A stretch of 60,524 nucleotides of DNA. Origin: Thermoleophilia bacterium. Its GTDB lineage: Bacteria > Actinomycetota > Thermoleophilia > Gaiellales > Gaiellaceae. Below the pieces are notes generated by a model. The model was not told where the DNA came from, did no database searches, and saw nothing but the letters and a program-made list of their open reading frames with translations. This document shows, one piece after another, positions 1 through 60,524 of the stretch; position 1 is the first letter of the stretch; the number at the start of each line of letters is the position of its first letter. The stretch covers positions 1 to 60,524 of the forward strand of contig SHVL01000008.1 in assembly GCA_009694305.1 (NCBI GenBank), given 5' to 3'. Both the position numbers and the translations under genes were made by a program.

Positions 1-550
1 GAGAGCTACCGACTCCACGACGCCAAGAGACGCAACCGGCCAAGACCGAACCCCGACTCCGAGCCGACTCCGCCGACAAGCCCCACCAATTGAAACTAGA
101 CAGGAAAGACAAAAGCCAGGCAGAATGACAACCAACCAACGAGCCGTCGTTTTCGACGATCGCGCGCTGCCGAATTCGAGGATCGTTCACAAGTAGGCCG
201 CCGCGGTCCGGTGTGTGCGCACCGCGACTCTGGAATGAGGGATGGGGAAACCCTTCAGCGATTGCTGCTTCCACCTCCGATTCGTGGTCAGCCTGCAGAT
301 TGACGGCCGTCATCCTATTCTCAAGCGGTCTTCATGGCGAGACTCGGTCCGTCCCTTTAGTACCGTCCCTTTAGTACTGGCCGAACACGACCATCTTAGC
401 AACTCCCATACGATGGCACGATCGCGGAGATGGTGTCTATCCGGGCTAACCCCGATCATGGCCGGAGAGTCCGCAACCGAGCAATCGCTGAACGTGAGCG
501 TGTGTTTCGCGGCGCCAAGGCTCTTTTCCTGCAACGGGCGGCACCCGTCG
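1..550. other. Non-coding stretch downstream of the glycan operon
   Basis: I can support no gene here. The stretch is visibly richer in A and T than the rest of the window, and its open frames lack any recognisable motif. It lies beyond the 3' end of the left-facing glycan genes that stop at 551, so it should hold their transcription end. A weak inverted repeat (CGCGGT near 206-212 and ACCGCG near 224-230) has no U-tract. A short tandem repeat at 349-376 is listed separately. Confidence 0.5.
349..376. repeat. Two tandem copies of a 14-bp unit
   Basis: The unit CCGTCCCTTTAGTA occurs twice in perfect tandem (349-362 and 363-376) inside the non-coding stretch. Its function is unknown. It could be replication slippage or a paired binding site. 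Confidence 0.8.
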
Positions 551-1579
551 CTATAGGCCCTCTTCGACTCCCTGGCCTCCTGATCCCACCTCGGCCGCGA
601 CGTGATCACCGCGCCGCGCAGGATCGCGATGCACCTCTCGCACGGCGATCACGCCGCCCACGATCGTCGTCGGGATGAACCAGATCGCCTGCATCAGGAT
701 CGAAAAGGCGATCGCGACTTCACCGTCGACGCCGACTACGCCAAGCGCCGAGACAGCGAGCCACTGGTAGGTGCCGACGAACCCGGGGGAACTCGGGATC
801 ACGACACCCAGGTTGATGACCGCCGTCACGAAGACGAGCTCGATCGGGGAGAGCGTGAAACCGAGAGACCGACAGACGAGCCCGGCGGAGATGGCCCAGG
901 TCCCCCATGCGACGACGCTGAGAGCGAGCGCGATGACGATGCGCCGGCGCCCGATTGGCGAGGCGACCTCGTCAACGGTGTCACGGAGCAACCTCCTCGC
1001 CGTCCCCCTGCTCTCTCGACGGGACCGGGGGCGCGCGCGGGTGTAGACAACGGCCCCACCGATCGCGAGCGCGATCACTGCGACGAGAACGATTCCTCCG
1101 ATTGCGATTCTGTCTACCCAGGCCGCGTCACCGACGATCGGCAGCGACACGGCAAGCGCGACGACGAGCGTGATCACGTCACAGGCGCGATCACGTACGA
1201 CCGAGCCGAACGCGCGACCCGACGGAATCGCTGCCGCCTTCGCGAGCCAACGCGCGCGGAGGAAATCACCGATCCGAAGCGGCAGGATGTTGTTCGCTCC
1301 GACGCCGCCGAGAACGAGGGCGTAGAAGCGCTTCACCGTCAGCTCGAGCGTGTTCGCGATGATGCGCCAGCGGGCGCCCTGCGCGACGTACACAACCTGG
1401 ATCACGACGGCGGCGAGAACGACGAGGCCTATGTCCGCGCCCCGGAGCGCAGCCCAGACGGCATCGAGATCGGCTTCGCGAAAGACGAGCCAGAGGAAGA
1501 ACATCGACGACGCGATGCCGACCGCAAGCAATGCTCCACCGCGAGCCCGGGACGGCATCGTGCGTTCCGAACCACTCAC
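551..1579 (-). CDS. Flippase-like membrane protein (LPG synthase TM-region family)
   Basis: A 342-residue polytopic membrane protein. The first membrane segment follows about 12 residues of charged leader. The GVGANNILPLRIGDFLRA stretch around residue 95 is the conserved signature of the lysylphosphatidylglycerol-synthase transmembrane family (UPF0104/AglD-like). These proteins occur in glycan clusters and are thought to help move or process lipid-linked sugars; no transferase domain is attached here. The start overlaps the preceding gene's stop by 4 nt (ATGA), so it is the last gene of the left-facing operon. A paralogue is encoded at 4378-5382. The exact substrate cannot be told. Confidence 0.8.
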   Translation of the reverse strand: MSGSERTMPSRARGGALLAVGIASSMFFLWLVFREADLDAVWAALRGADIGLVVLAAVVIQVVYVAQGARWRIIANTLELTVKRFYALVLGGVGANNILPLRIGDFLRARWLAKAAAIPSGRAFGSVVRDRACDVITLVVALAVSLPIVGDAAWVDRIAIGGIVLVAVIALAIGGAVVYTRARPRSRRESRGTARRLLRDTVDEVASPIGRRRIVIALALSVVAWGTWAISAGLVCRSLGFTLSPIELVFVTAVINLGVVIPSSPGFVGTYQWLAVSALGVVGVDGEVAIAFSILMQAIWFIPTTIVGGVIAVREVHRDPARRGDHVAAEVGSGGQGVEEGL

Positions 1580-3492
1580 TGCGAAACCCCGTAGACGACG
1601 TAGCGGCCGTCGCGATAGACGACCTGCAGGTCAACAGCGGTGTCGAAGCGGTCGCGATCGATCACGAGCCAGGCCGCCCCGCATTGCCTGGGAATGCCGA
1701 GCTCACCGGTGCGGTTGAACCGCCGCCACTGCGCACGGCGAATGTACGGGCGATTCCGCTTCGTGTCGGCGACGTGGCCCGGGGGCGCGTTGCAGATGTA
1801 GACGGGGGCAGCGGCGCCAATGCGATAGCTCGACTCGAGATCGGAGTAGACCACGTCGCCGGCCGGTACGGCGCCCCGGAGGAACTGCACGAGACCCGGC
1901 GTCAGCGGGCTCGCTTTCCGCTCCGGGGACGGCGACCAGTCGGCAAGCCCGGCAACGAACGTCGGCAGGAGCACGAGAGCCGACGCGAGCACCGCCGTCG
2001 TCCCGACGGACCTGGGCCGCAGCATCCCGACGACGAGCGCGACGAGAGCGCCTGCGACGGCAATCCACGTTGCCCACGCGGGCCCGCTCTGTTCGACGGT
2101 GTAGCCGAAGTCGCCGGGGTACTGCCACTGCAGGACTATCCCGGCGACGAGCGCGAGTGGGATTGCGAGCCGCCCGATCAGGGCCGCCAGAACGCCCATG
2201 CCTCCGGCGAGGGCGAAGGCAAACGGGAGGAAGCCCGCGAGTCGTCTCGCTTGCGACAGCGAGACGACGTCCGCGAACGGCGTGAAGAGCCAGGGGACCA
2301 GCGTGATTGCAAAGATCGCGAGCGACCCGCCAACGACGTACGCCGCCCACCGTCGCCGCGAGGCAAGAGCTGTGAGGGGAATCAGCAGGAGCGCGGCGAC
2401 CGCCACGGCGCCCGACCGCCCGAACACCTGCGGTGCGAGCGAGAAGTGGTCGACCGAGCCGTTCAGCTGACCGGCGTAGTGCTTGAAAGCCCGTACCCGC
2501 TCCTGTGCGTCCGGGCTCACGGACTCCGTGCTGCGAACGACGGGGACGAGCCAGACGAGGAAGAGACCTGCCGGGACGACGAGCGCTCCGAGAGCAAGTG
2601 CTCCGGCGCGTAGCTCTCCCTGCCGCCACACCAAGCGCACCAGGAGAAAGCCCCCGAACGGAATCCAGAGGAAGATCGCGTAGGTTGGATGAACGGCCGC
2701 GAGCGCGAGCGAGGCGAGCCCCGCGCTGGCAAGAAGGCTCCACGACGGCTTCCGCATCGCGGCAAGTACAAGCGCGAGCGCTGCCGGGACGAGGATCTGC
2801 CGTGAGGCCGTAGCCGGAAGGGCAAGTGCTGTGTAGGCGCCGCCGTGCCCCGGTGCCATCGCGACGAGCGCGACGGTGGCAGCGGCCGTTGTCGCGGCAG
2901 GGGTGACGCGGCGGAAGATCGCGTATCCCGCCTCGTACGCGACGAGCACCGCGAGGGGCGCGAGCACCGTTGGCTCGTGAAGCACGACCTCGGACGGGTC
3001 GGCAAACGAGACCATTGCCACGAGCGCGAGGAAGGCGTGCCAGAGCGGAAACGCATAGCCGGGATGCAATCCGCCGTCGGCGAACTCGTTCACCGACGAG
3101 AACGAGAGGCCGCCGAACTCGACGAGCTTTCGCACGCGTGCAAGATGGAAGATCCCGTCACCGCCGATCTCTCCGGCGACGTGCCAGAGAAGCAGGCCGA
3201 GCACGATGCCCGCACCCCAGACGGCGAGCCGGCCGGGTATCGGTGGCACAGCGCGCCGGCGGACTGCGAAGGGTGCGGCGCAGGCTGCGACGACGAGAAG
3301 CAGAACGAGCGCGAGCGTCAGAGACGCGTGAACGAGAAAGACAACGCCCATTGCGCCGAAGACGGCACCGAGGCCCCATGCGAGCGTCGCAGACGTGCTC
3401 CGCACGCCGACAGCCCGGGCGACGGTCGCGCCCGGCGCCAGCACGATTCCCGTCGCAACGGCGAGCCGCAGCAGAAGGAACAGCGAGCTCAT
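1576..3492 (-). CDS. Polytopic membrane protein, GT-C glycosyltransferase-like
   Basis: A protein of 638 residues with about a dozen hydrophobic segments and a soluble C-terminal tail of roughly 130 residues. After the first few helices it has a long loop (EIGGDGIFHLARVRKL and HPGYAFPLWHAF). This layout fits GT-C enzymes that use polyprenyl-phosphate sugars and have an outward C-terminal domain, but no catalytic motif is certain. The start at 3492 overlaps the previous gene's stop by 4 nt (ATGA). The open frame extends further upstream only as an overlap with the glycosyltransferase gene, so I rejected the longer start. Its role in surface-glycan assembly is inferred from neighbours. Confidence 0.7.
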   Translation of the reverse strand: MSSLFLLLRLAVATGIVLAPGATVARAVGVRSTSATLAWGLGAVFGAMGVVFLVHASLTLALVLLLVVAACAAPFAVRRRAVPPIPGRLAVWGAGIVLGLLLWHVAGEIGGDGIFHLARVRKLVEFGGLSFSSVNEFADGGLHPGYAFPLWHAFLALVAMVSFADPSEVVLHEPTVLAPLAVLVAYEAGYAIFRRVTPAATTAAATVALVAMAPGHGGAYTALALPATASRQILVPAALALVLAAMRKPSWSLLASAGLASLALAAVHPTYAIFLWIPFGGFLLVRLVWRQGELRAGALALGALVVPAGLFLVWLVPVVRSTESVSPDAQERVRAFKHYAGQLNGSVDHFSLAPQVFGRSGAVAVAALLLIPLTALASRRRWAAYVVGGSLAIFAITLVPWLFTPFADVVSLSQARRLAGFLPFAFALAGGMGVLAALIGRLAIPLALVAGIVLQWQYPGDFGYTVEQSGPAWATWIAVAGALVALVVGMLRPRSVGTTAVLASALVLLPTFVAGLADWSPSPERKASPLTPGLVQFLRGAVPAGDVVYSDLESSYRIGAAAPVYICNAPPGHVADTKRNRPYIRRAQWRRFNRTGELGIPRQCGAAWLVIDRDRFDTAVDLQVVYRDGRYVVYGVSQ

Positions 3493-4385
3493 CGCTCGAT
3501 CAGCGAGCGGACATCGCCCGTCCCGAGCCAGTGGGCACCGTCGCGATACATCGCACCCCGCTGCCCGCGCACGAGCCTGCCGCGTACCACCAACGACCCC
3601 CGCAGCAGCCTGCGAACGCGTTCCGCCTCGACGTCTCCGTGGTGCTTGTGGAAGAAGCGCAGCATGCCGCGGAGGTTCTCGCGGTAGAGAAGGCCGCCGT
3701 GCGAGGCGCCGCCGACGTGGGCGCATGTCGCCTCGGGCGTGAAGAGCGTCCGCCAGCCGGCCTGCGCGAACCGGTAGAGCCAGTCCACCTCCTCGCTGAA
3801 GAGGAAGAAGTCCGGATCGGGCTCTCCGGCCTCCTCGATCGCTGCCCGGCGCACGAGCAGGCAGGCACCCATCAGGCACTCGACCTCACGCTCCGACGCG
3901 TGGTCGAAGCCGGCGCCGTAGAAGGCGTTGAACAGCTCCGTCCTCGGGCCGAGCTTGCGGAGGTAGAGGTACTCGGTGGCAAGGCGCCAGAGCGTCGGAA
4001 AGCCACGCACCGACCGCTGGAGCGACCCGCCGGGGTTCAGGAGCTTCGGAGCAACGACGGCAACACCCGGATGTGTGTCACCGACGGCGACAAGGCGCTC
4101 GAGTGCATTGCCGACGAGCCAGGCATCGGCGTTGAGGATGAGCACCCAGCGGCTCGGTGAAGCCGTCTCCAGGCCTCGCTTCCACGCCGCGGCAAGCCCG
4201 AGGTTCTCCTGCTCGATGACGTGCACGCCCGGAAACCGGTCGCGCACGAAATGGACGGTGCCGTCACTCGACCCGTTGTCAACGACGACGGTCTCCGTGC
4301 CCACGAGGCTCCCGAGACACTGCTCGACCCAGGGCAGGGCATTGTAGGTCGCGACGACGGCAGCGACGTCAGCGACGTCAGCCAT
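3489..4385 (-). CDS. Family 2 glycosyltransferase
   Basis: A 298-residue cytoplasmic or membrane-associated enzyme with a GT-A fold. The N-terminus VAAVVATYNALPWVEQCL is the usual GT2 nucleotide-sugar binding strand. VVVDNGSSDGT follows around residue 37, and LILNADAWL around residue 87 carries the metal-binding acidic region in the variant form seen in rhamnosyltransferase-like (WcaE/RfbF) proteins. The ATG at 4385 was chosen over an upstream start at 4409 because GAGGT sits 5 nt before it. It overlaps the upstream flippase-like gene by 8 nt and the next gene by 4 nt, so it is translationally coupled. Confidence 0.88.
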   Translation of the reverse strand: MADVADVAAVVATYNALPWVEQCLGSLVGTETVVVDNGSSDGTVHFVRDRFPGVHVIEQENLGLAAAWKRGLETASPSRWVLILNADAWLVGNALERLVAVGDTHPGVAVVAPKLLNPGGSLQRSVRGFPTLWRLATEYLYLRKLGPRTELFNAFYGAGFDHASEREVECLMGACLLVRRAAIEEAGEPDPDFFLFSEEVDWLYRFAQAGWRTLFTPEATCAHVGGASHGGLLYRENLRGMLRFFHKHHGDVEAERVRRLLRGSLVVRGRLVRGQRGAMYRDGAHWLGTGDVRSLIER

Positions 4386-5382
4386 GCTCGACCTCGGGAC
4401 GTGCCCCACTGCGCATCGACTCCCAGAGCAGGATCACGGCGCCCGGTGCGGCGAGTGCGACGGTCACGAGGAAGAAGAGGAAGCCGGCGGCGAAGGCGGC
4501 GTCGGCGCTGACTCCGACGCTGCCGAGAAAGCTGACGAAGAACGCCTCGCGCACGGCAAATCCGTTCAGCGTGAAGGGCACGAGCAGGACGAGGAAGAAG
4601 AGCGGCCCCATCACGTAGTAGATGCGCGGGCCGAGGTCGATTCCGACTGCCTTGCACGAGGCCCAGATGGCGAGGATCCGCACCGCCTGGATCACGGTCG
4701 TGAACACGAAGACCCTGAGCATCAGGCCCGGGTGGTCGCGGTAGTGGTGCACGCCGTCGTAGAACGACCGCAACGGCCGTTCGAGCCGGAGTTTTCGGAG
4801 GAGCGGGCGCAGCCGGGCGAGATGCGGGCGTGCCGTACGCGAGAAGAACAGGACGAGAAGCAGGAGCGTCCCGAAGACGAACATCCCCTCGATCCAGAGG
4901 TAGGCGCTGACGTCGTAGTGGCCGATCGCGAGCACGAAACCGATGGCGCCGAGGAAGACGGTCGCGGCACCGCCAACGCCCCGTTCGAGCACGACGATCG
5001 CTGTCAGATCACCCGAACGCCCGGGGTGCCGCTTGGAGACCTCGAAGATCCGCACCGCATCGCCGCCGATCGACGTCGGCAGGATCTGGCCGGCGGTGTA
5101 GGAGACGAAGTAGGCGCGCGTCAACCACCAGAAGCGCTCGACGACGGCCTGCGCCGCGAGCAGCCACTTCCACCGCAGAGCCATCGGCAAGACCGTCACG
5201 ATCATGATCGTCACGGCCAGGCCGAACCACCAGAGATTGGCCGACCTGAGCGTCTCCCACGTCTGCCCGAGGTCGATCTTGAGCAGGATGTAGGCAGTCG
5301 CGAGTGCCGTCAGGGTTACCCCGACGATGATCCGCACGGGCCGCTTGACGTGCGAGAGCCTCGGCACCCTCGGGGTCGTCAT
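4378..5382 (-). CDS. Flippase-like membrane protein (LPG synthase TM-region family)
   Basis: A 334-residue membrane protein and second member of the UPF0104/AglD-like family in this operon. ALRWKWLLAAQ near residue 70 and SYTAGQILPTSIGGDAVRI near residue 95 are the family signature. Several further membrane segments follow, with PFTLNGFAVREAFFVSFLG near the C-terminus. The start overlaps the DegT aminotransferase stop by 4 nt (ATGA). Two family members in one glycan operon suggest two lipid-linked intermediates, but this is inference. Confidence 0.85.
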   Translation of the reverse strand: MTTPRVPRLSHVKRPVRIIVGVTLTALATAYILLKIDLGQTWETLRSANLWWFGLAVTIMIVTVLPMALRWKWLLAAQAVVERFWWLTRAYFVSYTAGQILPTSIGGDAVRIFEVSKRHPGRSGDLTAIVVLERGVGGAATVFLGAIGFVLAIGHYDVSAYLWIEGMFVFGTLLLLVLFFSRTARPHLARLRPLLRKLRLERPLRSFYDGVHHYRDHPGLMLRVFVFTTVIQAVRILAIWASCKAVGIDLGPRIYYVMGPLFFLVLLVPFTLNGFAVREAFFVSFLGSVGVSADAAFAAGFLFFLVTVALAAPGAVILLWESMRSGARPEVEHG

Positions 5383-6503
5383 GCGGTGAACCGCTCGTGC
5401 ACGCGTCGGAGTGCGTCAACGGCATCGAGGATGTCGTCGTCGGAGTGCGCGGGCGACAACGGTAGTGACAGCACCTCGTCGCCGGCGCGTTCTGCCACGG
5501 GCAGCGGCGGCTGTGCCGGATACCGCTCCCGGAACCAGGTGAGACGGTGGACGGGCAGGAAGTGGATGCTCGTACCGATTAGCTCGTCGGCTAGAGCCTG
5601 CTGGTAGGTGTCCCTGGACGCGCCCGCTGTTGCCTCATCGATCCGAACGACGTAGAGGTGTCGGGCGTGGGTATCACGGTCGTCCCGCACGAGAGGCGCA
5701 ATGCCGCTGAGCCCGGCAAGGCCCTGGTCGTAGAGGTCGAACTGCCGCAGCCGGACGCGCGTGTGCTCCTCGACCCGGTCGAGCTGGACGAGAGCGATCG
5801 CAGCAAGCACGTCTGAGAGGTTCGCCTTGAAACCGGGGGTCACCTGGTCGTAGCGCGCCCCGTCACCCCGCCGGGTCAGCCTCATGTTCCCGATCGCCTC
5901 CGCCACGTCGTCGCGGTTTGTCGCGACGAGCCCGCCTTCGCCGGCCGCGATATTCTTCGTCGCGTAGAGCGAAAAGCAGGAGGCGTCCGAGATGCTCCCG
6001 ATCTTGCGCCCGCGGTAGGCGCTCTCGGCGGCATGCGCTGCATCCTCGACAACCGGCAGGCCAAGGGCCATGATCGGGTCGAGGTCGGCTACCTGCCCGG
6101 CGAGATGGACGGGGAGGATCGCCTTCGTGCGTTCGGTGACGAGTGCCGGAACGAGATCGGGATCGATGTTGAGGTCGGTGTCGCGGACGTCGCAGAAGAC
6201 AGGGACGGCGCCGCAATGCTCGATCACGTTGGCCGTCGCGGGCCAGGTGATCGGGCTCGTGATCACCTCGTCCCCGGGGCCGACCCCGACCGCGAGGAGC
6301 GCCAGGTGGAGTGCGGCTGTTCCCGAGGCGACCGCGAGAACGTGCTCGGCGTCGAGGTACGCGGCCATCCGCTCCTCGAGCAACGAGGCGCGAGGCCCGG
6401 TCGTCAACCAGCCCGAGCGGAGCGTCTCGGTGACGGCGGCGATCTCCTCCTCCCCGATCGCGGGAGGCTGGAAGCCGAGCCGGGTGCTACGCGGGAGTCG
6501 CAT
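5379..6503 (-). CDS. DegT/DnrJ/EryC1 family sugar aminotransferase
   Basis: A PLP-dependent enzyme of 374 residues that would transfer an amino group, usually from glutamate, to a keto-sugar nucleotide. The family landmarks are present: SGTAALHLAL (phosphate binding, near residue 60), VVEDAAHA (Asp that pairs with the PLP ring, near 151-158) and SLYATKN with the Schiff-base lysine at about residue 183. The ATG at 6503 gives the normal family N-terminus; the longer frame upstream runs through the overlapping ATP-grasp gene. It lies between an ATP-grasp ligase and a membrane protein and follows the dehydratase at 7638, which could supply the 4-keto substrate. Confidence 0.92.
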   Translation of the reverse strand: MRLPRSTRLGFQPPAIGEEEIAAVTETLRSGWLTTGPRASLLEERMAAYLDAEHVLAVASGTAALHLALLAVGVGPGDEVITSPITWPATANVIEHCGAVPVFCDVRDTDLNIDPDLVPALVTERTKAILPVHLAGQVADLDPIMALGLPVVEDAAHAAESAYRGRKIGSISDASCFSLYATKNIAAGEGGLVATNRDDVAEAIGNMRLTRRGDGARYDQVTPGFKANLSDVLAAIALVQLDRVEEHTRVRLRQFDLYDQGLAGLSGIAPLVRDDRDTHARHLYVVRIDEATAGASRDTYQQALADELIGTSIHFLPVHRLTWFRERYPAQPPLPVAERAGDEVLSLPLSPAHSDDDILDAVDALRRVHERFTA

Positions 6504-7683
6504 CGACAAGGAAGCGTACGGTCTCCGCCGCACGGCGGGCCCGGGCGAGGGCATCGTCACGGTCGGCTCCCGTCGCGAGGATCGCTCCGGCGCGGTCGGC
6601 GCCACGGCGCAGCGGCCCGAAGCGCCACCCGGGCTGCCGGTAGGTTCGCACCCATTCGACGCCCTCGAACCTCTCTGCCGCCTCGACTCCTTCCACCGCA
6701 CGCAGCACGCCTTCGGGCGCGACGAGAAAAACCACGCACGCCCCCCCAACCCGCTCACCTTGTGCCACATTGTCACAGGGATCGCCGAGGGCGAACGAGA
6801 CCGCAAGGTCGTTCAGATCGACGCCGAGAGCGACGCGACAGAGCTCTGCGTCGTGGCCGCCACCGAGGCGGGCGGCAACCTCGACGACATAGGCCCGCCC
6901 GTCGTCGCCGAGCCTGACCTGGGTGTAGCTCGGGCCATTCTCGATCCCGAGAGCGCTGACGGCTCCCCGCGCGGCCTCGATCACGCTCTGCGTCGAGTGG
7001 ACGCTCGGCCAGGCATGCGCAAGGGCCACGCCGAAGGCCGGCGGCTCGGCGAGGAGCCTGTCCGTGACCGTGAGCGGGATGAACGTGCCGTCCACGGAGA
7101 CGGCGTTGACGGTCAACTCGGGGCCGTCGATCAACTCCTCGACGAGCACGCCGCCGCCGCGCGACTCGGCCGCCGCAGTCTCGACCGCAGCGGGAAACGC
7201 GCCACGCTCGTGCACGAGCGTCAGCCCGCGCTGGCCCTGGCGGTCGGATGCCTTGACAACGCACGGGAACGGGATCTCCGGGTCGTTCTTCGAGAACGTC
7301 TGCGGCTGCAGGACTCCGGCCGAGGCAAAGCGCTCCCGCTGTCGCGTCTTCGTGGTCGCGAGAGTGGCCGTGGCACCGTCGATCGGATGCGGCAATCCGA
7401 GGCGCTCTGCCACCCGCGCGGCAATGCCGACCGTCCAGTCGGCTCCCGGTGAGATGAGCCCGTCAACGGCCCTGGCGCGGGCGAGACGCTCGACGCCCTG
7501 CTCGTCCTCGGATGAGATCACGGCACGCTCGTCCGCGAAGGCAAACCCCGCCGCGAGCGGGTCGCGATCGACGGCTATCACCGTCAGATCACGCGCAGCC
7601 GCCGCCTCGAGCAGGCCGAGCTGCGCGGCCCCGGCGCCTAGGACGAGGAGACGTGCTGGCTGCGACCGGCGATGCTCCGCCAC
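6487..7683 (-). CDS. ATP-grasp carboxylate-amine ligase-like protein
   Basis: A 398-residue protein with an N-terminal Rossmann-like preATP-grasp domain (LLVLGAGAAQLGLLEAA), a central ATP-grasp fold (CVVKASDRQGQRGLTLV near residue 145, then VLVEELIDGPELTVNAV) and the metal-binding strand YVVEVAARLGGG. Such enzymes join a carboxylate to an amine by way of an acyl phosphate. Beside a sugar aminotransferase, amide decoration of an amino sugar is a reasonable inference. It starts with GTG at 7683 inside the end of the dehydratase gene (46-nt overlap). No later in-frame start precedes the nucleotide-binding strand. Confidence 0.85.
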   Translation of the reverse strand: MAEHRRSQPARLLVLGAGAAQLGLLEAAAARDLTVIAVDRDPLAAGFAFADERAVISSEDEQGVERLARARAVDGLISPGADWTVGIAARVAERLGLPHPIDGATATLATTKTRQRERFASAGVLQPQTFSKNDPEIPFPCVVKASDRQGQRGLTLVHERGAFPAAVETAAAESRGGGVLVEELIDGPELTVNAVSVDGTFIPLTVTDRLLAEPPAFGVALAHAWPSVHSTQSVIEAARGAVSALGIENGPSYTQVRLGDDGRAYVVEVAARLGGGHDAELCRVALGVDLNDLAVSFALGDPCDNVAQGERVGGACVVFLVAPEGVLRAVEGVEAAERFEGVEWVRTYRQPGWRFGPLRRGADRAGAILATGADRDDALARARRAAETVRFLVDATPA

Positions 7684-8645
7684 CAGGCCTCGTTCTCGCG
7701 GTACCAGGCAACGGTCTGCTCCAGGCCCTGCGCGAAGCTCGTGCGCGCCCGCCAGCCCGTGAGAGCAGCCATCTTTTGGGTCGAACCGATGTGACGATCG
7801 ACCTGTCCGAGCCGCTCGGGGAGATGCACCTTCGTCGAATCGGTGTCCCCGACACAGTCGAGAACGAGGTCTGCGATGTCGGCCACCGAGATGTCCACGC
7901 CGGTGGCGACGTTGACGACCTCGCCCGCGAGGAGGTCGATCGGAGTCTCGATCAGCGTCTCGATCGCCTCGGCATGATCGTCAACGTAGAGCCAGTCACG
8001 GCTCGCGTGCCCGTCACCGTGGATCGTCAGCGGTGCACCCGTCAGAGCCTGGGTGATGAAGCGTGGGACGACCTTCTCGGGATGCTGTCGCGGCCCGTAG
8101 TTGTTGAACGGCCGGACGATCACGATCGGCAGGTCGTAGGTGACGTAGTAGCTGTAGGCAAGCCTGTCTCCACCGGCCTTCGTCGCGGCGTAGGGACTCC
8201 GCGGCTCGAGTGGATGGCGTTCGTCCATCGGATCGGTCTCGGCGGTGCCGTAGACCTCGCTCGAGGAGATGAGAATGAACCGCTCGACGGGTGATCGGCG
8301 GATCGCGTCGAGCAGGATCTGCGTGCCCTCCACATTCGTCGTCACGAACTCCGACGCACCCTCCTCGATCGACTTCTCGACGTGAGACTCGGCTGCTGCG
8401 TTGACGATCACGTCAACCCCGTCCACGAGGTCGGCGACGAGAGCGGCATCTCGAATATCGCCGTGGACGAACGACAGGCGCTCGTGTCCGAGGACGTCGG
8501 CCAGGTTCTCGAGGTTCCCGGCGTAGGTGAGCGAGTCCAGCGAGACCACGTCGTAGTCCGTGCTCGCCAGCAGATGGCGGATCACATTGGACGAGATGAA
8601 CCCGGCGCCGCCGGTGACGAGTACGCGCTGAGCGGGAGGGACCAC
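7638..8645 (-). CDS. NAD-dependent sugar-nucleotide 4,6-dehydratase/epimerase (extended SDR)
   Basis: A 335-residue extended short-chain dehydrogenase. It has the TGGAGFI NAD-binding turn near residue 11, the YAATK (YxxxK) catalytic pair near residue 150, and an RPFNNYGPRQHPEK substrate-domain stretch typical of 4,6-dehydratases. The catalytic-site motif reads SSSEVYGTA rather than the STDEVYG of dTDP-glucose 4,6-dehydratase, so I do not call it RmlB. LegB-type UDP-GlcNAc dehydratases have similar wording. It probably makes a 4-keto-6-deoxy sugar for the aminotransferase at 5379. A GTG start at 8645 is preceded by TATGCT with an 8-nt gap. It is the first gene of this operon block. Confidence 0.85.
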   Translation of the reverse strand: MVPPAQRVLVTGGAGFISSNVIRHLLASTDYDVVSLDSLTYAGNLENLADVLGHERLSFVHGDIRDAALVADLVDGVDVIVNAAAESHVEKSIEEGASEFVTTNVEGTQILLDAIRRSPVERFILISSSEVYGTAETDPMDERHPLEPRSPYAATKAGGDRLAYSYYVTYDLPIVIVRPFNNYGPRQHPEKVVPRFITQALTGAPLTIHGDGHASRDWLYVDDHAEAIETLIETPIDLLAGEVVNVATGVDISVADIADLVLDCVGDTDSTKVHLPERLGQVDRHIGSTQKMAALTGWRARTSFAQGLEQTVAWYRENEAWWRSIAGRSQHVSSS

Positions 8646-8653
8646 GGTGGAAG

Positions 8654-8659
8654 AGCATA
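8654..8659 (-). promoter_or_regulatory. Candidate -10 element (TATGCT) for the dehydratase operon
   Basis: Read leftward, TATGCT lies 8 nt before the GTG at 8645, so transcription would begin at or next to the start codon. No clear -35 box is seen. Confidence 0.4.
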
Positions 8660-8798
8660 CCGTGCCCCCTCCCGCTCGATGTTTTCTGCACGCTTCGCGT
8701 GATCCTGAAGCCGGGAACCTACGGTTTCCTGCGATCCCTCCCTCGAACAGTCGGGGCGCGAGGCAGCGATCTGCCCGTCGCGTCGACCGACCGCGCCC

Positions 8799-9767
8799 CT
8801 ACAGCTCCTTGTCGATCGCGTAGAGCGGCCGGCCTTCAACCTCACGCTGAATGCGGACAAGATATTCCCCCACGAGAGCGAGCACGAAGCCCTGTACGCC
8901 GAGCACGAAGATCACCGCCGCGCCGAGGAAAAGCGGCCCCGGAAAGTCCGACTCGCCGATCCAGTACGCAACGGCGTAGATCCCGAGAACGGTCGCCGCA
9001 CAGGTGCAGACGAATCCGAGAATGACGCCCGCCCACTGGATCGGCTGCGGCCAGAAGCCCGCGAGCACGTGGAGCGCGAGGCGCGTCAGGCGCAGCGGCG
9101 AGTAGCGTGATGCACCCTGGCGCGCAGCGTGACCGACGTCAACCTCGATCACCGAGGCGCCACCCGAGAGAATCAAAGCCTTCGTGAACTTCTGGCGGCC
9201 GATCGCGCCGAGCATCGGCGTGACGACGCTCCGCCGGTACGCGTTGAACGCGCAGCCGAAGTCGGAGATGCCTACGTGGGTGAACCGTCGCAGCATCCCG
9301 TTGATCAGCCGCGAGGGGAGCGTGCGGCCCCAGGAGTCGTTGCGCGCGGCACGACGGCCGCTTGCCACGTCGTAGCCTGCGTCAATCGCCGCCACGAGCT
9401 TCGGAATGTCCTCCGGGAGATTCTGGAGGTCGCCATCCATCGTCACGATGATGTCGGCCCGCGATCGGGTGAGGCCCGCGTGCATCGCCGGGTGCTGGCC
9501 GAAGTTCCGCTTGAAGCGGATCACGCGAACACGCCCGTCGGCGGCGTGGAGCTCCTCGAGGATCGCAAACGTGCCGTCGATGGAGCCGTCGTCCACGTAT
9601 ACGACCTCGAACGTCCGGCCGAGCTCCGTGAGTGCCTCGTACGTCCGCAGGTGAAGCTCGGGCAGCGAGGCGGCCTCGTTGTACAGCGTGACGACGACCG
9701 AGAGCTCGGGCGCTGCCTCGGTGTCAACTGCCGGACGGTCGTCGCGCTGTGAGCTCGTATCGGTCAT
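8799..9767 (-). CDS. Polyprenyl-phosphate glycosyltransferase, GT2 (GtrB/ArnC-like)
   Basis: A 322-residue protein with a GT2 catalytic domain followed by two C-terminal membrane segments. ELSVVVTLYNEAASLPEL, VVYVDDGSIDGT, RNFGQHPAMHAGL and IIVTMDGDLQNLPEDI match the DPM1-like group that loads a sugar onto undecaprenyl phosphate. The two helices (about residues 230-255 and 267-290) and a short charged tail match GtrB/ArnC topology. The chosen ATG at 9767 follows TACGCT by 9 nt; a longer frame to 9878 adds residues unlike the family. It could feed the GT-C-like protein at 1576. Confidence 0.88.
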   Translation of the reverse strand: MTDTSSQRDDRPAVDTEAAPELSVVVTLYNEAASLPELHLRTYEALTELGRTFEVVYVDDGSIDGTFAILEELHAADGRVRVIRFKRNFGQHPAMHAGLTRSRADIIVTMDGDLQNLPEDIPKLVAAIDAGYDVASGRRAARNDSWGRTLPSRLINGMLRRFTHVGISDFGCAFNAYRRSVVTPMLGAIGRQKFTKALILSGGASVIEVDVGHAARQGASRYSPLRLTRLALHVLAGFWPQPIQWAGVILGFVCTCAATVLGIYAVAYWIGESDFPGPLFLGAAVIFVLGVQGFVLALVGEYLVRIQREVEGRPLYAIDKEL

Positions 9768-9814
9768 CGGATGCGGAGCGTAACGGCCAACGCTTTCCGG
9801 GGCGCAGCGATCTC

Positions 9815-11800
9815 CTAGTCGGAGAGACCGAGTCGGGCATGCAGCCGCCGCAACGGCCGAGGCGCCCACCAGTTCCACTCGCCGAGCAGGGCCATCAGGC
9901 TCGGCACGAGCAGCGCCCGGATGATCGTGGCGTCGAGTGCAACGGCGACCGCAGTCCCGACCCCGAGCTCCTGGATGAACGAGATCTCGGAGGTCGCGAA
10001 CGTCCCGATCGCAACGCAGAAGAGCAGGGCCGCTGCGGTCACGAGGCGTCCGGTTCGCTCGAGGCCGTCCGCCACGGCTTCACGGTTCGGTAGGCCGCGG
10101 TCGCGCCCCTCCTTGATCCGCGAGAAGAGAAAGATCGCGTAGTCGGTGGAGAGCCCGAACGCGGTCGCGGCGAGCAGGATCGGCTGCGTGGACTCGAGGC
10201 CCGAGAGTCCTTGCCCCCACTCGAAGACGACGACGAGGATCCCGAAGGAGGCACCGAGCGTGAGGATGTTCATCACGAGTGACTTCAGCGGCAGCACGAC
10301 GGAGCCGGTGAAGAGGAAGATCAGGGTGCAGGTCGTGAGCGCAAGGATCGCGAGGGCCCAGGGCAGGTGCGCCCGGAGCGACGCCTGCTGGTCAACGAAG
10401 CCGGCGGTCTGGCCGGTCACGCGTGCCGCTGGCAACTCCGCCCGCACCGTCCTCACGAGTTGCTGCGTGCGGTCGGCGAGACCCCCTTCCTGCGGCAGCA
10501 GATCGAGCCGCCACAGACCCGTAACGATCTCCCGGGCAGGCGGGACTGCTGCGACCCCCGGAGCCGCTGCGAGGCGCGCCATGGTTGCCGCCGCGGGCTC
10601 GACATCCACGATCGCGGTGATTGGCGCGTATGTCCCGCGGAGGCCGTCACGGTCGAGTGCCTCGGCGACTTGCCGTGCGCTTGCCGAGGGAGGGAGTGTC
10701 GTTGCGTCAACGCCGACGAAGTGGACACCGAGTGCCGGGAGCGCGAGGACGACGAGGAAGGTCGTCGATATGACCGCAATCCTCCCCGGCCGCCGCATCA
10801 CCCATGCAGCGAGACGGCCCCAGCGCCCGCCCGACGGCACCTGCTGCAGGCGACGTGGCGCGAGCGCGTCGATCCGCGGCCCGAGCCAGTAGAGGAATGC
10901 GGGCAACGGCACGAGCGCGACGAGCCCGGCTGCGAGTGCAACGAGGACGCCGCCGAGGCCCATCGAGTAGAGGAACTGCTGCGGGAAGACAAGCAGGCAG
11001 CCCATCGAAGCAGCGACGGTTACGGCGCTGAAGAATACGGTGCGGCCCGCGCTGCGCATCGTCGCGGCGAGTGCTTCGGGGCCGTGGCCGAGGACGGCGG
11101 CCTCCTCCCTCCAGCGCGAGACGATGAACAGCGAATAGTCGATCGCGAGGCCAAGCCCGAGGCCGGTGACGAGGTTGAGTGCAAAGACCGAGAGCGAGTG
11201 AAACTCGATCGCGATCCGGAGCCCGAGGAACGTGAGGGCAATCGCCCCGGCACCGACGAGCGGCGGCAGGAATGCCGCGACGAGGCCGCGGAAGACCCAG
11301 AACGAGAGCAAAAAGACGAGTGGGAAGGCGATCAGCTCGGCACGCCGGAGGTCCTGCTGGATCGCCTCGGTCACCTGGCGCGATGCGATTGCACCTCCGC
11401 CGAGGCGGACCTGAGCATCGTCCACGAATGCCTCGGTAAGCCGATCTGCCGCACCCTTCGAGGCCTCACCGCCTCGCGCCCGGAGGAACACGAGCACGAC
11501 GTCGTTCCGGTCCACGACGGTGCGGGCGACCGCAGGGTCACGGTCGATCCTGGCGCGGACGCGGGCGACGGCGGGCGGGCCTCCGCTGACGAGCGCGAGG
11601 ATGCCCGGGTCGGCCTCGACGCCCGTCCTTCGCTCGACCTCGAGGCCCGCAAGCCGGCTCTCCGAGGAGAGGTCGGCGAACTGGGCCGACCCGGCGGCCA
11701 TACGGGGAATCACCGTGCTCCCGATCGCGAAAGCGACAACGGTGATAGCCGCCGAGACGAGAGTGACCGCGCGGGCGTGGGTCGTGAGCAGATACGTCAC
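9815..11800 (-). CDS. MMPL/RND-family transporter
   Basis: About 661 residues. It has the duplicated layout of MMPL proteins: one membrane helix, a large external loop, five helices, then the same again. The diagnostic helices GLGLAIDYSLFIVSRWREE and FGLSTDYAIFLFSRIKEG are present in the first and second halves. Actinobacterial MMPL proteins export lipids, glycolipids or siderophores. Its place inside a glycan locus suggests a lipid-linked product, but this is inference. I chose the GTG at 11800, just before the first helix; a GTG at 11863 would add 21 residues. Neither has a convincing ribosome site. Confidence 0.85.
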   Translation of the reverse strand: MTYLLTTHARAVTLVSAAITVVAFAIGSTVIPRMAAGSAQFADLSSESRLAGLEVERRTGVEADPGILALVSGGPPAVARVRARIDRDPAVARTVVDRNDVVLVFLRARGGEASKGAADRLTEAFVDDAQVRLGGGAIASRQVTEAIQQDLRRAELIAFPLVFLLSFWVFRGLVAAFLPPLVGAGAIALTFLGLRIAIEFHSLSVFALNLVTGLGLGLAIDYSLFIVSRWREEAAVLGHGPEALAATMRSAGRTVFFSAVTVAASMGCLLVFPQQFLYSMGLGGVLVALAAGLVALVPLPAFLYWLGPRIDALAPRRLQQVPSGGRWGRLAAWVMRRPGRIAVISTTFLVVLALPALGVHFVGVDATTLPPSASARQVAEALDRDGLRGTYAPITAIVDVEPAAATMARLAAAPGVAAVPPAREIVTGLWRLDLLPQEGGLADRTQQLVRTVRAELPAARVTGQTAGFVDQQASLRAHLPWALAILALTTCTLIFLFTGSVVLPLKSLVMNILTLGASFGILVVVFEWGQGLSGLESTQPILLAATAFGLSTDYAIFLFSRIKEGRDRGLPNREAVADGLERTGRLVTAAALLFCVAIGTFATSEISFIQELGVGTAVAVALDATIIRALLVPSLMALLGEWNWWAPRPLRRLHARLGLSD

Positions 11801-11941
11801 ACGACTAGAGAAGCAGCCGCGGCCCTGGTCGCGACGCACTTCGCGCTGCGGCCGGTGCCCCACCGGTGGCCCTGTGGGGGGTTCTGGAGGGAGCCACTCC
11901 CCGGTGCCGACGGCGCGGAGCCGTGGTGGCCCGCGCCTGCC

Positions 11942-13012
11942 CTACACGAAACGGGCGAGGGCAAGGGCAACGCGGTCGCACTCGGCCTCGGTCATCGACG
12001 TCGCAAACGGCAGCGCGAGGGCGCGAGCGAAGGCCCGGTCGGCCCCGGGGAACGGGCCCTGGTCGCGGTAGGCACCGAGGTGGTGAAGCGCGTACGTTCC
12101 GATCTGCACCTCGATCCCTTCGGCCCGTAGAGCTTTGAGTGCCTCGTCACGACGGTCGAGCTGGACGACGTACGCCTGCCAGCCGTGCCGGTCGCCCTCG
12201 GCGGCCGCGGGTGTGAGCACCAGATGCTCGAGCCGTTCGGTGTACCACCCGGCCACCCGCTCGCGCGCCGAAAGCAGCTGCTCGAGCCGTTCTACCTGCG
12301 GAATCCCGATCGCACAGAGGATGTCGGGCATCCGGTAGTTGAGACCTGGCTGCGGGATGTCGTAGTCGCCACGTGTGACGATCCCGTGATGGCGGAACCG
12401 GCGAATCGCGTCAGCGCGCGCTGGGTCGCTCGTCGTGACGGCACCGCCTTCGCCGGTTGTGACGATCTTGCGCGGATGAAACGACAGGCAGCCCATCACG
12501 CCGAGTGAGCCACACGGGGTGCCACGGAATCGTGCGCCGAGCGCTCCGGCGGCGTCCTCGACGAGTGGAATCCCGGGGGGCACCGCCGCCTGCAGCTCCT
12601 CCCAGGGAACCGGGCGACCGAAGAGATGGACCGGAACGACCGCCTTCGTGCGCGGCGTCACGGCTGCTGCGACGAGCGCGACGTCGAGGTTGAACGTGTC
12701 GGGATCGACATCGACGATCACGGCGCGACCACCACAGATCTCGACGGCGTTCGCCGTGGCCGGGAACGTGTACGCCGGCACGATCACCTCGTCGCCCGGG
12801 CCGATTCCGAGTGCCATCATCGCCAGGTGGAGCGCCGCCGTGCCCGATGAGACGACGACCGCGTCGGAGGTGCCACAGGCTCCCGCAAGCGCACACTCGA
12901 GCTCACCCACCTTCGGGCCCATCGTCAGCATCCCTGTCGCTATGACCTCCGCGACGGCAGCCAGTTCGGCTTCACCGACGTCGGGGCGCGCGAGGCGGAT
13001 TGGCTCGTTCAC
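11942..13012 (-). CDS. DegT/DnrJ/EryC1 family sugar aminotransferase (second copy)
   Basis: A 356-residue PLP enzyme and paralogue of the protein at 5379. SGTAALHLAMMALGIGPGDE, VPAYTFPATANAVE and VEDAAGALGA are clear, and the Schiff-base lysine is in SFHPRK at about residue 182. The start is a GTG at 13012 overlapping the preceding epimerase stop by 4 nt (GTGA), so the two are translated together. The pair looks like a self-contained module for making an amino sugar nucleotide. A small hairpin (ACGGC 11910-11914, GCCGT 11920-11924) lies just past its stop. Confidence 0.92.
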   Translation of the reverse strand: MNEPIRLARPDVGEAELAAVAEVIATGMLTMGPKVGELECALAGACGTSDAVVVSSGTAALHLAMMALGIGPGDEVIVPAYTFPATANAVEICGGRAVIVDVDPDTFNLDVALVAAAVTPRTKAVVPVHLFGRPVPWEELQAAVPPGIPLVEDAAGALGARFRGTPCGSLGVMGCLSFHPRKIVTTGEGGAVTTSDPARADAIRRFRHHGIVTRGDYDIPQPGLNYRMPDILCAIGIPQVERLEQLLSARERVAGWYTERLEHLVLTPAAAEGDRHGWQAYVVQLDRRDEALKALRAEGIEVQIGTYALHHLGAYRDQGPFPGADRAFARALALPFATSMTEAECDRVALALARFV

Positions 13013-13980
13013 GTCCCGGTGGGCCGGTTCGTCCGGAACCAGTCGATCGTGCGCTCGAGCCCCTCGTCGAGCTCGACCATCGCCTCGAAGCCGAGCAGCT
13101 CCCGTGCCTTGCCCATGTTCGGGATGCGTAACTCGACATCGACGTAGTCGAGCGAGGTGAAGACGATCTCTCCCGCCGCTCCGGCGATCAGCTTGATCCG
13201 CCGCGCCAGGTCGTAGATCGTGACGGCGGAGCGCGCGTTGCCGATGTTGAAGCTCTCGCCCACGGCGTTCGGATGCTCGAGCCCGAGGAGCGTGCCGTGC
13301 ACCATGTCGTCCACGTAGCACCAGGCACGAATCTGTGAGCCGTCGCCGTGGATCGTCAGGTTGCGGCCGTCGAGCGCGGCCTCGATGAAGGCGCGAATGG
13401 CGCCGCCGCCTATCTGGCCCGGCCCGAAGATGTTGAAGGGACGCACGGACACGGTGGGGAGACCGAACTCCGCGTGATATGCGTGCGACATGTGCTCGCC
13501 GGCGAGCTTGGAGACGGCGTACGTCCAGCGCGCCTCTCCGACCGAGCCGATCGTCGTCACCTGGCCCTCACCCACGTTGAACGCGTGCGCCCCGAAGACC
13601 TCGCTCGTCGAGAACTCGACCATCCGCTCGACCGTGTCCTGCGTCGCGAGGGCCGCCTCGAGCGCGTTGTAGGTGCCGATCATGTTGACCCGCATGGTGC
13701 GCACGGGGCTCGCGAGCACCGTGTCTACCCCCGCGATGCCCGCAGCGTGCACGATGTGCGTCGCGCCCTTCATGGCCCCGGTCAGGCCCGGCAGGTCGAG
13801 CACGTCACCCTGGATGAAATGGAAATTGGGGTGGCCGCCGAGATCGGTGCCCGAGAGCGCGTCGCGGTGGAGGTTGTCGAACGCGATCACCTCGTTGTCG
13901 TCAACGAGCCGGCGTGCGAGCGTCGTCCCGATGAAGCCGGCGCCGCCCGTGATCAGGATCCTCTTGCCGCTCAGAGCCAC
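13009..13980 (-). CDS. NAD-dependent sugar-nucleotide epimerase/dehydratase (extended SDR)
   Basis: A 323-residue extended SDR with the TGGAGFIG nucleotide-binding turn, FSTSEVFG at the active site, YAVSK as the YxxxK pair, and RPFNIFGPGQIGGGAI in the sugar-binding half. Epimerases and dehydratases share these features, so the precise reaction is open. It is co-transcribed with the DegT aminotransferase that follows. It starts with GTG at 13980, 6 nt after TAGACT, which suggests a leaderless mRNA. Confidence 0.87.
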   Translation of the reverse strand: MALSGKRILITGGAGFIGTTLARRLVDDNEVIAFDNLHRDALSGTDLGGHPNFHFIQGDVLDLPGLTGAMKGATHIVHAAGIAGVDTVLASPVRTMRVNMIGTYNALEAALATQDTVERMVEFSTSEVFGAHAFNVGEGQVTTIGSVGEARWTYAVSKLAGEHMSHAYHAEFGLPTVSVRPFNIFGPGQIGGGAIRAFIEAALDGRNLTIHGDGSQIRAWCYVDDMVHGTLLGLEHPNAVGESFNIGNARSAVTIYDLARRIKLIAGAAGEIVFTSLDYVDVELRIPNMGKARELLGFEAMVELDEGLERTIDWFRTNRPTGT

Positions 13981-13986
13981 GAAATC

Positions 13987-14004
13987 AGTCTAGCGACGTA
14001 TCCT
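13987..14004. promoter_or_regulatory. Divergent pair of -10 elements
   Basis: The 31 bp between two divergent start codons hold TAGACT read leftward (13992-13987, 6 nt from the GTG at 13980) and TATCCT read rightward (13999-14004, 7 nt from the ATG at 14012). Both fit leaderless transcription. The two promoters nearly touch, so they are unlikely to be regulated independently. Confidence 0.45.
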
Positions 14005-14011
14005 TCAGGTG

Positions 14012-14443
14012 ATGTATCGTCCATGGCACCTTCCTCTCGTCGTCGCCGCGTGCACCGCGGTTCCTGTCCTTCTCGTTGCCGTCGCGTGCACCTCGGTTCC
14101 CGCGGGCGCCTCTACCGGTCTGACCGCGCTCCGCATCGACTTCCGCGCCGGGACGGGCTCGCCGCAGCGGATCTTGACGCTGCGCTGCGCAGCCAGGGCG
14201 ACGGGAACGGTTCCGGATCCCACGGGTGCCTGCCGCAAGCTGCGACGCCTCGGGCGAGCCGTCTTTCGCCCGACACCGTCCGACACGATGTGCTCCGAGA
14301 TCTTCGGTGGGCCTTCGACGGCGCACGTCACCGGCCTGTTCCTCGGTCTTCCGCTCCGGGCCCGGTTCGACCGCTCGAACGGCTGCGCGATCGCCCGATG
14401 GCAGCGAGTGGCGTTTCTTCTTCCGCGGCCCGCCGCTCCGTGA
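14012..14443 (+). CDS. Secreted subtilisin-inhibitor-like (SSI domain) protein
   Basis: A small exported protein of 143 residues. Residues 1-34 form a signal sequence rich in Ala, Val and Leu. The rest keeps the SSI (PF00720) pattern: LTLRC with a second Cys in GACRKL, then MCSEIFGGPSTAHVTG and F-RSNGCAIARW. The four cysteines match the two disulfides of Streptomyces subtilisin inhibitors. By alignment with the C-x-P1 loop of SSI, the P1 residue would be Glu, which is unusual; this is my reading. ATG 14012 sits 7 nt after TATCCT; a GTG at 14009 is the alternative. Confidence 0.75.
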   Translation: MYRPWHLPLVVAACTAVPVLLVAVACTSVPAGASTGLTALRIDFRAGTGSPQRILTLRCAARATGTVPDPTGACRKLRRLGRAVFRPTPSDTMCSEIFGGPSTAHVTGLFLGLPLRARFDRSNGCAIARWQRVAFLLPRPAAP

Positions 14444-14503
14444 CCCCGTGAGGCGACCCAGCGCCCCCGCCCGACTGGTGATCCGGGCTAGCATCGGAGC
14501 CCA

Positions 14504-15715
14504 GTGAAGACCGTCCTCTTTGTCGGCGCCGGGCGCCACCAACGCCGTGCGATCCTGCAGGCGCGGGAACAGGGAATCCGCGTCGTCGCCGTGGATCGCA
14601 ACCCCGACGCCCTCGGGCTGCAGGCTGCAGACATCGGCGAGGCCGTGGACTTCACCGACATCGACGCGGTAACGGAGGTCGCCCGGCGCAACGCCGTAGA
14701 CGGCGCCCTGACCGTCTCTGCCGACCGTGCTGTCCCGATCGTCGCTGCGGTGACCGAGCGTCTCGGCCTGCCGACGATCGGCACGGCGGTGGCCCGGCGG
14801 ATGCGCAACAAGATCGTGATGCGACGGGCCTTTGCCGAGGAAGGTGTGCCACAGCCGCCGTTTGCCGCCGTTCGCTCGCTCGTCGAAGGGAGGAGGGCGC
14901 TCGAGACCGTCGGTCTGCCGGCGGTCTTGAAGCCTGCCGACTCTGGCGGCCAGCGCGGCATCTTCCGGATCGAGAGCGAGGACGACCTCGACCGGCATCT
15001 CCATGCGGCGCTTGCGGAGTCCGCCGAGCAGGAGTGCATTCTCGAGGGTTTTGTCGAGGGCACGGAGATGAACGGGATCGTGATCGCACGCGGCGGAACG
15101 GCCGAGGTCGTCACGCTGTCCGACCGACTGCGACCACCCGGAATCGGCTTCGGCGTCGGCTGGATCCACGTCTATCCGGCGTCAACGTATGGCGATCAAC
15201 TCGCGCTCTCGGAGCGCGTGGCAACGAGGGCGGTCGAGGTACTCGGGCTGCGTGACGGGATCGCGTTCCCCCAGATCATCGCTCACCCCGACGGCTCGGT
15301 GGCTGTCGTCGAGGTCGCGGCCCGGATTCCCGGCGGACAGATGGCCGATCTCGTGCGGCATGCGACGGGCGTCGATCTCGTCGATGTCGCCCTGCGGCTC
15401 GCACTCGGGGAAGCTGTTCCGGACGATGTTGCCCGTCCCCGATTCCAGCAGCCGCTCGCGATCCGCTTCCTCACGGCCGAGCCCGGGCCGCTGCCGACGG
15501 GCCGGGTCACCCGCATCGGTTCCCTCGAGCCCGTCCTCTCGGCCGAGGGTGTCGTGCAGGCCGACACGTACCTGCAGGTCGGCGAGACGATCCGTCCGGT
15601 GCGCCTCGACGGCGACCGGCGTGGCTATGTGATCGCCGTTGCGGAGACGAACGTGGCTGCCCTCGACCGGGCCGAGGCGGCGGCACGGCTGCTCACGGTC
15701 GAGGTCGCCCGGTGA
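14504..15715 (+). CDS. ATP-grasp carboxylate-amine ligase-like protein
   Basis: A 403-residue protein with the same architecture as the one at 6487: a preATP-grasp Rossmann-like domain (TVLFVGAGRHQRRAI), the ATP-binding strand AVLKPADSGGQRGIFRI near residue 145, LEGFVEGTEMNGIVI, and the metal-binding strand VAVVEVAARIPGGQMADLV. A C-terminal domain of about 120 residues follows. It starts with GTG at 14504, after TAGCAT with a 9-nt gap. It overlaps the deacetylase-like gene by 4 nt. The joined substrates are unknown; amide decoration of an amino sugar is an inference from context. Confidence 0.85.
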   Translation: MKTVLFVGAGRHQRRAILQAREQGIRVVAVDRNPDALGLQAADIGEAVDFTDIDAVTEVARRNAVDGALTVSADRAVPIVAAVTERLGLPTIGTAVARRMRNKIVMRRAFAEEGVPQPPFAAVRSLVEGRRALETVGLPAVLKPADSGGQRGIFRIESEDDLDRHLHAALAESAEQECILEGFVEGTEMNGIVIARGGTAEVVTLSDRLRPPGIGFGVGWIHVYPASTYGDQLALSERVATRAVEVLGLRDGIAFPQIIAHPDGSVAVVEVAARIPGGQMADLVRHATGVDLVDVALRLALGEAVPDDVARPRFQQPLAIRFLTAEPGPLPTGRVTRIGSLEPVLSAEGVVQADTYLQVGETIRPVRLDGDRRGYVIAVAETNVAALDRAEAAARLLTVEVAR

Positions 15716-16356
15716 CTTGCGAGTTCGACCTCGCGCATTACGCAGAGATCGTCGCGGCCGCGCAGGCAGGCGGCTACCGGTTCGACCACTTCGACGGCCT
15801 CCCGGCAGACGGCTCGGTGATCCTGCGGCACGACGTAGACCTCTCTCTGGATGCAGCCGTACGGATGGCCGAGGCCGAGCACGAGGCCGGTGCGAGCGCC
15901 ACGTACTTCCTGATGACGGAGTCGGTGTTCTACAACCTCGATTCGAGTGAAGGCGTTGCAGCGATCGACCGCCTCCGCGAGCTCGGGCACCGGGTCGCCC
16001 TGCACGCCGTCTACCCGCATGCTCCGGACGACGGCCGCTTCGACCCTGTCGTCGCCTGGCATAACCCGGATCCCGCGTATATGCGCGCGCCTCTCGCCGA
16101 CGGCCGGATCAACGTGATGCAGGAGCCGTGGTTCGACCCGGCCACCTACCGCTCGGACTCGAATCAGCACTGGCGCTCCGGCTGCCCGCACGAGGATCTG
16201 CGCGCCGGTGTGTTCCCGTGGCTGCAGCTCCTCACCCATCCGGAGATCTGGGCGTACCCCGGCGAGACGATGGGCGCAACGATGCGGGCGATGCTGGATG
16301 CCGAGAAAGCGCGGCGGCTGCAGCAACTCGCAGACGATCGCATCGATCTGTCGTGA
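15712..16356 (+). CDS. Polysaccharide-deacetylase-like protein
   Basis: A 214-residue protein. VILRHDVDLSLDAAVRMAE at about residues 38-56 is the catalytic-base and metal-site motif of NodB-like carbohydrate esterases, followed by ATYFLMTESVFYN. The second half (RVALHAVYPHAPDD) carries the histidines of the next motif in altered form, and the usual C-terminal motifs are hard to place, so activity is uncertain. A GTG start overlaps the ATP-grasp stop by 4 nt (GTGA), which ties it to that ligase, perhaps freeing an amine for acylation. Confidence 0.72.
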   Translation: MTCEFDLAHYAEIVAAAQAGGYRFDHFDGLPADGSVILRHDVDLSLDAAVRMAEAEHEAGASATYFLMTESVFYNLDSSEGVAAIDRLRELGHRVALHAVYPHAPDDGRFDPVVAWHNPDPAYMRAPLADGRINVMQEPWFDPATYRSDSNQHWRSGCPHEDLRAGVFPWLQLLTHPEIWAYPGETMGATMRAMLDAEKARRLQQLADDRIDLS

Positions 16357-16423
16357 GCCGGGCGCACACCCTGGATGACGGGCTGCAGCCGTCCACCGAC
16401 GGAAGCGGCAGACTGGAGCGAGC

Positions 16424-17455
16424 ATGGCTCTGAAGCCCATCACCGTGATCGTCACCGCCTCGGGTGCTCCCGGGACTGCCGCACTCCTGCGCGGGCTACG
16501 TGAGAACGGCGAGCGAGAGGTGCGGCTCGTCGGCACGGACATGTCCGAGCGGTCGGTCGGTCGGCATCTCTGCGATGCGTTTCACCTCGTCCCGTCGGGT
16601 GCCGACCCGGGCTTTGCCGACGCTATCCGGGCGGTTGTCGAGCAGGAGGGCGCCCAGTGCGTCTTGCCCCAGTCGTCGTTCGACCTCGAGGGCCTCGCGG
16701 AGCACCGGGACACCTTCTCCGTGCCGGTGCTCGTCTCGAAGCCCGATGCGATCTTCCGCTCGAACGACAAGGCGGAGACCTACGAGTTCCTCCACCGCCT
16801 CGGGCTGCCGGCACCCGCATTTCGCCGCGTCAACGGCGCCACGGAGGTTGCGGCTGCCGCCGTTGAGCTCGGCTACCCCGACGTTCCCGTGTGCTTCAAG
16901 CCGGTGTTCTCGTCTGGCTCGCGTGGCTTCCGGATTCTCGATCCGACCGTGGATCGCGCCCACCAGCTTCTCAACGAGAGGCCGGGATCGGTCGCGATGC
17001 GCCTGGAGGAGGCAGTCGAGCTCCTCCCTGCCGAGGGCGGCCCCGACCTCCTCGTGATGGAGCTTGCAACCGGCGGAGAACGCACGATCGACGGGATTGC
17101 CGACGGCGAGCGCATCCTGCTCGGACATCCGAAGACGCGCGAGGCGATGCGGGCGGGGCTCGCGATGTACTTCGTCACGCTCGAGGACGACGCGCTGATG
17201 GAGATCGCAGACCGGATCGTGGCCGAGCTCGAGATCGAGCACTTCTTCAACATCCAGCTCGTCGGCGACTACGTGATCGAGATCAATCCGCGGATCTCGA
17301 CGGTCGTCTACCAGGAGGATCTGAACATCCCGTACCTCGGCGTGAAGCGGGCGCTCGGGGAGATCTCGGCCGAGGAGCTCGTGGCGCTGCGCGGGAAGAT
17401 CCGGCCGGGGCGAACCGCGCTGCGCTACTTCGACCAGCTCGAGTGGGACGCCTGA
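16424..17455 (+). CDS. ATP-grasp protein, carbamoyl-phosphate-synthase-like
   Basis: A 343-residue protein and the third ATP-grasp enzyme of the locus, distinct from the other two. ITVIVTASGAPGTAALLRGL forms the N-terminal nucleotide-fold start. VCFKPVFSSGSRGFRIL near residue 150 is the ATP-grasp phosphate loop and VIEINPRISTVVY is the metal-binding strand. LGTD-like and PQSSFDLEGL stretches resemble the CarB-like group that acts on amino acids or sugar-linked carboxylates. ATG 16424 has GGAG about 6 nt before it. There is a 67-nt gap after the deacetylase-like gene. Confidence 0.82.
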   Translation: MALKPITVIVTASGAPGTAALLRGLRENGEREVRLVGTDMSERSVGRHLCDAFHLVPSGADPGFADAIRAVVEQEGAQCVLPQSSFDLEGLAEHRDTFSVPVLVSKPDAIFRSNDKAETYEFLHRLGLPAPAFRRVNGATEVAAAAVELGYPDVPVCFKPVFSSGSRGFRILDPTVDRAHQLLNERPGSVAMRLEEAVELLPAEGGPDLLVMELATGGERTIDGIADGERILLGHPKTREAMRAGLAMYFVTLEDDALMEIADRIVAELEIEHFFNIQLVGDYVIEINPRISTVVYQEDLNIPYLGVKRALGEISAEELVALRGKIRPGRTALRYFDQLEWDA

Positions 17456-17564
17456 GCGAAGGGCCCGCGGTGACCACCATCCCCAACCCCCACCCTCCCA
17501 GGGGCAAGGCACAGGCACGGTACGGCGGAAAGTGTGACGTGTCAGCGCCGGGACTGCACCTATT

Positions 17565-18629
17565 GTGAGCCGGTTGCTCCACAGCCGTGCGGCAGGTGAC
17601 AGCCGTGCGGCAGGTGACAGCCGTGCGGCGGGTGACAGCCGTACGGCAGGTGGCAGCGGCGAGGCAGGCAACCGCAGCCGATCGACGGTCTCCGGCCGAC
17701 GGCTCCGCGTCACGCTGTGCCCGGTGAACACGGCGGGTGTCCCCTGGACGATCACCGAGGCGCTCCGGCGGCGCGGCATCGCTGCGCAGCTCGTCGTCTT
17801 CGAGCGCTACGCGCTGCACCCGGAGGCGGATCTCTCCCTCGACCGTTCGGGCGGGTTCGCCCGCCGCCAGGCGACGCAATGGCGCGCGCTTGCCCGCCTG
17901 CTGCCACAGACCGACGTCTTCCACTTCATCTTCGGCCTCACGCTCGTGCCACAGTCGCTGCAGTTTCCGATCCTCGCTCTCACGCGCAAGACGTCGGTCA
18001 TGCACTACCTCGGCTCCGATATTCGAGGAAAAACGCGTGCGCAACTCGCCTATGGGACGAAGGCCGGGGCAGAGATCGTCGGCAGCTACGACGCGATCCG
18101 CTGGGTTCCCGAAGCGGACGTAATCCCGCCGGGAATCGACCTCGCAGGCATTGCTCCCGCACCGCCCTCCGACCGGACACGCCCGGTGATCCTGCATGCG
18201 CCCTCTTCCCGGGGTCGCAAGGGTACCGAGCACGTGATCGCCGCGGTCGAAGGGCTCGACGCCGACCTCGAGATCGTCGAGGGCCTCCATCACGAGGAGG
18301 CGTTCGCGCGGTACCGGAACGCGGACATCGTCGTCGATCAGCTCAACGCAGGCTGGTACGGGCTCTTCGCGATCGAGTGCATGGCGCTCGGCAAGCCCGT
18401 CGTCACCTTCCTGCACGAGGAGGCGGTGCGACTGACCGAGCAGGCCTTCGGAACGACCGTGCCGATCGTGTCTGCAACCGCAGACACCCTCCGCGAGCGG
18501 CTGCGGCCCCTCGTCGCCGATGCGACCGAACGGAGACGGCTGGGCGCAGCCTCACGCGCCTACGTCGAGGTCGTTCACGATCAGGAGCGGGTCACCGACC
18601 GCCTCCTCGACGTCTACGCTCGACTCTGA
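17565..18629 (+). CDS. Family 1 (GT4-like) glycosyltransferase with a repetitive N-terminus
   Basis: About 354 residues. The core begins near residue 45 (RLRVTLCPVNTAGVPWTI). VMHYLGSDIR, VIPPGIDL and VILHAPSSRGRKGTEHVI mark the GT-B fold, and GWYGLFAIECMALGKPVVTF contains the donor-sugar E-x7-E-type region. Residues 7-35 are hexapeptide repeats (SRAAGD) encoded by an 18-bp DNA repeat, which is unusual for this family. I use the GTG at 17565; a TTG at 17574 is also possible because TATTGT ends 7 nt before it. Its stop overlaps the flippase start by 1 nt. Confidence 0.82.
   Translation: MSRLLHSRAAGDSRAAGDSRAAGDSRTAGGSGEAGNRSRSTVSGRRLRVTLCPVNTAGVPWTITEALRRRGIAAQLVVFERYALHPEADLSLDRSGGFARRQATQWRALARLLPQTDVFHFIFGLTLVPQSLQFPILALTRKTSVMHYLGSDIRGKTRAQLAYGTKAGAEIVGSYDAIRWVPEADVIPPGIDLAGIAPAPPSDRTRPVILHAPSSRGRKGTEHVIAAVEGLDADLEIVEGLHHEEAFARYRNADIVVDQLNAGWYGLFAIECMALGKPVVTFLHEEAVRLTEQAFGTTVPIVSATADTLRERLRPLVADATERRRLGAASRAYVEVVHDQERVTDRLLDVYARL
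17581..17670. repeat. 18-bp tandem repeat (about five units) inside the glycosyltransferase gene
   Basis: The unit ACAGCCGTGCGGCAGGTG is perfect at 17581-17598 and 17599-17616. It has one change at 17617-17634 and one at 17635-17652, and is degenerate at 17653-17670. The period is a multiple of three, so copy-number change would alter protein length without breaking the frame. Confidence 0.9.
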
Positions 18630-20065
18630 TGGCGCTCTCCGGCCAGCTCAGTCGGCTGGGCAAGCAGTCCACGATCTACGGCCTCGGCGGTCTCGTATCG
18701 CGGATCCTCGCCGTCCTCCTCCTGCCGCTGTACACGCGGTACCTCACGACCGGGGACTACGGCGAGATCGAGACGCTGGTCGCGCTCGTCACCGTGCTGA
18801 CGATCGTCCTCCGCTGCGGCATCTCGCCGGCGTTCTTCCGCTTCTACTTCGACTCCGACGACCACGACACGCGCCGCCTCGTGTTGCGCACGTCGTTCTG
18901 GTTCACGATGGGAATGGCAACGCTCGGCCTCGTCGCCGTTGTCGCGCTCGCAGCACCGATCTCGGAGTGGCTGTTTGGCAACCCGGATGCCGCGAACCTC
19001 GTCCGCGCAAGCGCAGTCGCGCTCTGGGCGCAGATGAACTACGAGCAGATGACCGCACTCTTCCGGGTCGAGGAGCGGCCGGTCTCGTTCGTGGTCGTAA
19101 GCCTCACGAATGTCGTGCTGACGATCGCGGGCACGCTCCTGCTCGTCGTCGTGCTCGACAAAGGCCCGCTCGGCGTCATCGTCGGCAACTTCACCGGGAC
19201 GCTGATCGTCTACCTTGCCCTCCTCGGCTACCGGCGCGAGCAGCTCGGGCTGCAGCTCGACCGGGGCCTCCTCCGCCGTATGAACCACTTCGGAATGCCA
19301 CTCGTCCCGTCGGCGCTGCTGCTCTGGGTGACGAACTTCAGCGACCGCTTCTTCCTCGTCAAGTTGACCGACACGAGCGAGGTGGGCCTCTACTCGGTCG
19401 GGGTGCGCGTCGCGTCGGCGATGGTGCTCCTCCTGACGGCCTTCCGAACCGCCTGGCCGGCCTTCGCGTACTCGATCAAGAGTGATGAGGAGGCCCGGAA
19501 CACCTATGCCTGGGTCCTCACCTACCTCGTCGTCCTCACAACCTGGATCGCCACGGCACTGACGCTGCTCTCACCCTGGCTCGTCGCCTGGCTCACGACC
19601 CCGGAGTTCGCGAGTGCCTCCCGCGTCGTCGGGCCACTCGCGTTCGCGGCCGTCTCGTTCGGGGGCTTCATCGTGATCTCGATCGGGATCGGCAGAGCAC
19701 GCCGGACGCAGTTCACCTGGGTCGTCACCGGTATCGCCGCCGTCGTCAACGTGACGCTCAATCTCGTTCTGATCCCGCGCTACGGGATGATGGGTGCGGC
19801 GATCGCGACCGTCGCCGCCTACACGGTGATGTTCGCCGGGATGGCGTGGTGGGCCCAGCGGATCTTCCCCTGCCCGTACCAGTGGCGACGGGTGCTGACT
19901 GCCGCCGCCGCCGGCATCGCGCTCGCCTCCCTGGGCAAGGTCGTCGGAGGCGGTCTGCCCGTCTGTGCCGTCCTCATCCTCGCCTACCCGCTGGCACTCC
20001 TTCCACTCGGCTTCTATCTGCCGGCCGAGCGGAGACGGCTGTGGGCACTCGTCGCTCGGTCGTAG
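18629..20065 (+). CDS. Polysaccharide/oligosaccharide flippase (Wzx/MATE-like)
   Basis: A 478-residue membrane protein with about 12-14 helices. QSTIYGLGGLVSRILAVLLLPLYTRYLTTGDYGEIETL is replaced here by its key features: a G-x2-S start of helix 1, PLYTRYL, and DYGEIE, which are typical of polysaccharide_synt flippases. NFSDRFFLVKL and IPRYGMMGAAIATVAAY in the second half are also family landmarks. It would move a lipid-linked glycan across the membrane. The ATG at 18629 overlaps the glycosyltransferase TGA by 1 nt; an open frame runs further upstream but inside that gene. Confidence 0.9.
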   Translation: MALSGQLSRLGKQSTIYGLGGLVSRILAVLLLPLYTRYLTTGDYGEIETLVALVTVLTIVLRCGISPAFFRFYFDSDDHDTRRLVLRTSFWFTMGMATLGLVAVVALAAPISEWLFGNPDAANLVRASAVALWAQMNYEQMTALFRVEERPVSFVVVSLTNVVLTIAGTLLLVVVLDKGPLGVIVGNFTGTLIVYLALLGYRREQLGLQLDRGLLRRMNHFGMPLVPSALLLWVTNFSDRFFLVKLTDTSEVGLYSVGVRVASAMVLLLTAFRTAWPAFAYSIKSDEEARNTYAWVLTYLVVLTTWIATALTLLSPWLVAWLTTPEFASASRVVGPLAFAAVSFGGFIVISIGIGRARRTQFTWVVTGIAAVVNVTLNLVLIPRYGMMGAAIATVAAYTVMFAGMAWWAQRIFPCPYQWRRVLTAAAAGIALASLGKVVGGGLPVCAVLILAYPLALLPLGFYLPAERRRLWALVARS

Positions 20066-20133
20066 GGCAGGCTCGACGCGACCGATCGTCGTTGCTCCGC
20101 ACCCTGGCCCACCGGTAGCAGCGTCCGCGTGTC

Positions 20134-20139
20134 TACGAT
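20134..20139 (+). promoter_or_regulatory. Candidate -10 element (TACGAT) for the M16 peptidase
   Basis: TACGAT ends 6 nt before the ATG at 20146 with no ribosome-binding site between, which fits a leaderless transcript. Confidence 0.45.
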
Positions 20140-20145
20140 GACCCC

Positions 20146-21411
20146 ATGGCCGTCTTCGAACGCACCCGTCTCTCCAACGGCATCCGTGTTCTGACCGCAC
20201 CGATGTCGCAGGCCCAGTCGGTCTCGTGCTTCGTGATGTTCGCGGCCGGTGCCCGCTACGAGACCGCCGAGATCGGCGGGATCGCCCACTTCGCCGAGCA
20301 CATGTTCTTCAAGGGCACGGAGCGGCGGCCGACGGCGCGCGACATTGCCACCGAGATCGACGGTATCGGCGGCGAGTTCAACGCGTTCACGGGCAAGGAG
20401 TACACGGGCTACTACGTCAAGTGCGCCGCAGGGACACGCGACGTCGCACTCGACGTGCTCGTTGACATGCTGCGTCACTCGCGGCTCGAAGCGGAGGAGA
20501 TCGAACGCGAGAAGGGTGTCATCATCGAGGAGATGAACATGTACTACGACACCCCTCGTGACTTCATCGGCGGTGTCTACGAGAGCCTTCTCTACGGCGA
20601 CCAGCCGCTCGGCCGCGACATCATCGGCACGAAAGAGACCGTCCGTGCTGCGACCCGCGACACGTTCACGTCGTTCATCGACCGCTGGTACCGCCCCGAA
20701 CGGATGGTCGTCGGCCTGGGTGGAAAGATCGGCGACGGACTGATCGAGCGTCTCGAGGAGCTCCTCGGCTCGATCGAGCCCCGTGAAACGGGACTGCCCG
20801 AGCCGGTCGTGATCCCCACCAACGGATCACCGGTCAGCGTGCACACGAAGAAGTCCGACCAGGCACATGTCGTGCTCGGAGCTCGTAGCTATCCGCTCGG
20901 GCACCCCGACCGGTACGTCCTGCAGCTGCTCGCGACCGTCCTCGGCGGCGGCATGTCGTCCCGGCTCTTCACCGAGGTACGCGAGCGCCGCGGCCTTGCC
21001 TACTACGTCTTCGGCACCAACTCGAGCTACGTGGACGCCGGCTCGCTGTACGCACAGGCAGGCGTGGACATCGACCGTATCGACGACGCTGTGACCACGA
21101 TCGCCCGCGAGCTCCGCCTGATCGCCGAGGACCCCGTTCCCGCGGCAGAGCTCGAGAAGGCTCGCGCGTTCGCCAAGGGCCGGTTCGTGCTCGGCCTCGA
21201 GAGCCCGCACGGAACGATCATGTTCGGGCTCCGCCGCGAGGTGCTCCAGGGAAGCGCCGAGGAGCCCGAAGCGGTTCTTGCAGGGCTCGATGCAGTCACT
21301 GCCGAGGACGTCCAGCGCGTCGCGCAGGACGTTGTCGGCAAGCAGTTGAAGCTCGCCGTGATCGGCCCGTTCGAGGATGCCGAACGGTTCGAGCAGCTGC
21401 TCGAGCGCTAG
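20146..21411 (+). CDS. M16 family zinc peptidase (processing-peptidase-like)
   Basis: A 421-residue single-unit M16 peptidase. HFAEHMFFKG near residue 47 carries the inverted zinc motif HxxEH, and the third ligand is in EEMNMYYDTPRDF about 75 residues later. GGEFNAFTGKEYTGYY and the C-terminal RERRGLAYYVFGTNSSYVD region complete the family pattern. In bacteria these proteases cut small proteins and peptides; Bacillus MlpA/YmxG is a close type. It stands alone and converges with acs, their stop codons being one base apart. Confidence 0.93.
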   Translation: MAVFERTRLSNGIRVLTAPMSQAQSVSCFVMFAAGARYETAEIGGIAHFAEHMFFKGTERRPTARDIATEIDGIGGEFNAFTGKEYTGYYVKCAAGTRDVALDVLVDMLRHSRLEAEEIEREKGVIIEEMNMYYDTPRDFIGGVYESLLYGDQPLGRDIIGTKETVRAATRDTFTSFIDRWYRPERMVVGLGGKIGDGLIERLEELLGSIEPRETGLPEPVVIPTNGSPVSVHTKKSDQAHVVLGARSYPLGHPDRYVLQLLATVLGGGMSSRLFTEVRERRGLAYYVFGTNSSYVDAGSLYAQAGVDIDRIDDAVTTIARELRLIAEDPVPAAELEKARAFAKGRFVLGLESPHGTIMFGLRREVLQGSAEEPEAVLAGLDAVTAEDVQRVAQDVVGKQLKLAVIGPFEDAERFEQLLER

Positions 21412-21412
21412 C

Positions 21413-23362
<1,950 letters not shown>

Positions 23363-23367
23363 GGAAC

Positions 23368-24507
23368 TCAAACCTCCAGATCGTATGGGAATCGCGTTAG
23401 TATCTCACAGCCATCGTCGGTGACTAGCACGATGTCCTCGAGACGTACTCCGCCGACCGCGGGCTCGTAAAGGCCGGGCTCGAGCGTCACGACGTCACCG
23501 GCGAGCAACACGCCCCCGGGAAGCAGCCCCATGTAGGGGCCCTCGTGCACCTCGAGGCCGACGCCGTGCCCGAGGCCATGAAAGAAGCCGTTACGGAGCA
23601 CTTCACCTGCCGTCTTCGTGCGCTGAGTCGGATAGCCCGCGGACTCGTAGACGTCGCAGGCGGCCGCGAAGACCGACTGGCACTCGACTCCGGCGCGGAT
23701 CATCGAGGTCGTGACGGCTAGCGCCTCCCGGGTCAGCCGGTGCCACTCCCGCACCTCGTCCCTGACCGGGCCGACGGCGATCGTCCGCGTCATGTCGGCG
23801 AAACAGAATGACGTGTCATCGCGCGGCCACAGGTCGAACACCACCGGCTCGCCCACCCGGATCGGCCCGTGTCCCATCTCGTGTCCACCGGCACCCTGCG
23901 GTCCCGGAGCCACGACAAAATCGTCTGCAGAGCACCCGTGCTCTGCGAAGACCACCCGCATCGCGGCCTTGACGCGCTCGACCGTGAGGGGCTCGCCGTC
24001 GAGTACCAGAACGCCGCCGTCGTTGTCGGCGCTGCGCACGAGGGCCACGGCAACATCGAGGCCGGCCTCGGCCGCGCGTTGGGCTCGACGAACGCCGGCG
24101 AGTTGCGCGCCGGTCTTTGCCCGGCGCCGTGCGTCGAACACCGACTGGTCTACCGTCAGCTCGATCCCGGTTTGCCGCAACCGGTCGAGATGGCCGGCGG
24201 GAAACGTGTGGGGCACTGTGGCGTGGCCGAGCCCGGCGTGAGCACATGCCCGGGCAGCCCAGGCGAGGCTCATCTCGTGCCAGTCGAGGTTCTGCGCATA
24301 GAGCTCGTCGATGCCTATCTCCTCGAGCGGATGTACCTCGAGGTCGAGACCGAGGCCGCGGATCCGTTCTGCCTCCATCGAGCCGACGTAGACGTGCCGC
24401 ACTCCGTCGTGCTCGAGGTAGACGAACGGATCCGGAACGCCGAGTGGCACCTCGTGACGCATCTCGGGGGAGCGGAACGTTTCGCCGATGATCAGGACAT
24501 CGGACAT
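23368..24507 (-). CDS. M24 family metallopeptidase (Xaa-Pro aminopeptidase-like)
   Basis: A 379-residue pita-bread-fold peptidase. An N-terminal creatinase-like domain of about 140 residues is followed by the catalytic domain. The five dinuclear metal ligands can be seen: Asp in VVFDLWP, Asp in CFADMTRT, His in FFHGLGHGVGLEVHE, Glu in VTLEPGLY and Glu in VRLEDI. It should remove N-terminal residues before proline or split a related amide. TAGGAT with an 8-nt gap precedes the ATG. A close paralogue lies immediately upstream. Confidence 0.9.
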   Translation of the reverse strand: MSDVLIIGETFRSPEMRHEVPLGVPDPFVYLEHDGVRHVYVGSMEAERIRGLGLDLEVHPLEEIGIDELYAQNLDWHEMSLAWAARACAHAGLGHATVPHTFPAGHLDRLRQTGIELTVDQSVFDARRRAKTGAQLAGVRRAQRAAEAGLDVAVALVRSADNDGGVLVLDGEPLTVERVKAAMRVVFAEHGCSADDFVVAPGPQGAGGHEMGHGPIRVGEPVVFDLWPRDDTSFCFADMTRTIAVGPVRDEVREWHRLTREALAVTTSMIRAGVECQSVFAAACDVYESAGYPTQRTKTAGEVLRNGFFHGLGHGVGLEVHEGPYMGLLPGGVLLAGDVVTLEPGLYEPAVGGVRLEDIVLVTDDGCEILTRFPYDLEV

Positions 24508-24532
24508 CGCCTGCGATCCTAACGCGCCGGGC

Positions 24533-25669
24533 TCAGGGGTCGAGCCCGTACGGGTACTCGGTCAATACTTCACACGCGTCGGCGGTCACGAGCACGAGAT
24601 CCTCGACCCGCACACCGCCCCACCCGTGCCGGTAGAGGCCCGGCTCGAGTGCGATCACGTCGCCGGCGACGAGCGGGTGCCCGAAGCGGCCAAGGCCCGG
24701 CGCCTCGTGCACCTCGAGGCCCACCCCGTGACCGAGGCCGTGGTAGAAGCCGTCACGGAGCACGGAGCCCTCGGGCGCCGAGAACTGAGTGGGATGACCA
24801 CGATCCTCGAAAAACGCCGAAACTGCACGATGCATCTCGCTGCCCTCGATGCCGGGGCGCACCATCGACACCGCGAGCTCGAGCGCTTCGACGCACTGCG
24901 CGTGCCAGAGGGAGAGCGTCTCGTCGGGGGCGCCGACGCGAAACGTCCGCGTCATGTCCGCGAAGCAGCCGCTTGCGAGGTGTCGTGGAAAGATGTCGCA
25001 GAGCACGACGTCGTCGTTTCCGACCTGCCCGCTACCGGGATCGTGACCGTCGGCAGCCTGTGCGCCGCGGGCCACGATCAGGTCGTCGCCCCGACAGCCG
25101 CGCAACGCAAACGCCTCGGTGGCGAGGAGCTGCAGCCCCTCGCACGTGAGCACCTCACCGGCGAGAACGCGCCCGCCCGCCGACGTCTCCGAGCGGCGCA
25201 ATGCCGAGGCGATTGCCGCCATGCCGTCTTCCGCGGCCCGCTGCGCGACCCGGACCCCCTCGAGCTCGGCCGCCGACTTGACCCTGCGCCGGTCGTCGAA
25301 GTGACGCTGGTCTACGACGATCTCGATGCCTGCACTGCGCAACTCGTCGGCGGCCCGCAGGGGAAAGCTGCTCGGTACGAGCGCGCTCGTGATCCCGAGC
25401 GAGCGCACCATCCTCACGGCCTGGAAGGCGGCCACGTCGTAGAGGTTTACCCCGTCCCGAAGGAAGTCCGCCATCGAGAAGGTCTCCGACGGCACGATCT
25501 CGATCGCCGGGTCTACGGACGCAATGCGGTCACCCTCGACGCTCCAGACGATCGCAACACGCCGCCCGTCAACCTCGGCATAGAGAAACGGGTCGCCGAT
25601 CTCGATCTGAACCTCGTGGCGGAGCTCGGGCGAGCGGATCGAGTCACCGATCAGAAGGATGTCAGGCAC
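24533..25669 (-). CDS. M24 family metallopeptidase (tandem paralogue)
   Basis: A 378-residue paralogue of the neighbouring peptidase with the same opening (ILLIGDSIRSPELRHEV) and ending (EVLTEYPYGL). The metal ligands are Asp in VVLCDIFP, Asp in CFADMTRT, His in YHGLGHGVGLEVHE, Glu in IALEPGLY and Glu in VRVEDL, so both copies look active. A GTG start at 25669 fits the paralogue; the longer frame crosses into the divergent carboxypeptidase gene. The gap to the second copy is 25 nt. Confidence 0.88.
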   Translation of the reverse strand: MPDILLIGDSIRSPELRHEVQIEIGDPFLYAEVDGRRVAIVWSVEGDRIASVDPAIEIVPSETFSMADFLRDGVNLYDVAAFQAVRMVRSLGITSALVPSSFPLRAADELRSAGIEIVVDQRHFDDRRRVKSAAELEGVRVAQRAAEDGMAAIASALRRSETSAGGRVLAGEVLTCEGLQLLATEAFALRGCRGDDLIVARGAQAADGHDPGSGQVGNDDVVLCDIFPRHLASGCFADMTRTFRVGAPDETLSLWHAQCVEALELAVSMVRPGIEGSEMHRAVSAFFEDRGHPTQFSAPEGSVLRDGFYHGLGHGVGLEVHEAPGLGRFGHPLVAGDVIALEPGLYRHGWGGVRVEDLVLVTADACEVLTEYPYGLDP

Positions 25670-25677
25670 GCCGGAGC

Positions 25678-25693
25678 ACCCTACCGATAGGCT
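25678..25693. promoter_or_regulatory. Very compact divergent promoter
   Basis: Only 31 bp separate two divergent GTG start codons. TAGGGT read leftward (25683-25678) is 8 nt from the GTG at 25669, and TAGGCT read rightward (25688-25693) is 7 nt from the GTG at 25701. An imperfect palindrome, CCTACCGATAGG, spans both. Each would give a leaderless mRNA. Confidence 0.45.
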
Positions 25694-25700
25694 CCGTGCC

Positions 25701-27185
25701 GTGTCCGACCTCACGGTATTGCGTGAACGTCTGGCCGAGATCTCGGATCTCGGCCGGGCGGCAGGAGTGCTCGGCTGGGAACAGCGCGTGTCGATGCCGC
25801 CGCTCGGCACCGACTCTCGTGCGGATTCGCTCGCGACGCTCGGCCGCATCAGCCACGACCGGTTCACCGACTCCGAGGTCGGCCGCCTGCTGGAGCGGCT
25901 CGTCTCGCTCGAGGAATCGCTGCCGTACGACTCCGACGATGCAAGCCTGATCCGCATCACGCGACGCGACTGGGAGAAGGCACGCCGTGTCCCGACCGAG
26001 CTGCGTGTGGAGATGACACGCGCCGCCGCTAGCGGACACCACGCATGGGTCGAGGCACGGAAAAACGACGACTTCGCCTCCTTCCTGCCCTACCTGCGCG
26101 CGAACGTCGAGCTCAAGCGGCGCTACATCGCATGCTTCGAGCCCGCCGACCTCCCGTACACCGCGCTGCTCGACGACTACGAGCCGGGCATGACGACGAC
26201 CGAGGTGCGGGCGGTATTTGCCGTCCTGCGTCCCGCGTTGACCGAGCTCGTGCGCACGGCACCCGATGTTGACGCGTCGTTCCTCCACGGCTCGTTCGAT
26301 CCCGATGCGCAGCGAAGGTTTGCCGAGCGCGTCCTCGCGACCCTCGGGTTCCAGGACGGCGCGTGGCGCCTCGACCCGACTGCGCACCCGTTCTGCACGT
26401 CGTTCTCGAATCGGGACGTGCGGTTGACGACGCGCTACCGGCCCGACGATCTCGAGTCGGTCTGGTCTACCTTGCACGAGGCAGGGCACGGCCTCTACGC
26501 CCACGGGATCGCCGACTCGCTGATGCGGACTCCTCTTGGGGGCGCTCCATCGCTTGCGATCAACGAGTCGCAGAGCCGGACGTGGGAGAACCTCGTCGGC
26601 CGCAGCCGGCCGTTCTGGACATTTTGGTACGAACCATTACAGGAGGCGTTCCCCGAGCAGCTCGGCGCCGTCGGCCTCGACGCTTTCGTCCGCGCTGTCA
26701 ACCGTGCCAAGCCCGGGTTGATCCGCGTTGACGCCGACGAGACGACGTACTCGCTGCACATCATCCTGCGCTTCGAGCTCGAACAGGAACTGATCGACGG
26801 CACCGTTGCCCTCGAGGATCTCCCGGAGGTCTGGAGGGCCCGGATGAAGGAGTTCCTCGGCGTTGACGTGCCCTCCGACAGCGACGGCGTGCTCCAGGAC
26901 GTTCACTGGTCGGGCGGCGGAATCGGCTACTTCCCGACCTACGCGCTCGGCAACGTGATCTCGCTGCAGATCTGGGCAAAGGTGCGGGAAGCGATCCCCG
27001 ACCTCGACGACCAGATGGCCGCGGGAGACCTGCTCGGCCTCTCCGACTGGTTGCGGGACAACCTCTACGCGCATGGCCGCAAGCTGACTCCGAAGGAGAC
27101 ACTCGCCCGCCTGACAGGCTCGGGACTGATCGACCCCGAGCCGTACCTCGCCTACCTCGGCGACAAGATGGCTGACCTCGCCTGA
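25701..27185 (+). CDS. M32 family carboxypeptidase (Taq-type)
   Basis: A 494-residue metallocarboxypeptidase of the thermostable carboxypeptidase 1 family, which trims C-terminal residues. The zinc motif HEAGH is in STLHEAGHGLYAHG near residue 265, and the third ligand Glu is in AINESQSRTWENLVGRS. FSNRDVRLTTRY and DETTYSLHIILRFELEQEL are further family stretches. GWEQRVSMPPLG near residue 30 confirms the N-terminus. The GTG at 25701 follows TAGGCT by 7 nt; the frame continues upstream but has no matching protein signal. Confidence 0.94.
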   Translation: MSDLTVLRERLAEISDLGRAAGVLGWEQRVSMPPLGTDSRADSLATLGRISHDRFTDSEVGRLLERLVSLEESLPYDSDDASLIRITRRDWEKARRVPTELRVEMTRAAASGHHAWVEARKNDDFASFLPYLRANVELKRRYIACFEPADLPYTALLDDYEPGMTTTEVRAVFAVLRPALTELVRTAPDVDASFLHGSFDPDAQRRFAERVLATLGFQDGAWRLDPTAHPFCTSFSNRDVRLTTRYRPDDLESVWSTLHEAGHGLYAHGIADSLMRTPLGGAPSLAINESQSRTWENLVGRSRPFWTFWYEPLQEAFPEQLGAVGLDAFVRAVNRAKPGLIRVDADETTYSLHIILRFELEQELIDGTVALEDLPEVWRARMKEFLGVDVPSDSDGVLQDVHWSGGGIGYFPTYALGNVISLQIWAKVREAIPDLDDQMAAGDLLGLSDWLRDNLYAHGRKLTPKETLARLTGSGLIDPEPYLAYLGDKMADLA

Positions 27186-27225
27186 CCCTCGGGAGGCTTC
27201 ACCCCCGCCGAAGTGACCGGACGCG

Positions 27226-27231
27226 TACACT
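27226..27231 (+). promoter_or_regulatory. Candidate -10 element (TACACT)
   Basis: TACACT ends 6 nt before the GTG at 27238. A GGAGG directly abuts the GTG and is too close to act as a ribosome site, so a leaderless start is more likely. Confidence 0.4.
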
Positions 27232-27237
27232 TGGAGG

Positions 27238-28392
27238 GTGGATGCCCTAGCGCGCGCACAGCTGATCCTCGACGAGGTCACCCGGCTCGTCCTCGAGGAT
27301 ATTCCCACGGGCGCCGTACTGTTCGACCCGCACACGCACCTCGGGGACGACCTCGACGGGATGCGGGGGCGGCCCGACGAGATGCTCGCGATGTTCGATC
27401 AACACGGCATCACGGGCTCGTTCACGTTCTGCCTCGACGAGCCAGACCGCGAGCCGGCCTTCACCGCCGCCAACGACCGCACGCTTGCCTACGCGGCCGG
27501 GAACCCCGAACGCATCGTCCCCTTCGTGCGCCTCGACCTCGAAGAAAGACCGATCGAGGAGGCGATCCGCTGTCTCGACCTCGGCGCGCGCGGGATCAAG
27601 CTTCATCCGCGGGCGCAGAAGTTCTCGGTCAGCGACGAGCGGCTCGACGGGGTCTTCGCGCTGGCTCTCGAGCGCAACGTGCCGATCCTGATCCACGGTG
27701 GCCGGGGCCTACCGCCGATCGGCGACCATCTGGCGTCGCTCGTAGACCGCCACGCCGGAGTCCGGCTGATTATCGCCCACGCCGGCATTGCAGACCTGAC
27801 CACGCTGGCGGGGCACTTCGCGCACATCCCGGGCGTCTTCTTCGATACGTCGGTCTGGAGTGCCATCGACCTTCTCGACCTGATGCGCCACGTGGCACCT
27901 CAGCAGATCCTGTTCGCAACCGACTATCCGTACGGGCGTAGTCCAAACAACCTCCTCCTTGCGCTTCGTACGGCGCTATATGCCGGGTTCGACGAGTCGG
28001 AGATACGCGGCATGCTGGGCGAAACGGCTCTGGCACTCCGTGATAGCAAGCCACTGCCCGCGCTCACGGCCTCGAGGGGCTCGGGGACGATCACCCACTC
28101 GCTTCCTCTTGCCCGCCTCCATCACTACATCTCGATGGCGGTGCCGACCCTCTGGCTCCGCCAGCCGGACGTTGCGGAAAGCCTCGGGCTTGCGCTCAAT
28201 ACCGCCCACGAGGCGAACGTGGACGGCGTGCCGGATGCCGACCTGATCCGCCGCGCGCTGTCTGTTGCCGCAGAGATCTGGGAAGGCATAGGCGAGATCG
28301 ACGATCGCCAGGAATCCGAGCGCGTCGCGCGGCCGGCGAGGCAACTCGTCCACGTCGCCGACATCCTCGCGGTCACGGCACCGACCCGGTAA
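27238..28392 (+). CDS. Amidohydrolase family (TIM-barrel, amidohydrolase_2-like)
   Basis: A protein of 384 residues. FDPHTHLGDD near residue 30 holds the HxH metal motif, GARGIKLHPRAQKF near residue 115 and VPILIHGG follow, RLIIAHAG carries the next histidine, and FATDYPYG carries the barrel-end aspartate. This is the pattern of the amidohydrolase_2 group (ACMSD and related decarboxylases or lactonases). The last 110 residues are not part of the barrel and I do not recognise them. It stands alone, so the substrate is open. Confidence 0.82.
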   Translation: MDALARAQLILDEVTRLVLEDIPTGAVLFDPHTHLGDDLDGMRGRPDEMLAMFDQHGITGSFTFCLDEPDREPAFTAANDRTLAYAAGNPERIVPFVRLDLEERPIEEAIRCLDLGARGIKLHPRAQKFSVSDERLDGVFALALERNVPILIHGGRGLPPIGDHLASLVDRHAGVRLIIAHAGIADLTTLAGHFAHIPGVFFDTSVWSAIDLLDLMRHVAPQQILFATDYPYGRSPNNLLLALRTALYAGFDESEIRGMLGETALALRDSKPLPALTASRGSGTITHSLPLARLHHYISMAVPTLWLRQPDVAESLGLALNTAHEANVDGVPDADLIRRALSVAAEIWEGIGEIDDRQESERVARPARQLVHVADILAVTAPTR

Positions 28393-28416
28393 CGGGCTTC
28401 AGCGTGCGCCGGGTGG

Positions 28417-29295
28417 TCAGGTGCGGAGCGTCACGAGCGCCCGCTCGACGAGCGTCTCTAGCACCTGCCGCTTCCACGCGCTCTGCGGATGGCCGGGAAG
28501 GCCTGCGAGCGGATCGGCCGGGTCTATCGCCCTCGGGATGTTGGCAACACCGGCCGCGGCCACCGTCAATGCGGTTCCATGACGTGCTGCCGCCACCGAG
28601 ACGAGCGGAAACGAGAAAGCCTGCCGCTCGCCCGTGCGCAGGTACAAGGACGCATCGGGCGGAGCCGGAAGTCGCACGGCGACGACGAGCTCACCGCGCT
28701 CGAGCGTGACGAGCGAGCGGTTGTCGGCCGTCGGACGGCGGAAGAGGTCGAGAAGTGGGATTTCCCGCTCGCCATGGAGCGCCCGGACGACGACGGTCGC
28801 ACCACAGACGGCAAGCGCCGGAGCGAGATCCGAGGGATGCGCCGAAATGCAGTCACCCTCCTCGAGATTGTGCTTGCGGTGGTCACCTATCTGGGCAAAG
28901 CACGTGTCACCACCACCGAGCCAGCAGTTCCACTCCTCACCACGGTAGTACCAGCACCGCGTGTGCTGGCAGAGGTTTCCTCCCACGGTGCCCTGGTTCC
29001 GCAGCAGCTGCGAGGCGGCAAGACGGGCGGCCGTTGTGACGGCCGCATACGGCGCCAGGAGGGTATGTTCCGCAACGTCGGCCAGCGTCGTTGCCGCCCC
29101 GACCCGGAGCCCCTTCCCGTCCGGGGCAATGCCGCCGAGCCCGGTGTCCTGCAGGTCAACGAGCAGGCCGGGGGCGCTGATGCCCCGGTCGATCTGCCCG
29201 GCGAGATCAGTTCCTCCTGCCAGCACGGCCGCGCCGTCCTCGAGCAGCAACTCGAGCGCCTCGTCAACGGATCCAGGCCTCGCGTAGGTCGTCAT
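28417..29295 (-). CDS. Molybdenum hydroxylase, FAD-binding subunit with extra Fe-S insert
   Basis: A 292-residue FAD subunit of a xanthine dehydrogenase/aldehyde oxidoreductase-type enzyme. AVLAGGTDLAGQI near residue 20 binds FAD. After GTVGGNLCQHTRC a cysteine-rich insert follows with Cys in TRC, WNC, DTC and GDC, before SDLAPALAV. Such an insert carries an additional [4Fe-4S] cluster in PaoB and in 4-hydroxybenzoyl-CoA reductase HcrB. It is the last of three genes, overlapping the large subunit by 4 nt. Confidence 0.88.
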   Translation of the reverse strand: MTTYARPGSVDEALELLLEDGAAVLAGGTDLAGQIDRGISAPGLLVDLQDTGLGGIAPDGKGLRVGAATTLADVAEHTLLAPYAAVTTAARLAASQLLRNQGTVGGNLCQHTRCWYYRGEEWNCWLGGGDTCFAQIGDHRKHNLEEGDCISAHPSDLAPALAVCGATVVVRALHGEREIPLLDLFRRPTADNRSLVTLERGELVVAVRLPAPPDASLYLRTGERQAFSFPLVSVAAARHGTALTVAAAGVANIPRAIDPADPLAGLPGHPQSAWKRQVLETLVERALVTLRT

Positions 29296-31544
29296 GCGAG
29301 GGCCTCGAGCACACGGTCGCGCGTCAGCGGAAGCGCCACCGCACGCCGGCCGGTCGCGTGCGCGAACGCATTGGCGATCGCCGCTGCCGTCGGAATGATC
29401 GGCGGCTCACCCAGGCCTTTCGTGCCGGTCGTCGGCAGGTTCTCGTCGGCAATGCCGGGGAAGTCGATCACGATCTCCGGCGTGTCGGCAATCGTCGGAA
29501 TCTTGTAGTCGTCGAGGTATGCATTGACGGGAATCCCTGTCGTCGGGTCAACGACGAGCTCCTCGGTGAGGGCGAAGGCCACCCCCTGCAGCACGCCGCC
29601 CTCGACCTGGCTCGAGGCGGTCAGCGGATTGACGATGCGGCCGACGTCGTGCACCGCGACGACCCGCTCGACCCTGACCTCACCGAGCGCGGCATCGACG
29701 GAGACCTGCGCGATCTGACAGCCGAAGGTATGCACGACGAAGCCGCCGGGATTGGGCCCGCGTGATCCCGAGCCGTCGATCGTCGCGTCACCGAGCTTGG
29801 CGGTCACCTCGGTCACCTCGACGTCGATGGCGCCGTCGCGCGAGCGGATGCGGCCGTCGCTCACCTCGAGGTCGCCCACGGCGATCTCGAAGACATCGCC
29901 TGCGAGTTGCAGCAGCGTCTTGCGCACCTTGGCCGCTGCAGACCGCACCGCGGGCATCACCGACGGCGTGGTCTGCGAGCCACCTGCGATCGGGCCGTAG
30001 ACGTTCGGCGCCGTATCACCGCCCAGGGCACGTACGTGCGCAAGCGGCAGCCCGAGCTCCTCGGCCGCGACGATCTGCGCGCTCGTGAGCGTCCCGGTGC
30101 CGATGTCCTGGATCCCTGTCATCACGGTCGCGTGCCCCTCGGAGTCGAGTCGGACGGTGGCGTGTGACGGCGGCCCACCCCCACCCCACCAGATCTGGGA
30201 GGCACAGCCCATGCCGCGGAGCAGCCCGTCCGGCTGTGGTTCACGAAGCTCGCCGCGCGCCGCCCAGCCGGCAAGCTCGGCTGCACGGTCGTAACAGGCG
30301 AGGAGCTGGTTACTCGAATACGGCGACCCACTCACCTGGTCTATGTCGGTGTGGTTCCTGCGGCGAAGCTCGAGCGGATCCATGTCGAGCGCCAACGCCA
30401 GCTCGTCGATTGCCTGCTCGAAGGCGGTGGTTCCCTCCATCACACCCGGTGCTCTAAAAGCATTCTGTGCCCGGAGGTTCGTCTTCACGGGGAAGGTCAG
30501 CGCGCGAACATCGGCGCAGCGGTAGAGCGTACGCGCCGGGATCAGAACGGGGGGCATCCAGCCGCCCTGGCCCATTCCGATCACGGCATCCGCATCGATC
30601 GCCGTGATCGTGCCGTCGCGACTCGCCCCGAGGCGCACCGTCTGCCGGGACGCCGCACGGCGGCCGCCATCGAGCTGCTCGCCGTGCCGGTCGTTGACGA
30701 GACGCACGGGACGGCCGGCAATCCGCGACAGCTCGGCCGCGGCGAGCGCCTCGAAACCGGCCCCCTGCTTGGCTCCGAATCCACCGCCAACGAACTCGGT
30801 CAGCACCCGAACGTCCGACTTACGCAGCCCAAAGGCCCGGGCGAGCTCGTCACGTGCGGCGAACATCCCCTGCGTGGACACCCAGATGGTGAGACGCTCG
30901 CCCTCCCAGGAAGCGACCGCGGCGTGCGGCTCGAGCGCCGTCTGCAGCTGGCCGGGCGTCTCGAGCGAGAGCTCGACCGTCACCTCAGCCGCTGCGAGAG
31001 CCACCTCCGCGTCACCACGTGCTTCGTCGGTCGGATCAGCTGTGAAGCGCTGCTCGCGGAGCCCCTCCTCGACATCGACGAGGTGCGGCAGCACCTCGAG
31101 GTCGAGGGCAAGCGCCAGAACACCGGCATGCGCCGCTTCGAGGGTGTCCGCCGCGACGACCGCGACCGGCGCTCCGGCATACCCGGGCTCACCGCGGAGA
31201 AGAGGAGAGCGCGTCGTCAGAGACAGCTCGCTGTCGGGGCCGATCACGGCACGCACGCCCGGCACCGCCCGCGCGCCGTCGAGGTCGAGAGAACGAACAC
31301 GCCCGTGCGCAACCGGAGATCGGAGCACGACTGCGTGCAGCGTCCCTGCGAGGCGCACGTCAACGGTGAAGCGAGCCCGGCCGGCCGCGCGCGCCGCTCC
31401 GTCCTGCCGCGGCACGGGGCGGCCGACGAGAGAGAGTGCGGCGTCGGGCGCCCAGCTCTCGGTGTCGTCGCTCTCGTCCACGAGTGCCCAGACATCCTCG
31501 TAGCGTCCCTCCATCTCCGTCCGGGTGCGGACGAATCGGCTCAT
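29292..31544 (-). CDS. Molybdenum hydroxylase, molybdopterin-binding large subunit
   Basis: A 750-residue catalytic subunit of the xanthine dehydrogenase/aldehyde oxidase family. GRARFTVDVRLAGTLHAVV opens the first domain, EFVGGGFGAKQG near residue 255 and FRAPGVMEGTTAFEQAID contact the cofactor, and KGLGEPP near the C-terminus has the catalytic glutamate. The form I CO-dehydrogenase loop (AYxCSFR) is absent, so it is not CoxL. The sequence is nearest in style to PaoC/YagR aldehyde oxidoreductases. The substrate cannot be read from sequence. The start overlaps the Fe-S subunit by 4 nt. Confidence 0.92.
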   Translation of the reverse strand: MSRFVRTRTEMEGRYEDVWALVDESDDTESWAPDAALSLVGRPVPRQDGAARAAGRARFTVDVRLAGTLHAVVLRSPVAHGRVRSLDLDGARAVPGVRAVIGPDSELSLTTRSPLLRGEPGYAGAPVAVVAADTLEAAHAGVLALALDLEVLPHLVDVEEGLREQRFTADPTDEARGDAEVALAAAEVTVELSLETPGQLQTALEPHAAVASWEGERLTIWVSTQGMFAARDELARAFGLRKSDVRVLTEFVGGGFGAKQGAGFEALAAAELSRIAGRPVRLVNDRHGEQLDGGRRAASRQTVRLGASRDGTITAIDADAVIGMGQGGWMPPVLIPARTLYRCADVRALTFPVKTNLRAQNAFRAPGVMEGTTAFEQAIDELALALDMDPLELRRRNHTDIDQVSGSPYSSNQLLACYDRAAELAGWAARGELREPQPDGLLRGMGCASQIWWGGGGPPSHATVRLDSEGHATVMTGIQDIGTGTLTSAQIVAAEELGLPLAHVRALGGDTAPNVYGPIAGGSQTTPSVMPAVRSAAAKVRKTLLQLAGDVFEIAVGDLEVSDGRIRSRDGAIDVEVTEVTAKLGDATIDGSGSRGPNPGGFVVHTFGCQIAQVSVDAALGEVRVERVVAVHDVGRIVNPLTASSQVEGGVLQGVAFALTEELVVDPTTGIPVNAYLDDYKIPTIADTPEIVIDFPGIADENLPTTGTKGLGEPPIIPTAAAIANAFAHATGRRAVALPLTRDRVLEALA

Positions 31545-31993
31545 GCGCTACCCGCTGCCCGCAGGATCGCACGCTCGATCTTCGGGTAGGCGCCACACCG
31601 GCAGAGATTGCCCGCCATCGCCTCGTGGATCTGCTCACGGGTCGGGGCAGGTGTCCGCTCGAGCAATGCTGTCGCACTGACGACCTGGCCCGGCGTGCAG
31701 TAGCCGCACTGCAGCGCGTCCTCGGCCACGAATGCCTCCTGCACCGCATGGGCGCGGCCGACCGAGAGTCCCTCGATCGTCACTATCTGATGACCCACGG
31801 CGGCCTCGGCGAGCAGCAGGCACGCGTTGACCGGCCTGCCGTCCACGAGCACCGCGCACGCACCGCAGGCGCCCTCACCACAGGCGAGTTTCGTACCGAG
31901 CAACTCGAGGTCGTCGCGCAGGACGGCGAGCAGCCGCCGTCCCGAGGGCACCACCGAGTGCCGCTCCCCGTTGACTTCGAGTATGACCTCCAT
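31541..31993 (-). CDS. Molybdenum hydroxylase, 2x[2Fe-2S] subunit
   Basis: A 150-residue electron-transfer subunit. The plant-ferredoxin-type cluster uses the cysteines in LACGEGACGACAV and the following VNAC. The second cluster in the helical C-terminal domain uses QCGYCTPG and NLCRCGAYP. It is the first gene of the small-large-FAD order. A TAGTTC box lies 7 nt before the ATG, and AGAAGG abuts the ATG. No twin-arginine signal is seen, so the complex should be cytoplasmic. Confidence 0.94.
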   Translation of the reverse strand: MEVILEVNGERHSVVPSGRRLLAVLRDDLELLGTKLACGEGACGACAVLVDGRPVNACLLLAEAAVGHQIVTIEGLSVGRAHAVQEAFVAEDALQCGYCTPGQVVSATALLERTPAPTREQIHEAMAGNLCRCGAYPKIERAILRAAGSA

Positions 31994-32036
31994 CCTTCTA
32001 GAACTACACGCAGAGGCCTGCGCTCGTCAAGCGCGG

Positions 32037-32042
32037 TAAGAT
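32037..32042 (+). promoter_or_regulatory. Candidate -10 element (TAAGAT)
   Basis: TAAGAT ends 6 nt before the ATG at 32049, again leaving no room for a leader. It lies in the 55-nt divergent gap with the molybdenum hydroxylase operon. Confidence 0.45.
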
Positions 32043-32048
32043 CCTCTG

Positions 32049-32735
32049 ATGCGCAAGATATTCCTCGTTCTGCTCGTCCTGCTTGGTGTCGCCGCGGCCG
32101 GGTGCGGCGGCTCGTCGGGCGACACCGCCGCGCCGGCCACCGAGACACAGACAGAGGCGACCGACACGACGACCTCGGCGGACGGCTGTAGCGATGTCAC
32201 CGTGCCGCCCGCCCGCGAGGACGGCGGCGGGACGCAGCCGAAGGAGCGGCTCGATCCCGAGAAGACCTATGACCTCGTGGTCAAGACCAACTGCGGCACG
32301 TTCACGATCACGCTCGACCAGGCCGGGGCGCCCGCCACATCAGCGTCACTCGTCTCACTCGCAAAGAGCGATTTCTTCGGCAAGACGATCTTCCACCGGA
32401 TCATCCCCGGCTTCGTGATTCAGGGCGGCGACCCGACAGCGTCCGGGTCGGGCGGCCCCGGATACCAGACGGTCGATCCACCTGCCGCCGACGCGAAGTA
32501 CACGAAGGGTGTCGTCGCAATGGCAAAGACGTCGGCCGAGGCACCCGGAACGTCGGGCAGCCAGTTCTTCGTCGTCACGGGTGCCGACGCGAGCCTGCCC
32601 GCCGAATATGCCATTGTCGGCAACGTCACGAACGGGATTGACGTTGTCGATCGGATCGGTGCACTCGGAGACCCTGCGACGGAGCAGCCAACGCGGCCCG
32701 TCGTAATCGAGTCGGTCACGGTCGTCGAACGATGA
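32049..32735 (+). CDS. Lipoprotein cyclophilin-type peptidyl-prolyl isomerase
   Basis: A 228-residue extracytoplasmic foldase. Residues 1-18 form a signal peptide ending in a lipobox (AAAGC), so Cys18 or so should be lipidated. A low-complexity Thr/Ala/Asp linker follows. The cyclophilin domain starts near residue 75 and has the active-site arginine in FHRIIPGFVIQGGDP and the QFFV strand in GTSGSQFFVVTGA. Its stop overlaps the start of the MobA-like gene by 4 nt, an unexpected coupling. Confidence 0.93.
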   Translation: MRKIFLVLLVLLGVAAAGCGGSSGDTAAPATETQTEATDTTTSADGCSDVTVPPAREDGGGTQPKERLDPEKTYDLVVKTNCGTFTITLDQAGAPATSASLVSLAKSDFFGKTIFHRIIPGFVIQGGDPTASGSGGPGYQTVDPPAADAKYTKGVVAMAKTSAEAPGTSGSQFFVVTGADASLPAEYAIVGNVTNGIDVVDRIGALGDPATEQPTRPVVIESVTVVER

Positions 32736-33244
32736 GCATCGCCGCAGTCGTGCTCGCCGCCGGAGAGGCGTCGCGGTTCGGCACGCCGAAGCAACGGCTG
32801 CTGCTGCCCGAGGTGCTCGAACGGTTGACCCGGAGCTCCGTCAAGGGGATCGTCGTCGTCGCGGGCGCGCACACCCTCGAGACACCCGCGACCGTCGTCA
32901 CCTGTGCCGGCTGGAAGCGAGGGCCCGGTGCCTCGCTCACGAGCGGCCTGGAGGAGCTCGGTTCTCGTGTCGAGGCCGCGGTCGTCGTTCTCGCTGACGG
33001 ACCCGATCTCGCCCCCGAAGCAGTGGACCGCGTGATTGCCTCGTGGCGGGCCGACGGCGGCGCACTTGTCGCAGCCTCCTACGACGGAGAGCGTGGCCAT
33101 CCGGTGCTCGTAGCCAGGGAGGCGTGGGACTCGATCCCCGACGCAGGGCTGCGTGACCTCGAGGTCCGGCTTGTTTCCTGTGACGACCTCGGTGCGCCGG
33201 GAGACGTCGATACCCCGGCAGACCTTCCCGAACGATTGCGCTAA
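32732..33244 (+). CDS. MobA/MocA-like nucleotidyltransferase
   Basis: A 170-residue NTP-transferase. AAVVLAAGEASRFGTPKQ at the N-terminus is the nucleotide-binding loop, VVLADGPDLAPE near residue 85 holds the metal-binding Asp, and GERGHPVLV near residue 120 and GDVDTPADL near the end match the MobA-like group that includes MocA, which adds CMP to molybdopterin. The protein is shorter than typical MocA. With a molybdenum hydroxylase encoded 750 nt away, maturation of that enzyme is a fair inference. It is coupled to the cyclophilin gene by an ATGA overlap. Confidence 0.82.
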   Translation: MSIAAVVLAAGEASRFGTPKQRLLLPEVLERLTRSSVKGIVVVAGAHTLETPATVVTCAGWKRGPGASLTSGLEELGSRVEAAVVVLADGPDLAPEAVDRVIASWRADGGALVAASYDGERGHPVLVAREAWDSIPDAGLRDLEVRLVSCDDLGAPGDVDTPADLPERLR

Positions 33245-33249
33245 CGGTA

Positions 33250-33480
33250 CTACGGGCTGGAGCGGAGCTGTGCCAGCTTCTCCATCAGCCCGACGGGCAT
33301 CCGCTCTGCGGCCGTCGTCTGCACATACTTTCGCAATGACTCCTCGAAGCGATACCGGCGCCGGCAGTAGTCGCAAGCGTCGAGGTGAGACTCGGCCCGC
33401 CCGACCTCGCTGTCTGTAAGAGCACGGTCGAGGTAGCCCTGCAGCAGCTCCTCGCACGCCTCGCACGGAGTGCGACTCAC
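33250..33480 (-). CDS. Zinc-binding anti-sigma factor (RsrA-like)
   Basis: A 76-residue protein with an N-terminal CEAC and HLDACDYC, which together give the Hx3Cx2C zinc-anti-sigma (zf-HC2/ZAS) signature. Its length and placement match RsrA/RshA-type thiol-redox sensors that release their sigma when the cysteines form a disulfide. It starts with a GTG overlapping the sigma-factor stop by 4 nt, which ensures near-equal synthesis. It converges with the MobA-like gene, 5 nt away. Confidence 0.9.
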   Translation of the reverse strand: MSRTPCEACEELLQGYLDRALTDSEVGRAESHLDACDYCRRRYRFEESLRKYVQTTAAERMPVGLMEKLAQLRSSP

Positions 33481-34061
33481 GCGAGCCTCCCCTCTGCCAG
33501 CTCCTGTTTCAGGAGCCGCCGGCCGCGGTGCAGCCGCGACATGACCGTCCCGATCGGAATGTCCAGAATCTGGGCTGCGTCGGCGTAACTGAACTCACCG
33601 ATGTCCACGAGCACGACGGTGTCGCGGAAGTCATGGGGAAGCGATGAGAGTGCCGTCACGATCGAGTCCTGCGAGAGCTTCTCGACGACGCGGTCCTGGT
33701 CGAGCACCTGCTCGCCCGAGGCCTCGACCATCTTGTTCGCGAGGTAGTAGTCGCCTTCCTCGATCGGCTGCGTGTCAGGCGTCCGCTGTACCTTCCGGCC
33801 CCGGTCGAGGTTGAGGTTGGTGAGGATCCGCAGGAGCCAGGCACGCAGATTCGTCCCCGGGGTGTACGAGCGCCAGCTCCTGAATGCCCGGCTATAGGTG
33901 TCCTGGACAAGATCCTCAGCCTCCTCACGGGTTCCAACGAGCCTGCGCGCCACGCGGTACACCTGGTCGGCGAGCGCGAGAGCCTCTTCCTCGAAGCGAA
34001 CACGGTCGCGGGCCTCCGCAGCGATCCGACGTCCTTCGATTTCGGGTTCGGCCTCGACCAC
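33477..34061 (-). CDS. ECF RNA polymerase sigma factor, SigR/SigH-like
   Basis: A 194-residue group IV sigma. Region 2 runs from about residue 30 to 90 (EDLVQDTYSRAFRSWRSYTPGTNLRAWLLRIL, shown here as landmarks EDLVQDTY and NLRAWLLRI). Region 4 runs from about 135 to 185 (SLPHDFRDTVVLVD, DIPIGTVMSRLHRGRRLLK). The wording and the partner anti-sigma match SigR/SigH, which direct thiol-oxidative stress responses. A SigR-type promoter lies 30-55 nt upstream, so it should activate itself. Confidence 0.93.
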   Translation of the reverse strand: MVEAEPEIEGRRIAAEARDRVRFEEEALALADQVYRVARRLVGTREEAEDLVQDTYSRAFRSWRSYTPGTNLRAWLLRILTNLNLDRGRKVQRTPDTQPIEEGDYYLANKMVEASGEQVLDQDRVVEKLSQDSIVTALSSLPHDFRDTVVLVDIGEFSYADAAQILDIPIGTVMSRLHRGRRLLKQELAEGRLA

Positions 34062-34090
34062 CCTGCAACCGTATCTGTTCCGCTTGCTGG

Positions 34091-34116
34091 AACGCCCGTG
34101 CGCCCTCTATTATTCC
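34091..34116 (-). promoter_or_regulatory. SigR-type autoregulatory promoter (GGAAT-N18-GTT)
   Basis: Read leftward, GGAAT (34116-34112) is followed after exactly 18 nt by GTT (34093-34091). This is the published SigR/SigH consensus. Transcription would start near 34084, about 23 nt before the sigma gene's GTG at 34061. It is the only such match found in an intergenic, correctly oriented position. Confidence 0.75.
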
Positions 34117-34162
34117 GCGATCAGTCCGAGCGGGGGTCCGGCCAGGCCCGGATCCACGCCCC

Positions 34163-34372
34163 TCAGATCTCGCGAAAACCGGATTTCGCCATCGCTGTGA
34201 CGAGCTCGTCACGGGAGGTCTGCTCGTCATCGAACTCAACCGTGACCTGCCCCATCAGGTTGGCGTTCGCGCTCTCGAGGCCCTCGTGGCCCCGCAGGGC
34301 CGCAGCCAACCGGTTGACGCACCGCTCGCAGCGGATACCGCTGATGTGCAGCGTCTCGGATCGGAGAGCCAT
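34163..34372 (-). CDS. Heavy-metal-associated (HMA) domain protein, CopZ-like
   Basis: A 69-residue single HMA domain. The metal loop reads GIRCERCVNRL, where most copper chaperones have GMxCxxC, so the two cysteines remain but Met is replaced by Ile. VTVEFDDEQTSRDELVTAMAKSG gives the last strand and helix. The ATG at 34372 follows TATCAT by 8 nt. No copper ATPase is in the window, so its partner is unknown. Confidence 0.85.
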   Translation of the reverse strand: MALRSETLHISGIRCERCVNRLAAALRGHEGLESANANLMGQVTVEFDDEQTSRDELVTAMAKSGFREI

Positions 34373-34427
34373 CGGTGCAGATGATACCGGGGCACCGTCG
34401 AACACGGGCCCGGGTTCAACAGGGTGC

Positions 34428-35367
34428 CTATCCGCTGAAAGCGCGCGTCGCCCGTGCATAGTGGTTGCGGTTCAGGAACAAGCCCACCAGGATCGTGCCG
34501 CACCCGCACCCGAGCAGGAGGAAGCCAACAGTCCAAAATCCGCTGATCAGCAAGCTCCACCCGATCACGCCAACCGGTGCCAACAGTCCGACGACCAGCA
34601 TGCAGGACGCGAGGCTTCGCGTCGCCTCCCCCGGCCCACGTGACTCCGCTGCAGCGCCAATCGCAAGCGATTTCGTTGCGTAGTTGAGTGCGCCCAGCGC
34701 AAGGCCGATGACGACCCAGGCAGCGAGTTCGGGTACGCCCGACAGCAGGAGTGACGTTACCCCGAACACGATCAGGGCGCTGCCGGCCAGGGCTACGGAG
34801 ATAGTCGCGGCAGGAAACTCGTCTCTTCGTGCACTCAACACCCTCAGGATCAAGGGCGAGAACATCTCTCCGATGCCCATGCTTGCGATCAGAAGCCCTG
34901 CGCCGACGAGTAACGGCTGATGACGGAGAGGTCGAGACCCTGGACGTTGCGAGGTAGGCCTTCGCGAGCGCGGGCTTGAGGACGGTCGTCGTCCCGGCGA
35001 AGGCGCCAAAGAACGGTGCCGCAACGAGAAGGACGAGCATGGGCGCCACACCGAGCAGGAGGAGCGTCCCCGCAAGAAGCCACGCTATGGCAGCAAGCGA
35101 CTGCGCCACGGCAAAACTCCGGCGTGTGCCCAGTCGAAAGCACCACTGCGGGGCATACGGGAGCGCGAGGGCCGAGGCCACGAGCACGATCGCCATGTAG
35201 ATGCCAGCGTAGATGGCGCCGTTGTCCAGATCACCTGACGCCGTGGCGGTTGCGGTCGCCGCGAGGAGCGCGATCACCGAGCCGACAACCGATACCGCAG
35301 TGGCGGCCATGTAAAACCCGGCAACGTGCGAGGACGGGCCTGCAGGATCGTCGCTCACTTGCGGCAT
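34428..35367 (-). pseudogene. MFS transporter, frameshifted and short
   Basis: Two reading frames together encode MFS-like membrane helices. The first (35367 to about 34930) starts MPQVSDDPAG and ends at LKPALAKAYLATS. The second (about 34930 to 34428) resumes with LLVGAGLLIASMGIGEMFSPL and runs to the end. The frame must shift once between roughly 34920 and 34950. The joined product would be about 312 residues, well below the usual 400, so some sequence may also be lost. Either the gene is decaying or there is a sequencing indel; the short length favours decay. Confidence 0.7.
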
Positions 35368-35484
35368 GGCACAGCCGTACTCCAACGCGAGTACCGGCGC
35401 GAAGTGGTGGGGCGGCCTGCCCGAGGAGCCCTAACGGAGCACATCGAGTGCGACCTCTGCAGTCCGAGGCGGTCGGGGCGAGCA

Positions 35485-35853
35485 TCAGACCTTGCCGCGG
35501 ACGCCGTGCACCGGCCTACCGGCCGCCTCCCACGCATAGTACGACGCGCTCGGGCCGAACGATCGCTCGTACGAGATCACACGCGGATTACGGCCGACCT
35601 CGAGTGCTCGCTGCGCGTGCCACAGCAGGTTGGGATCGTCCCGTTCCTGCCACACGAGCACCAGGTGGGCCGCAGTCATATGAGCCGCGACGAACGTGCA
35701 GCCCGATGCAGGACAGGGGAAGGGGTCGGTGCGAACGCAGTACCAGCCGTCGTAGTCCCCGGCGTCGTCGTCCTCCCAGAGGTTTTCTTCCTCGACGGCA
35801 TATTCCTCGTCGAGGAGCAGGGATCCGCGCTCTGGCCCTTCTACTTCGCTCAT
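35485..35853 (-). CDS. Small acidic protein with a C2H2-like cluster, function unknown
   Basis: A 122-residue protein I cannot assign. An acidic N-terminus (EEYAVEEENLWEDDD) leads to WYCVRTDPFPCPASGC and then TFVAAHMTAAH, a Cx4C-x5-Hx4H spacing that could bind zinc. A conserved-looking tail follows (LLWHAQRALEVGRNP, SYYAWEAAGRPVHG). The ATG at 35853 follows TACTCT by 6 nt, which supports it over an upstream frame start. It sits downstream of htrA but appears to have its own promoter. Confidence 0.72.
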   Translation of the reverse strand: MSEVEGPERGSLLLDEEYAVEEENLWEDDDAGDYDGWYCVRTDPFPCPASGCTFVAAHMTAAHLVLVWQERDDPNLLWHAQRALEVGRNPRVISYERSFGPSASYYAWEAAGRPVHGVRGKV

Positions 35854-35897
35854 CGCCACAGAGTAACCGCAACAGGAACGGTTGGGTGACCCGGAAG

Positions 35898-35968
35898 GAG
35901 CCGCAGCCCCTGGCACCGTGTGCGCGGGACTGCGGCTCGTCGGTTGCCGGCCCGGGAGAGGGGCCGGC
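35898..35968 (-). terminator. Two GC-rich hairpins after the HtrA gene
   Basis: Just past the htrA stop, GCCGGCCC (35946-35953) and GGGCCGGC (35961-35968) form a perfect 8-bp stem with a 7-nt loop. A second repeat, GAGCCGCAG (35898-35906) with CTGCGGCTC (35930-35938), follows. There is no U-tract. They may end or process the htrA mRNA. Confidence 0.45.
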
Positions 35969-35977
35969 TGCGAGCGC

Positions 35978-37240
35978 CTACTGCACAGGAGTTGTCGGCT
36001 GCTGCCCGAGCGTCACGGTAACCGTCTTCGCGGAGCCGTCACGATAGATCTTGAGCTCGATCCTGTCACCAGGTCTGTGCGCTGCGATCACATCGCGGAG
36101 ATCGTTGATCCTTGCCACGTTCTTGCCGTCGGCGGCGACGATGACATCGCCACCCATCCGGAAGCTCTCGCCGGCGACGACGACCGGCCTGGTGCCGGCC
36201 TTGAGGCCGGCGTCGGCGGCGCCGGAGCCGTTGTTGACCGACTCGATGACGAGGCCCTCCGTGACGGGAAGCTTGAACGACTTCGCGATGTCGGAGGTGA
36301 CCTCGGTGAGACGGACGCCGAGGTAGGCGTGCAGCACCTTGCCGTCGCGGAGGATCTGGGAGACGACCGTACTAACGGTGTTCGAGGGGACGGCGAAGCC
36401 GATGCCCACGTTTCCGTCGCCGGAGCCACCCGTCTCGATCTGCGAGTTGATGCCGATGACCTCCCCGCGGGTGTTGAGGAGCGGGCCACCGCTGTTGCCG
36501 TGATTGATCGAGGCGTCGGTCTGGATCACGTGGTCGATCGAGTACCCGTTCGGTGCCTCGACGTTCCGCTGGAGAGCGCTGACGATGCCCGAGGTGACCG
36601 TCCGTTCGAGGCCGAACGGATTGCCGATCGCGACCACGGCATCTCCGACCTCGACCGCCCGCGAGTCTGCCAGGACGAGCGGGGTGAGCGCATCTGCATC
36701 GGCGTTGACCTTGAGCAGGGCGACATCGGTGGACGGGTCGCTACCCACGAGCGTCGCCGTGAGCGTGTCGTCGTTCGAGAAGCGAACCGTGATCGTGGTA
36801 GCACCGTCGATCACGTGGTAGTTCGTGATGATGTGCCCTTCCCTGTCCATCACAAATCCCGACCCGAGCGACTGTCCCGCGGGCTTGTTCTGACCGTTCG
36901 ACGAGGTGGACGAACCGATTTTCGAGGTGATCTGGACGACTCCTGGGCCGCTTTGGGTGTAGATCTCGTTGATCGACAGAGTGCTGCCGCCGACAGCAGT
37001 GACGGCCTTCGTCCCGCCGCCCGAAGGCCGCACTATCGTCGTTGATGACGTGCCGTCGAGAGCACCGGTCGTGGCGGCTCCACCGAGAGCAACGACACCT
37101 CCGAGCACGGCGGCGGTGAGATAGAGGGCGAGGGATCTGATGCCGTGACCGGAGCGCTTCGCGTCAGGGGCCGGCGGTGGAGTGGGTGCGTTCGGTGTGG
37201 GCGAGTTTGGTGTCGGTGTGTTTGGTGTCGGTGAGTTCAT
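35978..37240 (-). CDS. HtrA/DegP-like S1C serine protease with PDZ domain
   Basis: A 420-residue membrane-anchored protease. Residues 1-28 are a Pro/Thr/Asn-rich repeat (NTPTPNSPTPNAPTP), then one membrane helix (about residues 34-58). The catalytic triad is His in TNYHVIDG, Asp in STDVALLKV and Ser in GNSGGPLL. A C-terminal PDZ domain begins near residue 310 (AYLGVRLTEV, DVIVAADGKNV). It should act outside the membrane in envelope protein quality control. TATAAA lies 6 nt before the ATG. Confidence 0.94.
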   Translation of the reverse strand: MNSPTPNTPTPNSPTPNAPTPPPAPDAKRSGHGIRSLALYLTAAVLGGVVALGGAATTGALDGTSSTTIVRPSGGGTKAVTAVGGSTLSINEIYTQSGPGVVQITSKIGSSTSSNGQNKPAGQSLGSGFVMDREGHIITNYHVIDGATTITVRFSNDDTLTATLVGSDPSTDVALLKVNADADALTPLVLADSRAVEVGDAVVAIGNPFGLERTVTSGIVSALQRNVEAPNGYSIDHVIQTDASINHGNSGGPLLNTRGEVIGINSQIETGGSGDGNVGIGFAVPSNTVSTVVSQILRDGKVLHAYLGVRLTEVTSDIAKSFKLPVTEGLVIESVNNGSGAADAGLKAGTRPVVVAGESFRMGGDVIVAADGKNVARINDLRDVIAAHRPGDRIELKIYRDGSAKTVTVTLGQQPTTPVQ

Positions 37241-37246
37241 GGACTC

Positions 37247-37252
37247 TTTATA
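37247..37252 (-). promoter_or_regulatory. Candidate -10 element (TATAAA) for htrA
   Basis: Read leftward, TATAAA ends 6 nt before the ATG at 37240, which suggests a leaderless mRNA. I see no standard -35 box. Confidence 0.45.
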
Positions 37253-37368
37253 CGGATCCGCGCGTGAAAGGCTCGTTGACCACGGTTAAGCCGATGTTGC
37301 GGCCCAATAGGAGTCCGCTGTGAACGCGCAACCGTGACCCTGTCGGCGTGAGGCGCCGTGCTCGTGCA

Positions 37369-37520
37369 CCGTTCCGGAAGTCACTCGGGCCCCGGGCGGC
37401 TGCAAAGCGGCGCCGGGCCACGTCCTTCGTCACCCCGGTATGACCCGATATCGGGGCTCCCTGCGTCCTTGCCCGGCGTGCTTTTCGCGCGCCAGGATCA
37501 CCAGGCGACTTCCGGAACGG
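37369..37520. repeat. 152-bp element bounded by 14-bp inverted repeats
   Basis: CCGTTCCGGAAGTC (37369-37382) and GACTTCCGGAACGG (37507-37520) are exact inverse complements. The interior has a 12-bp palindrome, CCCGATATCGGG (37444-37455), and no gene. It ends 4 nt before the stop of the decarboxylase gene. It could be a MITE-like insertion or a long-range terminator or processing structure. No clear target-site duplication is visible. Confidence 0.65.
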
Positions 37521-37524
37521 CGCA

Positions 37525-38907
37525 CTAGCCCCCGAGTTCGCCTGCGATGTCAACGAGTGCGTGTACATCGTCGTCGGTCGTGCGGAAATTGACAAAGCAG
37601 GGGCGGAGACAGACGCTGCCGTCGATCGTCGCCGGCGCCACCCAGACACGTCCGTCATCCTGGAGCGCACGCACGAGCCGGGAGTTGCCGGCGTTCAGGT
37701 CGCCCCCGGTGCCGAGATGGCGAAACGGGACGATCGAGAGCGGTGGCGGCCCACAGAGAGGTTCGAGGCGGTCGTGAGCAACGACGAGGCCGTGGAACAA
37801 GCGCGCCTGGCGGAGGTTCTCCTCGACCGCGTCACGAAAGGCCTGTGCCCCGTATGCCCGGAAGGAGAGCCAGAGCTTGAGCGCCCGGAACGGGCGCGAA
37901 TACTCGAGGGTGATATCGACCATATGACCCGTGCGCTCGTGCGGGATGTAGGCCTCCTCGTGCGAGAACGCCCGCACCAGGTCGTCGCGGTCGCGAACGA
38001 GGAGCACGCCGCACGCCTTCGGTAGATAGAGCCACTTGTGCGCGTCGAGCGTCACGGAGTCTGCGCGCTCGAGGCCGACAAACAGATGTCCTGCTGACGG
38101 GGTCGTTGCCGCAGGGAGGCCGTAGGCCCCGTCCACGTGCAGCCAGACACCGGCGGCAGCGCATACATCCGCCAGTGCGTCGATCGGGTCGCACGCCCCG
38201 GTCAGGGTCGTCCCCGCCGTCGCGACGACCGCCACGGGGGTTCGACCGACGGCCCGGTCGGCGCGGATCGCTTCCTCGACCGCCTCGGGGACGAGTCGCC
38301 GGTCGCTGTCGGTCGGGAGCGACCGCACGTTACCGGAGCCGATGCCGAGAATCTCGGCGGCTCGCTGGATCGAGTAGTGCGCCTCGTCCGAGCAGTAGAG
38401 GGTCGCGGCTGCAGTGCCGAGGCCGTGGCGGCGCGATCCGGGGATCGCCCGCTCTCGGGCCGCTGCGAGCGCCGTCATGTTCGACACCGTGCCTCCACTC
38501 GTGAAGGCACCTGCGCCGGCCGGAAAGCCGAGAAAGTCCGCGAGCCACCTGATTGCCTGATCCTCGATCTCGGTTGCCGCCGCCGCCCACACTGCCAGAT
38601 TCGCGTCGAAGCAGGCGGCGAGCAGATCTCCGAGCACGCCGACCTCGAGACCGGACGAGCCCACGAAGGCGAAGAAGCGAGGCCGTGGCTGGGCAATCGA
38701 CTCGTCCAGGGCGCGACGCGCATCGTCGAGAACCTCGAGCACGCCCGTCGGTGAATCGGGCAGTCCCGTCGCGAACAGCGCCCTCAGGTGGTCGTCGATC
38801 GGCGGCTGCTGAGGACGCGCCCGGTCGAAACTGGTCCAGGCCTCGGTCACGATCTCGGCCGCGCGCTGAAGCGCGAGCTCGCGTGGTACGTCGAGGCGGA
38901 GGCTCAC
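37525..38907 (-). CDS. PLP-dependent decarboxylase, aromatic-L-amino-acid-decarboxylase-like
   Basis: A 460-residue group II decarboxylase. GAFTSGGTVSNMTALAAARE near residue 130 binds the cofactor phosphate (TSGGT-SN), WLHVDGAYG holds the aspartate that pairs with the PLP nitrogen, and DAHKWLYLPKACG carries the Schiff-base lysine. The family makes amines such as tyramine, dopamine, tryptamine or phenethylamine. A GTG at 38907 overlaps the Rieske stop by 4 nt. It is the last gene of the 14-gene operon, so a role beside the amine-handling genes is likely; the substrate is unknown. Confidence 0.88.
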   Translation of the reverse strand: MSLRLDVPRELALQRAAEIVTEAWTSFDRARPQQPPIDDHLRALFATGLPDSPTGVLEVLDDARRALDESIAQPRPRFFAFVGSSGLEVGVLGDLLAACFDANLAVWAAAATEIEDQAIRWLADFLGFPAGAGAFTSGGTVSNMTALAAARERAIPGSRRHGLGTAAATLYCSDEAHYSIQRAAEILGIGSGNVRSLPTDSDRRLVPEAVEEAIRADRAVGRTPVAVVATAGTTLTGACDPIDALADVCAAAGVWLHVDGAYGLPAATTPSAGHLFVGLERADSVTLDAHKWLYLPKACGVLLVRDRDDLVRAFSHEEAYIPHERTGHMVDITLEYSRPFRALKLWLSFRAYGAQAFRDAVEENLRQARLFHGLVVAHDRLEPLCGPPPLSIVPFRHLGTGGDLNAGNSRLVRALQDDGRVWVAPATIDGSVCLRPCFVNFRTTDDDVHALVDIAGELGG

Positions 38908-39266
38908 GAGCGCAGCGTAGAGAGGTCTGCAACGACGCGGCGGTCGGTGGTCACCGAAGCCGTGACGACTGCGATCGGGTCGATGGCGGGGCCCTCGAGC
39001 GCGGAGCCGTCCACCAGGGAGAAGAGCGCACCGTGACACGCGCAACGAATGGCCTCTCCTTCGAGCCACCCGTCGCTCAGCGGACACTCGTCGTGGGTAC
39101 ACCAGGTCTCGAAGGCAACGTAGTTGTCTCCTGTTCTAGCAACAACGAGCGAGAGCCCTGCCGCCGTCGCCTCGCGCAGTTCACCGTCGGCAAGATCGGC
39201 AGGCCCGAGATCGACCGACGTGAGGCCGGTTCCCTCTCCGCCGGTGCTCTCGCTCTCCACGGGCAT
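38904..39266 (-). CDS. Rieske-type [2Fe-2S] ferredoxin
   Basis: A 120-residue ferredoxin. The cluster ligands are Cys56 and His58 (CTH) and Cys75 and His78 (CACH), with the 16-residue spacing normal for Rieske domains. The segment SDGWLEGEAIRCACHGALFSL closely resembles that of the Rieske domain fused to the P450 at 49825. It starts at ATG 39266, overlapping the P450 stop by one base. That close coupling, and the reductase just upstream, suggest it passes electrons to the P450, where most systems use a plant- or bacterial-type ferredoxin. Confidence 0.9.
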   Translation of the reverse strand: MPVESESTGGEGTGLTSVDLGPADLADGELREATAAGLSLVVARTGDNYVAFETWCTHDECPLSDGWLEGEAIRCACHGALFSLVDGSALEGPAIDPIAVVTASVTTDRRVVADLSTLRS

Positions 39267-40459
39267 CAGGCGTCCCACCGAACGTGCAGATGCTGCGGGG
39301 CACGAAACTCCCAGCCGCTGAAGACCGGTGGCCGCTCCGGGTCGGAGCGGAGGTGCGGGAGCCGCTCGAAGAGCCGTTGCACGGCGATGCGCATCTGCAC
39401 ACGGGAGAAATGATGACCCGAGCAGAAGTGGGGCCCGAACCCGAACGCTCCGTGATTGCGCTTCGGCCGAAAGAGGTCGTAGATATCGGCGGTCGGGCCC
39501 CACACGACCTCGTCGCGATTGACCGACGAGACGAGGACGCCGAGGTTCGCGCCAACGGGAAGCGTCGCTCCGCCAAGGTCTGTCTCGACCCGTACACGAC
39601 GGGTCTGCGTCCCGATCGGCGAGACCCAGCGCAGGCCCTCCTCGATCGCGTCACGTACGAGCCCTGCCGGGTCGGCCGCCATCGCCGCCGCGTGGCCCGA
39701 CTCGAGCAGTCCGGCCACCGTCGTCCCGGCGGCATGCCCGGGCTCCTGCATGCCGCCGAGCAACATCACCTTCAGGGTCGGCAGGATCGTCGCCACACGA
39801 TCCTCGAAGGAACCGTCTGCGTGTTGCAGCATCACCGCGATCGTGCTCGAGTCGGGCGTCTCCCAGAGCCGCTTCAGGACGGGCTCGAGGGAACGGTCTA
39901 CCTCCGCCCCGATCGCGTCCGAGACTGCCCACCTCGCGGGGTCGTCCTCGAAGTTGACCGCACCCTGCGCGAGACCGTAAAACCACCGTCGTAGGGTGTC
40001 TCCATCCATCTCACCGAGGCCGAGGACGCTCCCGAGCGAAAGCACCGACACGGGCTCGAAGTAGTCGCTCATCAGGTCGGCTGCGCCGCGTTCCACGATC
40101 CCGTCGAGCAGGCTCTCGACGATCGGAGTGACGATCTCCGGGGTGTTCTCCTCGACGAAGCGCGGCCTGAGCGACGGATCGAGCATCGCGCGAAGTCTCT
40201 TCTGCGGGTCACCGTCGAGCACGAGGATGCTCGGGCCTCCCATCGCCCGGTCGAGCGGCGAGGGCGTCACCGAGGAGTCGATCAGCTCGGGATGCGATGC
40301 CGCAAAGTCGGCTTCGGCCCAGCTCGTCACGAACCAGAGCCCGACAGCCGGGACGAAGCAGACGGGCGCCTCACGACGCATGCGCGCGTAGATCGGGTAG
40401 GGATCCTCGTCGAGTTGCTCGACGGTCACTGCGGCAGCCCATTCCTCGACGGCGCTCAT
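39266..40459 (-). CDS. Cytochrome P450
   Basis: A soluble bacterial P450 of 397 residues. The heme thiolate is Cys346 in FGFGPHFCSGHHF, the K-helix ExxR is in EEGLRWVSPIG, and the I-helix region reads GMQEPGHAAGTTVAGL, where the usual acid-Thr pair is altered (no Asp or Glu just before the Thr), so proton delivery may differ. It overlaps the reductase gene by 4 nt and the Rieske gene by 1 nt, giving a reductase-P450-ferredoxin set in consecutive genes. The substrate is unknown. Confidence 0.93.
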   Translation of the reverse strand: MSAVEEWAAAVTVEQLDEDPYPIYARMRREAPVCFVPAVGLWFVTSWAEADFAASHPELIDSSVTPSPLDRAMGGPSILVLDGDPQKRLRAMLDPSLRPRFVEENTPEIVTPIVESLLDGIVERGAADLMSDYFEPVSVLSLGSVLGLGEMDGDTLRRWFYGLAQGAVNFEDDPARWAVSDAIGAEVDRSLEPVLKRLWETPDSSTIAVMLQHADGSFEDRVATILPTLKVMLLGGMQEPGHAAGTTVAGLLESGHAAAMAADPAGLVRDAIEEGLRWVSPIGTQTRRVRVETDLGGATLPVGANLGVLVSSVNRDEVVWGPTADIYDLFRPKRNHGAFGFGPHFCSGHHFSRVQMRIAVQRLFERLPHLRSDPERPPVFSGWEFRAPQHLHVRWDA

Positions 40460-41568
40460 GCTGCTCCTTCCTGGACGATCGTCCGTGCCTCGCGCAGCCG
40501 CCGCGGCGCGTCTACGACGAGCACACAGACAGGCGCGCCGCCTCCGTCTCTCCCCACGTGCAAGCCGTCTTCCTCGACCCAGCTCTCAACGGCCCCCGCA
40601 AACCCGACCTCGGCCAGCCGCCGTGGGCCGATGTCGCTCCACCAGTACGGCAGGCGGTCGTAGAGCGCTGTGGTACCCGCGATCGCGTCGGCGACGTGCT
40701 CCCCGGTTCCGATCGCGGCGTCCCAGTGAGGAAAGCGCATCGGGCCAAAGCGCGTGTGCGGCACCAGGACGAGGTCGCCGCAGGCATACACCCGCTCGTG
40801 TCCCGGGACGAGCATGTCGTCGCCAACCGCGACGGGCAGCTCCGAGACCTCGAGCGAGAGACCCGGTGGCAGGAACGGAACGCCGCCGGTCGCGACAAGG
40901 ATCACGTCTGCTTCGAGCGTCCCGTGCGCGGCGGTTGCGAGCGAGTACCCGGTGGCGCTCTCGATCGCGACACCGCCGATGAACCGCACGCCGAGCTCGT
41001 CGAGCGTCGCCCGGCCGAGCTCCGGCAGAGGATCGTGCAGCCGGTCGAGAGGCCGGTCGAGCATGTCAACGAGCGTCACGGCATGGCCGGCCTGGGCAAG
41101 GGAGGCCGCGCTTTCGGTGCCGATCAGCCCTGCCCCGACGACGATCGCCTCCACGGGTCCGCTTGTCAGCAGAGGGCCGAGCGCATCGAAGACGTGGGGG
41201 TTGGCGTTGACGAAGGCGTCCTCGAGGCCGGGGACGGGTGGGGAGCGGTAGGCAAGGCCGGTGGCGAGCACCACGCTCTCTGCCTCGATCTCGATCTCTC
41301 CCTGCTCCGTCGTCACCGTCAGCATCCGGGCGGTGAGATCGGCGGAGAAGACCATGCCGTCGAGACGCTCGACGCCGCATCCGTCGAGACGTGCCGCGTC
41401 GGAGAGCAGGCGCGGCACTCCGTCGGAGAGCGCCGACTTCGTCAAGGGCGGCCGGTCGACGGGAAGACCCCGACCGATGAGGAGGGGCCGGATACCGTCC
41501 CGGGCGAGGCGCAGTGCACACGCGGTGCCGGCAACGCCGTTCCCGACAATCGCGACGTCGGCCTTCAT
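40456..41568 (-). CDS. FAD-dependent ferredoxin reductase-like oxidoreductase
   Basis: A 370-residue two-dinucleotide-binding flavoprotein. VAIVGNGVAGTACAL at the N-terminus binds FAD, VVGAGLIGTESAASLAQAG near residue 145 binds NAD(P)H, and VYACGDLVL near residue 270 is the second FAD motif. These match reductases that serve Rieske oxygenases and P450s. The ATG at 41568 overlaps the LLM gene stop by 4 nt, which decides it over a frame start at 41607. Likely role: NADH to Rieske ferredoxins. Confidence 0.9.
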   Translation of the reverse strand: MKADVAIVGNGVAGTACALRLARDGIRPLLIGRGLPVDRPPLTKSALSDGVPRLLSDAARLDGCGVERLDGMVFSADLTARMLTVTTEQGEIEIEAESVVLATGLAYRSPPVPGLEDAFVNANPHVFDALGPLLTSGPVEAIVVGAGLIGTESAASLAQAGHAVTLVDMLDRPLDRLHDPLPELGRATLDELGVRFIGGVAIESATGYSLATAAHGTLEADVILVATGGVPFLPPGLSLEVSELPVAVGDDMLVPGHERVYACGDLVLVPHTRFGPMRFPHWDAAIGTGEHVADAIAGTTALYDRLPYWWSDIGPRRLAEVGFAGAVESWVEEDGLHVGRDGGGAPVCVLVVDAPRRLREARTIVQEGAA

Positions 41569-42500
41569 GCCCCGGCCGCTCCGACCCGCTCCACCACCTC
41601 CCGGCACCAGGCCGGGTAGCGGGCGATCTCGTCGATGAACTGCGACGGCTTGATACAGAATGTCGTGAAACCTCGTGCTCGCTGGGCTGCCAGCGACGCG
41701 ACCGCCGGCTCGAGCGGGGACGGGCTGGAGTCGTCAGGGAAGACGGCACGCATCCCGCCGACGAGCTCGAGCTCCGAGAGGTCGCGGCCCTCTGCGGAGA
41801 GACCGTCACGAAGGAGCGTCAGATCGTCGTCCGACGGCTGACCGAGCGGATGGAACCCGTGCGCGTACCGCACGATCCGGCGCAACAACCGGTCGTGCAC
41901 CGACTCTCCGCCGAGCCAGAGGCGCGGCCCGTCGGGCCGCCAGGCCTTGGGCTCGAGGTACACGTCCTCGAACGAGTAGTGCTCACCGGCAAACGACGAG
42001 GGCGTGTCGCGCCAGAGCCCTTCCCAAGCGGCGAGATGCTCGTCGAGCAGAACGCCGCGCCTGTTGAACGGCACGCCGAGCGCCTCGTACTCGTCCCGAT
42101 GCCAACTGACGGTCGGCTGCACCACGAGCCGGCCCTCCGAGAGAAGGTCGAGCGTGCCGAGCTCGCGCGCGAGCAGGAGCGGGTGGCGCAGGGGCGCGAT
42201 CACCGCGCAGGCCGCGAGGCGCAGCCGCGACGTCGCAGCCGCGATCGCAGACAGCAGCACGAGCGAGCTCGGCCACGGCATGGCCGGGTCCTGGTTTCCC
42301 GGCATCGCATAGTCACGCGGGTTGCCCATTACTCCACCGGCACCGGCGCTCGGCCCGAGGACGATGTGCTCGCTCACCATGACGGCGTCGAACCCGGCAT
42401 CCTCGGCCACGACGGCCATCTCGACGAGGGCGCGAATGTCACGCGGCGGCGTCAGCGTCCAGTTCTCCGAGAGAACGAGGACGAGCTTCGACGCGCTCAC
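41565..42500 (-). CDS. LLM-class flavin-dependent oxidoreductase
   Basis: A 311-residue TIM-barrel enzyme of the luciferase-like group. AVVAEDAGFDAVMVSEHIVLG near residue 28, LRLAACAVIAPLRHPLLLARELGTLDLLSEGR (landmarks RHPLLLA and DLLSEGR) and LWLGGESVHDRLLRR are characteristic. The cofactor may be F420 or FMN; sequence alone does not decide. In this operon it could be a monooxygenase or an F420-dependent dehydrogenase. Its stop overlaps the reductase start by 4 nt. Confidence 0.88.
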   Translation of the reverse strand: MSASKLVLVLSENWTLTPPRDIRALVEMAVVAEDAGFDAVMVSEHIVLGPSAGAGGVMGNPRDYAMPGNQDPAMPWPSSLVLLSAIAAATSRLRLAACAVIAPLRHPLLLARELGTLDLLSEGRLVVQPTVSWHRDEYEALGVPFNRRGVLLDEHLAAWEGLWRDTPSSFAGEHYSFEDVYLEPKAWRPDGPRLWLGGESVHDRLLRRIVRYAHGFHPLGQPSDDDLTLLRDGLSAEGRDLSELELVGGMRAVFPDDSSPSPLEPAVASLAAQRARGFTTFCIKPSQFIDEIARYPAWCREVVERVGAAGA

Positions 42501-43618
42501 CGCAGAACGCCGGGTACGAGCTCCACAGCGGCGTCAACGGCAGTCTGCTGGTGCGGCTCGATCTCCTGGCCTGTGACATGGGCGAGGTACGAGAACGGGT
42601 CCTCGACGCCCGCCGAGAGACCCGACAACGCTTCGATCACGGCGAGGCCACAGAACGGGACGTGTCCCGCCGAGTAGCCACCCTCGTGGGAGGCGACGAG
42701 ACGGCCGCTGCAGAGCCGACCGGCGGCATCGAGCAGCCGTTCCGTCATCGTGCCGAAGGCCGCGGCCGGCAGCATCATCCGACCGAGGGGGTCGAGCGCA
42801 CCCGCATCGAAACCGCAGGCGATAACGATCAGCTCGGGCGCAAACGCATCGAGCGCGGGGAGGACGACGCGGTCGAGTGCCGCGAGATAGGCACCGGTTC
42901 CGCTCCCGGCCGGGAGCGGTACGTTGAGTGTCGCCCCCACGCCGGCCCCCACGCCTCTCTGGTCGAGCAGACCGGATCGCGCGGGGTAGAGGCCGTCCTG
43001 GTGCAACGAGATCGCGAGCACCGACGGGTCGTCCCAGAAGACGGCCTGCGTGCCGTTCCCGTGGTGGACGTCCCAGTCCACAACCGCGACCCGCCCCACT
43101 CCCCTCTCGGCCTGCGCGTGACGCACGCCGACCGCGACGTTCGCGAAGATGCAGAAGCCCATCCCGAGGTCGGGAAGCGCGTGATGACCGGGAGGACGGA
43201 CGAGCGCGTAGGCGTTCGCGACGGTGCCGTCGAGAACCGCGTCAATCGCCGTGATCGTGCCGCCGGCTGCGAGCTGGGCGATCTCGAAGGAGCCGTTCCC
43301 GAAGGGCGACTCGCTCCCCGCGTCGCCGCCGTGGCCCGCCGAGAGCTGCCGGATCTTTTCGATGTACGCCCCGGTGTGCACCCGTTGAAGCTCCGCGACA
43401 CTCGCAGGCCTCGGTGCAAGGAGGAAAAGCTGGTCGGTGAGCCCCGTCGCGTCGAGCAGGTTCTTGAACCGGCGCTTGGTCGCAGGATTCTCCGAGTGCT
43501 CCCCCGGCTCGAGCCACCCGCCGGCGGGCAGCTCCGATGCACCCGAGCCGGTGTCGTGCCACATCATTCGCTCGTGCCAGACGAGGCCGGTCTGGGGATC
43601 GTTGCCGCTCTTCACCAC
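42497..43618 (-). CDS. Class II histone-deacetylase-like amidohydrolase
   Basis: A 373-residue zinc amidohydrolase. RPPGHHA near residue 142, DWDVHHGNGTQ near 181 (zinc Asp and His) and ACGFDAGALDPLG near 268 (second zinc Asp) are intact, and EGGYS gives the transition-state Tyr. Bacterial members deacylate acetylpolyamines or other N-acyl compounds. Together with the glutamine-synthetase-like ligase this points to a substrate with an acylated amine. A GTG start at 43618 lies 10 nt after the aldehyde dehydrogenase stop. Confidence 0.92.
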   Translation of the reverse strand: MVKSGNDPQTGLVWHERMMWHDTGSGASELPAGGWLEPGEHSENPATKRRFKNLLDATGLTDQLFLLAPRPASVAELQRVHTGAYIEKIRQLSAGHGGDAGSESPFGNGSFEIAQLAAGGTITAIDAVLDGTVANAYALVRPPGHHALPDLGMGFCIFANVAVGVRHAQAERGVGRVAVVDWDVHHGNGTQAVFWDDPSVLAISLHQDGLYPARSGLLDQRGVGAGVGATLNVPLPAGSGTGAYLAALDRVVLPALDAFAPELIVIACGFDAGALDPLGRMMLPAAAFGTMTERLLDAAGRLCSGRLVASHEGGYSAGHVPFCGLAVIEALSGLSAGVEDPFSYLAHVTGQEIEPHQQTAVDAAVELVPGVLR

Positions 43619-43628
43619 GGGCCTCCTC

Positions 43629-45074
43629 TCATGTCGTCGTTCCGGTCGATATCTGCAGGGTCTTCAGGTCAGAATAGAAGTCGAGTGCAAAGTCGCCGCC
43701 CTCACGACCGATGCCCGAGATCCCGATCCCTCCGAACGGCGCAGTGAGATCTCGCACGAGAAAGGTGTTGACCCACACCGTCCCGGCGCGAATCGCCCTG
43801 CCGACGCGCTCGGCTCGGTCGGCAGAGCCGGTGTAGACGATCCCCGAGAGGCCGTAGGGCGTCGAGTTGGCCAGGGCGATGCCCTCGTCCTCTTCCGAAA
43901 AGATCTGGACCGTAAGAACAGGCCCGAACACCTCTCTCTGAACGATCTCGCTCTCGTTCGAGCGTGGGCTGACGAGGGTCGGCTCGTAGAACAGGCCGCC
44001 GCGTTCTGACGGATGACCGCCGCGGACGATCTCGTCGCCGTTACCCCGTGCCCGCTCGACGAAGGCCGCTACACGGTCGAGGTGGTCGCGGTGGATCAAC
44101 GGCGTCACGGTGGTGTCGTCGTCACGCGGGTCTCCGAGCACATGCTCGTCCGCGAAGCGGTGGAAGAGCTCGAGGAACGGCTCGACAACCGACTCCTGCA
44201 CGAGAATCCGCGTACCCGCGAGGCACACCTGGCCCGCGTCGTCGAACTGGCCCGCAGCCTTGCGGGCAGCGGCCTCGAGATCGCAGTCGGCAAAGACGAG
44301 CAGCGGCCCCTTACCCCCGAGCTCCCCCGTGAACGGGACGATGTTCGTCGCGGCGGCGACACCGATATGACGGGCCGTCTCGGGCGAGCCGGTGAACGAG
44401 ACCCGACGGACGCCCGGGTGGGAGACGAGTGCGGCCCCGATCTCCTCCCCGATCCCCTGAACGACGTTGAAGACGCCGGGGGGGAAGCCGGCCTCTGCGA
44501 CGAGGTCGGCGAGAAGCGAGCAGGAGAGGGGTGACCACTCGGCAGGCTTGAGAATCATGGTGGAGCCCGCGGCAAGCGCCGGAGCGGTCTTCCAGGTCGA
44601 GAGCATGAACGGGGCGTTCCACGGAGTGATCACGACCGCGGGCCCGCTCGGCATCCGGATCACCCTGTTCGCAGTGCCGTTCGACTCCCACACGCGCTCC
44701 TCGTAGGCCACCGCAAGGTCGGCGTAGCTGCGGTAGTTGCGCGCACCACGGTTGATCAGGCGGGCCTTCAGCGAGCGCAGCAGCATCGCCATGTCAACGC
44801 ACTCGACAGAGGCGAGTCGCTCGACGTTCGCGTCGATCAGGTCGGCGAGTCGGTGGAGGTAGACCGCACGACCGGCCGCACCGAGAGCGGCCCAGGCGGG
44901 AAACGCCTCCGTCGCCGCTGCCACAGCCAGGTCGGCCTCGCGCTGACCGCCACGCGCGATCTCACCGAGCGGCTGTTCGTCGATCGGGGAGACATCGGTG
45001 AACGTGTGCTCGCTCGCAACCCGTTCGCCACCGATGAAATGGTCGGGCGAGACCTCGACTCCCGCAACGTTCAC
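43629..45074 (-). CDS. Aldehyde dehydrogenase (NAD(P)+-dependent)
   Basis: A full-length 481-residue member of the ALDH superfamily. The catalytic Cys is in DDAGQVCLAGTRILVQ, the general-base Glu is in TGELGGKGPL, and ITPWNAPFMLSTWKTAPALAAG has the NAD-binding Asn. NTFLVRDLTAPFGGIGISGIGREGG is a typical end (landmark GGIGISGIGREGG). HpaE-type hydroxymuconic-semialdehyde dehydrogenases look like this, which would fit the ring-cleavage-type enzyme of the operon. It overlaps the SDR stop by 4 nt. Confidence 0.93.
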   Translation of the reverse strand: MNVAGVEVSPDHFIGGERVASEHTFTDVSPIDEQPLGEIARGGQREADLAVAAATEAFPAWAALGAAGRAVYLHRLADLIDANVERLASVECVDMAMLLRSLKARLINRGARNYRSYADLAVAYEERVWESNGTANRVIRMPSGPAVVITPWNAPFMLSTWKTAPALAAGSTMILKPAEWSPLSCSLLADLVAEAGFPPGVFNVVQGIGEEIGAALVSHPGVRRVSFTGSPETARHIGVAAATNIVPFTGELGGKGPLLVFADCDLEAAARKAAGQFDDAGQVCLAGTRILVQESVVEPFLELFHRFADEHVLGDPRDDDTTVTPLIHRDHLDRVAAFVERARGNGDEIVRGGHPSERGGLFYEPTLVSPRSNESEIVQREVFGPVLTVQIFSEEDEGIALANSTPYGLSGIVYTGSADRAERVGRAIRAGTVWVNTFLVRDLTAPFGGIGISGIGREGGDFALDFYSDLKTLQISTGTTT

Positions 45075-45844
45075 GGCATCCTCCCGAACGCAAGCGTGCC
45101 GACGTCAACCGCCGTGACACCGCCGTCAACGGCGATCACGGAGCCGTTGACGTAGGACGCGTCGTCGGAGAGGAGCCAGGCAACAGCACCGGCGATCTCC
45201 TCGGGCATGCTTGCCCGGCGCAGCGGCACGTCGGCGGTCACCTCGGCATACGCCTCCTCCCGCGAGCCGCGGCCGAGCGCATCCATCTCGCCGTCGGCCA
45301 TGGGCGTGTGCACCCAGCCAGGACAGAGGCAGTTCGCCCGCACGCCCACCGGCCCGTGATCGACCGCAATGCACCGGGTCAACATCATGAGAGCCGCCTT
45401 GGACGAGCAGTAGGCGAGGCTCGAAGCCGTCGCACGCATCGCCGAGACGGATGCGATGCTGACGATGGCTCCGCGCACGTCGATCAGATACGGGATCGCA
45501 GCACGCGCGACGAGAAAGGCGCCGGTCACGTTCGTCGCGAACACCTGCTCGAAGACGGCGGGGTCGAGGTCGAGCAACGATCCCTCACCCCCTCGACCGG
45601 CGTTGAGGACGAGCGCATCCAGGGAGCCGTAGCGGGCGACGGTCTCGGCAACAGCCCGGTCGGCGTCGGCGACGACGCCCGTGTCGGCGACGATCGCAAG
45701 ACCGCCGATCGAACGCGCAACCTCGTCGATCGGTGCCGCTCTTCGTCCGGTGACGGCGACCATGTAGCCGTCTGCAGCGAGGCGTCGGGCGACTGCCGCA
45801 CCGATCCCCGTCCCACCTCCGGTAACGAGGGCGACCCCGGTCAC
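45071..45844 (-). CDS. Short-chain dehydrogenase/reductase
   Basis: A classical SDR of 257 residues. VTGGGTGIGAAVARRL is the nucleotide loop (TGxxxGIG), LVLNAGRGG is the NAG motif, and the Ser-Tyr-Lys triad is in SIASVSAMRATASSLAYCSSKAAL (landmark YCSSK). CPGWVHTPM and SDDASYVNGSVIAVDGG complete the fold. A GTG at 45844 overlaps the previous stop by 4 nt. It probably oxidises or reduces a pathway alcohol or dihydrodiol; the direction is unknown. Confidence 0.92.
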   Translation of the reverse strand: MTGVALVTGGGTGIGAAVARRLAADGYMVAVTGRRAAPIDEVARSIGGLAIVADTGVVADADRAVAETVARYGSLDALVLNAGRGGEGSLLDLDPAVFEQVFATNVTGAFLVARAAIPYLIDVRGAIVSIASVSAMRATASSLAYCSSKAALMMLTRCIAVDHGPVGVRANCLCPGWVHTPMADGEMDALGRGSREEAYAEVTADVPLRRASMPEEIAGAVAWLLSDDASYVNGSVIAVDGGVTAVDVGTLAFGRMP

Positions 45845-46644
45845 GCGCGCAAGTCCTTGACGATCTCCTGGTCGTCCACGGTGTAGCCAAAGGTGAACCT
45901 GAAGCCCTTGCCGACCCGAACCGGAGCGAGCAGATCGTGCTCCTCGTGCGCCGCGCCAAACAGGTCGAGCGTGGCGCTCCCCTCCCACACCGGCGAGACG
46001 ACGCGGCTGCGACTCCGGGAACGGGCAAGCTCGTGCACCGCCGGGTCGTCGTGCCGTCCGGCCTCGAGCCGGGGAAAGTGACGGACGTTGACGATCGGCG
46101 GGTCGTTGTGTGTCGGCCCGGCCTCGGAGAGCCGCTCGAGCGTGACGGTCGCCTCCGCGACACGACGCTCGTAGGCCGCGCAGGTGCCGCCGAACGTCGC
46201 CCCGGCCTTCACACCCGGGTCAGCCGGACTCTCGAGCCCGAAGGTGCGGGTGATCCAGATCGAGCCGAGCTTCTTCGGAAAGCCCTGCAGCCACCCACGC
46301 GTGAGCGCGAAGTCGCGATCGACCCAGATGAACGGGCAGGTCGTCACCTCCTCGCCGTCGAGCAGCGCGTTGACGACGAGGAACACCTCCTTGTACTGCG
46401 AACGCGAGGGGTCGAGTAGTTCACCGCCACTCTCCGAGCACGACTGCCAGTCGGCGAACACCGCAGCGCAACGTCCGGCGTCGGGGTGTGGGTCGAGGCC
46501 CGCGGGCAGGCATGACACCGCCTTCTCGGGGTCGGCCCAGTACTCGACGACGAGGAAGTCTCCGACGTAGTGCCACGGCGGGTAGGGGACGATCGAGGCG
46601 CGACCACCCGGGGAGCGAGGGATGGTGAATCCGGTCAGCGGCAC
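45841..46644 (-). CDS. Acetoacetate-decarboxylase-family protein
   Basis: A protein of 267 residues. PYPPWHYVGDFLVVEYWADPEKA at the N-terminus (landmark PWHYVG) and GWLQGFPKKLGSIWITR, with the lysines where the Schiff-base Lys of acetoacetate decarboxylase lies, place it in PF06314. Family members also work as aldolase-dehydratases on pyruvate, so decarboxylation is not assured. The GTG at 46644 overlaps the upstream TAG by one base. A role in processing a ring-cleavage or keto-acid product is inferred. Confidence 0.82.
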   Translation of the reverse strand: MPLTGFTIPRSPGGRASIVPYPPWHYVGDFLVVEYWADPEKAVSCLPAGLDPHPDAGRCAAVFADWQSCSESGGELLDPSRSQYKEVFLVVNALLDGEEVTTCPFIWVDRDFALTRGWLQGFPKKLGSIWITRTFGLESPADPGVKAGATFGGTCAAYERRVAEATVTLERLSEAGPTHNDPPIVNVRHFPRLEAGRHDDPAVHELARSRSRSRVVSPVWEGSATLDLFGAAHEEHDLLAPVRVGKGFRFTFGYTVDDQEIVKDLRA

Positions 46645-47558
46645 TATGCGGTCGCCTCCGGAAGGGTGTGGCCGCGCGTCTCGAGGCTCTCCGCCTCGGA
46701 CGCGATCGCTGCCGCGTCGAACCGGAAGTAGGAGCGTGGCGGCAGCGGGCCCCACGTGTTCGACGAGTACCGGTCGTCCGGCCAGAGCCGTGGCTCGTGG
46801 TCTGCCTGAAGCTGTTCCATGTCGCAGTACAGCTCGACGAAGCACTCCTCCTCGACGATCCTCACATAGCTCGCGATATTGCCTCCCACTCCGTGCCGCG
46901 CCGGCCCCCAGCCGAGCCAGCGACCGTGCCGCGCGAGGTGGTCGAGCATGTCACGCATCTGGCCCACGTCCACCGTGTCGAATGCGAGATGGTGGAAGTG
47001 ACCCGGCGTCATGTCGATCAGCGCCATTACGTGATGGTCGGTGTTGATCCGGAACCAGATCCCGGCCTCACCCAGACGATCGGAAACCGTCATCCCCAGA
47101 ACCTCGGTGTAGAACCTGATCGACTCCTCGAAGTGGGAGCTGAGGCAGTTGACGTGCCCGAGCTTCCGTGGCGACCCCGGCCGAACGGTCGTCGAGCGGC
47201 GGGCGTGGACGACCCAGAGCTCCTGGCGGCGATACGGCATGACCTGCACGCCCCGTCCATCGGGATCGACGAGGAAGATGCTCCCTTCCAGCTCCTGCCA
47301 GTGGATGTCGAGCGATCGCAGGTGGGCCCGAACGTCATCGAGAGAGCAGTCATGGGCCAGTTCGAAGCCGGTGTGCTCGTGGCCCGGAGAGCCGGGTACG
47401 AGCTCGAGGCTGTAGGGCTCGTCGTCACATGAGAGGAGAGCGCGCGCGCCGTCACGCCCCCGGTCGTGCAGGCCGAACTCGACCGCCCAGCGTGCTGCTG
47501 CCTCGTCTACGTCGGCGACCCCGAGGCAGACATGGTCGATGCGCCGCAGGTCGATCAC
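46644..47558 (-). CDS. VOC-superfamily extradiol-dioxygenase-like protein
   Basis: A two-domain vicinal-oxygen-chelate protein of 304 residues. The N-terminal half (IDHVCLGVADVDEAAARW) is the non-catalytic module. The C-terminal half has the metal triad of type I extradiol dioxygenases: His in KLGHVNCLS, His in FHHLAFDTVD and Glu in CFVELYCDMEQ. It would cleave a catechol-type ring next to the hydroxyl groups. It overlaps the FAA hydrolase stop by 4 nt, a common pairing in meta-cleavage pathways. Confidence 0.85.
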   Translation of the reverse strand: MIDLRRIDHVCLGVADVDEAAARWAVEFGLHDRGRDGARALLSCDDEPYSLELVPGSPGHEHTGFELAHDCSLDDVRAHLRSLDIHWQELEGSIFLVDPDGRGVQVMPYRRQELWVVHARRSTTVRPGSPRKLGHVNCLSSHFEESIRFYTEVLGMTVSDRLGEAGIWFRINTDHHVMALIDMTPGHFHHLAFDTVDVGQMRDMLDHLARHGRWLGWGPARHGVGGNIASYVRIVEEECFVELYCDMEQLQADHEPRLWPDDRYSSNTWGPLPPRSYFRFDAAAIASEAESLETRGHTLPEATA

Positions 47559-48433
47559 GGGTTGCCACCGTCGGCGACCAGGCGTTCCGCCTCGTCCTCG
47601 GGGATCGCCAGCGCCACGTGGAGCGTCTGGGCCGAGACCTGCATCTGCTCACCGGGCCCGGCGAGATCGACATCCCACTCCTCGATCGTGTTCCTCAGCC
47701 GTCCGATCCCGGAGATCTCGACCTCGACGACGTCTCCCGGCTTCATCGGCCGCGAGTTCGCGGGTGTCCCGGTGAGGATGACGTCTCCCGGCTCGAGCGT
47801 GATCAGCCTGCATACGTCTGCGAGCTGATAGGCGACGGAGAAGAGGAGATCGTCGGCGGTCGCCTCCTGCACCACCTCTCCATTGAGAGAGGTGCGCAGG
47901 GTGAAGTCGGTCGGGTCGAACTCCGCCGCAGGCACGAGCTCGGGGCCGAGCGGGAGGAAGCCGTCGTGGCCCTTGACCCGCAACATGGCCCCGCGGTCGG
48001 CGTGACGGAAGTCGTGCATGCCAACGTCGTTCGCGCAGGTGTAGCCACCCACGTAGTCGAGCACCTCGTCGATCGGCACGCCCTTCATCCGTCGCGCGAT
48101 GACGACAGCAAGCTCACCCTCGTAGTTGAGGAACTGCGCACCGCGCGCCATCAGAATCGGTTGGCGATGGCCGTTCAACGTGGTCGGCGGCTTCATGAAG
48201 TAGGAGGGCTCGGGTGGTGTGCGGGCGGCGTATTCACGCACGCGGCTGCCGTAGGTGAGATGCACGGCGAGGATTTTCGACGGCGCAGCCGGTGCGAGAT
48301 AGACGGCGGACGTCTCGGCAATCACGAGCCCGTCCGCAAGGACGATCTCGTCGCCGGCGCGGCGCCCCCACCGCGCTTCACCGTCCACCTCGACGCAGAC
48401 ACAGCGAACTTCCGGGTTACAGATGGGAGGCAT
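47555..48433 (-). CDS. Fumarylacetoacetate hydrolase family protein (HpaG/YcgM-like)
   Basis: A 292-residue protein. YFMKPPTTLNGH near residue 80, the metal-binding ELAVVIARRMKGVP, YTCANDVGMHDFR and VILTGTPANSRPMKPGDVVEVEI (landmark TGTPA) are FAA-family motifs. Members hydrate, decarboxylate or hydrolyse ring-cleavage products. It starts at ATG 48433 inside the end of the glutamine-synthetase-like gene (17-nt overlap), so these two are coupled. Confidence 0.92.
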   Translation of the reverse strand: MPPICNPEVRCVCVEVDGEARWGRRAGDEIVLADGLVIAETSAVYLAPAAPSKILAVHLTYGSRVREYAARTPPEPSYFMKPPTTLNGHRQPILMARGAQFLNYEGELAVVIARRMKGVPIDEVLDYVGGYTCANDVGMHDFRHADRGAMLRVKGHDGFLPLGPELVPAAEFDPTDFTLRTSLNGEVVQEATADDLLFSVAYQLADVCRLITLEPGDVILTGTPANSRPMKPGDVVEVEISGIGRLRNTIEEWDVDLAGPGEQMQVSAQTLHVALAIPEDEAERLVADGGNP

Positions 48434-49805
48434 ATTCCTCGATCTCCCATCGGGTCACGAACACGACGTCGAACTCTTCGACCTCCTCCGTGAAACGCTC
48501 CACCTCGAACCGCTTCATCGCGACAAACGTGTGGACGAGATGCTTGCCGAGCAGCCCGGTGAGCACCGTGTCTGCCTCGAGGGCGTCGAGGGCCGCACCG
48601 AGGTCGGAGGGTAGGGCCGAGCCTGCATGGGCCTCGTCCATCCGGTAGGCGTCGCCGACGACCGGGTCCGGTGGCGTGAGCCCGCGTTCGATGCCGTCGA
48701 GGCCGGCGAGCAGAATGGCGGCGATCATCAGATGCGGGCACGCCGCACCGTCGGCGACGCGCACCTCGACGCGGGCACGGGAACCTCGCTCATTCGGAAC
48801 GCGACAGAGGGCCGTTCGATTGTCATGTCCCCAGTTCGCGTGCGTCGGTGCGAGGCTGTCCGGCAGGAGCCTCTTGTAGGCGTTGACCGTGGGACCGAGG
48901 ATCGCCTGGAGCCCCTGTGCGTGGTCGATCACACCGGCGATGAAGCTCGCTGCGAGCGGACTCGGGCCCGCCGCACCCTGCGCATCGGGCCCACCCTCGT
49001 CGGCGAAGGCGTTCCGGCCGCTGCTGTCGTTGAACGAGAGGTGCACGTGGAAGCCGGAGCCGCCCTGGTCGGAAAACGGACGGCCCATGAACGTGGCGAG
49101 CATCCCCTCACGGACAGCGATCTCCTTCACGGCCGCCTTCAGCATGAATGCGCGATCCGCTGCGTCGAGCGCACCGGAATGCCTGAGGTTGATCTCGTAC
49201 TGCGAGTTCATGAACTCGTGGTTCGCGGCGAACGCCTCCAGGCCGAGCTCGTCGCACCAGAGCAGCATCCGGAGGACGATCTCGCGCGGGTCCGAGACTG
49301 CCCCCACCGTGTAGACGCGGGAAAGCTCGTCCACGTAGCGGCGAATGCCGTTCGGGGCCTCGAGGTCGCGCTCGGCCAGGAAGAACTCGAGCTCGGGCGC
49401 CACGATCGGCTCGAGACCGCGAGCAGCGTATGCGTCTACGACACGCTGCAACAATGCCCTCGGGCAGGACGGGAAGTGGTCTGCCCCGTCGAGCGTCCAC
49501 GCCTCGCCGAGGCACCACGCGACCTCTGGCTGCCAGGGGACGGGTCGCAACGTGCCGAGGTCGGGCCGGACCGCAAGGTCAACGTAGCCCTCCTCGCCGC
49601 CGACGACCGGGGTGTGCCGGAGATCGGTGCCCATCACCGCGGCGCAGAACGAGACGCCTTCCTCGCACATACCGGCGAAATGCCTGACCGGGATGTCCTT
49701 GCCACGGGCAACCCCGTGCAGATCGGTGTACAGCAGCCTGACGGCGCGCACCCCGAGGCCGCTCATCGTCCTCATGGCCGCCTCGGCCTCCTGGTGCAGG
49801 CTCAT
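48417..49805 (-). CDS. Glutamine-synthetase-family ligase (gamma-glutamyl-amine synthetase-like)
   Basis: A 462-residue member of the GS superfamily. Metal and ATP site features are kept: PELEFFL, NHEFMNSQYEINL, GFHVHLSFND, NRTALCRVP and RVEVRVADGAACPHL. The operon setting (permease, oxygenases, HDAC-like amidohydrolase) argues against nitrogen assimilation and for gamma-glutamylation of an amine, as PuuA, IpuC or the aniline enzymes do. ATG 49805 has AAGGAGG 7 nt before it, the best ribosome site in the operon. Confidence 0.85.
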   Translation of the reverse strand: MSLHQEAEAAMRTMSGLGVRAVRLLYTDLHGVARGKDIPVRHFAGMCEEGVSFCAAVMGTDLRHTPVVGGEEGYVDLAVRPDLGTLRPVPWQPEVAWCLGEAWTLDGADHFPSCPRALLQRVVDAYAARGLEPIVAPELEFFLAERDLEAPNGIRRYVDELSRVYTVGAVSDPREIVLRMLLWCDELGLEAFAANHEFMNSQYEINLRHSGALDAADRAFMLKAAVKEIAVREGMLATFMGRPFSDQGGSGFHVHLSFNDSSGRNAFADEGGPDAQGAAGPSPLAASFIAGVIDHAQGLQAILGPTVNAYKRLLPDSLAPTHANWGHDNRTALCRVPNERGSRARVEVRVADGAACPHLMIAAILLAGLDGIERGLTPPDPVVGDAYRMDEAHAGSALPSDLGAALDALEADTVLTGLLGKHLVHTFVAMKRFEVERFTEEVEEFDVVFVTRWEIEEYASHL

Positions 49806-49824
49806 GCTCGCACCTCCTTGCCGG

Positions 49825-51486
49825 TCAGGATCGCACCCGCACGGGCAGGCGCTTGATGCCGTTGAAGAAGTTCGAGCGCAGGCGCGTCGGCGTTCCCGCA
49901 AGCTCGATCCGGTCGAGATACGGAACCATCTCCTCGAGCCAGATCTTCACCTCCAGCTTCGCGAGGTGCGCTCCGAGACAGAAATGCGGCCCGCCGAGGC
50001 CGAAGGTGAGATGCCGGTTCGGCTGTCGTCCGAGGTCGAGCCGATGTGGATCGGCAAACTTCTCCTCGTCGTAGTTGCCCGCGGCGTACCACATCGTCAC
50101 CTTATCGCCGGCCTTTATCGACCGGCCGTGAACCGTGATATCGCGCGTCGCAGTGCGCCTGAAGTGATGCACGGGATGCGCCCGCCGGAGAATCTCGTCG
50201 GCGGCGGTTCCGGCAAGTGAGGGGTCGGCGATCAGTCGCGCAGCCTCGTCGGGGTGGGCGAGAAGATCGAGGAGACCAAGGCTGATCGTGTGCCTCGTCG
50301 TCTCGTTCCCGGCAGCGGTGAGCAGGATGAAGAACAGCCCGAACTCCTCCTCCGAGAGGCGGGAGCCGTCGATCTCGGCTTCGACGAGATGCGTGGTGAT
50401 GTCGTCGCGCGGGTCGAGGCGCCGGGCTGCACCGAGGCGACAGCCATACTCGATCAACTCCGGTGCGAACGGGCTCGAGAACGGCAGCAGGCGGTTCGCC
50501 GGGTCGTTCGAGGTCAGCTCCAGCACGTTCTGTTCTCCGACGACCTCCGGGTCGGTGTTGCCGAGCAGCTTGTCGCCGAGCTCGATCAACAGACGCCTGT
50601 CCTCGATCGGTAGCCCCATGATCTCCGAGAACACCCACATCGGGATCTCCGCTGCAACATCCTCGACCCAGTCGAAGGCGTCTCGCTCGAACGCCTCCGC
50701 GAGGATGCCGCCGGCGAGGCCCCGGATGCGCTCCTCGTAGCTGTTGACGATGCGCGGGGTGAAGCCCTTGTTGACGAGGTCACGGAGTCGCGTCTGCGCA
50801 GGCGGGTCGGTGTCGATCATCGACCTCCGTGCCAGGATCTCTTCGGGTGCGAGGTCTTCGAGAGATGTCCCGCCGGTCTCTGAGGAGTATGTCTCCCACT
50901 CCTTCGACACCTGCACGATGTCGTCGTAGCGCGTGAAGACCCAGAAGCCACGGCCGTCGGCCTCGGGCTGCCAGTGGAGCGGGGCCTCACGCCGGAGCAG
51001 CGTCAGCCACTCGTGGGGGACTCCCTGCTCCCACACGGCGAGGTCGGTCAGGTCGATCTCGGCGAGGACGGGGCCGTCCACCGCGGGTGCAAAGGTTGTC
51101 GCCGCTTCGGCAGCGGCCTGCGGAATGTGTACCTCCTGCTCGTGCACCGCCTCTGCAGCAGCGGGTGGTGGGCCGAGCCGCACCTGAAGCTCACCCCCCT
51201 CGACACGCGCCTCGAAGATCGGAAGTGGCTCGAACGCAGGCGGACAGAGGACATCTCCCGTGCGCAGGTCGAACTCCGAACCGTGACAGGGACAGACAAT
51301 CACACCACTGTCGAGCTCACCGTCGGAGAGCGAGCAGTCCTCGTGGGTGCAGGTGTCCTGAAATGCGACCCATCCTTCGGCCGTCCGACCGAGGCAGACG
51401 GCCATACCGCCGACCTCGGCGAGGCGGAGGAAGCCCACGTGGGCTTCCTCCGCCTCGCCGATGCCGAACCAGACAAGTTCGGTCAC
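49825..51486 (-). CDS. Rieske [2Fe-2S]-cytochrome P450 fusion
   Basis: One frame of 553 residues with two redox domains. Residues 1-105 are a Rieske ferredoxin: Cys46 and His48 (CTH), Cys65 and His68 (CPCH). An Ala/Pro-rich linker (about 106-145) leads to a complete P450: I-helix AAGNETTRH, K-helix ExxR in EILRRAHPVHHFRR, heme Cys503 in FGLGGPHFCLGAHLAK. Known P450 fusions carry other partners, so an N-terminal Rieske module is unusual. The linker would let the ferredoxin deliver electrons to the heme directly. A 46-bp palindrome covers codons 9-24. No ribosome site is obvious; the permease stop is 11 nt upstream. Confidence 0.92.
   Translation of the reverse strand: MTELVWFGIGEAEEAHVGFLRLAEVGGMAVCLGRTAEGWVAFQDTCTHEDCSLSDGELDSGVIVCPCHGSEFDLRTGDVLCPPAFEPLPIFEARVEGGELQVRLGPPPAAAEAVHEQEVHIPQAAAEAATTFAPAVDGPVLAEIDLTDLAVWEQGVPHEWLTLLRREAPLHWQPEADGRGFWVFTRYDDIVQVSKEWETYSSETGGTSLEDLAPEEILARRSMIDTDPPAQTRLRDLVNKGFTPRIVNSYEERIRGLAGGILAEAFERDAFDWVEDVAAEIPMWVFSEIMGLPIEDRRLLIELGDKLLGNTDPEVVGEQNVLELTSNDPANRLLPFSSPFAPELIEYGCRLGAARRLDPRDDITTHLVEAEIDGSRLSEEEFGLFFILLTAAGNETTRHTISLGLLDLLAHPDEAARLIADPSLAGTAADEILRRAHPVHHFRRTATRDITVHGRSIKAGDKVTMWYAAGNYDEEKFADPHRLDLGRQPNRHLTFGLGGPHFCLGAHLAKLEVKIWLEEMVPYLDRIELAGTPTRLRSNFFNGIKRLPVRVRS
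51416..51461. repeat. 46-bp perfect palindrome inside the Rieske-P450 gene
   Basis: Bases 51416-51438 and 51439-51461 are exact inverse complements with no spacer; the centre reads AAGCCCAC/GTGGGCTT. It encodes residues 9-24 of the fusion protein. In RNA it would form a near 23-bp stem close to the start codon. It may regulate translation of the oxygenase, bind a dimeric protein, or be a fold-back assembly error. Confidence 0.92.
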
Positions 51487-51497
51487 GGCCAGCGTTC

Positions 51498-53066
51498 CTA
51501 GAGCGGCGTCGTGTCGCCCGCCGACTCGAACGCGAGCGTCTCGTCGAGCGGTGCAACGCCACGATGCTCGGCGGCGTGGGCCGCGGCATTGTCCAGGCTG
51601 TCGCGACGCATGACCATGACGATCAGGAACCAGATGAGGGTCAGGACGAGCAACCCGATCGTCCAGGCCGCCGCGACCCAGTTGAAGTTGGAGTGGTCAT
51701 GAGGTTGCGGGTTGAGAGCCCCGTAGAACCCGAGGATCGGCGTTGCCACGGCGACCGCCACGATCAGGTACTGCCACCACTTGTTCCCGCTCGCGCGTAC
51801 GAGACGGAATGCGGCAATCGCGAGGACGAGGTAGACGATCTCGATCGCAAACGAGCCGATCGTCGCAGCGAGGATGAACGTCGCGAACTGGTCGTTCGGG
51901 AAGAACGGGATGAACTTGCCGGCCTCGTCCATGAACCCGAACTGCGCCGCGTAGTCCGTGGCGAACACGAGCAGCGTGAGGCCGATGCCGCCGACGGCGA
52001 CCATCAGGTTCCCGACCCACGGCGTGTCACGGCGCGATGTCTTCGCAAAGAACGCCGGAAGGAGTCCGTCACGTCCGAGTGCGAAGAAGCCGCGGCCGAT
52101 CATCACGCAGATCGCCAGAGCAAGCGCCATCGCGTCGAGAATGACGACGATCTCGAGGAGGGTGGCAAACCACGATCCGACGTACAGCGTCGCCATCTCG
52201 CCCACCGGCCCGGGGGAGAAGGCCCACAGGCCTTCGCTGACGGCCGTCTGGCCGTACCCGATCGAAAATGCATAGGACATGAGAACGAAGAAGCCTGCGG
52301 CCACGGCGACCGTGCCGATCAGCGCCCGCGGAATGGAGCGGTGCGGGTCGGCCGATTCCTCGCCGATCGAGGCGGCCGCCTCGAAGCCGACAAAGAGGAG
52401 GATCCCGAGCAGGATCCCGCCGAGAACGCCGCCTCCCGTGATCCCGAACAGCGAGGTCTCGCCGGGGTTGAACATCGACAGGGTGTTACCTTCCTTGCCG
52501 CCCTTGGCGATGATCACGACGGCAAGAATCAGCATCGGGATGAACGAGACAACCGCGAATGTCAGCATCGCGCGAATCGCAAGGCGCACGCCGAAGTAGT
52601 TGAGGGCGAGGACGATCGCGAGCGCGATCATGCCCCATATCCACCAGGCGGGTCCGCTGTCGGAGACGTGGGCCACCCAGAAGTTGTCGATCAAAACACT
52701 GAGCCCTAGGTAGATACCACCACCGCCGAGGAAGAGTGAGCCGACGAAGAAGAAGCCTGCAGTGAAGACACCTATCCACGGATGTGCGCCGTGCGTCAGG
52801 TACTCGTAGACCGCGCCGGCCCCCGCATACTTCCGCGCATAGAGCGAGATCGTGTACGCGATCGCGAGCACGCCGATGCCCGCAAGCAGCACTGCGAGCG
52901 TGGCATTCCAGCCGGCACCGATGTCAGGCCGAGAGACTCCGCCGAGAATGAGCGCGACCGAGAACATGGGGCCGATCGCGAGCGCCTGCGCGACGGCGTG
53001 CATCGTCGTAAGGTTCTTCTTGCCGAGCGCGCCGGTCGTGGCATCGCCCTCCGAGGCCTGGCTCAT
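51498..53066 (-). CDS. APC-superfamily amino acid/amine permease
   Basis: A 522-residue permease with about 12-14 membrane helices. The N-terminal KKNLTTMHAVAQALAIGPMFSVALILGG and the GFEAAASIGEESADPHRSIPRALIGTV stretch (landmarks GFEAAASIGEE and HRSIPRA) are signatures of the amino acid-polyamine-organocation group. It is the first gene of the catabolic operon and likely brings in the substrate. The ATG at 53066 has GGAGG 8 nt upstream, which excludes the longer frame to 53144. Confidence 0.93.
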   Translation of the reverse strand: MSQASEGDATTGALGKKNLTTMHAVAQALAIGPMFSVALILGGVSRPDIGAGWNATLAVLLAGIGVLAIAYTISLYARKYAGAGAVYEYLTHGAHPWIGVFTAGFFFVGSLFLGGGGIYLGLSVLIDNFWVAHVSDSGPAWWIWGMIALAIVLALNYFGVRLAIRAMLTFAVVSFIPMLILAVVIIAKGGKEGNTLSMFNPGETSLFGITGGGVLGGILLGILLFVGFEAAASIGEESADPHRSIPRALIGTVAVAAGFFVLMSYAFSIGYGQTAVSEGLWAFSPGPVGEMATLYVGSWFATLLEIVVILDAMALALAICVMIGRGFFALGRDGLLPAFFAKTSRRDTPWVGNLMVAVGGIGLTLLVFATDYAAQFGFMDEAGKFIPFFPNDQFATFILAATIGSFAIEIVYLVLAIAAFRLVRASGNKWWQYLIVAVAVATPILGFYGALNPQPHDHSNFNWVAAAWTIGLLVLTLIWFLIVMVMRRDSLDNAAAHAAEHRGVAPLDETLAFESAGDTTPL

Positions 53067-53105
53067 ACGATCAACCTCCCGTGTAGGTCGGACGCTCGTG
53101 CCCAC

Positions 53106-53154
53106 TTGCGTCCTGGTTGCCGAGACGATATAACAATCGAACATCGAATGTCAA
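53106..53154. promoter_or_regulatory. Overlapping divergent promoters with a putative GntR operator
   Basis: Rightward: TTGCGT (53106-53111), 17 nt, TATAAC (53129-53134), for gntR. Leftward: TTGACA (53154-53149), 18 nt, TATCGT (53130-53125), for the catabolic operon; its transcript would have a leader of about 50 nt with a ribosome site. The inverted repeat ACAT-CGA-ATGT (53141-53151) overlaps the leftward -35 region and the gntR start codon, so a bound GntR dimer could block both directions. Confidence 0.6.
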
Positions 53155-53834
53155 CTATCCGTCATTCCGATCTCGACCCCCACCCGGCGCAGCCGCTGCG
53201 TGTCCGCTCGGTCGTCGGACTCGCCTACGACGAGATCCGGTCGCTGATCGTTGCGGGCACCCTGGAGCCGGGCTCGCGCCTCGCGCAAGGCGCGCTCGCT
53301 GATCGTCTCGGGATCTCGCGCGGCTCCGTGCGCGAGGCACTCCTGCGGCTCGAAGGCGATGGTCTCGTCGCCTTCGAGGTCAACCGTGGCTTCTTCGTCG
53401 CGGAGGCGGAGCTCGACGACGTGCGGCAACGGCTGGAGGCGCGGCTCGCGCTCGAGCCGGAGATCGCGCGACTTGCCGCTGCCCGCTGCAACGACGCGGA
53501 TCTGCAGCTGATGCGTGAGTCGATCGCCGCCGAGGCTTCTGCGACGACCTCCGACGAGGTGCACGACGCGAGCCGGGCGTTCCACTTCGCGGTGGCGCAG
53601 GCGACCGGCAACAACGCTTTCTCAAGGCTGCTCGAGGGACTCTGGATCGCCGACGTCGGCCGCCGGCTCCTCGCGCAGCGACGCCGCTCGGAGGAGTGGC
53701 AGGATCACGACGTCGAGGAGCACCAGGCCATTCTCGAAGCGTTCGAGGCGGGCGACGCCGACCGCGCCGCAGAGCTGATGCGCGAGCATGTCGAGAGCGC
53801 CTTCCTGCACTGGTCGCCGCACCCCGACCCGTAG
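53148..53834 (+). CDS. GntR-family transcriptional regulator (FadR/FCD subfamily)
   Basis: A 228-residue regulator. The winged helix (about residues 18-85) has LAYDEIRSLIVAGTLEPGSRL, ALADRLGISRGSVREALLRLEGDGLV (landmark SRGSVREAL), and NRGFFVAE. The C-terminal FCD ligand domain is all-helical, with His in RAFHFAVAQATGN and HQAILEAFEAGD as likely metal or ligand contacts. It faces away from the 14-gene operon and most likely represses it until a pathway compound binds. The ATG lies inside the putative operator. Confidence 0.92.
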   Translation: MSTIRHSDLDPHPAQPLRVRSVVGLAYDEIRSLIVAGTLEPGSRLAQGALADRLGISRGSVREALLRLEGDGLVAFEVNRGFFVAEAELDDVRQRLEARLALEPEIARLAAARCNDADLQLMRESIAAEASATTSDEVHDASRAFHFAVAQATGNNAFSRLLEGLWIADVGRRLLAQRRRSEEWQDHDVEEHQAILEAFEAGDADRAAELMREHVESAFLHWSPHPDP

Positions 53835-53856
53835 GGGCGGAACCTGTCCCGCCCTA
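53831..53856. terminator. Putative bidirectional terminator
   Basis: Between convergent gntR and the glutaredoxin gene, GTAGGG-GCGG and CCCG-CCCTAC form an imperfect stem of about 9 bp around a short loop. It includes both stop codons. There is no U-tract. Confidence 0.4.
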
Positions 53857-54213
53857 CTCGAGCGTGAGCTCGACCGTGCGAACCGACTGGGTGTGCTCGC
53901 CGAGTGCCTCGTCGATCTTCGTCCTGAGCTCACCGGAGGCCTGAAGCTCCTCGATGATGTCGGCGCCGCCGATCAGCTCGCCCTTGACGAACACCTGCGG
54001 GATCGTGGGCCAATCGCTGAGCGCGGTCAGCTCCTGCCTGATCCGCGGGTCGGGAAGGACGTCGATGGCGACGATCGGGGCTCCGGCCTGCCAGAGCGCC
54101 TGCATGGCGCGCATCGAGTTACCGCAGGCGGGTGCCTCGGGTGTCCCCTTGATGAACACCGCTACCGGCTCCGTTTCGATGACCTCCTTGATCTGCTCGT
54201 GCAACGTGCTCAT
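53854..54213 (-). CDS. Monothiol glutaredoxin (Grx4-like) with a CGNS site
   Basis: A single-domain monothiol glutaredoxin of 119 residues. FIKGTPEAPACGNSMRAMQ has the lysine and cysteine used for glutathione and Fe-S binding, but the usual CGFS reads CGNS (Cys30-Ser33). WPTIPQVFVKGELIGGADI supplies the cis-Pro and GG motifs. It overlaps the BolA gene by 4 nt. Grx-BolA pairs handle [2Fe-2S] clusters, which matters in a window rich in Fe-S proteins. Loss of Phe next to the cysteine may change cluster stability. Confidence 0.9.
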   Translation of the reverse strand: MSTLHEQIKEVIETEPVAVFIKGTPEAPACGNSMRAMQALWQAGAPIVAIDVLPDPRIRQELTALSDWPTIPQVFVKGELIGGADIIEELQASGELRTKIDEALGEHTQSVRTVELTLE

Positions 54214-54440
54214 GCGGTTCCCTTCGTTCGAATGCGAAGCTCGTGGATGGTGCCGTCGGCGAGCGGCACGGCGAGTGCGGCGTTGACCAGCTTGTGCTGC
54301 TCGATCAGCGACAGGCCGTTGAACGTCTCGGAGGTGACCGTAACCTGGAAGTGGTCGCCGCCGCCGGTGCGATCCTCGACGCCGATTTCCCCTCCGGGGA
54401 AGGCGTGGTCGAGAAGAGCACTGATCGTATTTGCAGCCAT
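54210..54440 (-). CDS. BolA-family protein
   Basis: A 76-residue BolA/YrbA-like protein. DHFQVTVTSETFNGLSLIEQHKLVNAAL (landmarks DHFQVTV and EQHKLVN) is the class II-KH-like core with the conserved His. The ATG at 54440 follows TAGCAT by 8 nt. It is co-transcribed with the monothiol glutaredoxin, its usual partner in [2Fe-2S] sensing or delivery. Confidence 0.92.
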   Translation of the reverse strand: MAANTISALLDHAFPGGEIGVEDRTGGGDHFQVTVTSETFNGLSLIEQHKLVNAALAVPLADGTIHELRIRTKGTA

Positions 54441-54445
54441 CGGCG

Positions 54446-55321
54446 ATGATGCTAACGATGATCGGCCGTGTCGCCTTCCTTCTATCGCTCCCCGAGCGCG
54501 CCGTTCGTGCGATTTTTGCGCTCGCGGGGGGCGGCGTCCACGAGACCGCCGAGCTCATCCTGCCCCGTCTCGTCCGCCGCTCGCGGTTGTACGAGGCGAC
54601 CGCAAAGAACCTTCTGCGGGTCGCGATCGAGGTCGTCGGAGGCGTCGAGGCGCCACCGGGGAATGCCGACGAATACGAGCCGGATGCGAAGAAGCTCATC
54701 ATGCGCAAGGGCGTGGGGAACGTGATGGAGATCGGCTCCATTGCCGCCTTCGGCTTCTCGCCGCTCTGGCTGCTCGCCGCCGGCGCGGATGTCACGAACG
54801 GAACCCGAACGTATCTCGAGGCGTTCGTGCTGGAGCTGAAGGTGGTTGGGGTACTCGCCGAAGAGGCGCACCTCCGCTCGATCGACGACCTGCTCACGGC
54901 GCTCGCGGGAGGCACGGGAACGGCAGCCCGGCTGATCGACATCCCCCCACTCGAGCTCGCCACGCTACGCCGGTCACTCGCCGATCTGCGGGCCGACGCG
55001 AGCGGCCTTCCCACCCCGGCAGAGATGGCGTCGCTCTTCGACGGTCTCCGGGCCGAGGCCGTCAGCGAGCGCACGAGCCTGCTCGAGGTTTCGAACGGCG
55101 TCGGCATCGCCTTCTTCAACTCCGCGAAGCACGTCGGCCGCCAGCATGTCCTCGACCCGTACAACGAGGATCTCGCGCCGCTCCGCGCCGAGGGCTTCGG
55201 CGCCTACGCAGCTCGCGTCTCGCGCCCGTACGGCGCGGCGATTGGACGCCATTTCGACCCTGCGCAGGCGAGCCTGACCGAGCGGGGCGTCAACAGGCTG
55301 CGTGGCGGAAGCAGCTCGTGA
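54446..55321 (+). CDS. Conserved-looking protein of unknown function
   Basis: About 291 residues that I do not recognise. The N-terminal region is helical and mixed in charge (LPERAVRAIFALAGGGVHETAELILPRLVRRSRLY, of which LPERAVRAIFAL is the start). A hydrophobic glycine-rich stretch near residues 85-115 (EIGSIAAFGFSPLWLLAAGAD) could be one or two membrane passes. The tail is Arg/Gly-rich. Several ATG codons (54446, 54449, 54458) are possible starts. It overlaps the TPR gene by 4 nt and diverges from BolA with about 5 nt between starts. Confidence 0.7.
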   Translation: MMLTMIGRVAFLLSLPERAVRAIFALAGGGVHETAELILPRLVRRSRLYEATAKNLLRVAIEVVGGVEAPPGNADEYEPDAKKLIMRKGVGNVMEIGSIAAFGFSPLWLLAAGADVTNGTRTYLEAFVLELKVVGVLAEEAHLRSIDDLLTALAGGTGTAARLIDIPPLELATLRRSLADLRADASGLPTPAEMASLFDGLRAEAVSERTSLLEVSNGVGIAFFNSAKHVGRQHVLDPYNEDLAPLRAEGFGAYAARVSRPYGAAIGRHFDPAQASLTERGVNRLRGGSSS

Positions 55322-55692
55322 AGGATCTCGCCCGCCAGCGCTACGACGAGGCGTGCGACCACGACCGCGCCGGGCGCGAGGAGGCGGCGATCTCCCGCTA
55401 CGAGGAGGCGCTCGAGCTCGGCCTCGGCGATCCCTGGCGGCAACAGGCGCTGCTCGGGCTCGGCTCGAGCTACCGCAACGTCCTGCGGCACGCAGACGCG
55501 ATCTCCCTGCTGCAGCGCGCGACGGCCGAGTACGAGGACGATGACGCCCTGCGGGTGTTCCTCGCACTGGCCCTCTGGAGTGGTGGCCGCGAGCGGGAGG
55601 CGTTCGAGCTGATGGGCAAGGTCGTCGTCGACACTGCAGATCTCCGCGGCTACCGGCGTGAGGCCTCGTTCTACCTCGATCACGTTGGCTGA
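55318..55692 (+). CDS. Small TPR protein (TPR_5-like)
   Basis: A 124-residue all-helical protein. [49 protein letters not shown] and [19 protein letters not shown] (landmarks [10 protein letters not shown] and ALALWSGG) match short tetratricopeptide proteins of the PF12688 type. A GTG at 55318 overlaps the previous stop (GTGA), so it is likely made with, and may bind, the unknown protein before it. Confidence 0.82.
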
Positions 55693-55725
55693 TCGCCTCC
55701 CAGAGGCCGAGATCCGTGTCGCCAC

Positions 55726-55731
55726 TACAAT
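55726..55731 (+). promoter_or_regulatory. Candidate -10 element (TACAAT) for aconitase
   Basis: TACAAT ends 7 nt before the ATG at 55739. AGGGG in the gap is too near to the ATG to act as a ribosome site, so the mRNA is probably leaderless. Confidence 0.5.
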
Positions 55732-55738
55732 CAGGGGC

Positions 55739-58456
55739 ATGGCCCACCCCGACTCCTTCGGCGCGCGCTCCACGATGTCGGTCGGCGACCGTGAGCTCGA
55801 GATCTTTCGCGTCGATGCACTGCAGGCACGCTACGACGTGGCGCGTCTGCCCTACACGCTGCGCATTCTGCTGGAGAACGTGCTGCGGCGCGAGGACGGC
55901 GTCACGGTCACCCCCTGCGACGTCGAGGCGGTCGCCGGCTGGGATGCGACGGCCGAGCCGTCGCAGGAGATCAGCTACAACCCCGCGCGCGTCCTCCTGC
56001 AGGATTTCACCGGCGTTCCCGCGGTCGTCGATCTCGCAGCAATGCGCGCCGCGATGGCAGACCTCGGCGGCGACCCGCAAAAGATCAACCCGCTGATCCC
56101 GGTCGAGCTCGTGATCGACCACTCGGTTCAGGTAGACGACTTCGCCACGCGCTTCTCGATCGAGCGCAACTCCGCTCTCGAGTTCAGCCGGAATCACGAG
56201 CGGTACGCGTTCCTCCACTGGGGGCAGGGCGCCTTCACGAACTTCAAGGCCGTGCCGCCGAACACCGGCATCTGTCATCAGGTCAACCTCGAGTTCCTCG
56301 CACGTGTCGTCGAGGAACGTGACGGACAGGCGTTCCCGGACACGGTCGTCGGCACCGACTCGCACACGACGATGGTCAACGGGCTCGGCGTGCTCGGCTG
56401 GGGTGTCGGCGGGATCGAGGCCGAGGCCGCAATGCTGGGAGAGGCTATCTCGATGCTGGTGCCGCAGGTCGTCGGCGTCCGGCTCCACGGCGCCCTTCCC
56501 GACGGCGCCACGGCGACCGATCTCGTGCTCACGGTCACCCAGATCCTCCGCCAGACCGGCGTCGTCGGCAAGTTCGTCGAGTATTTCGGTCACGGCCTCG
56601 CCGGGCTGACGCTCGCAGACCGCGCGACGCTCGGGAACATGTCTCCGGAGTACGGCGCCACCTGCGGCTTCTTTCCGGTGGACGACGAGACGCTCCGCTA
56701 CCTGCGCCTCACCGGCCGCAGCGACGAGAAGGTGTCCCTCGTCGAGGCCTACTGCAAGGAGACCGGCCTCTGGCACGACCCCGATGAGCATTGCACGTAC
56801 TCGAGGATCGTCGAGCTCGACCTCTCCACGGTCGAGCCCTCGATCGCCGGCCCGCGACGCCCGCAGGATCGGATCCCACTGCGCGAGGGGCGCAACGCCT
56901 TCTCGGCCGCGCTGCCGTCCTTTGGCGTTGTCGAGGGCGGTGGTGTCGTCGAGGAGGCCGACGAGGAGTCGATGGACGCGAGCGACGCACCCGCACTGAC
57001 CGCGACGGCCCGGCGAACCGCGGTGGAGCTGACGATCGACGGCGAGACCATGGAGATCGACCACGGCGTCGTCGTGATTGCCGCAATCACCTCCTGCACG
57101 AACACGTCCAACCCGGCCGTGATGATCGGCGCAGGTCTGCTTGCGAAGAAGGCGGTCGAGCACGGCCTCAAGCGGCGTCCGTGGGTGAAGACGAGCCTCG
57201 CACCCGGCTCGCGCGTGGTCACGGAGTACTACGAGAAGGCGGGGCTGACTCCCTACCTCGAGGCACTCGGCTTCTTCACCGTCGGCTACGGCTGCACCAC
57301 GTGCATCGGGAACTCGGGGCCGCTGCCCGACGAGGTCTCGGCGGCAGTCGCGAGCGGCGATCTCGTCGCCTGCGCCGTCCTCTCGGGCAACCGGAACTTC
57401 GAGGCCCGCATCCATCACGACGTGAAGGCGAACTACCTGGCATCTCCGCCACTCGTCGTCGCATACGCCCTGGCCGGGCGCATGGACATCGACATCACGA
57501 CCGAGCCGCTCGGCCACGACCAAAGCGGCGCGCCCGTCTATCTCGCCGACATCTGGCCCTCTCCCGCGGAGGTCGAGGAGACGATCGAGGCCGCGATCGG
57601 ACGCGACATGTTCCTCGCGACGTACGCGAACGTCTACGAGGGAGAGGATGCGTGGCGCGCGCTGACGGTGCCCGCAGGCGAGCTGTTCGAGTGGCAGCCG
57701 GACTCCACGTACGTGCGCCGCCCTCCCTACTTCGACGGTATGACGCCCGAGGCGGGGACGATTGACGACATCGACGGAGCACGTTGCCTCGTCTCGATCG
57801 GCGACTCCGTCACGACCGACCATATCTCACCCGCCGGCTCGATCAGGGTCGATTCACCGGCCGGCGCGTACCTCGTCGGCGAGGGCATCGAGGCCCACGA
57901 CTTCAACTCGTACGGGTCGCGTCGCGGCAACCACGAGGTGATGGTGCGTGGCACGTTCGCGAACGTCCGCCTGCGCAACCAGCTCGTCCCGGGCTCGGAG
58001 GGAACGTGGACGGCGCATCTGCCCGACGGCGAGGAGATGACGGTGTTTGCGGCGGCGGAGCGCTACCTCGCGGAAGGAACGCCGACGATCGTTCTCGCAG
58101 GCAAGGAGTACGGCTCCGGCTCGTCTCGCGACTGGGCGGCGAAGGGCCCGAACCTGCTGGGCGTCAGGGCAGTGATCGCCGAGAGCTACGAGAAGATCCA
58201 CCGCTCGAACCTGTTGATGATGGGGATCCTGCCGCTGCAGTACCTGTCCGGCGAGAGTCGCGAGACGCTCGGGCTGACGGGGCGCGAGGCGTTCTCGGTC
58301 ACGGGGGCCGAGAACGGCGAGGCACGCGAGGTGACGGTGCGGGCCGACGGCGTCGAGTTCCGCGCCACGCTCCGCCTCGACACCCCGCGCGAGCGCGAGT
58401 ACGTCCGCCACGGCGGGATCCTCCCGTACGTGCTGCGGCGCCTGCTGGCCGAGTAG
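55739..58456 (+). CDS. acnA: Aconitate hydratase A
   Basis: A 905-residue TCA-cycle enzyme converting citrate to isocitrate through cis-aconitate, of normal AcnA length. The [4Fe-4S] ligands are Cys in [10 protein letters not shown] and the two in [38 protein letters not shown] (landmark TDSHTTM) and [15 protein letters not shown] in the swivel domain bind substrate. ATG 55739 gives the family N-terminus (SFGARSTM). The divergent Grx-BolA genes nearby could help supply its cluster. Confidence 0.97.
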
Positions 58457-58531
58457 GCCGGGTCTCTGCGAGTCATCGGGACGGAGACGAACGTACCCCG
58501 TACCCTTGCTCTTCTACCGTGCGGTACAGGT

Positions 58532-58678
58532 ATGTCGAAGAGGCGCATGCGCATGACGCGCACGTATCAGGTGATGATCCCGGTCGCCACGCTCAGGAAG
58601 ACGGGTATCGCTGCCGACGTCGTGCTCACCGGTGCTATCCGATGGGCCAGGCTCTCCCCGCGCGTCATCGTCAGCTGA
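58532..58678 (+). CDS. Possible small basic protein (48 residues)
   Basis: The 274-nt gap between acnA and the permease holds one frame with high G+C at third codon positions, starting MSKRRMRMTRTYQVMIPV and ending RVIVS. It has no recognisable family. A palindromic TACCGTGCGGTA (58515-58526) lies just upstream. It may be a real small protein, a remnant, or chance in GC-rich DNA. Confidence 0.28.
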   Translation: MSKRRMRMTRTYQVMIPVATLRKTGIAADVVLTGAIRWARLSPRVIVS

Positions 58679-58730
58679 TGCGCCGACACCTCGTCGTCAT
58701 GGCCGGGGCTGATACCTGTAAGAGTGCGGT

Positions 58731-60080
58731 GTGAGCGAGAACGACACGTCCTGGGGCATCGACCCCGTCCCCGAGCGGCTGCGCGTGCTCGGCGGCTTCG
58801 ACCTCGCGCTCCTCTGGGGCAACCTCGGTGTCTCGCTCCTCGTCGTCGTCGCGGGGGCAATTCTCGTGCCGGCGCTCTCGCTTCCCTCTGCGTTCGTCGC
58901 GATCGCCATCGGCTGCCTGATCGGGAACCTCATGCTCGCCGTCGCCGGCCTGATCGGCGCGCAGGCCCGCGTCCCGGCGATGACGCTGATGCGAGCACCG
59001 CTCGGCGAGCGCGGGTCGTTCCTGCCGACTGCGATCAACATCGTCCAGTGCCTCGGGTGGACCGTGTTCGAGTTGCTCGTGATCGCGACTGCCGCGGCGG
59101 CGCTCTCCGACCAGCTCTTCGGAGTCGGGGCGCAGTGGGCCTGGACGCTCGTCTTCGGCGCAGCCGCCCTCGCAATGGCCCTTGCAGGACCGATCGGCGT
59201 CGTCCGCACGGTGCTCCGTCGGGTTGCGATCTGGGTCGTGCCTCTGGCGGTCGCCTACCTCATCTGGTGGGCGCTCGGTGACGGAAACCTCTCGGCAGTG
59301 TGGTCGAGCCCCGGTGAGGGTGGGCTCTCGACGTGGCAGGGCATCGACATCGTCGTCGGCGTCACCGTCTCGTGGGTCCCCCTTGCAGCCGACTACACGC
59401 GCTTCGCCCGCACGCCGCGAGGGGCGTTCTGGGGAACGGGGCTCGGCTACCTGTTGCCCGATGCGCTCCTCCTCGCCCTCGGAGCGATCATCCTGCTCAC
59501 GCGCGAGGTCGGCGATGCCGCAGCCCTGCCGGCGGCCGTTGCCGCGGGAGGGATCGTCGCCCTCCTGGCTCTCCTCGCACTCACCGTCGCAGAGACCGAC
59601 GAGGCGTTCGCGAACGCCTACTCGGGTGCCATCTCGATCCAGAATCTCTTCCCCGGTGCGCCGCAACGACTCCTGATCGTCGCAACCACAACGGTGGGCA
59701 CGCTCGGTGCGCTCGCACTCTCGCTGACGAGCTTCCAGTCGTTTCTCTTCCTCCTCGGCTCGTTCTTCGTACCGCTGTTCGCGGTGCTACTCGCCGACTG
59801 GCTCCTGACGGGCCGCTCCTACAGTGGAGACGACGTCTTCGGCGCACCGGCCTGGCGCCCCGGAATGATTGGCGCCTGGGTCGTTGGATTTGGTACGTAC
59901 CAATACTTGTCGCCCACCGGCCCCGCCTGGTGGGTCGAGCAGATACAGCGTCTCGATCCGCCCGTCTGGGGCATCGGTGCGACGCTGCCGAGCTTCGCCG
60001 CCGCGTTCACCGTGGGACTCGCCGCCGCGGCGGTGTCACGTCGCCGCGGGCCTACGCTCGCCGTGACACACCGACGGTGA
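58731..60080 (+). CDS. NCS1-family cytosine/purine/HMP-type permease
   Basis: A 449-residue membrane protein with 12 predicted helices. GGFDLALLWGNLGVSLLVVVAGA near residue 20 (landmark LLWGNLGVSLL), VSWVPLAADYTRFAR near residue 210 and FVPLFAVLLADWLL are NCS1 (PF02133) features. CytX and CodB are of this type and carry hydroxymethylpyrimidine or cytosine. I found no thiamine riboswitch upstream, so the substrate stays open. A GTG start follows TAAGAG by 6 nt. Confidence 0.88.
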   Translation: MSENDTSWGIDPVPERLRVLGGFDLALLWGNLGVSLLVVVAGAILVPALSLPSAFVAIAIGCLIGNLMLAVAGLIGAQARVPAMTLMRAPLGERGSFLPTAINIVQCLGWTVFELLVIATAAAALSDQLFGVGAQWAWTLVFGAAALAMALAGPIGVVRTVLRRVAIWVVPLAVAYLIWWALGDGNLSAVWSSPGEGGLSTWQGIDIVVGVTVSWVPLAADYTRFARTPRGAFWGTGLGYLLPDALLLALGAIILLTREVGDAAALPAAVAAGGIVALLALLALTVAETDEAFANAYSGAISIQNLFPGAPQRLLIVATTTVGTLGALALSLTSFQSFLFLLGSFFVPLFAVLLADWLLTGRSYSGDDVFGAPAWRPGMIGAWVVGFGTYQYLSPTGPAWWVEQIQRLDPPVWGIGATLPSFAAAFTVGLAAAAVSRRRGPTLAVTHRR

Positions 60081-60109
60081 CACAACAGCGTCGCGCCCGA
60101 GCCCTGCGA

Positions 60110-60115
60110 TACGAT
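60110..60115 (+). promoter_or_regulatory. Candidate -10 element (TACGAT) with a possible 18-codon leader
   Basis: TACGAT ends 6 nt before a GTG at 60122 that opens an 18-codon frame ending at 60178. That frame overlaps the next ATG at 60172, so it could couple or attenuate translation of the sugar-acid genes. The short frame may also be chance. Confidence 0.35.
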
Positions 60116-60171
60116 CCCCCGGTGAGCCTCGACCGCCATCAGCAGCCCCTTGCCGGCGGAGCCAGCCGTCC

Positions 60172-60378
60172 ATGCTGATCGCCGAGTACTTCGACCCGCA
60201 TCACAACCGGTACTGGACGATCCTCCGCCAGGTCGGTGTCGAGGGGGCGATCTCGAAGCTCGACCGGCGCTCCGACGGCGAGTGGAACAACTCCGGCGAC
60301 CGGTCATGGGATCTCTCGTGGGATGAGTTGCAGACCTACTCTGGCACGAATCTGCGTCCGGGCGACTTCGAGGAGTAA
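60172..60378 (+). pseudogene. Truncated mannonate-dehydratase-like protein
   Basis: A 68-residue frame. MLIAEYFDPHHNRYWTILRQ and VGVEGAISKLDRRSDG resemble the first strand and helix of UxuA-type TIM-barrel mannonate dehydratases, which are normally several hundred residues. After SWDELQTY the sequence departs from that pattern and ends with LRPGDFEE and TAA. An internal deletion that joins the start to the end of the gene is one reading. It lies 1 nt from a UxaA-like gene, which supports a hexuronate link. It may also be an intact small protein of unknown role. Confidence 0.5.
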
Positions 60379-60379
60379 G

Positions 60380-60524
60380 GTGCCAGGAGACCTCAACGGT
60401 GGTTCGATCGCTTTTAGCCGGGCGCCGAAGGAGCCCGTCTCGTTGAGCGAGGTCGCGGTGCTCCTCGACCCGGAGGACGACGTGGCGATCGCGAAGGCCC
60501 AGCTCGCGCCGGGGACGATCCTGG
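60380..60524 (+). CDS. UxaA-like (altronate dehydratase family) protein, 5' part only
   Basis: The frame starts with GTG at 60380, one base after the previous TAA, and is cut by the window end after 48 codons. VAVLLDPEDDVAIAKAQLAP with the following GTIL matches the start of the SAF domain found at the N-terminus of UxaA/GarD dehydratases. The first 20 residues (VPGDLNGGSIAF) are an extra leader. The remainder, including the catalytic domain, is outside the window. Confidence 0.6.
   Translation, partial: MPGDLNGGSIAFSRAPKEPVSLSEVAVLLDPEDDVAIAKAQLAPGTIL

Follow-up and report, generated by a model that had tools for sequence, protein, structure and literature searches.

A Rieske ferredoxin domain fused to a CYP125/CYP124-like cytochrome P450 in a Gaiella-like genus of Thermoleophilia

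What does a Rieske [2Fe-2S] domain do at the head of a cytochrome P450 chain, and is the joint protein real? Both questions are raised by one open reading frame in the window, by which we mean the whole stretch of 60,524 nucleotides of Thermoleophilia bacterium DNA that was analysed (assembly GCA_009694305.1, contig SHVL01000008.1). We read the protein, with a probability of about 0.75, as a P450 that has its own tethered electron carrier, is served by a separate reductase and was fused from an adjacent gene pair. The features on which this reading draws are collected in Table 1.

Two intact domains in one reading frame

The initial annotation had placed an intact Rieske protein and an intact P450 in a single frame of 553 residues, and we confirmed this architecture on the minus strand; a plus-strand reading of 49825-51486 was ruled out by stops in frame. 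A putative AGGA stretch resembling a ribosome-binding site lies just 5' of the GTG start. Pfam found only two domains in the chain, Rieske (residues 6-91 matched, E = 1.5e-15) and p450 (E = 2.3e-20). The residues named in the initial annotation proved correct, namely the cluster ligands Cys46, His48, Cys65 and His68 (CxH...CxxH), the GxET stretch of the I-helix (A392-G-N-E-T396), the ExxR motif (E431-x-x-R434) and the heme ligand Cys503 in the loop FGLGGPHFCLG, and all of them were invariant in the five full-length fusions. The AlphaFold2 model of the fusion had a mean pLDDT of 88.2 and a pTM of 0.86, with both domains confident and a weaker linker at about residues 110-120. When modelled alone, the Rieske domain reached a pLDDT of 94.2, and its top Foldseek matches were the ferredoxins CarAc, NDO, TDO and BphF. 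The P450 domain superimposed on CYP125MRCA with Z = 51.3 and an rmsd of 2.0 over 394 aligned residues (52% identity), and this half is CYP125/CYP124-like, these being the nearest solved P450s in both sequence and fold.

By its ligand motif, PF00355 match and fold the N-terminal part is therefore a Rieske [2Fe-2S] protein, and by its heme cysteine loop, ExxR motif and [A/G]Gx[E/D]T I-helix the remainder is a cytochrome P450; with both domains in one conserved frame, the chain is a natural ferredoxin-P450 fusion. Self-sufficient P450s such as CYP102 and CYP116B carry a flavin reductase domain in the chain. The fusion has no flavin domain and so is not self-sufficient. Reductase, ferredoxin and P450 genes are all present, and the layout may be that of a class I (three-component) system, in which electrons would run from the reductase through the ferredoxin to the heme.

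Table 1. Coordinates of the fusion, its domains, the neighbouring genes and two related loci
Feature	Position	Strand	Remarks
Divergent GntR/FCD regulator	53154..53834	plus	
Amino-acid/amine permease (APC)	51498..53144	minus	11 nt upstream of fusion
Rieske-P450 fusion ORF	49825..51486	minus	553 aa; GTG start 51486-51484, stop 49827-49825
N-terminal Rieske [2Fe-2S] domain	51175..51486	minus	about residues 1-104; Pfam PF00355, predicted fold
Linker	51070..51174	minus	residues 105-139; low pLDDT around 110-120; mostly higher dN than domains
P450 domain, CYP125/CYP124-like	49828..51069	minus	about residues 140-553; Pfam, motifs, fold
Glutamine-synthetase-like (gamma-glutamyl-amide synthetase-like)	48417..49811	minus	13 nt downstream of fusion
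Fumarylacetoacetate-hydrolase family, HpaG-like	47555..48433	minus	
VOC extradiol dioxygenase, weakly HpaD/catechol 2,3-dioxygenase-like	46644..47558	minus	
Acetoacetate-decarboxylase-fold (MppR-like) protein	45841..46845	minus	ORF start probably too far upstream
SDR dehydrogenase	45071..45988	minus	
Aldehyde dehydrogenase, HpaE/hydroxymuconic-semialdehyde-dehydrogenase-like	43629..45074	minus	
Histone-deacetylase-family amidohydrolase	42497..43618	minus	
Luciferase-like (F420-type) oxidoreductase	41565..42500	minus	
Pyridine-nucleotide ferredoxin-reductase-like flavoprotein	40456..41607	minus	candidate donor
Second P450 (P450b)	39266..40459	minus	4-nt overlap with reductase gene
Stand-alone Rieske ferredoxin	38904..39251	minus	shares the cysteine pair of the fusion; 14 nt downstream of P450b
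PLP-dependent decarboxylase	37525..38910	minus	
CxxHxxC Fer4_15-type ferredoxin/reductase locus, G744	L134:13015-13422	minus	
CxxHxxC Fer4_15-type ferredoxin/reductase locus, G577	L133:4407-5423	plus	

Rieske ferredoxins beside P450s and the likely electron path

Twelve Rieske matches above 130 bits were found across the class, half of them fused and half stand-alone ferredoxins, and all six of the latter lay beside a P450 or one glutamine-synthetase gene away from one. The pairing recurs in the class in a thirteenth case (G692, 101 bits), where a Rieske with the cysteine pair CTHAAC...CNCH abuts a P450b-like gene (L149:287-1920, minus). Stand-alone Rieske ferredoxins of the same subfamily were seen in orthologous or related P450 clusters of families elsewhere in the order and class (G037, G043, G046, G735 and G692). 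In G577 and G744 the place of the Rieske in the orthologous cluster is taken by a CxxHxxC Fer4_15-type ferredoxin accompanied by a reductase, an apparent swap of one electron carrier for another, as though a conventional P450 ferredoxin had given way to a Rieske protein. Together, the fusion, the tight Rieske-P450 pair, the run of reductase, P450 and Rieske genes and this swap point, from gene content and order, to Rieske ferredoxins as habitual partners of P450s in these actinobacteria. A paralogous set in the genome of the window itself (contig C16; L058:7623-10293, minus), comprises a glutamine-synthetase-like gene and a stand-alone P450 that shares about 50% identity with the fused P450; no Rieske motif was seen there in 17 kb of sequence.

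The genes for the reductase, P450b and the stand-alone Rieske are tightly spaced in the window, and their order is identical in G001. G006 keeps the reductase (68%) beside the decarboxylase and lacks P450b and its ferredoxin, which leaves the fusion as the P450 of that cluster. G005 has no homologue of the reductase, and the G003 gene (L056:16094-16845, plus) is missing about 112 central codons and has a frame change, so that it looks broken, either as a pseudogene or through an assembly error. The product of the gene that the initial annotation had taken for the donor (given there as 40456-41568) is therefore a good candidate in the window, but it cannot be the sole donor in the genus, and another reductase would have to act in G005 and G003. 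As a separate observation, the I-helix of P450b reads GGMQEPGH in place of the usual [A/G]Gx[E/D]T, with the usual Thr missing, and P450b is possibly an unusual oxygen-activating P450.

Gene context and the history of the fusion (see below) suggest that the heme most likely receives its electrons from the Rieske domain, which would itself be supplied by a separate reductase. For the direction of electron flow, the reductase partner and the docking we infer the following sequence. The N-terminal [2Fe-2S] cluster would be reduced by an NAD(P)H:ferredoxin reductase on a chain of its own, in the window most likely the 40456-41607 product; the Rieske domain would then visit the proximal face of the P450 on its linker of about 35 residues and pass electrons singly to the heme, and the reduced heme would hydroxylate a substrate.

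This scheme has to be weighed against the cysteines of the Rieske domain, since Cys51 and Cys67 occupy the disulphide positions of high-potential Rieske proteins. According to a published alignment, such cysteines make up the disulphide in respiratory Rieske proteins of high potential, and low-potential oxygenase-type Rieske ferredoxins lack them (PMC2946596). The pair (CTHxxC and CxCH boxes) was invariant in the fused copies and in the P450-associated stand-alone Rieskes. The same genomes also encode Rieske oxygenases and CPRH-type (suf-type) Rieskes, and these lack it. At the sequence level the fused domain thus has the cysteine pair of the high-potential bc1/b6f proteins, and it departs from the low-potential dioxygenase-type ferredoxins, which have no disulphide cysteines. 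In bc1/b6f proteins a Ser and a Tyr make hydrogen bonds to the cluster. Ser70, after the second box, was kept in all five full-length fusions, and Phe72 stands where bc1 proteins have the Tyr by which their potential is raised. High Rieske potentials are about +150 to +300 mV. If such a potential held here, reduction of the P450 heme would be uphill, and the disulphide, if formed, could make the donor too positive for simple heme reduction.

The Rieske domain could then have a disulphide and a positive potential and not be the main donor, serving instead to tune, sense or drain electrons, whether as a redox gate, as an electron sink or as a donor of the second electron only, to the ferrous-oxy heme, with another ferredoxin giving the first. 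The conserved pair of the fused and P450-associated Rieskes, a mark of high-potential proteins elsewhere, argues for such a role, as does the retention of Ser70. We nevertheless consider it improbable, because the potential-raising Tyr is replaced by Phe, dioxygenase ferredoxins come closest to the domain in fold and overall sequence, a disulphide may fail to form in the cytoplasm, and both the overlapping gene pair of G735 and the CxxHxxC ferredoxin swap point to an ordinary donor. The broader proposal that this is the first natural Rieske-P450 fusion and that it uses a Rieske of the disulphide kind, potentially of high potential, to drive or gate P450 catalysis is a tentative one, with the odds against it; if true, a P450 would receive electrons from a donor whose potential lies beyond the accepted range, or a thiol-disulphide switch would sit beside the cluster.

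A Rieske domain that donates to its own heme was also compared with one that serves another oxygenase in trans, for instance a ring-hydroxylating one, the fusion merely co-localising the two. The best PDB matches of the domain in sequence and fold are indeed dioxygenase ferredoxins, and Rieske oxygenases occur in most genomes of the genus searched, but this explanation is very improbable. G003 (largest contig 3.28 Mb) keeps the fusion as the only P450 match in the genome and gave no match to PF00848 (Ring_hydroxyl_A), so that the Rieske domain there has no such ring-hydroxylating oxygenase to serve. No oxygenase alpha subunit was present among the clustered genes examined in the window, and the Rieske subfamily accompanies P450s.

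Distribution and origin of the fusion

The same domain order, which the initial annotation had suggested looking for in other genomes, was found in a single Gaiella-like genus. Four other species carry full-length fusions (86, 78, 76 and 72% identity), one such further copy sitting inside a 3.28-Mb contig, and the G004 copy is divided by two contig ends into residues 57-551 (71%) and residues 3-98 (61%). The seventh genome of the genus (G002, about 80% complete) has neither the fusion nor the adjacent glutamine-synthetase orthologue. With synonymous sites well diverged, dN/dS ranged from 0.14 to 0.28 for the Rieske segment and from 0.09 to 0.31 for the P450 segment, and both domains are under purifying selection. 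The chance that a sequencing or translation error merged two genes into one frame is negligible: G735 has the related genes as two overlapping frames, so that one indel could mimic a fusion, but the four other full-length genes, with the linker aligned and from separately deposited assemblies, and the fifth copy split at contig ends exclude chance and assembly error unless one error is common to all assemblies.

Outside the genus, no full-length fusion was found among 129 genomes of the order, in a 399-genome sample of the class, in a 396-genome sample of the phylum or by a pattern scan for close relatives in about 85,000 species genomes. In the class and the phylum only the best three candidates per genome were scored against the fusion, and Rieske domains joined to P450s of unrelated families would escape these scans. 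The 72,556 plasmid records gave P450 matches only and no fusion, and the sole record with more than 80% coverage starts at residue 88, without the Rieske ligands. Stand-alone orthologues of the fused P450 are common in Actinomycetota.

Phylogenetic analysis of the P450s placed the six fused copies in a single clade (100/100) amid stand-alone P450s, so that one fusion event suffices. The Rieske tree likewise recovered the fused copies as a single clade (98/97), distinct from the Rieskes of the oxygenase, suf and bc types; this tree was built without the G735 Rieske and does not settle how the fused clade branches relative to the cluster ferredoxins. An un-fused pair exists in G735, a member of the same class from another order and family, in which separate Rieske and P450 genes follow each other with an ATGA overlap (L131:9070-10628, plus), in the order of the domains of the fusion. 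Among stand-alone P450s, the one in G735 scored highest in the class search (58% identity), and the G735 Rieske was the closest stand-alone Rieske compared, with 46.9% identity to the domain in the window and 52-54% to three other fused domains. This overlapping pair probably represents the forerunner state. Adjacent, overlapping Rieske and P450 genes would have become one frame in the ancestor of the genus, by a route that may have needed a single frame change and growth of the linker.

Known P450 systems and the surrounding operon

The idea that Rieske-to-P450 transfer is an undescribed route, put forward in the initial annotation, is out of date, since in 2026 the Rieske ferredoxin SpFdx4 of Streptomyces peucetius proved in vitro to be a native partner of the P450 DoxA, which shows transfer between separate proteins (PMC12979805). 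The SpFdx4/SpFdR3/DoxA system resembles the fusion in that a Cys2His2 Rieske-type [2Fe-2S] ferredoxin donates to a P450 and the reductase is separate (PMC12979805); it differs in that ferredoxin and P450 are separate proteins and DoxA is a biosynthetic P450. SpFdx4 was likened to BphA3 and to the toluene dioxygenase ferredoxin (PMC12979805), and in our alignments the latter and CarAc were without the Cys51/Cys67 pair. The literature searched, which covered few subscription journals, contained no natural Rieske-P450 fusion, and it is the fusion itself, not the transfer, that looks new.

Natural ferredoxin-P450 fusions include CYP51-Fdx of Methylococcus and others and the N-terminal CxxHxxC ferredoxin-CYP proteins of mercury-methylating bacteria (PMC9868604). 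CYP51-Fdx likewise holds ferredoxin and P450 in one chain and still needs a separate reductase, but the ferredoxins of these two groups are of the 3Fe-4S/CxxHxxC kind and the one described here is a Rieske [2Fe-2S] protein. The 3Fe-4S ferredoxin of CYP51-Fdx is moreover C-terminal, whereas the Rieske domain is N-terminal. The PFOR arrangement of CYP116B (P450RhF) also has a [2Fe-2S] domain fused to a P450, but its cluster is plant-type and all-Cys and an FMN reductase is part of the chain. CYP125MRCA and the mycobacterial CYP125 and CYP124, to which the fused P450 is closest, are un-fused and oxidise sterols or branched lipids, whereas the operon here suggests amine catabolism; CYP125 kinship by itself does not make the fused P450 a sterol oxidase. 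The dioxygenase ferredoxins CarAc, BphF, TDO and NDO resemble the N-terminal domain in fold and overall sequence but serve non-heme oxygenases. With the fusion, the Rieske domain joins the known fusion partners of P450s, at a time when the Rieske-to-P450 route has only recently been proven, for one streptomycete P450. As a covalent pair it is a tractable object for the study of Rieske-to-heme transfer, its disulphide cysteines make the donor potential directly testable, and it is a possible engineering module.

The glutamine-synthetase-like gene adjoins the fusion in all six genomes that carry one. Together with the permease, the extradiol dioxygenase, the HpaE- and HpaG-like, MppR-like and histone-deacetylase-family proteins, the PLP-dependent decarboxylase and the GntR regulator, it leads us to the speculative suggestion that the operon may break down an amine or an amino acid, which could be aromatic, by a route with a meta-cleavage branch. 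The literature searched held nothing specific on a cluster of glutamine synthetase, P450 and extradiol dioxygenase. Elsewhere in the window, a Fer2-domain gene (31541-31993, minus) lies beside a large open reading frame (29292-31544), and this locus looks like an ordinary molybdenum hydroxylase cluster of the CO/xanthine dehydrogenase family.
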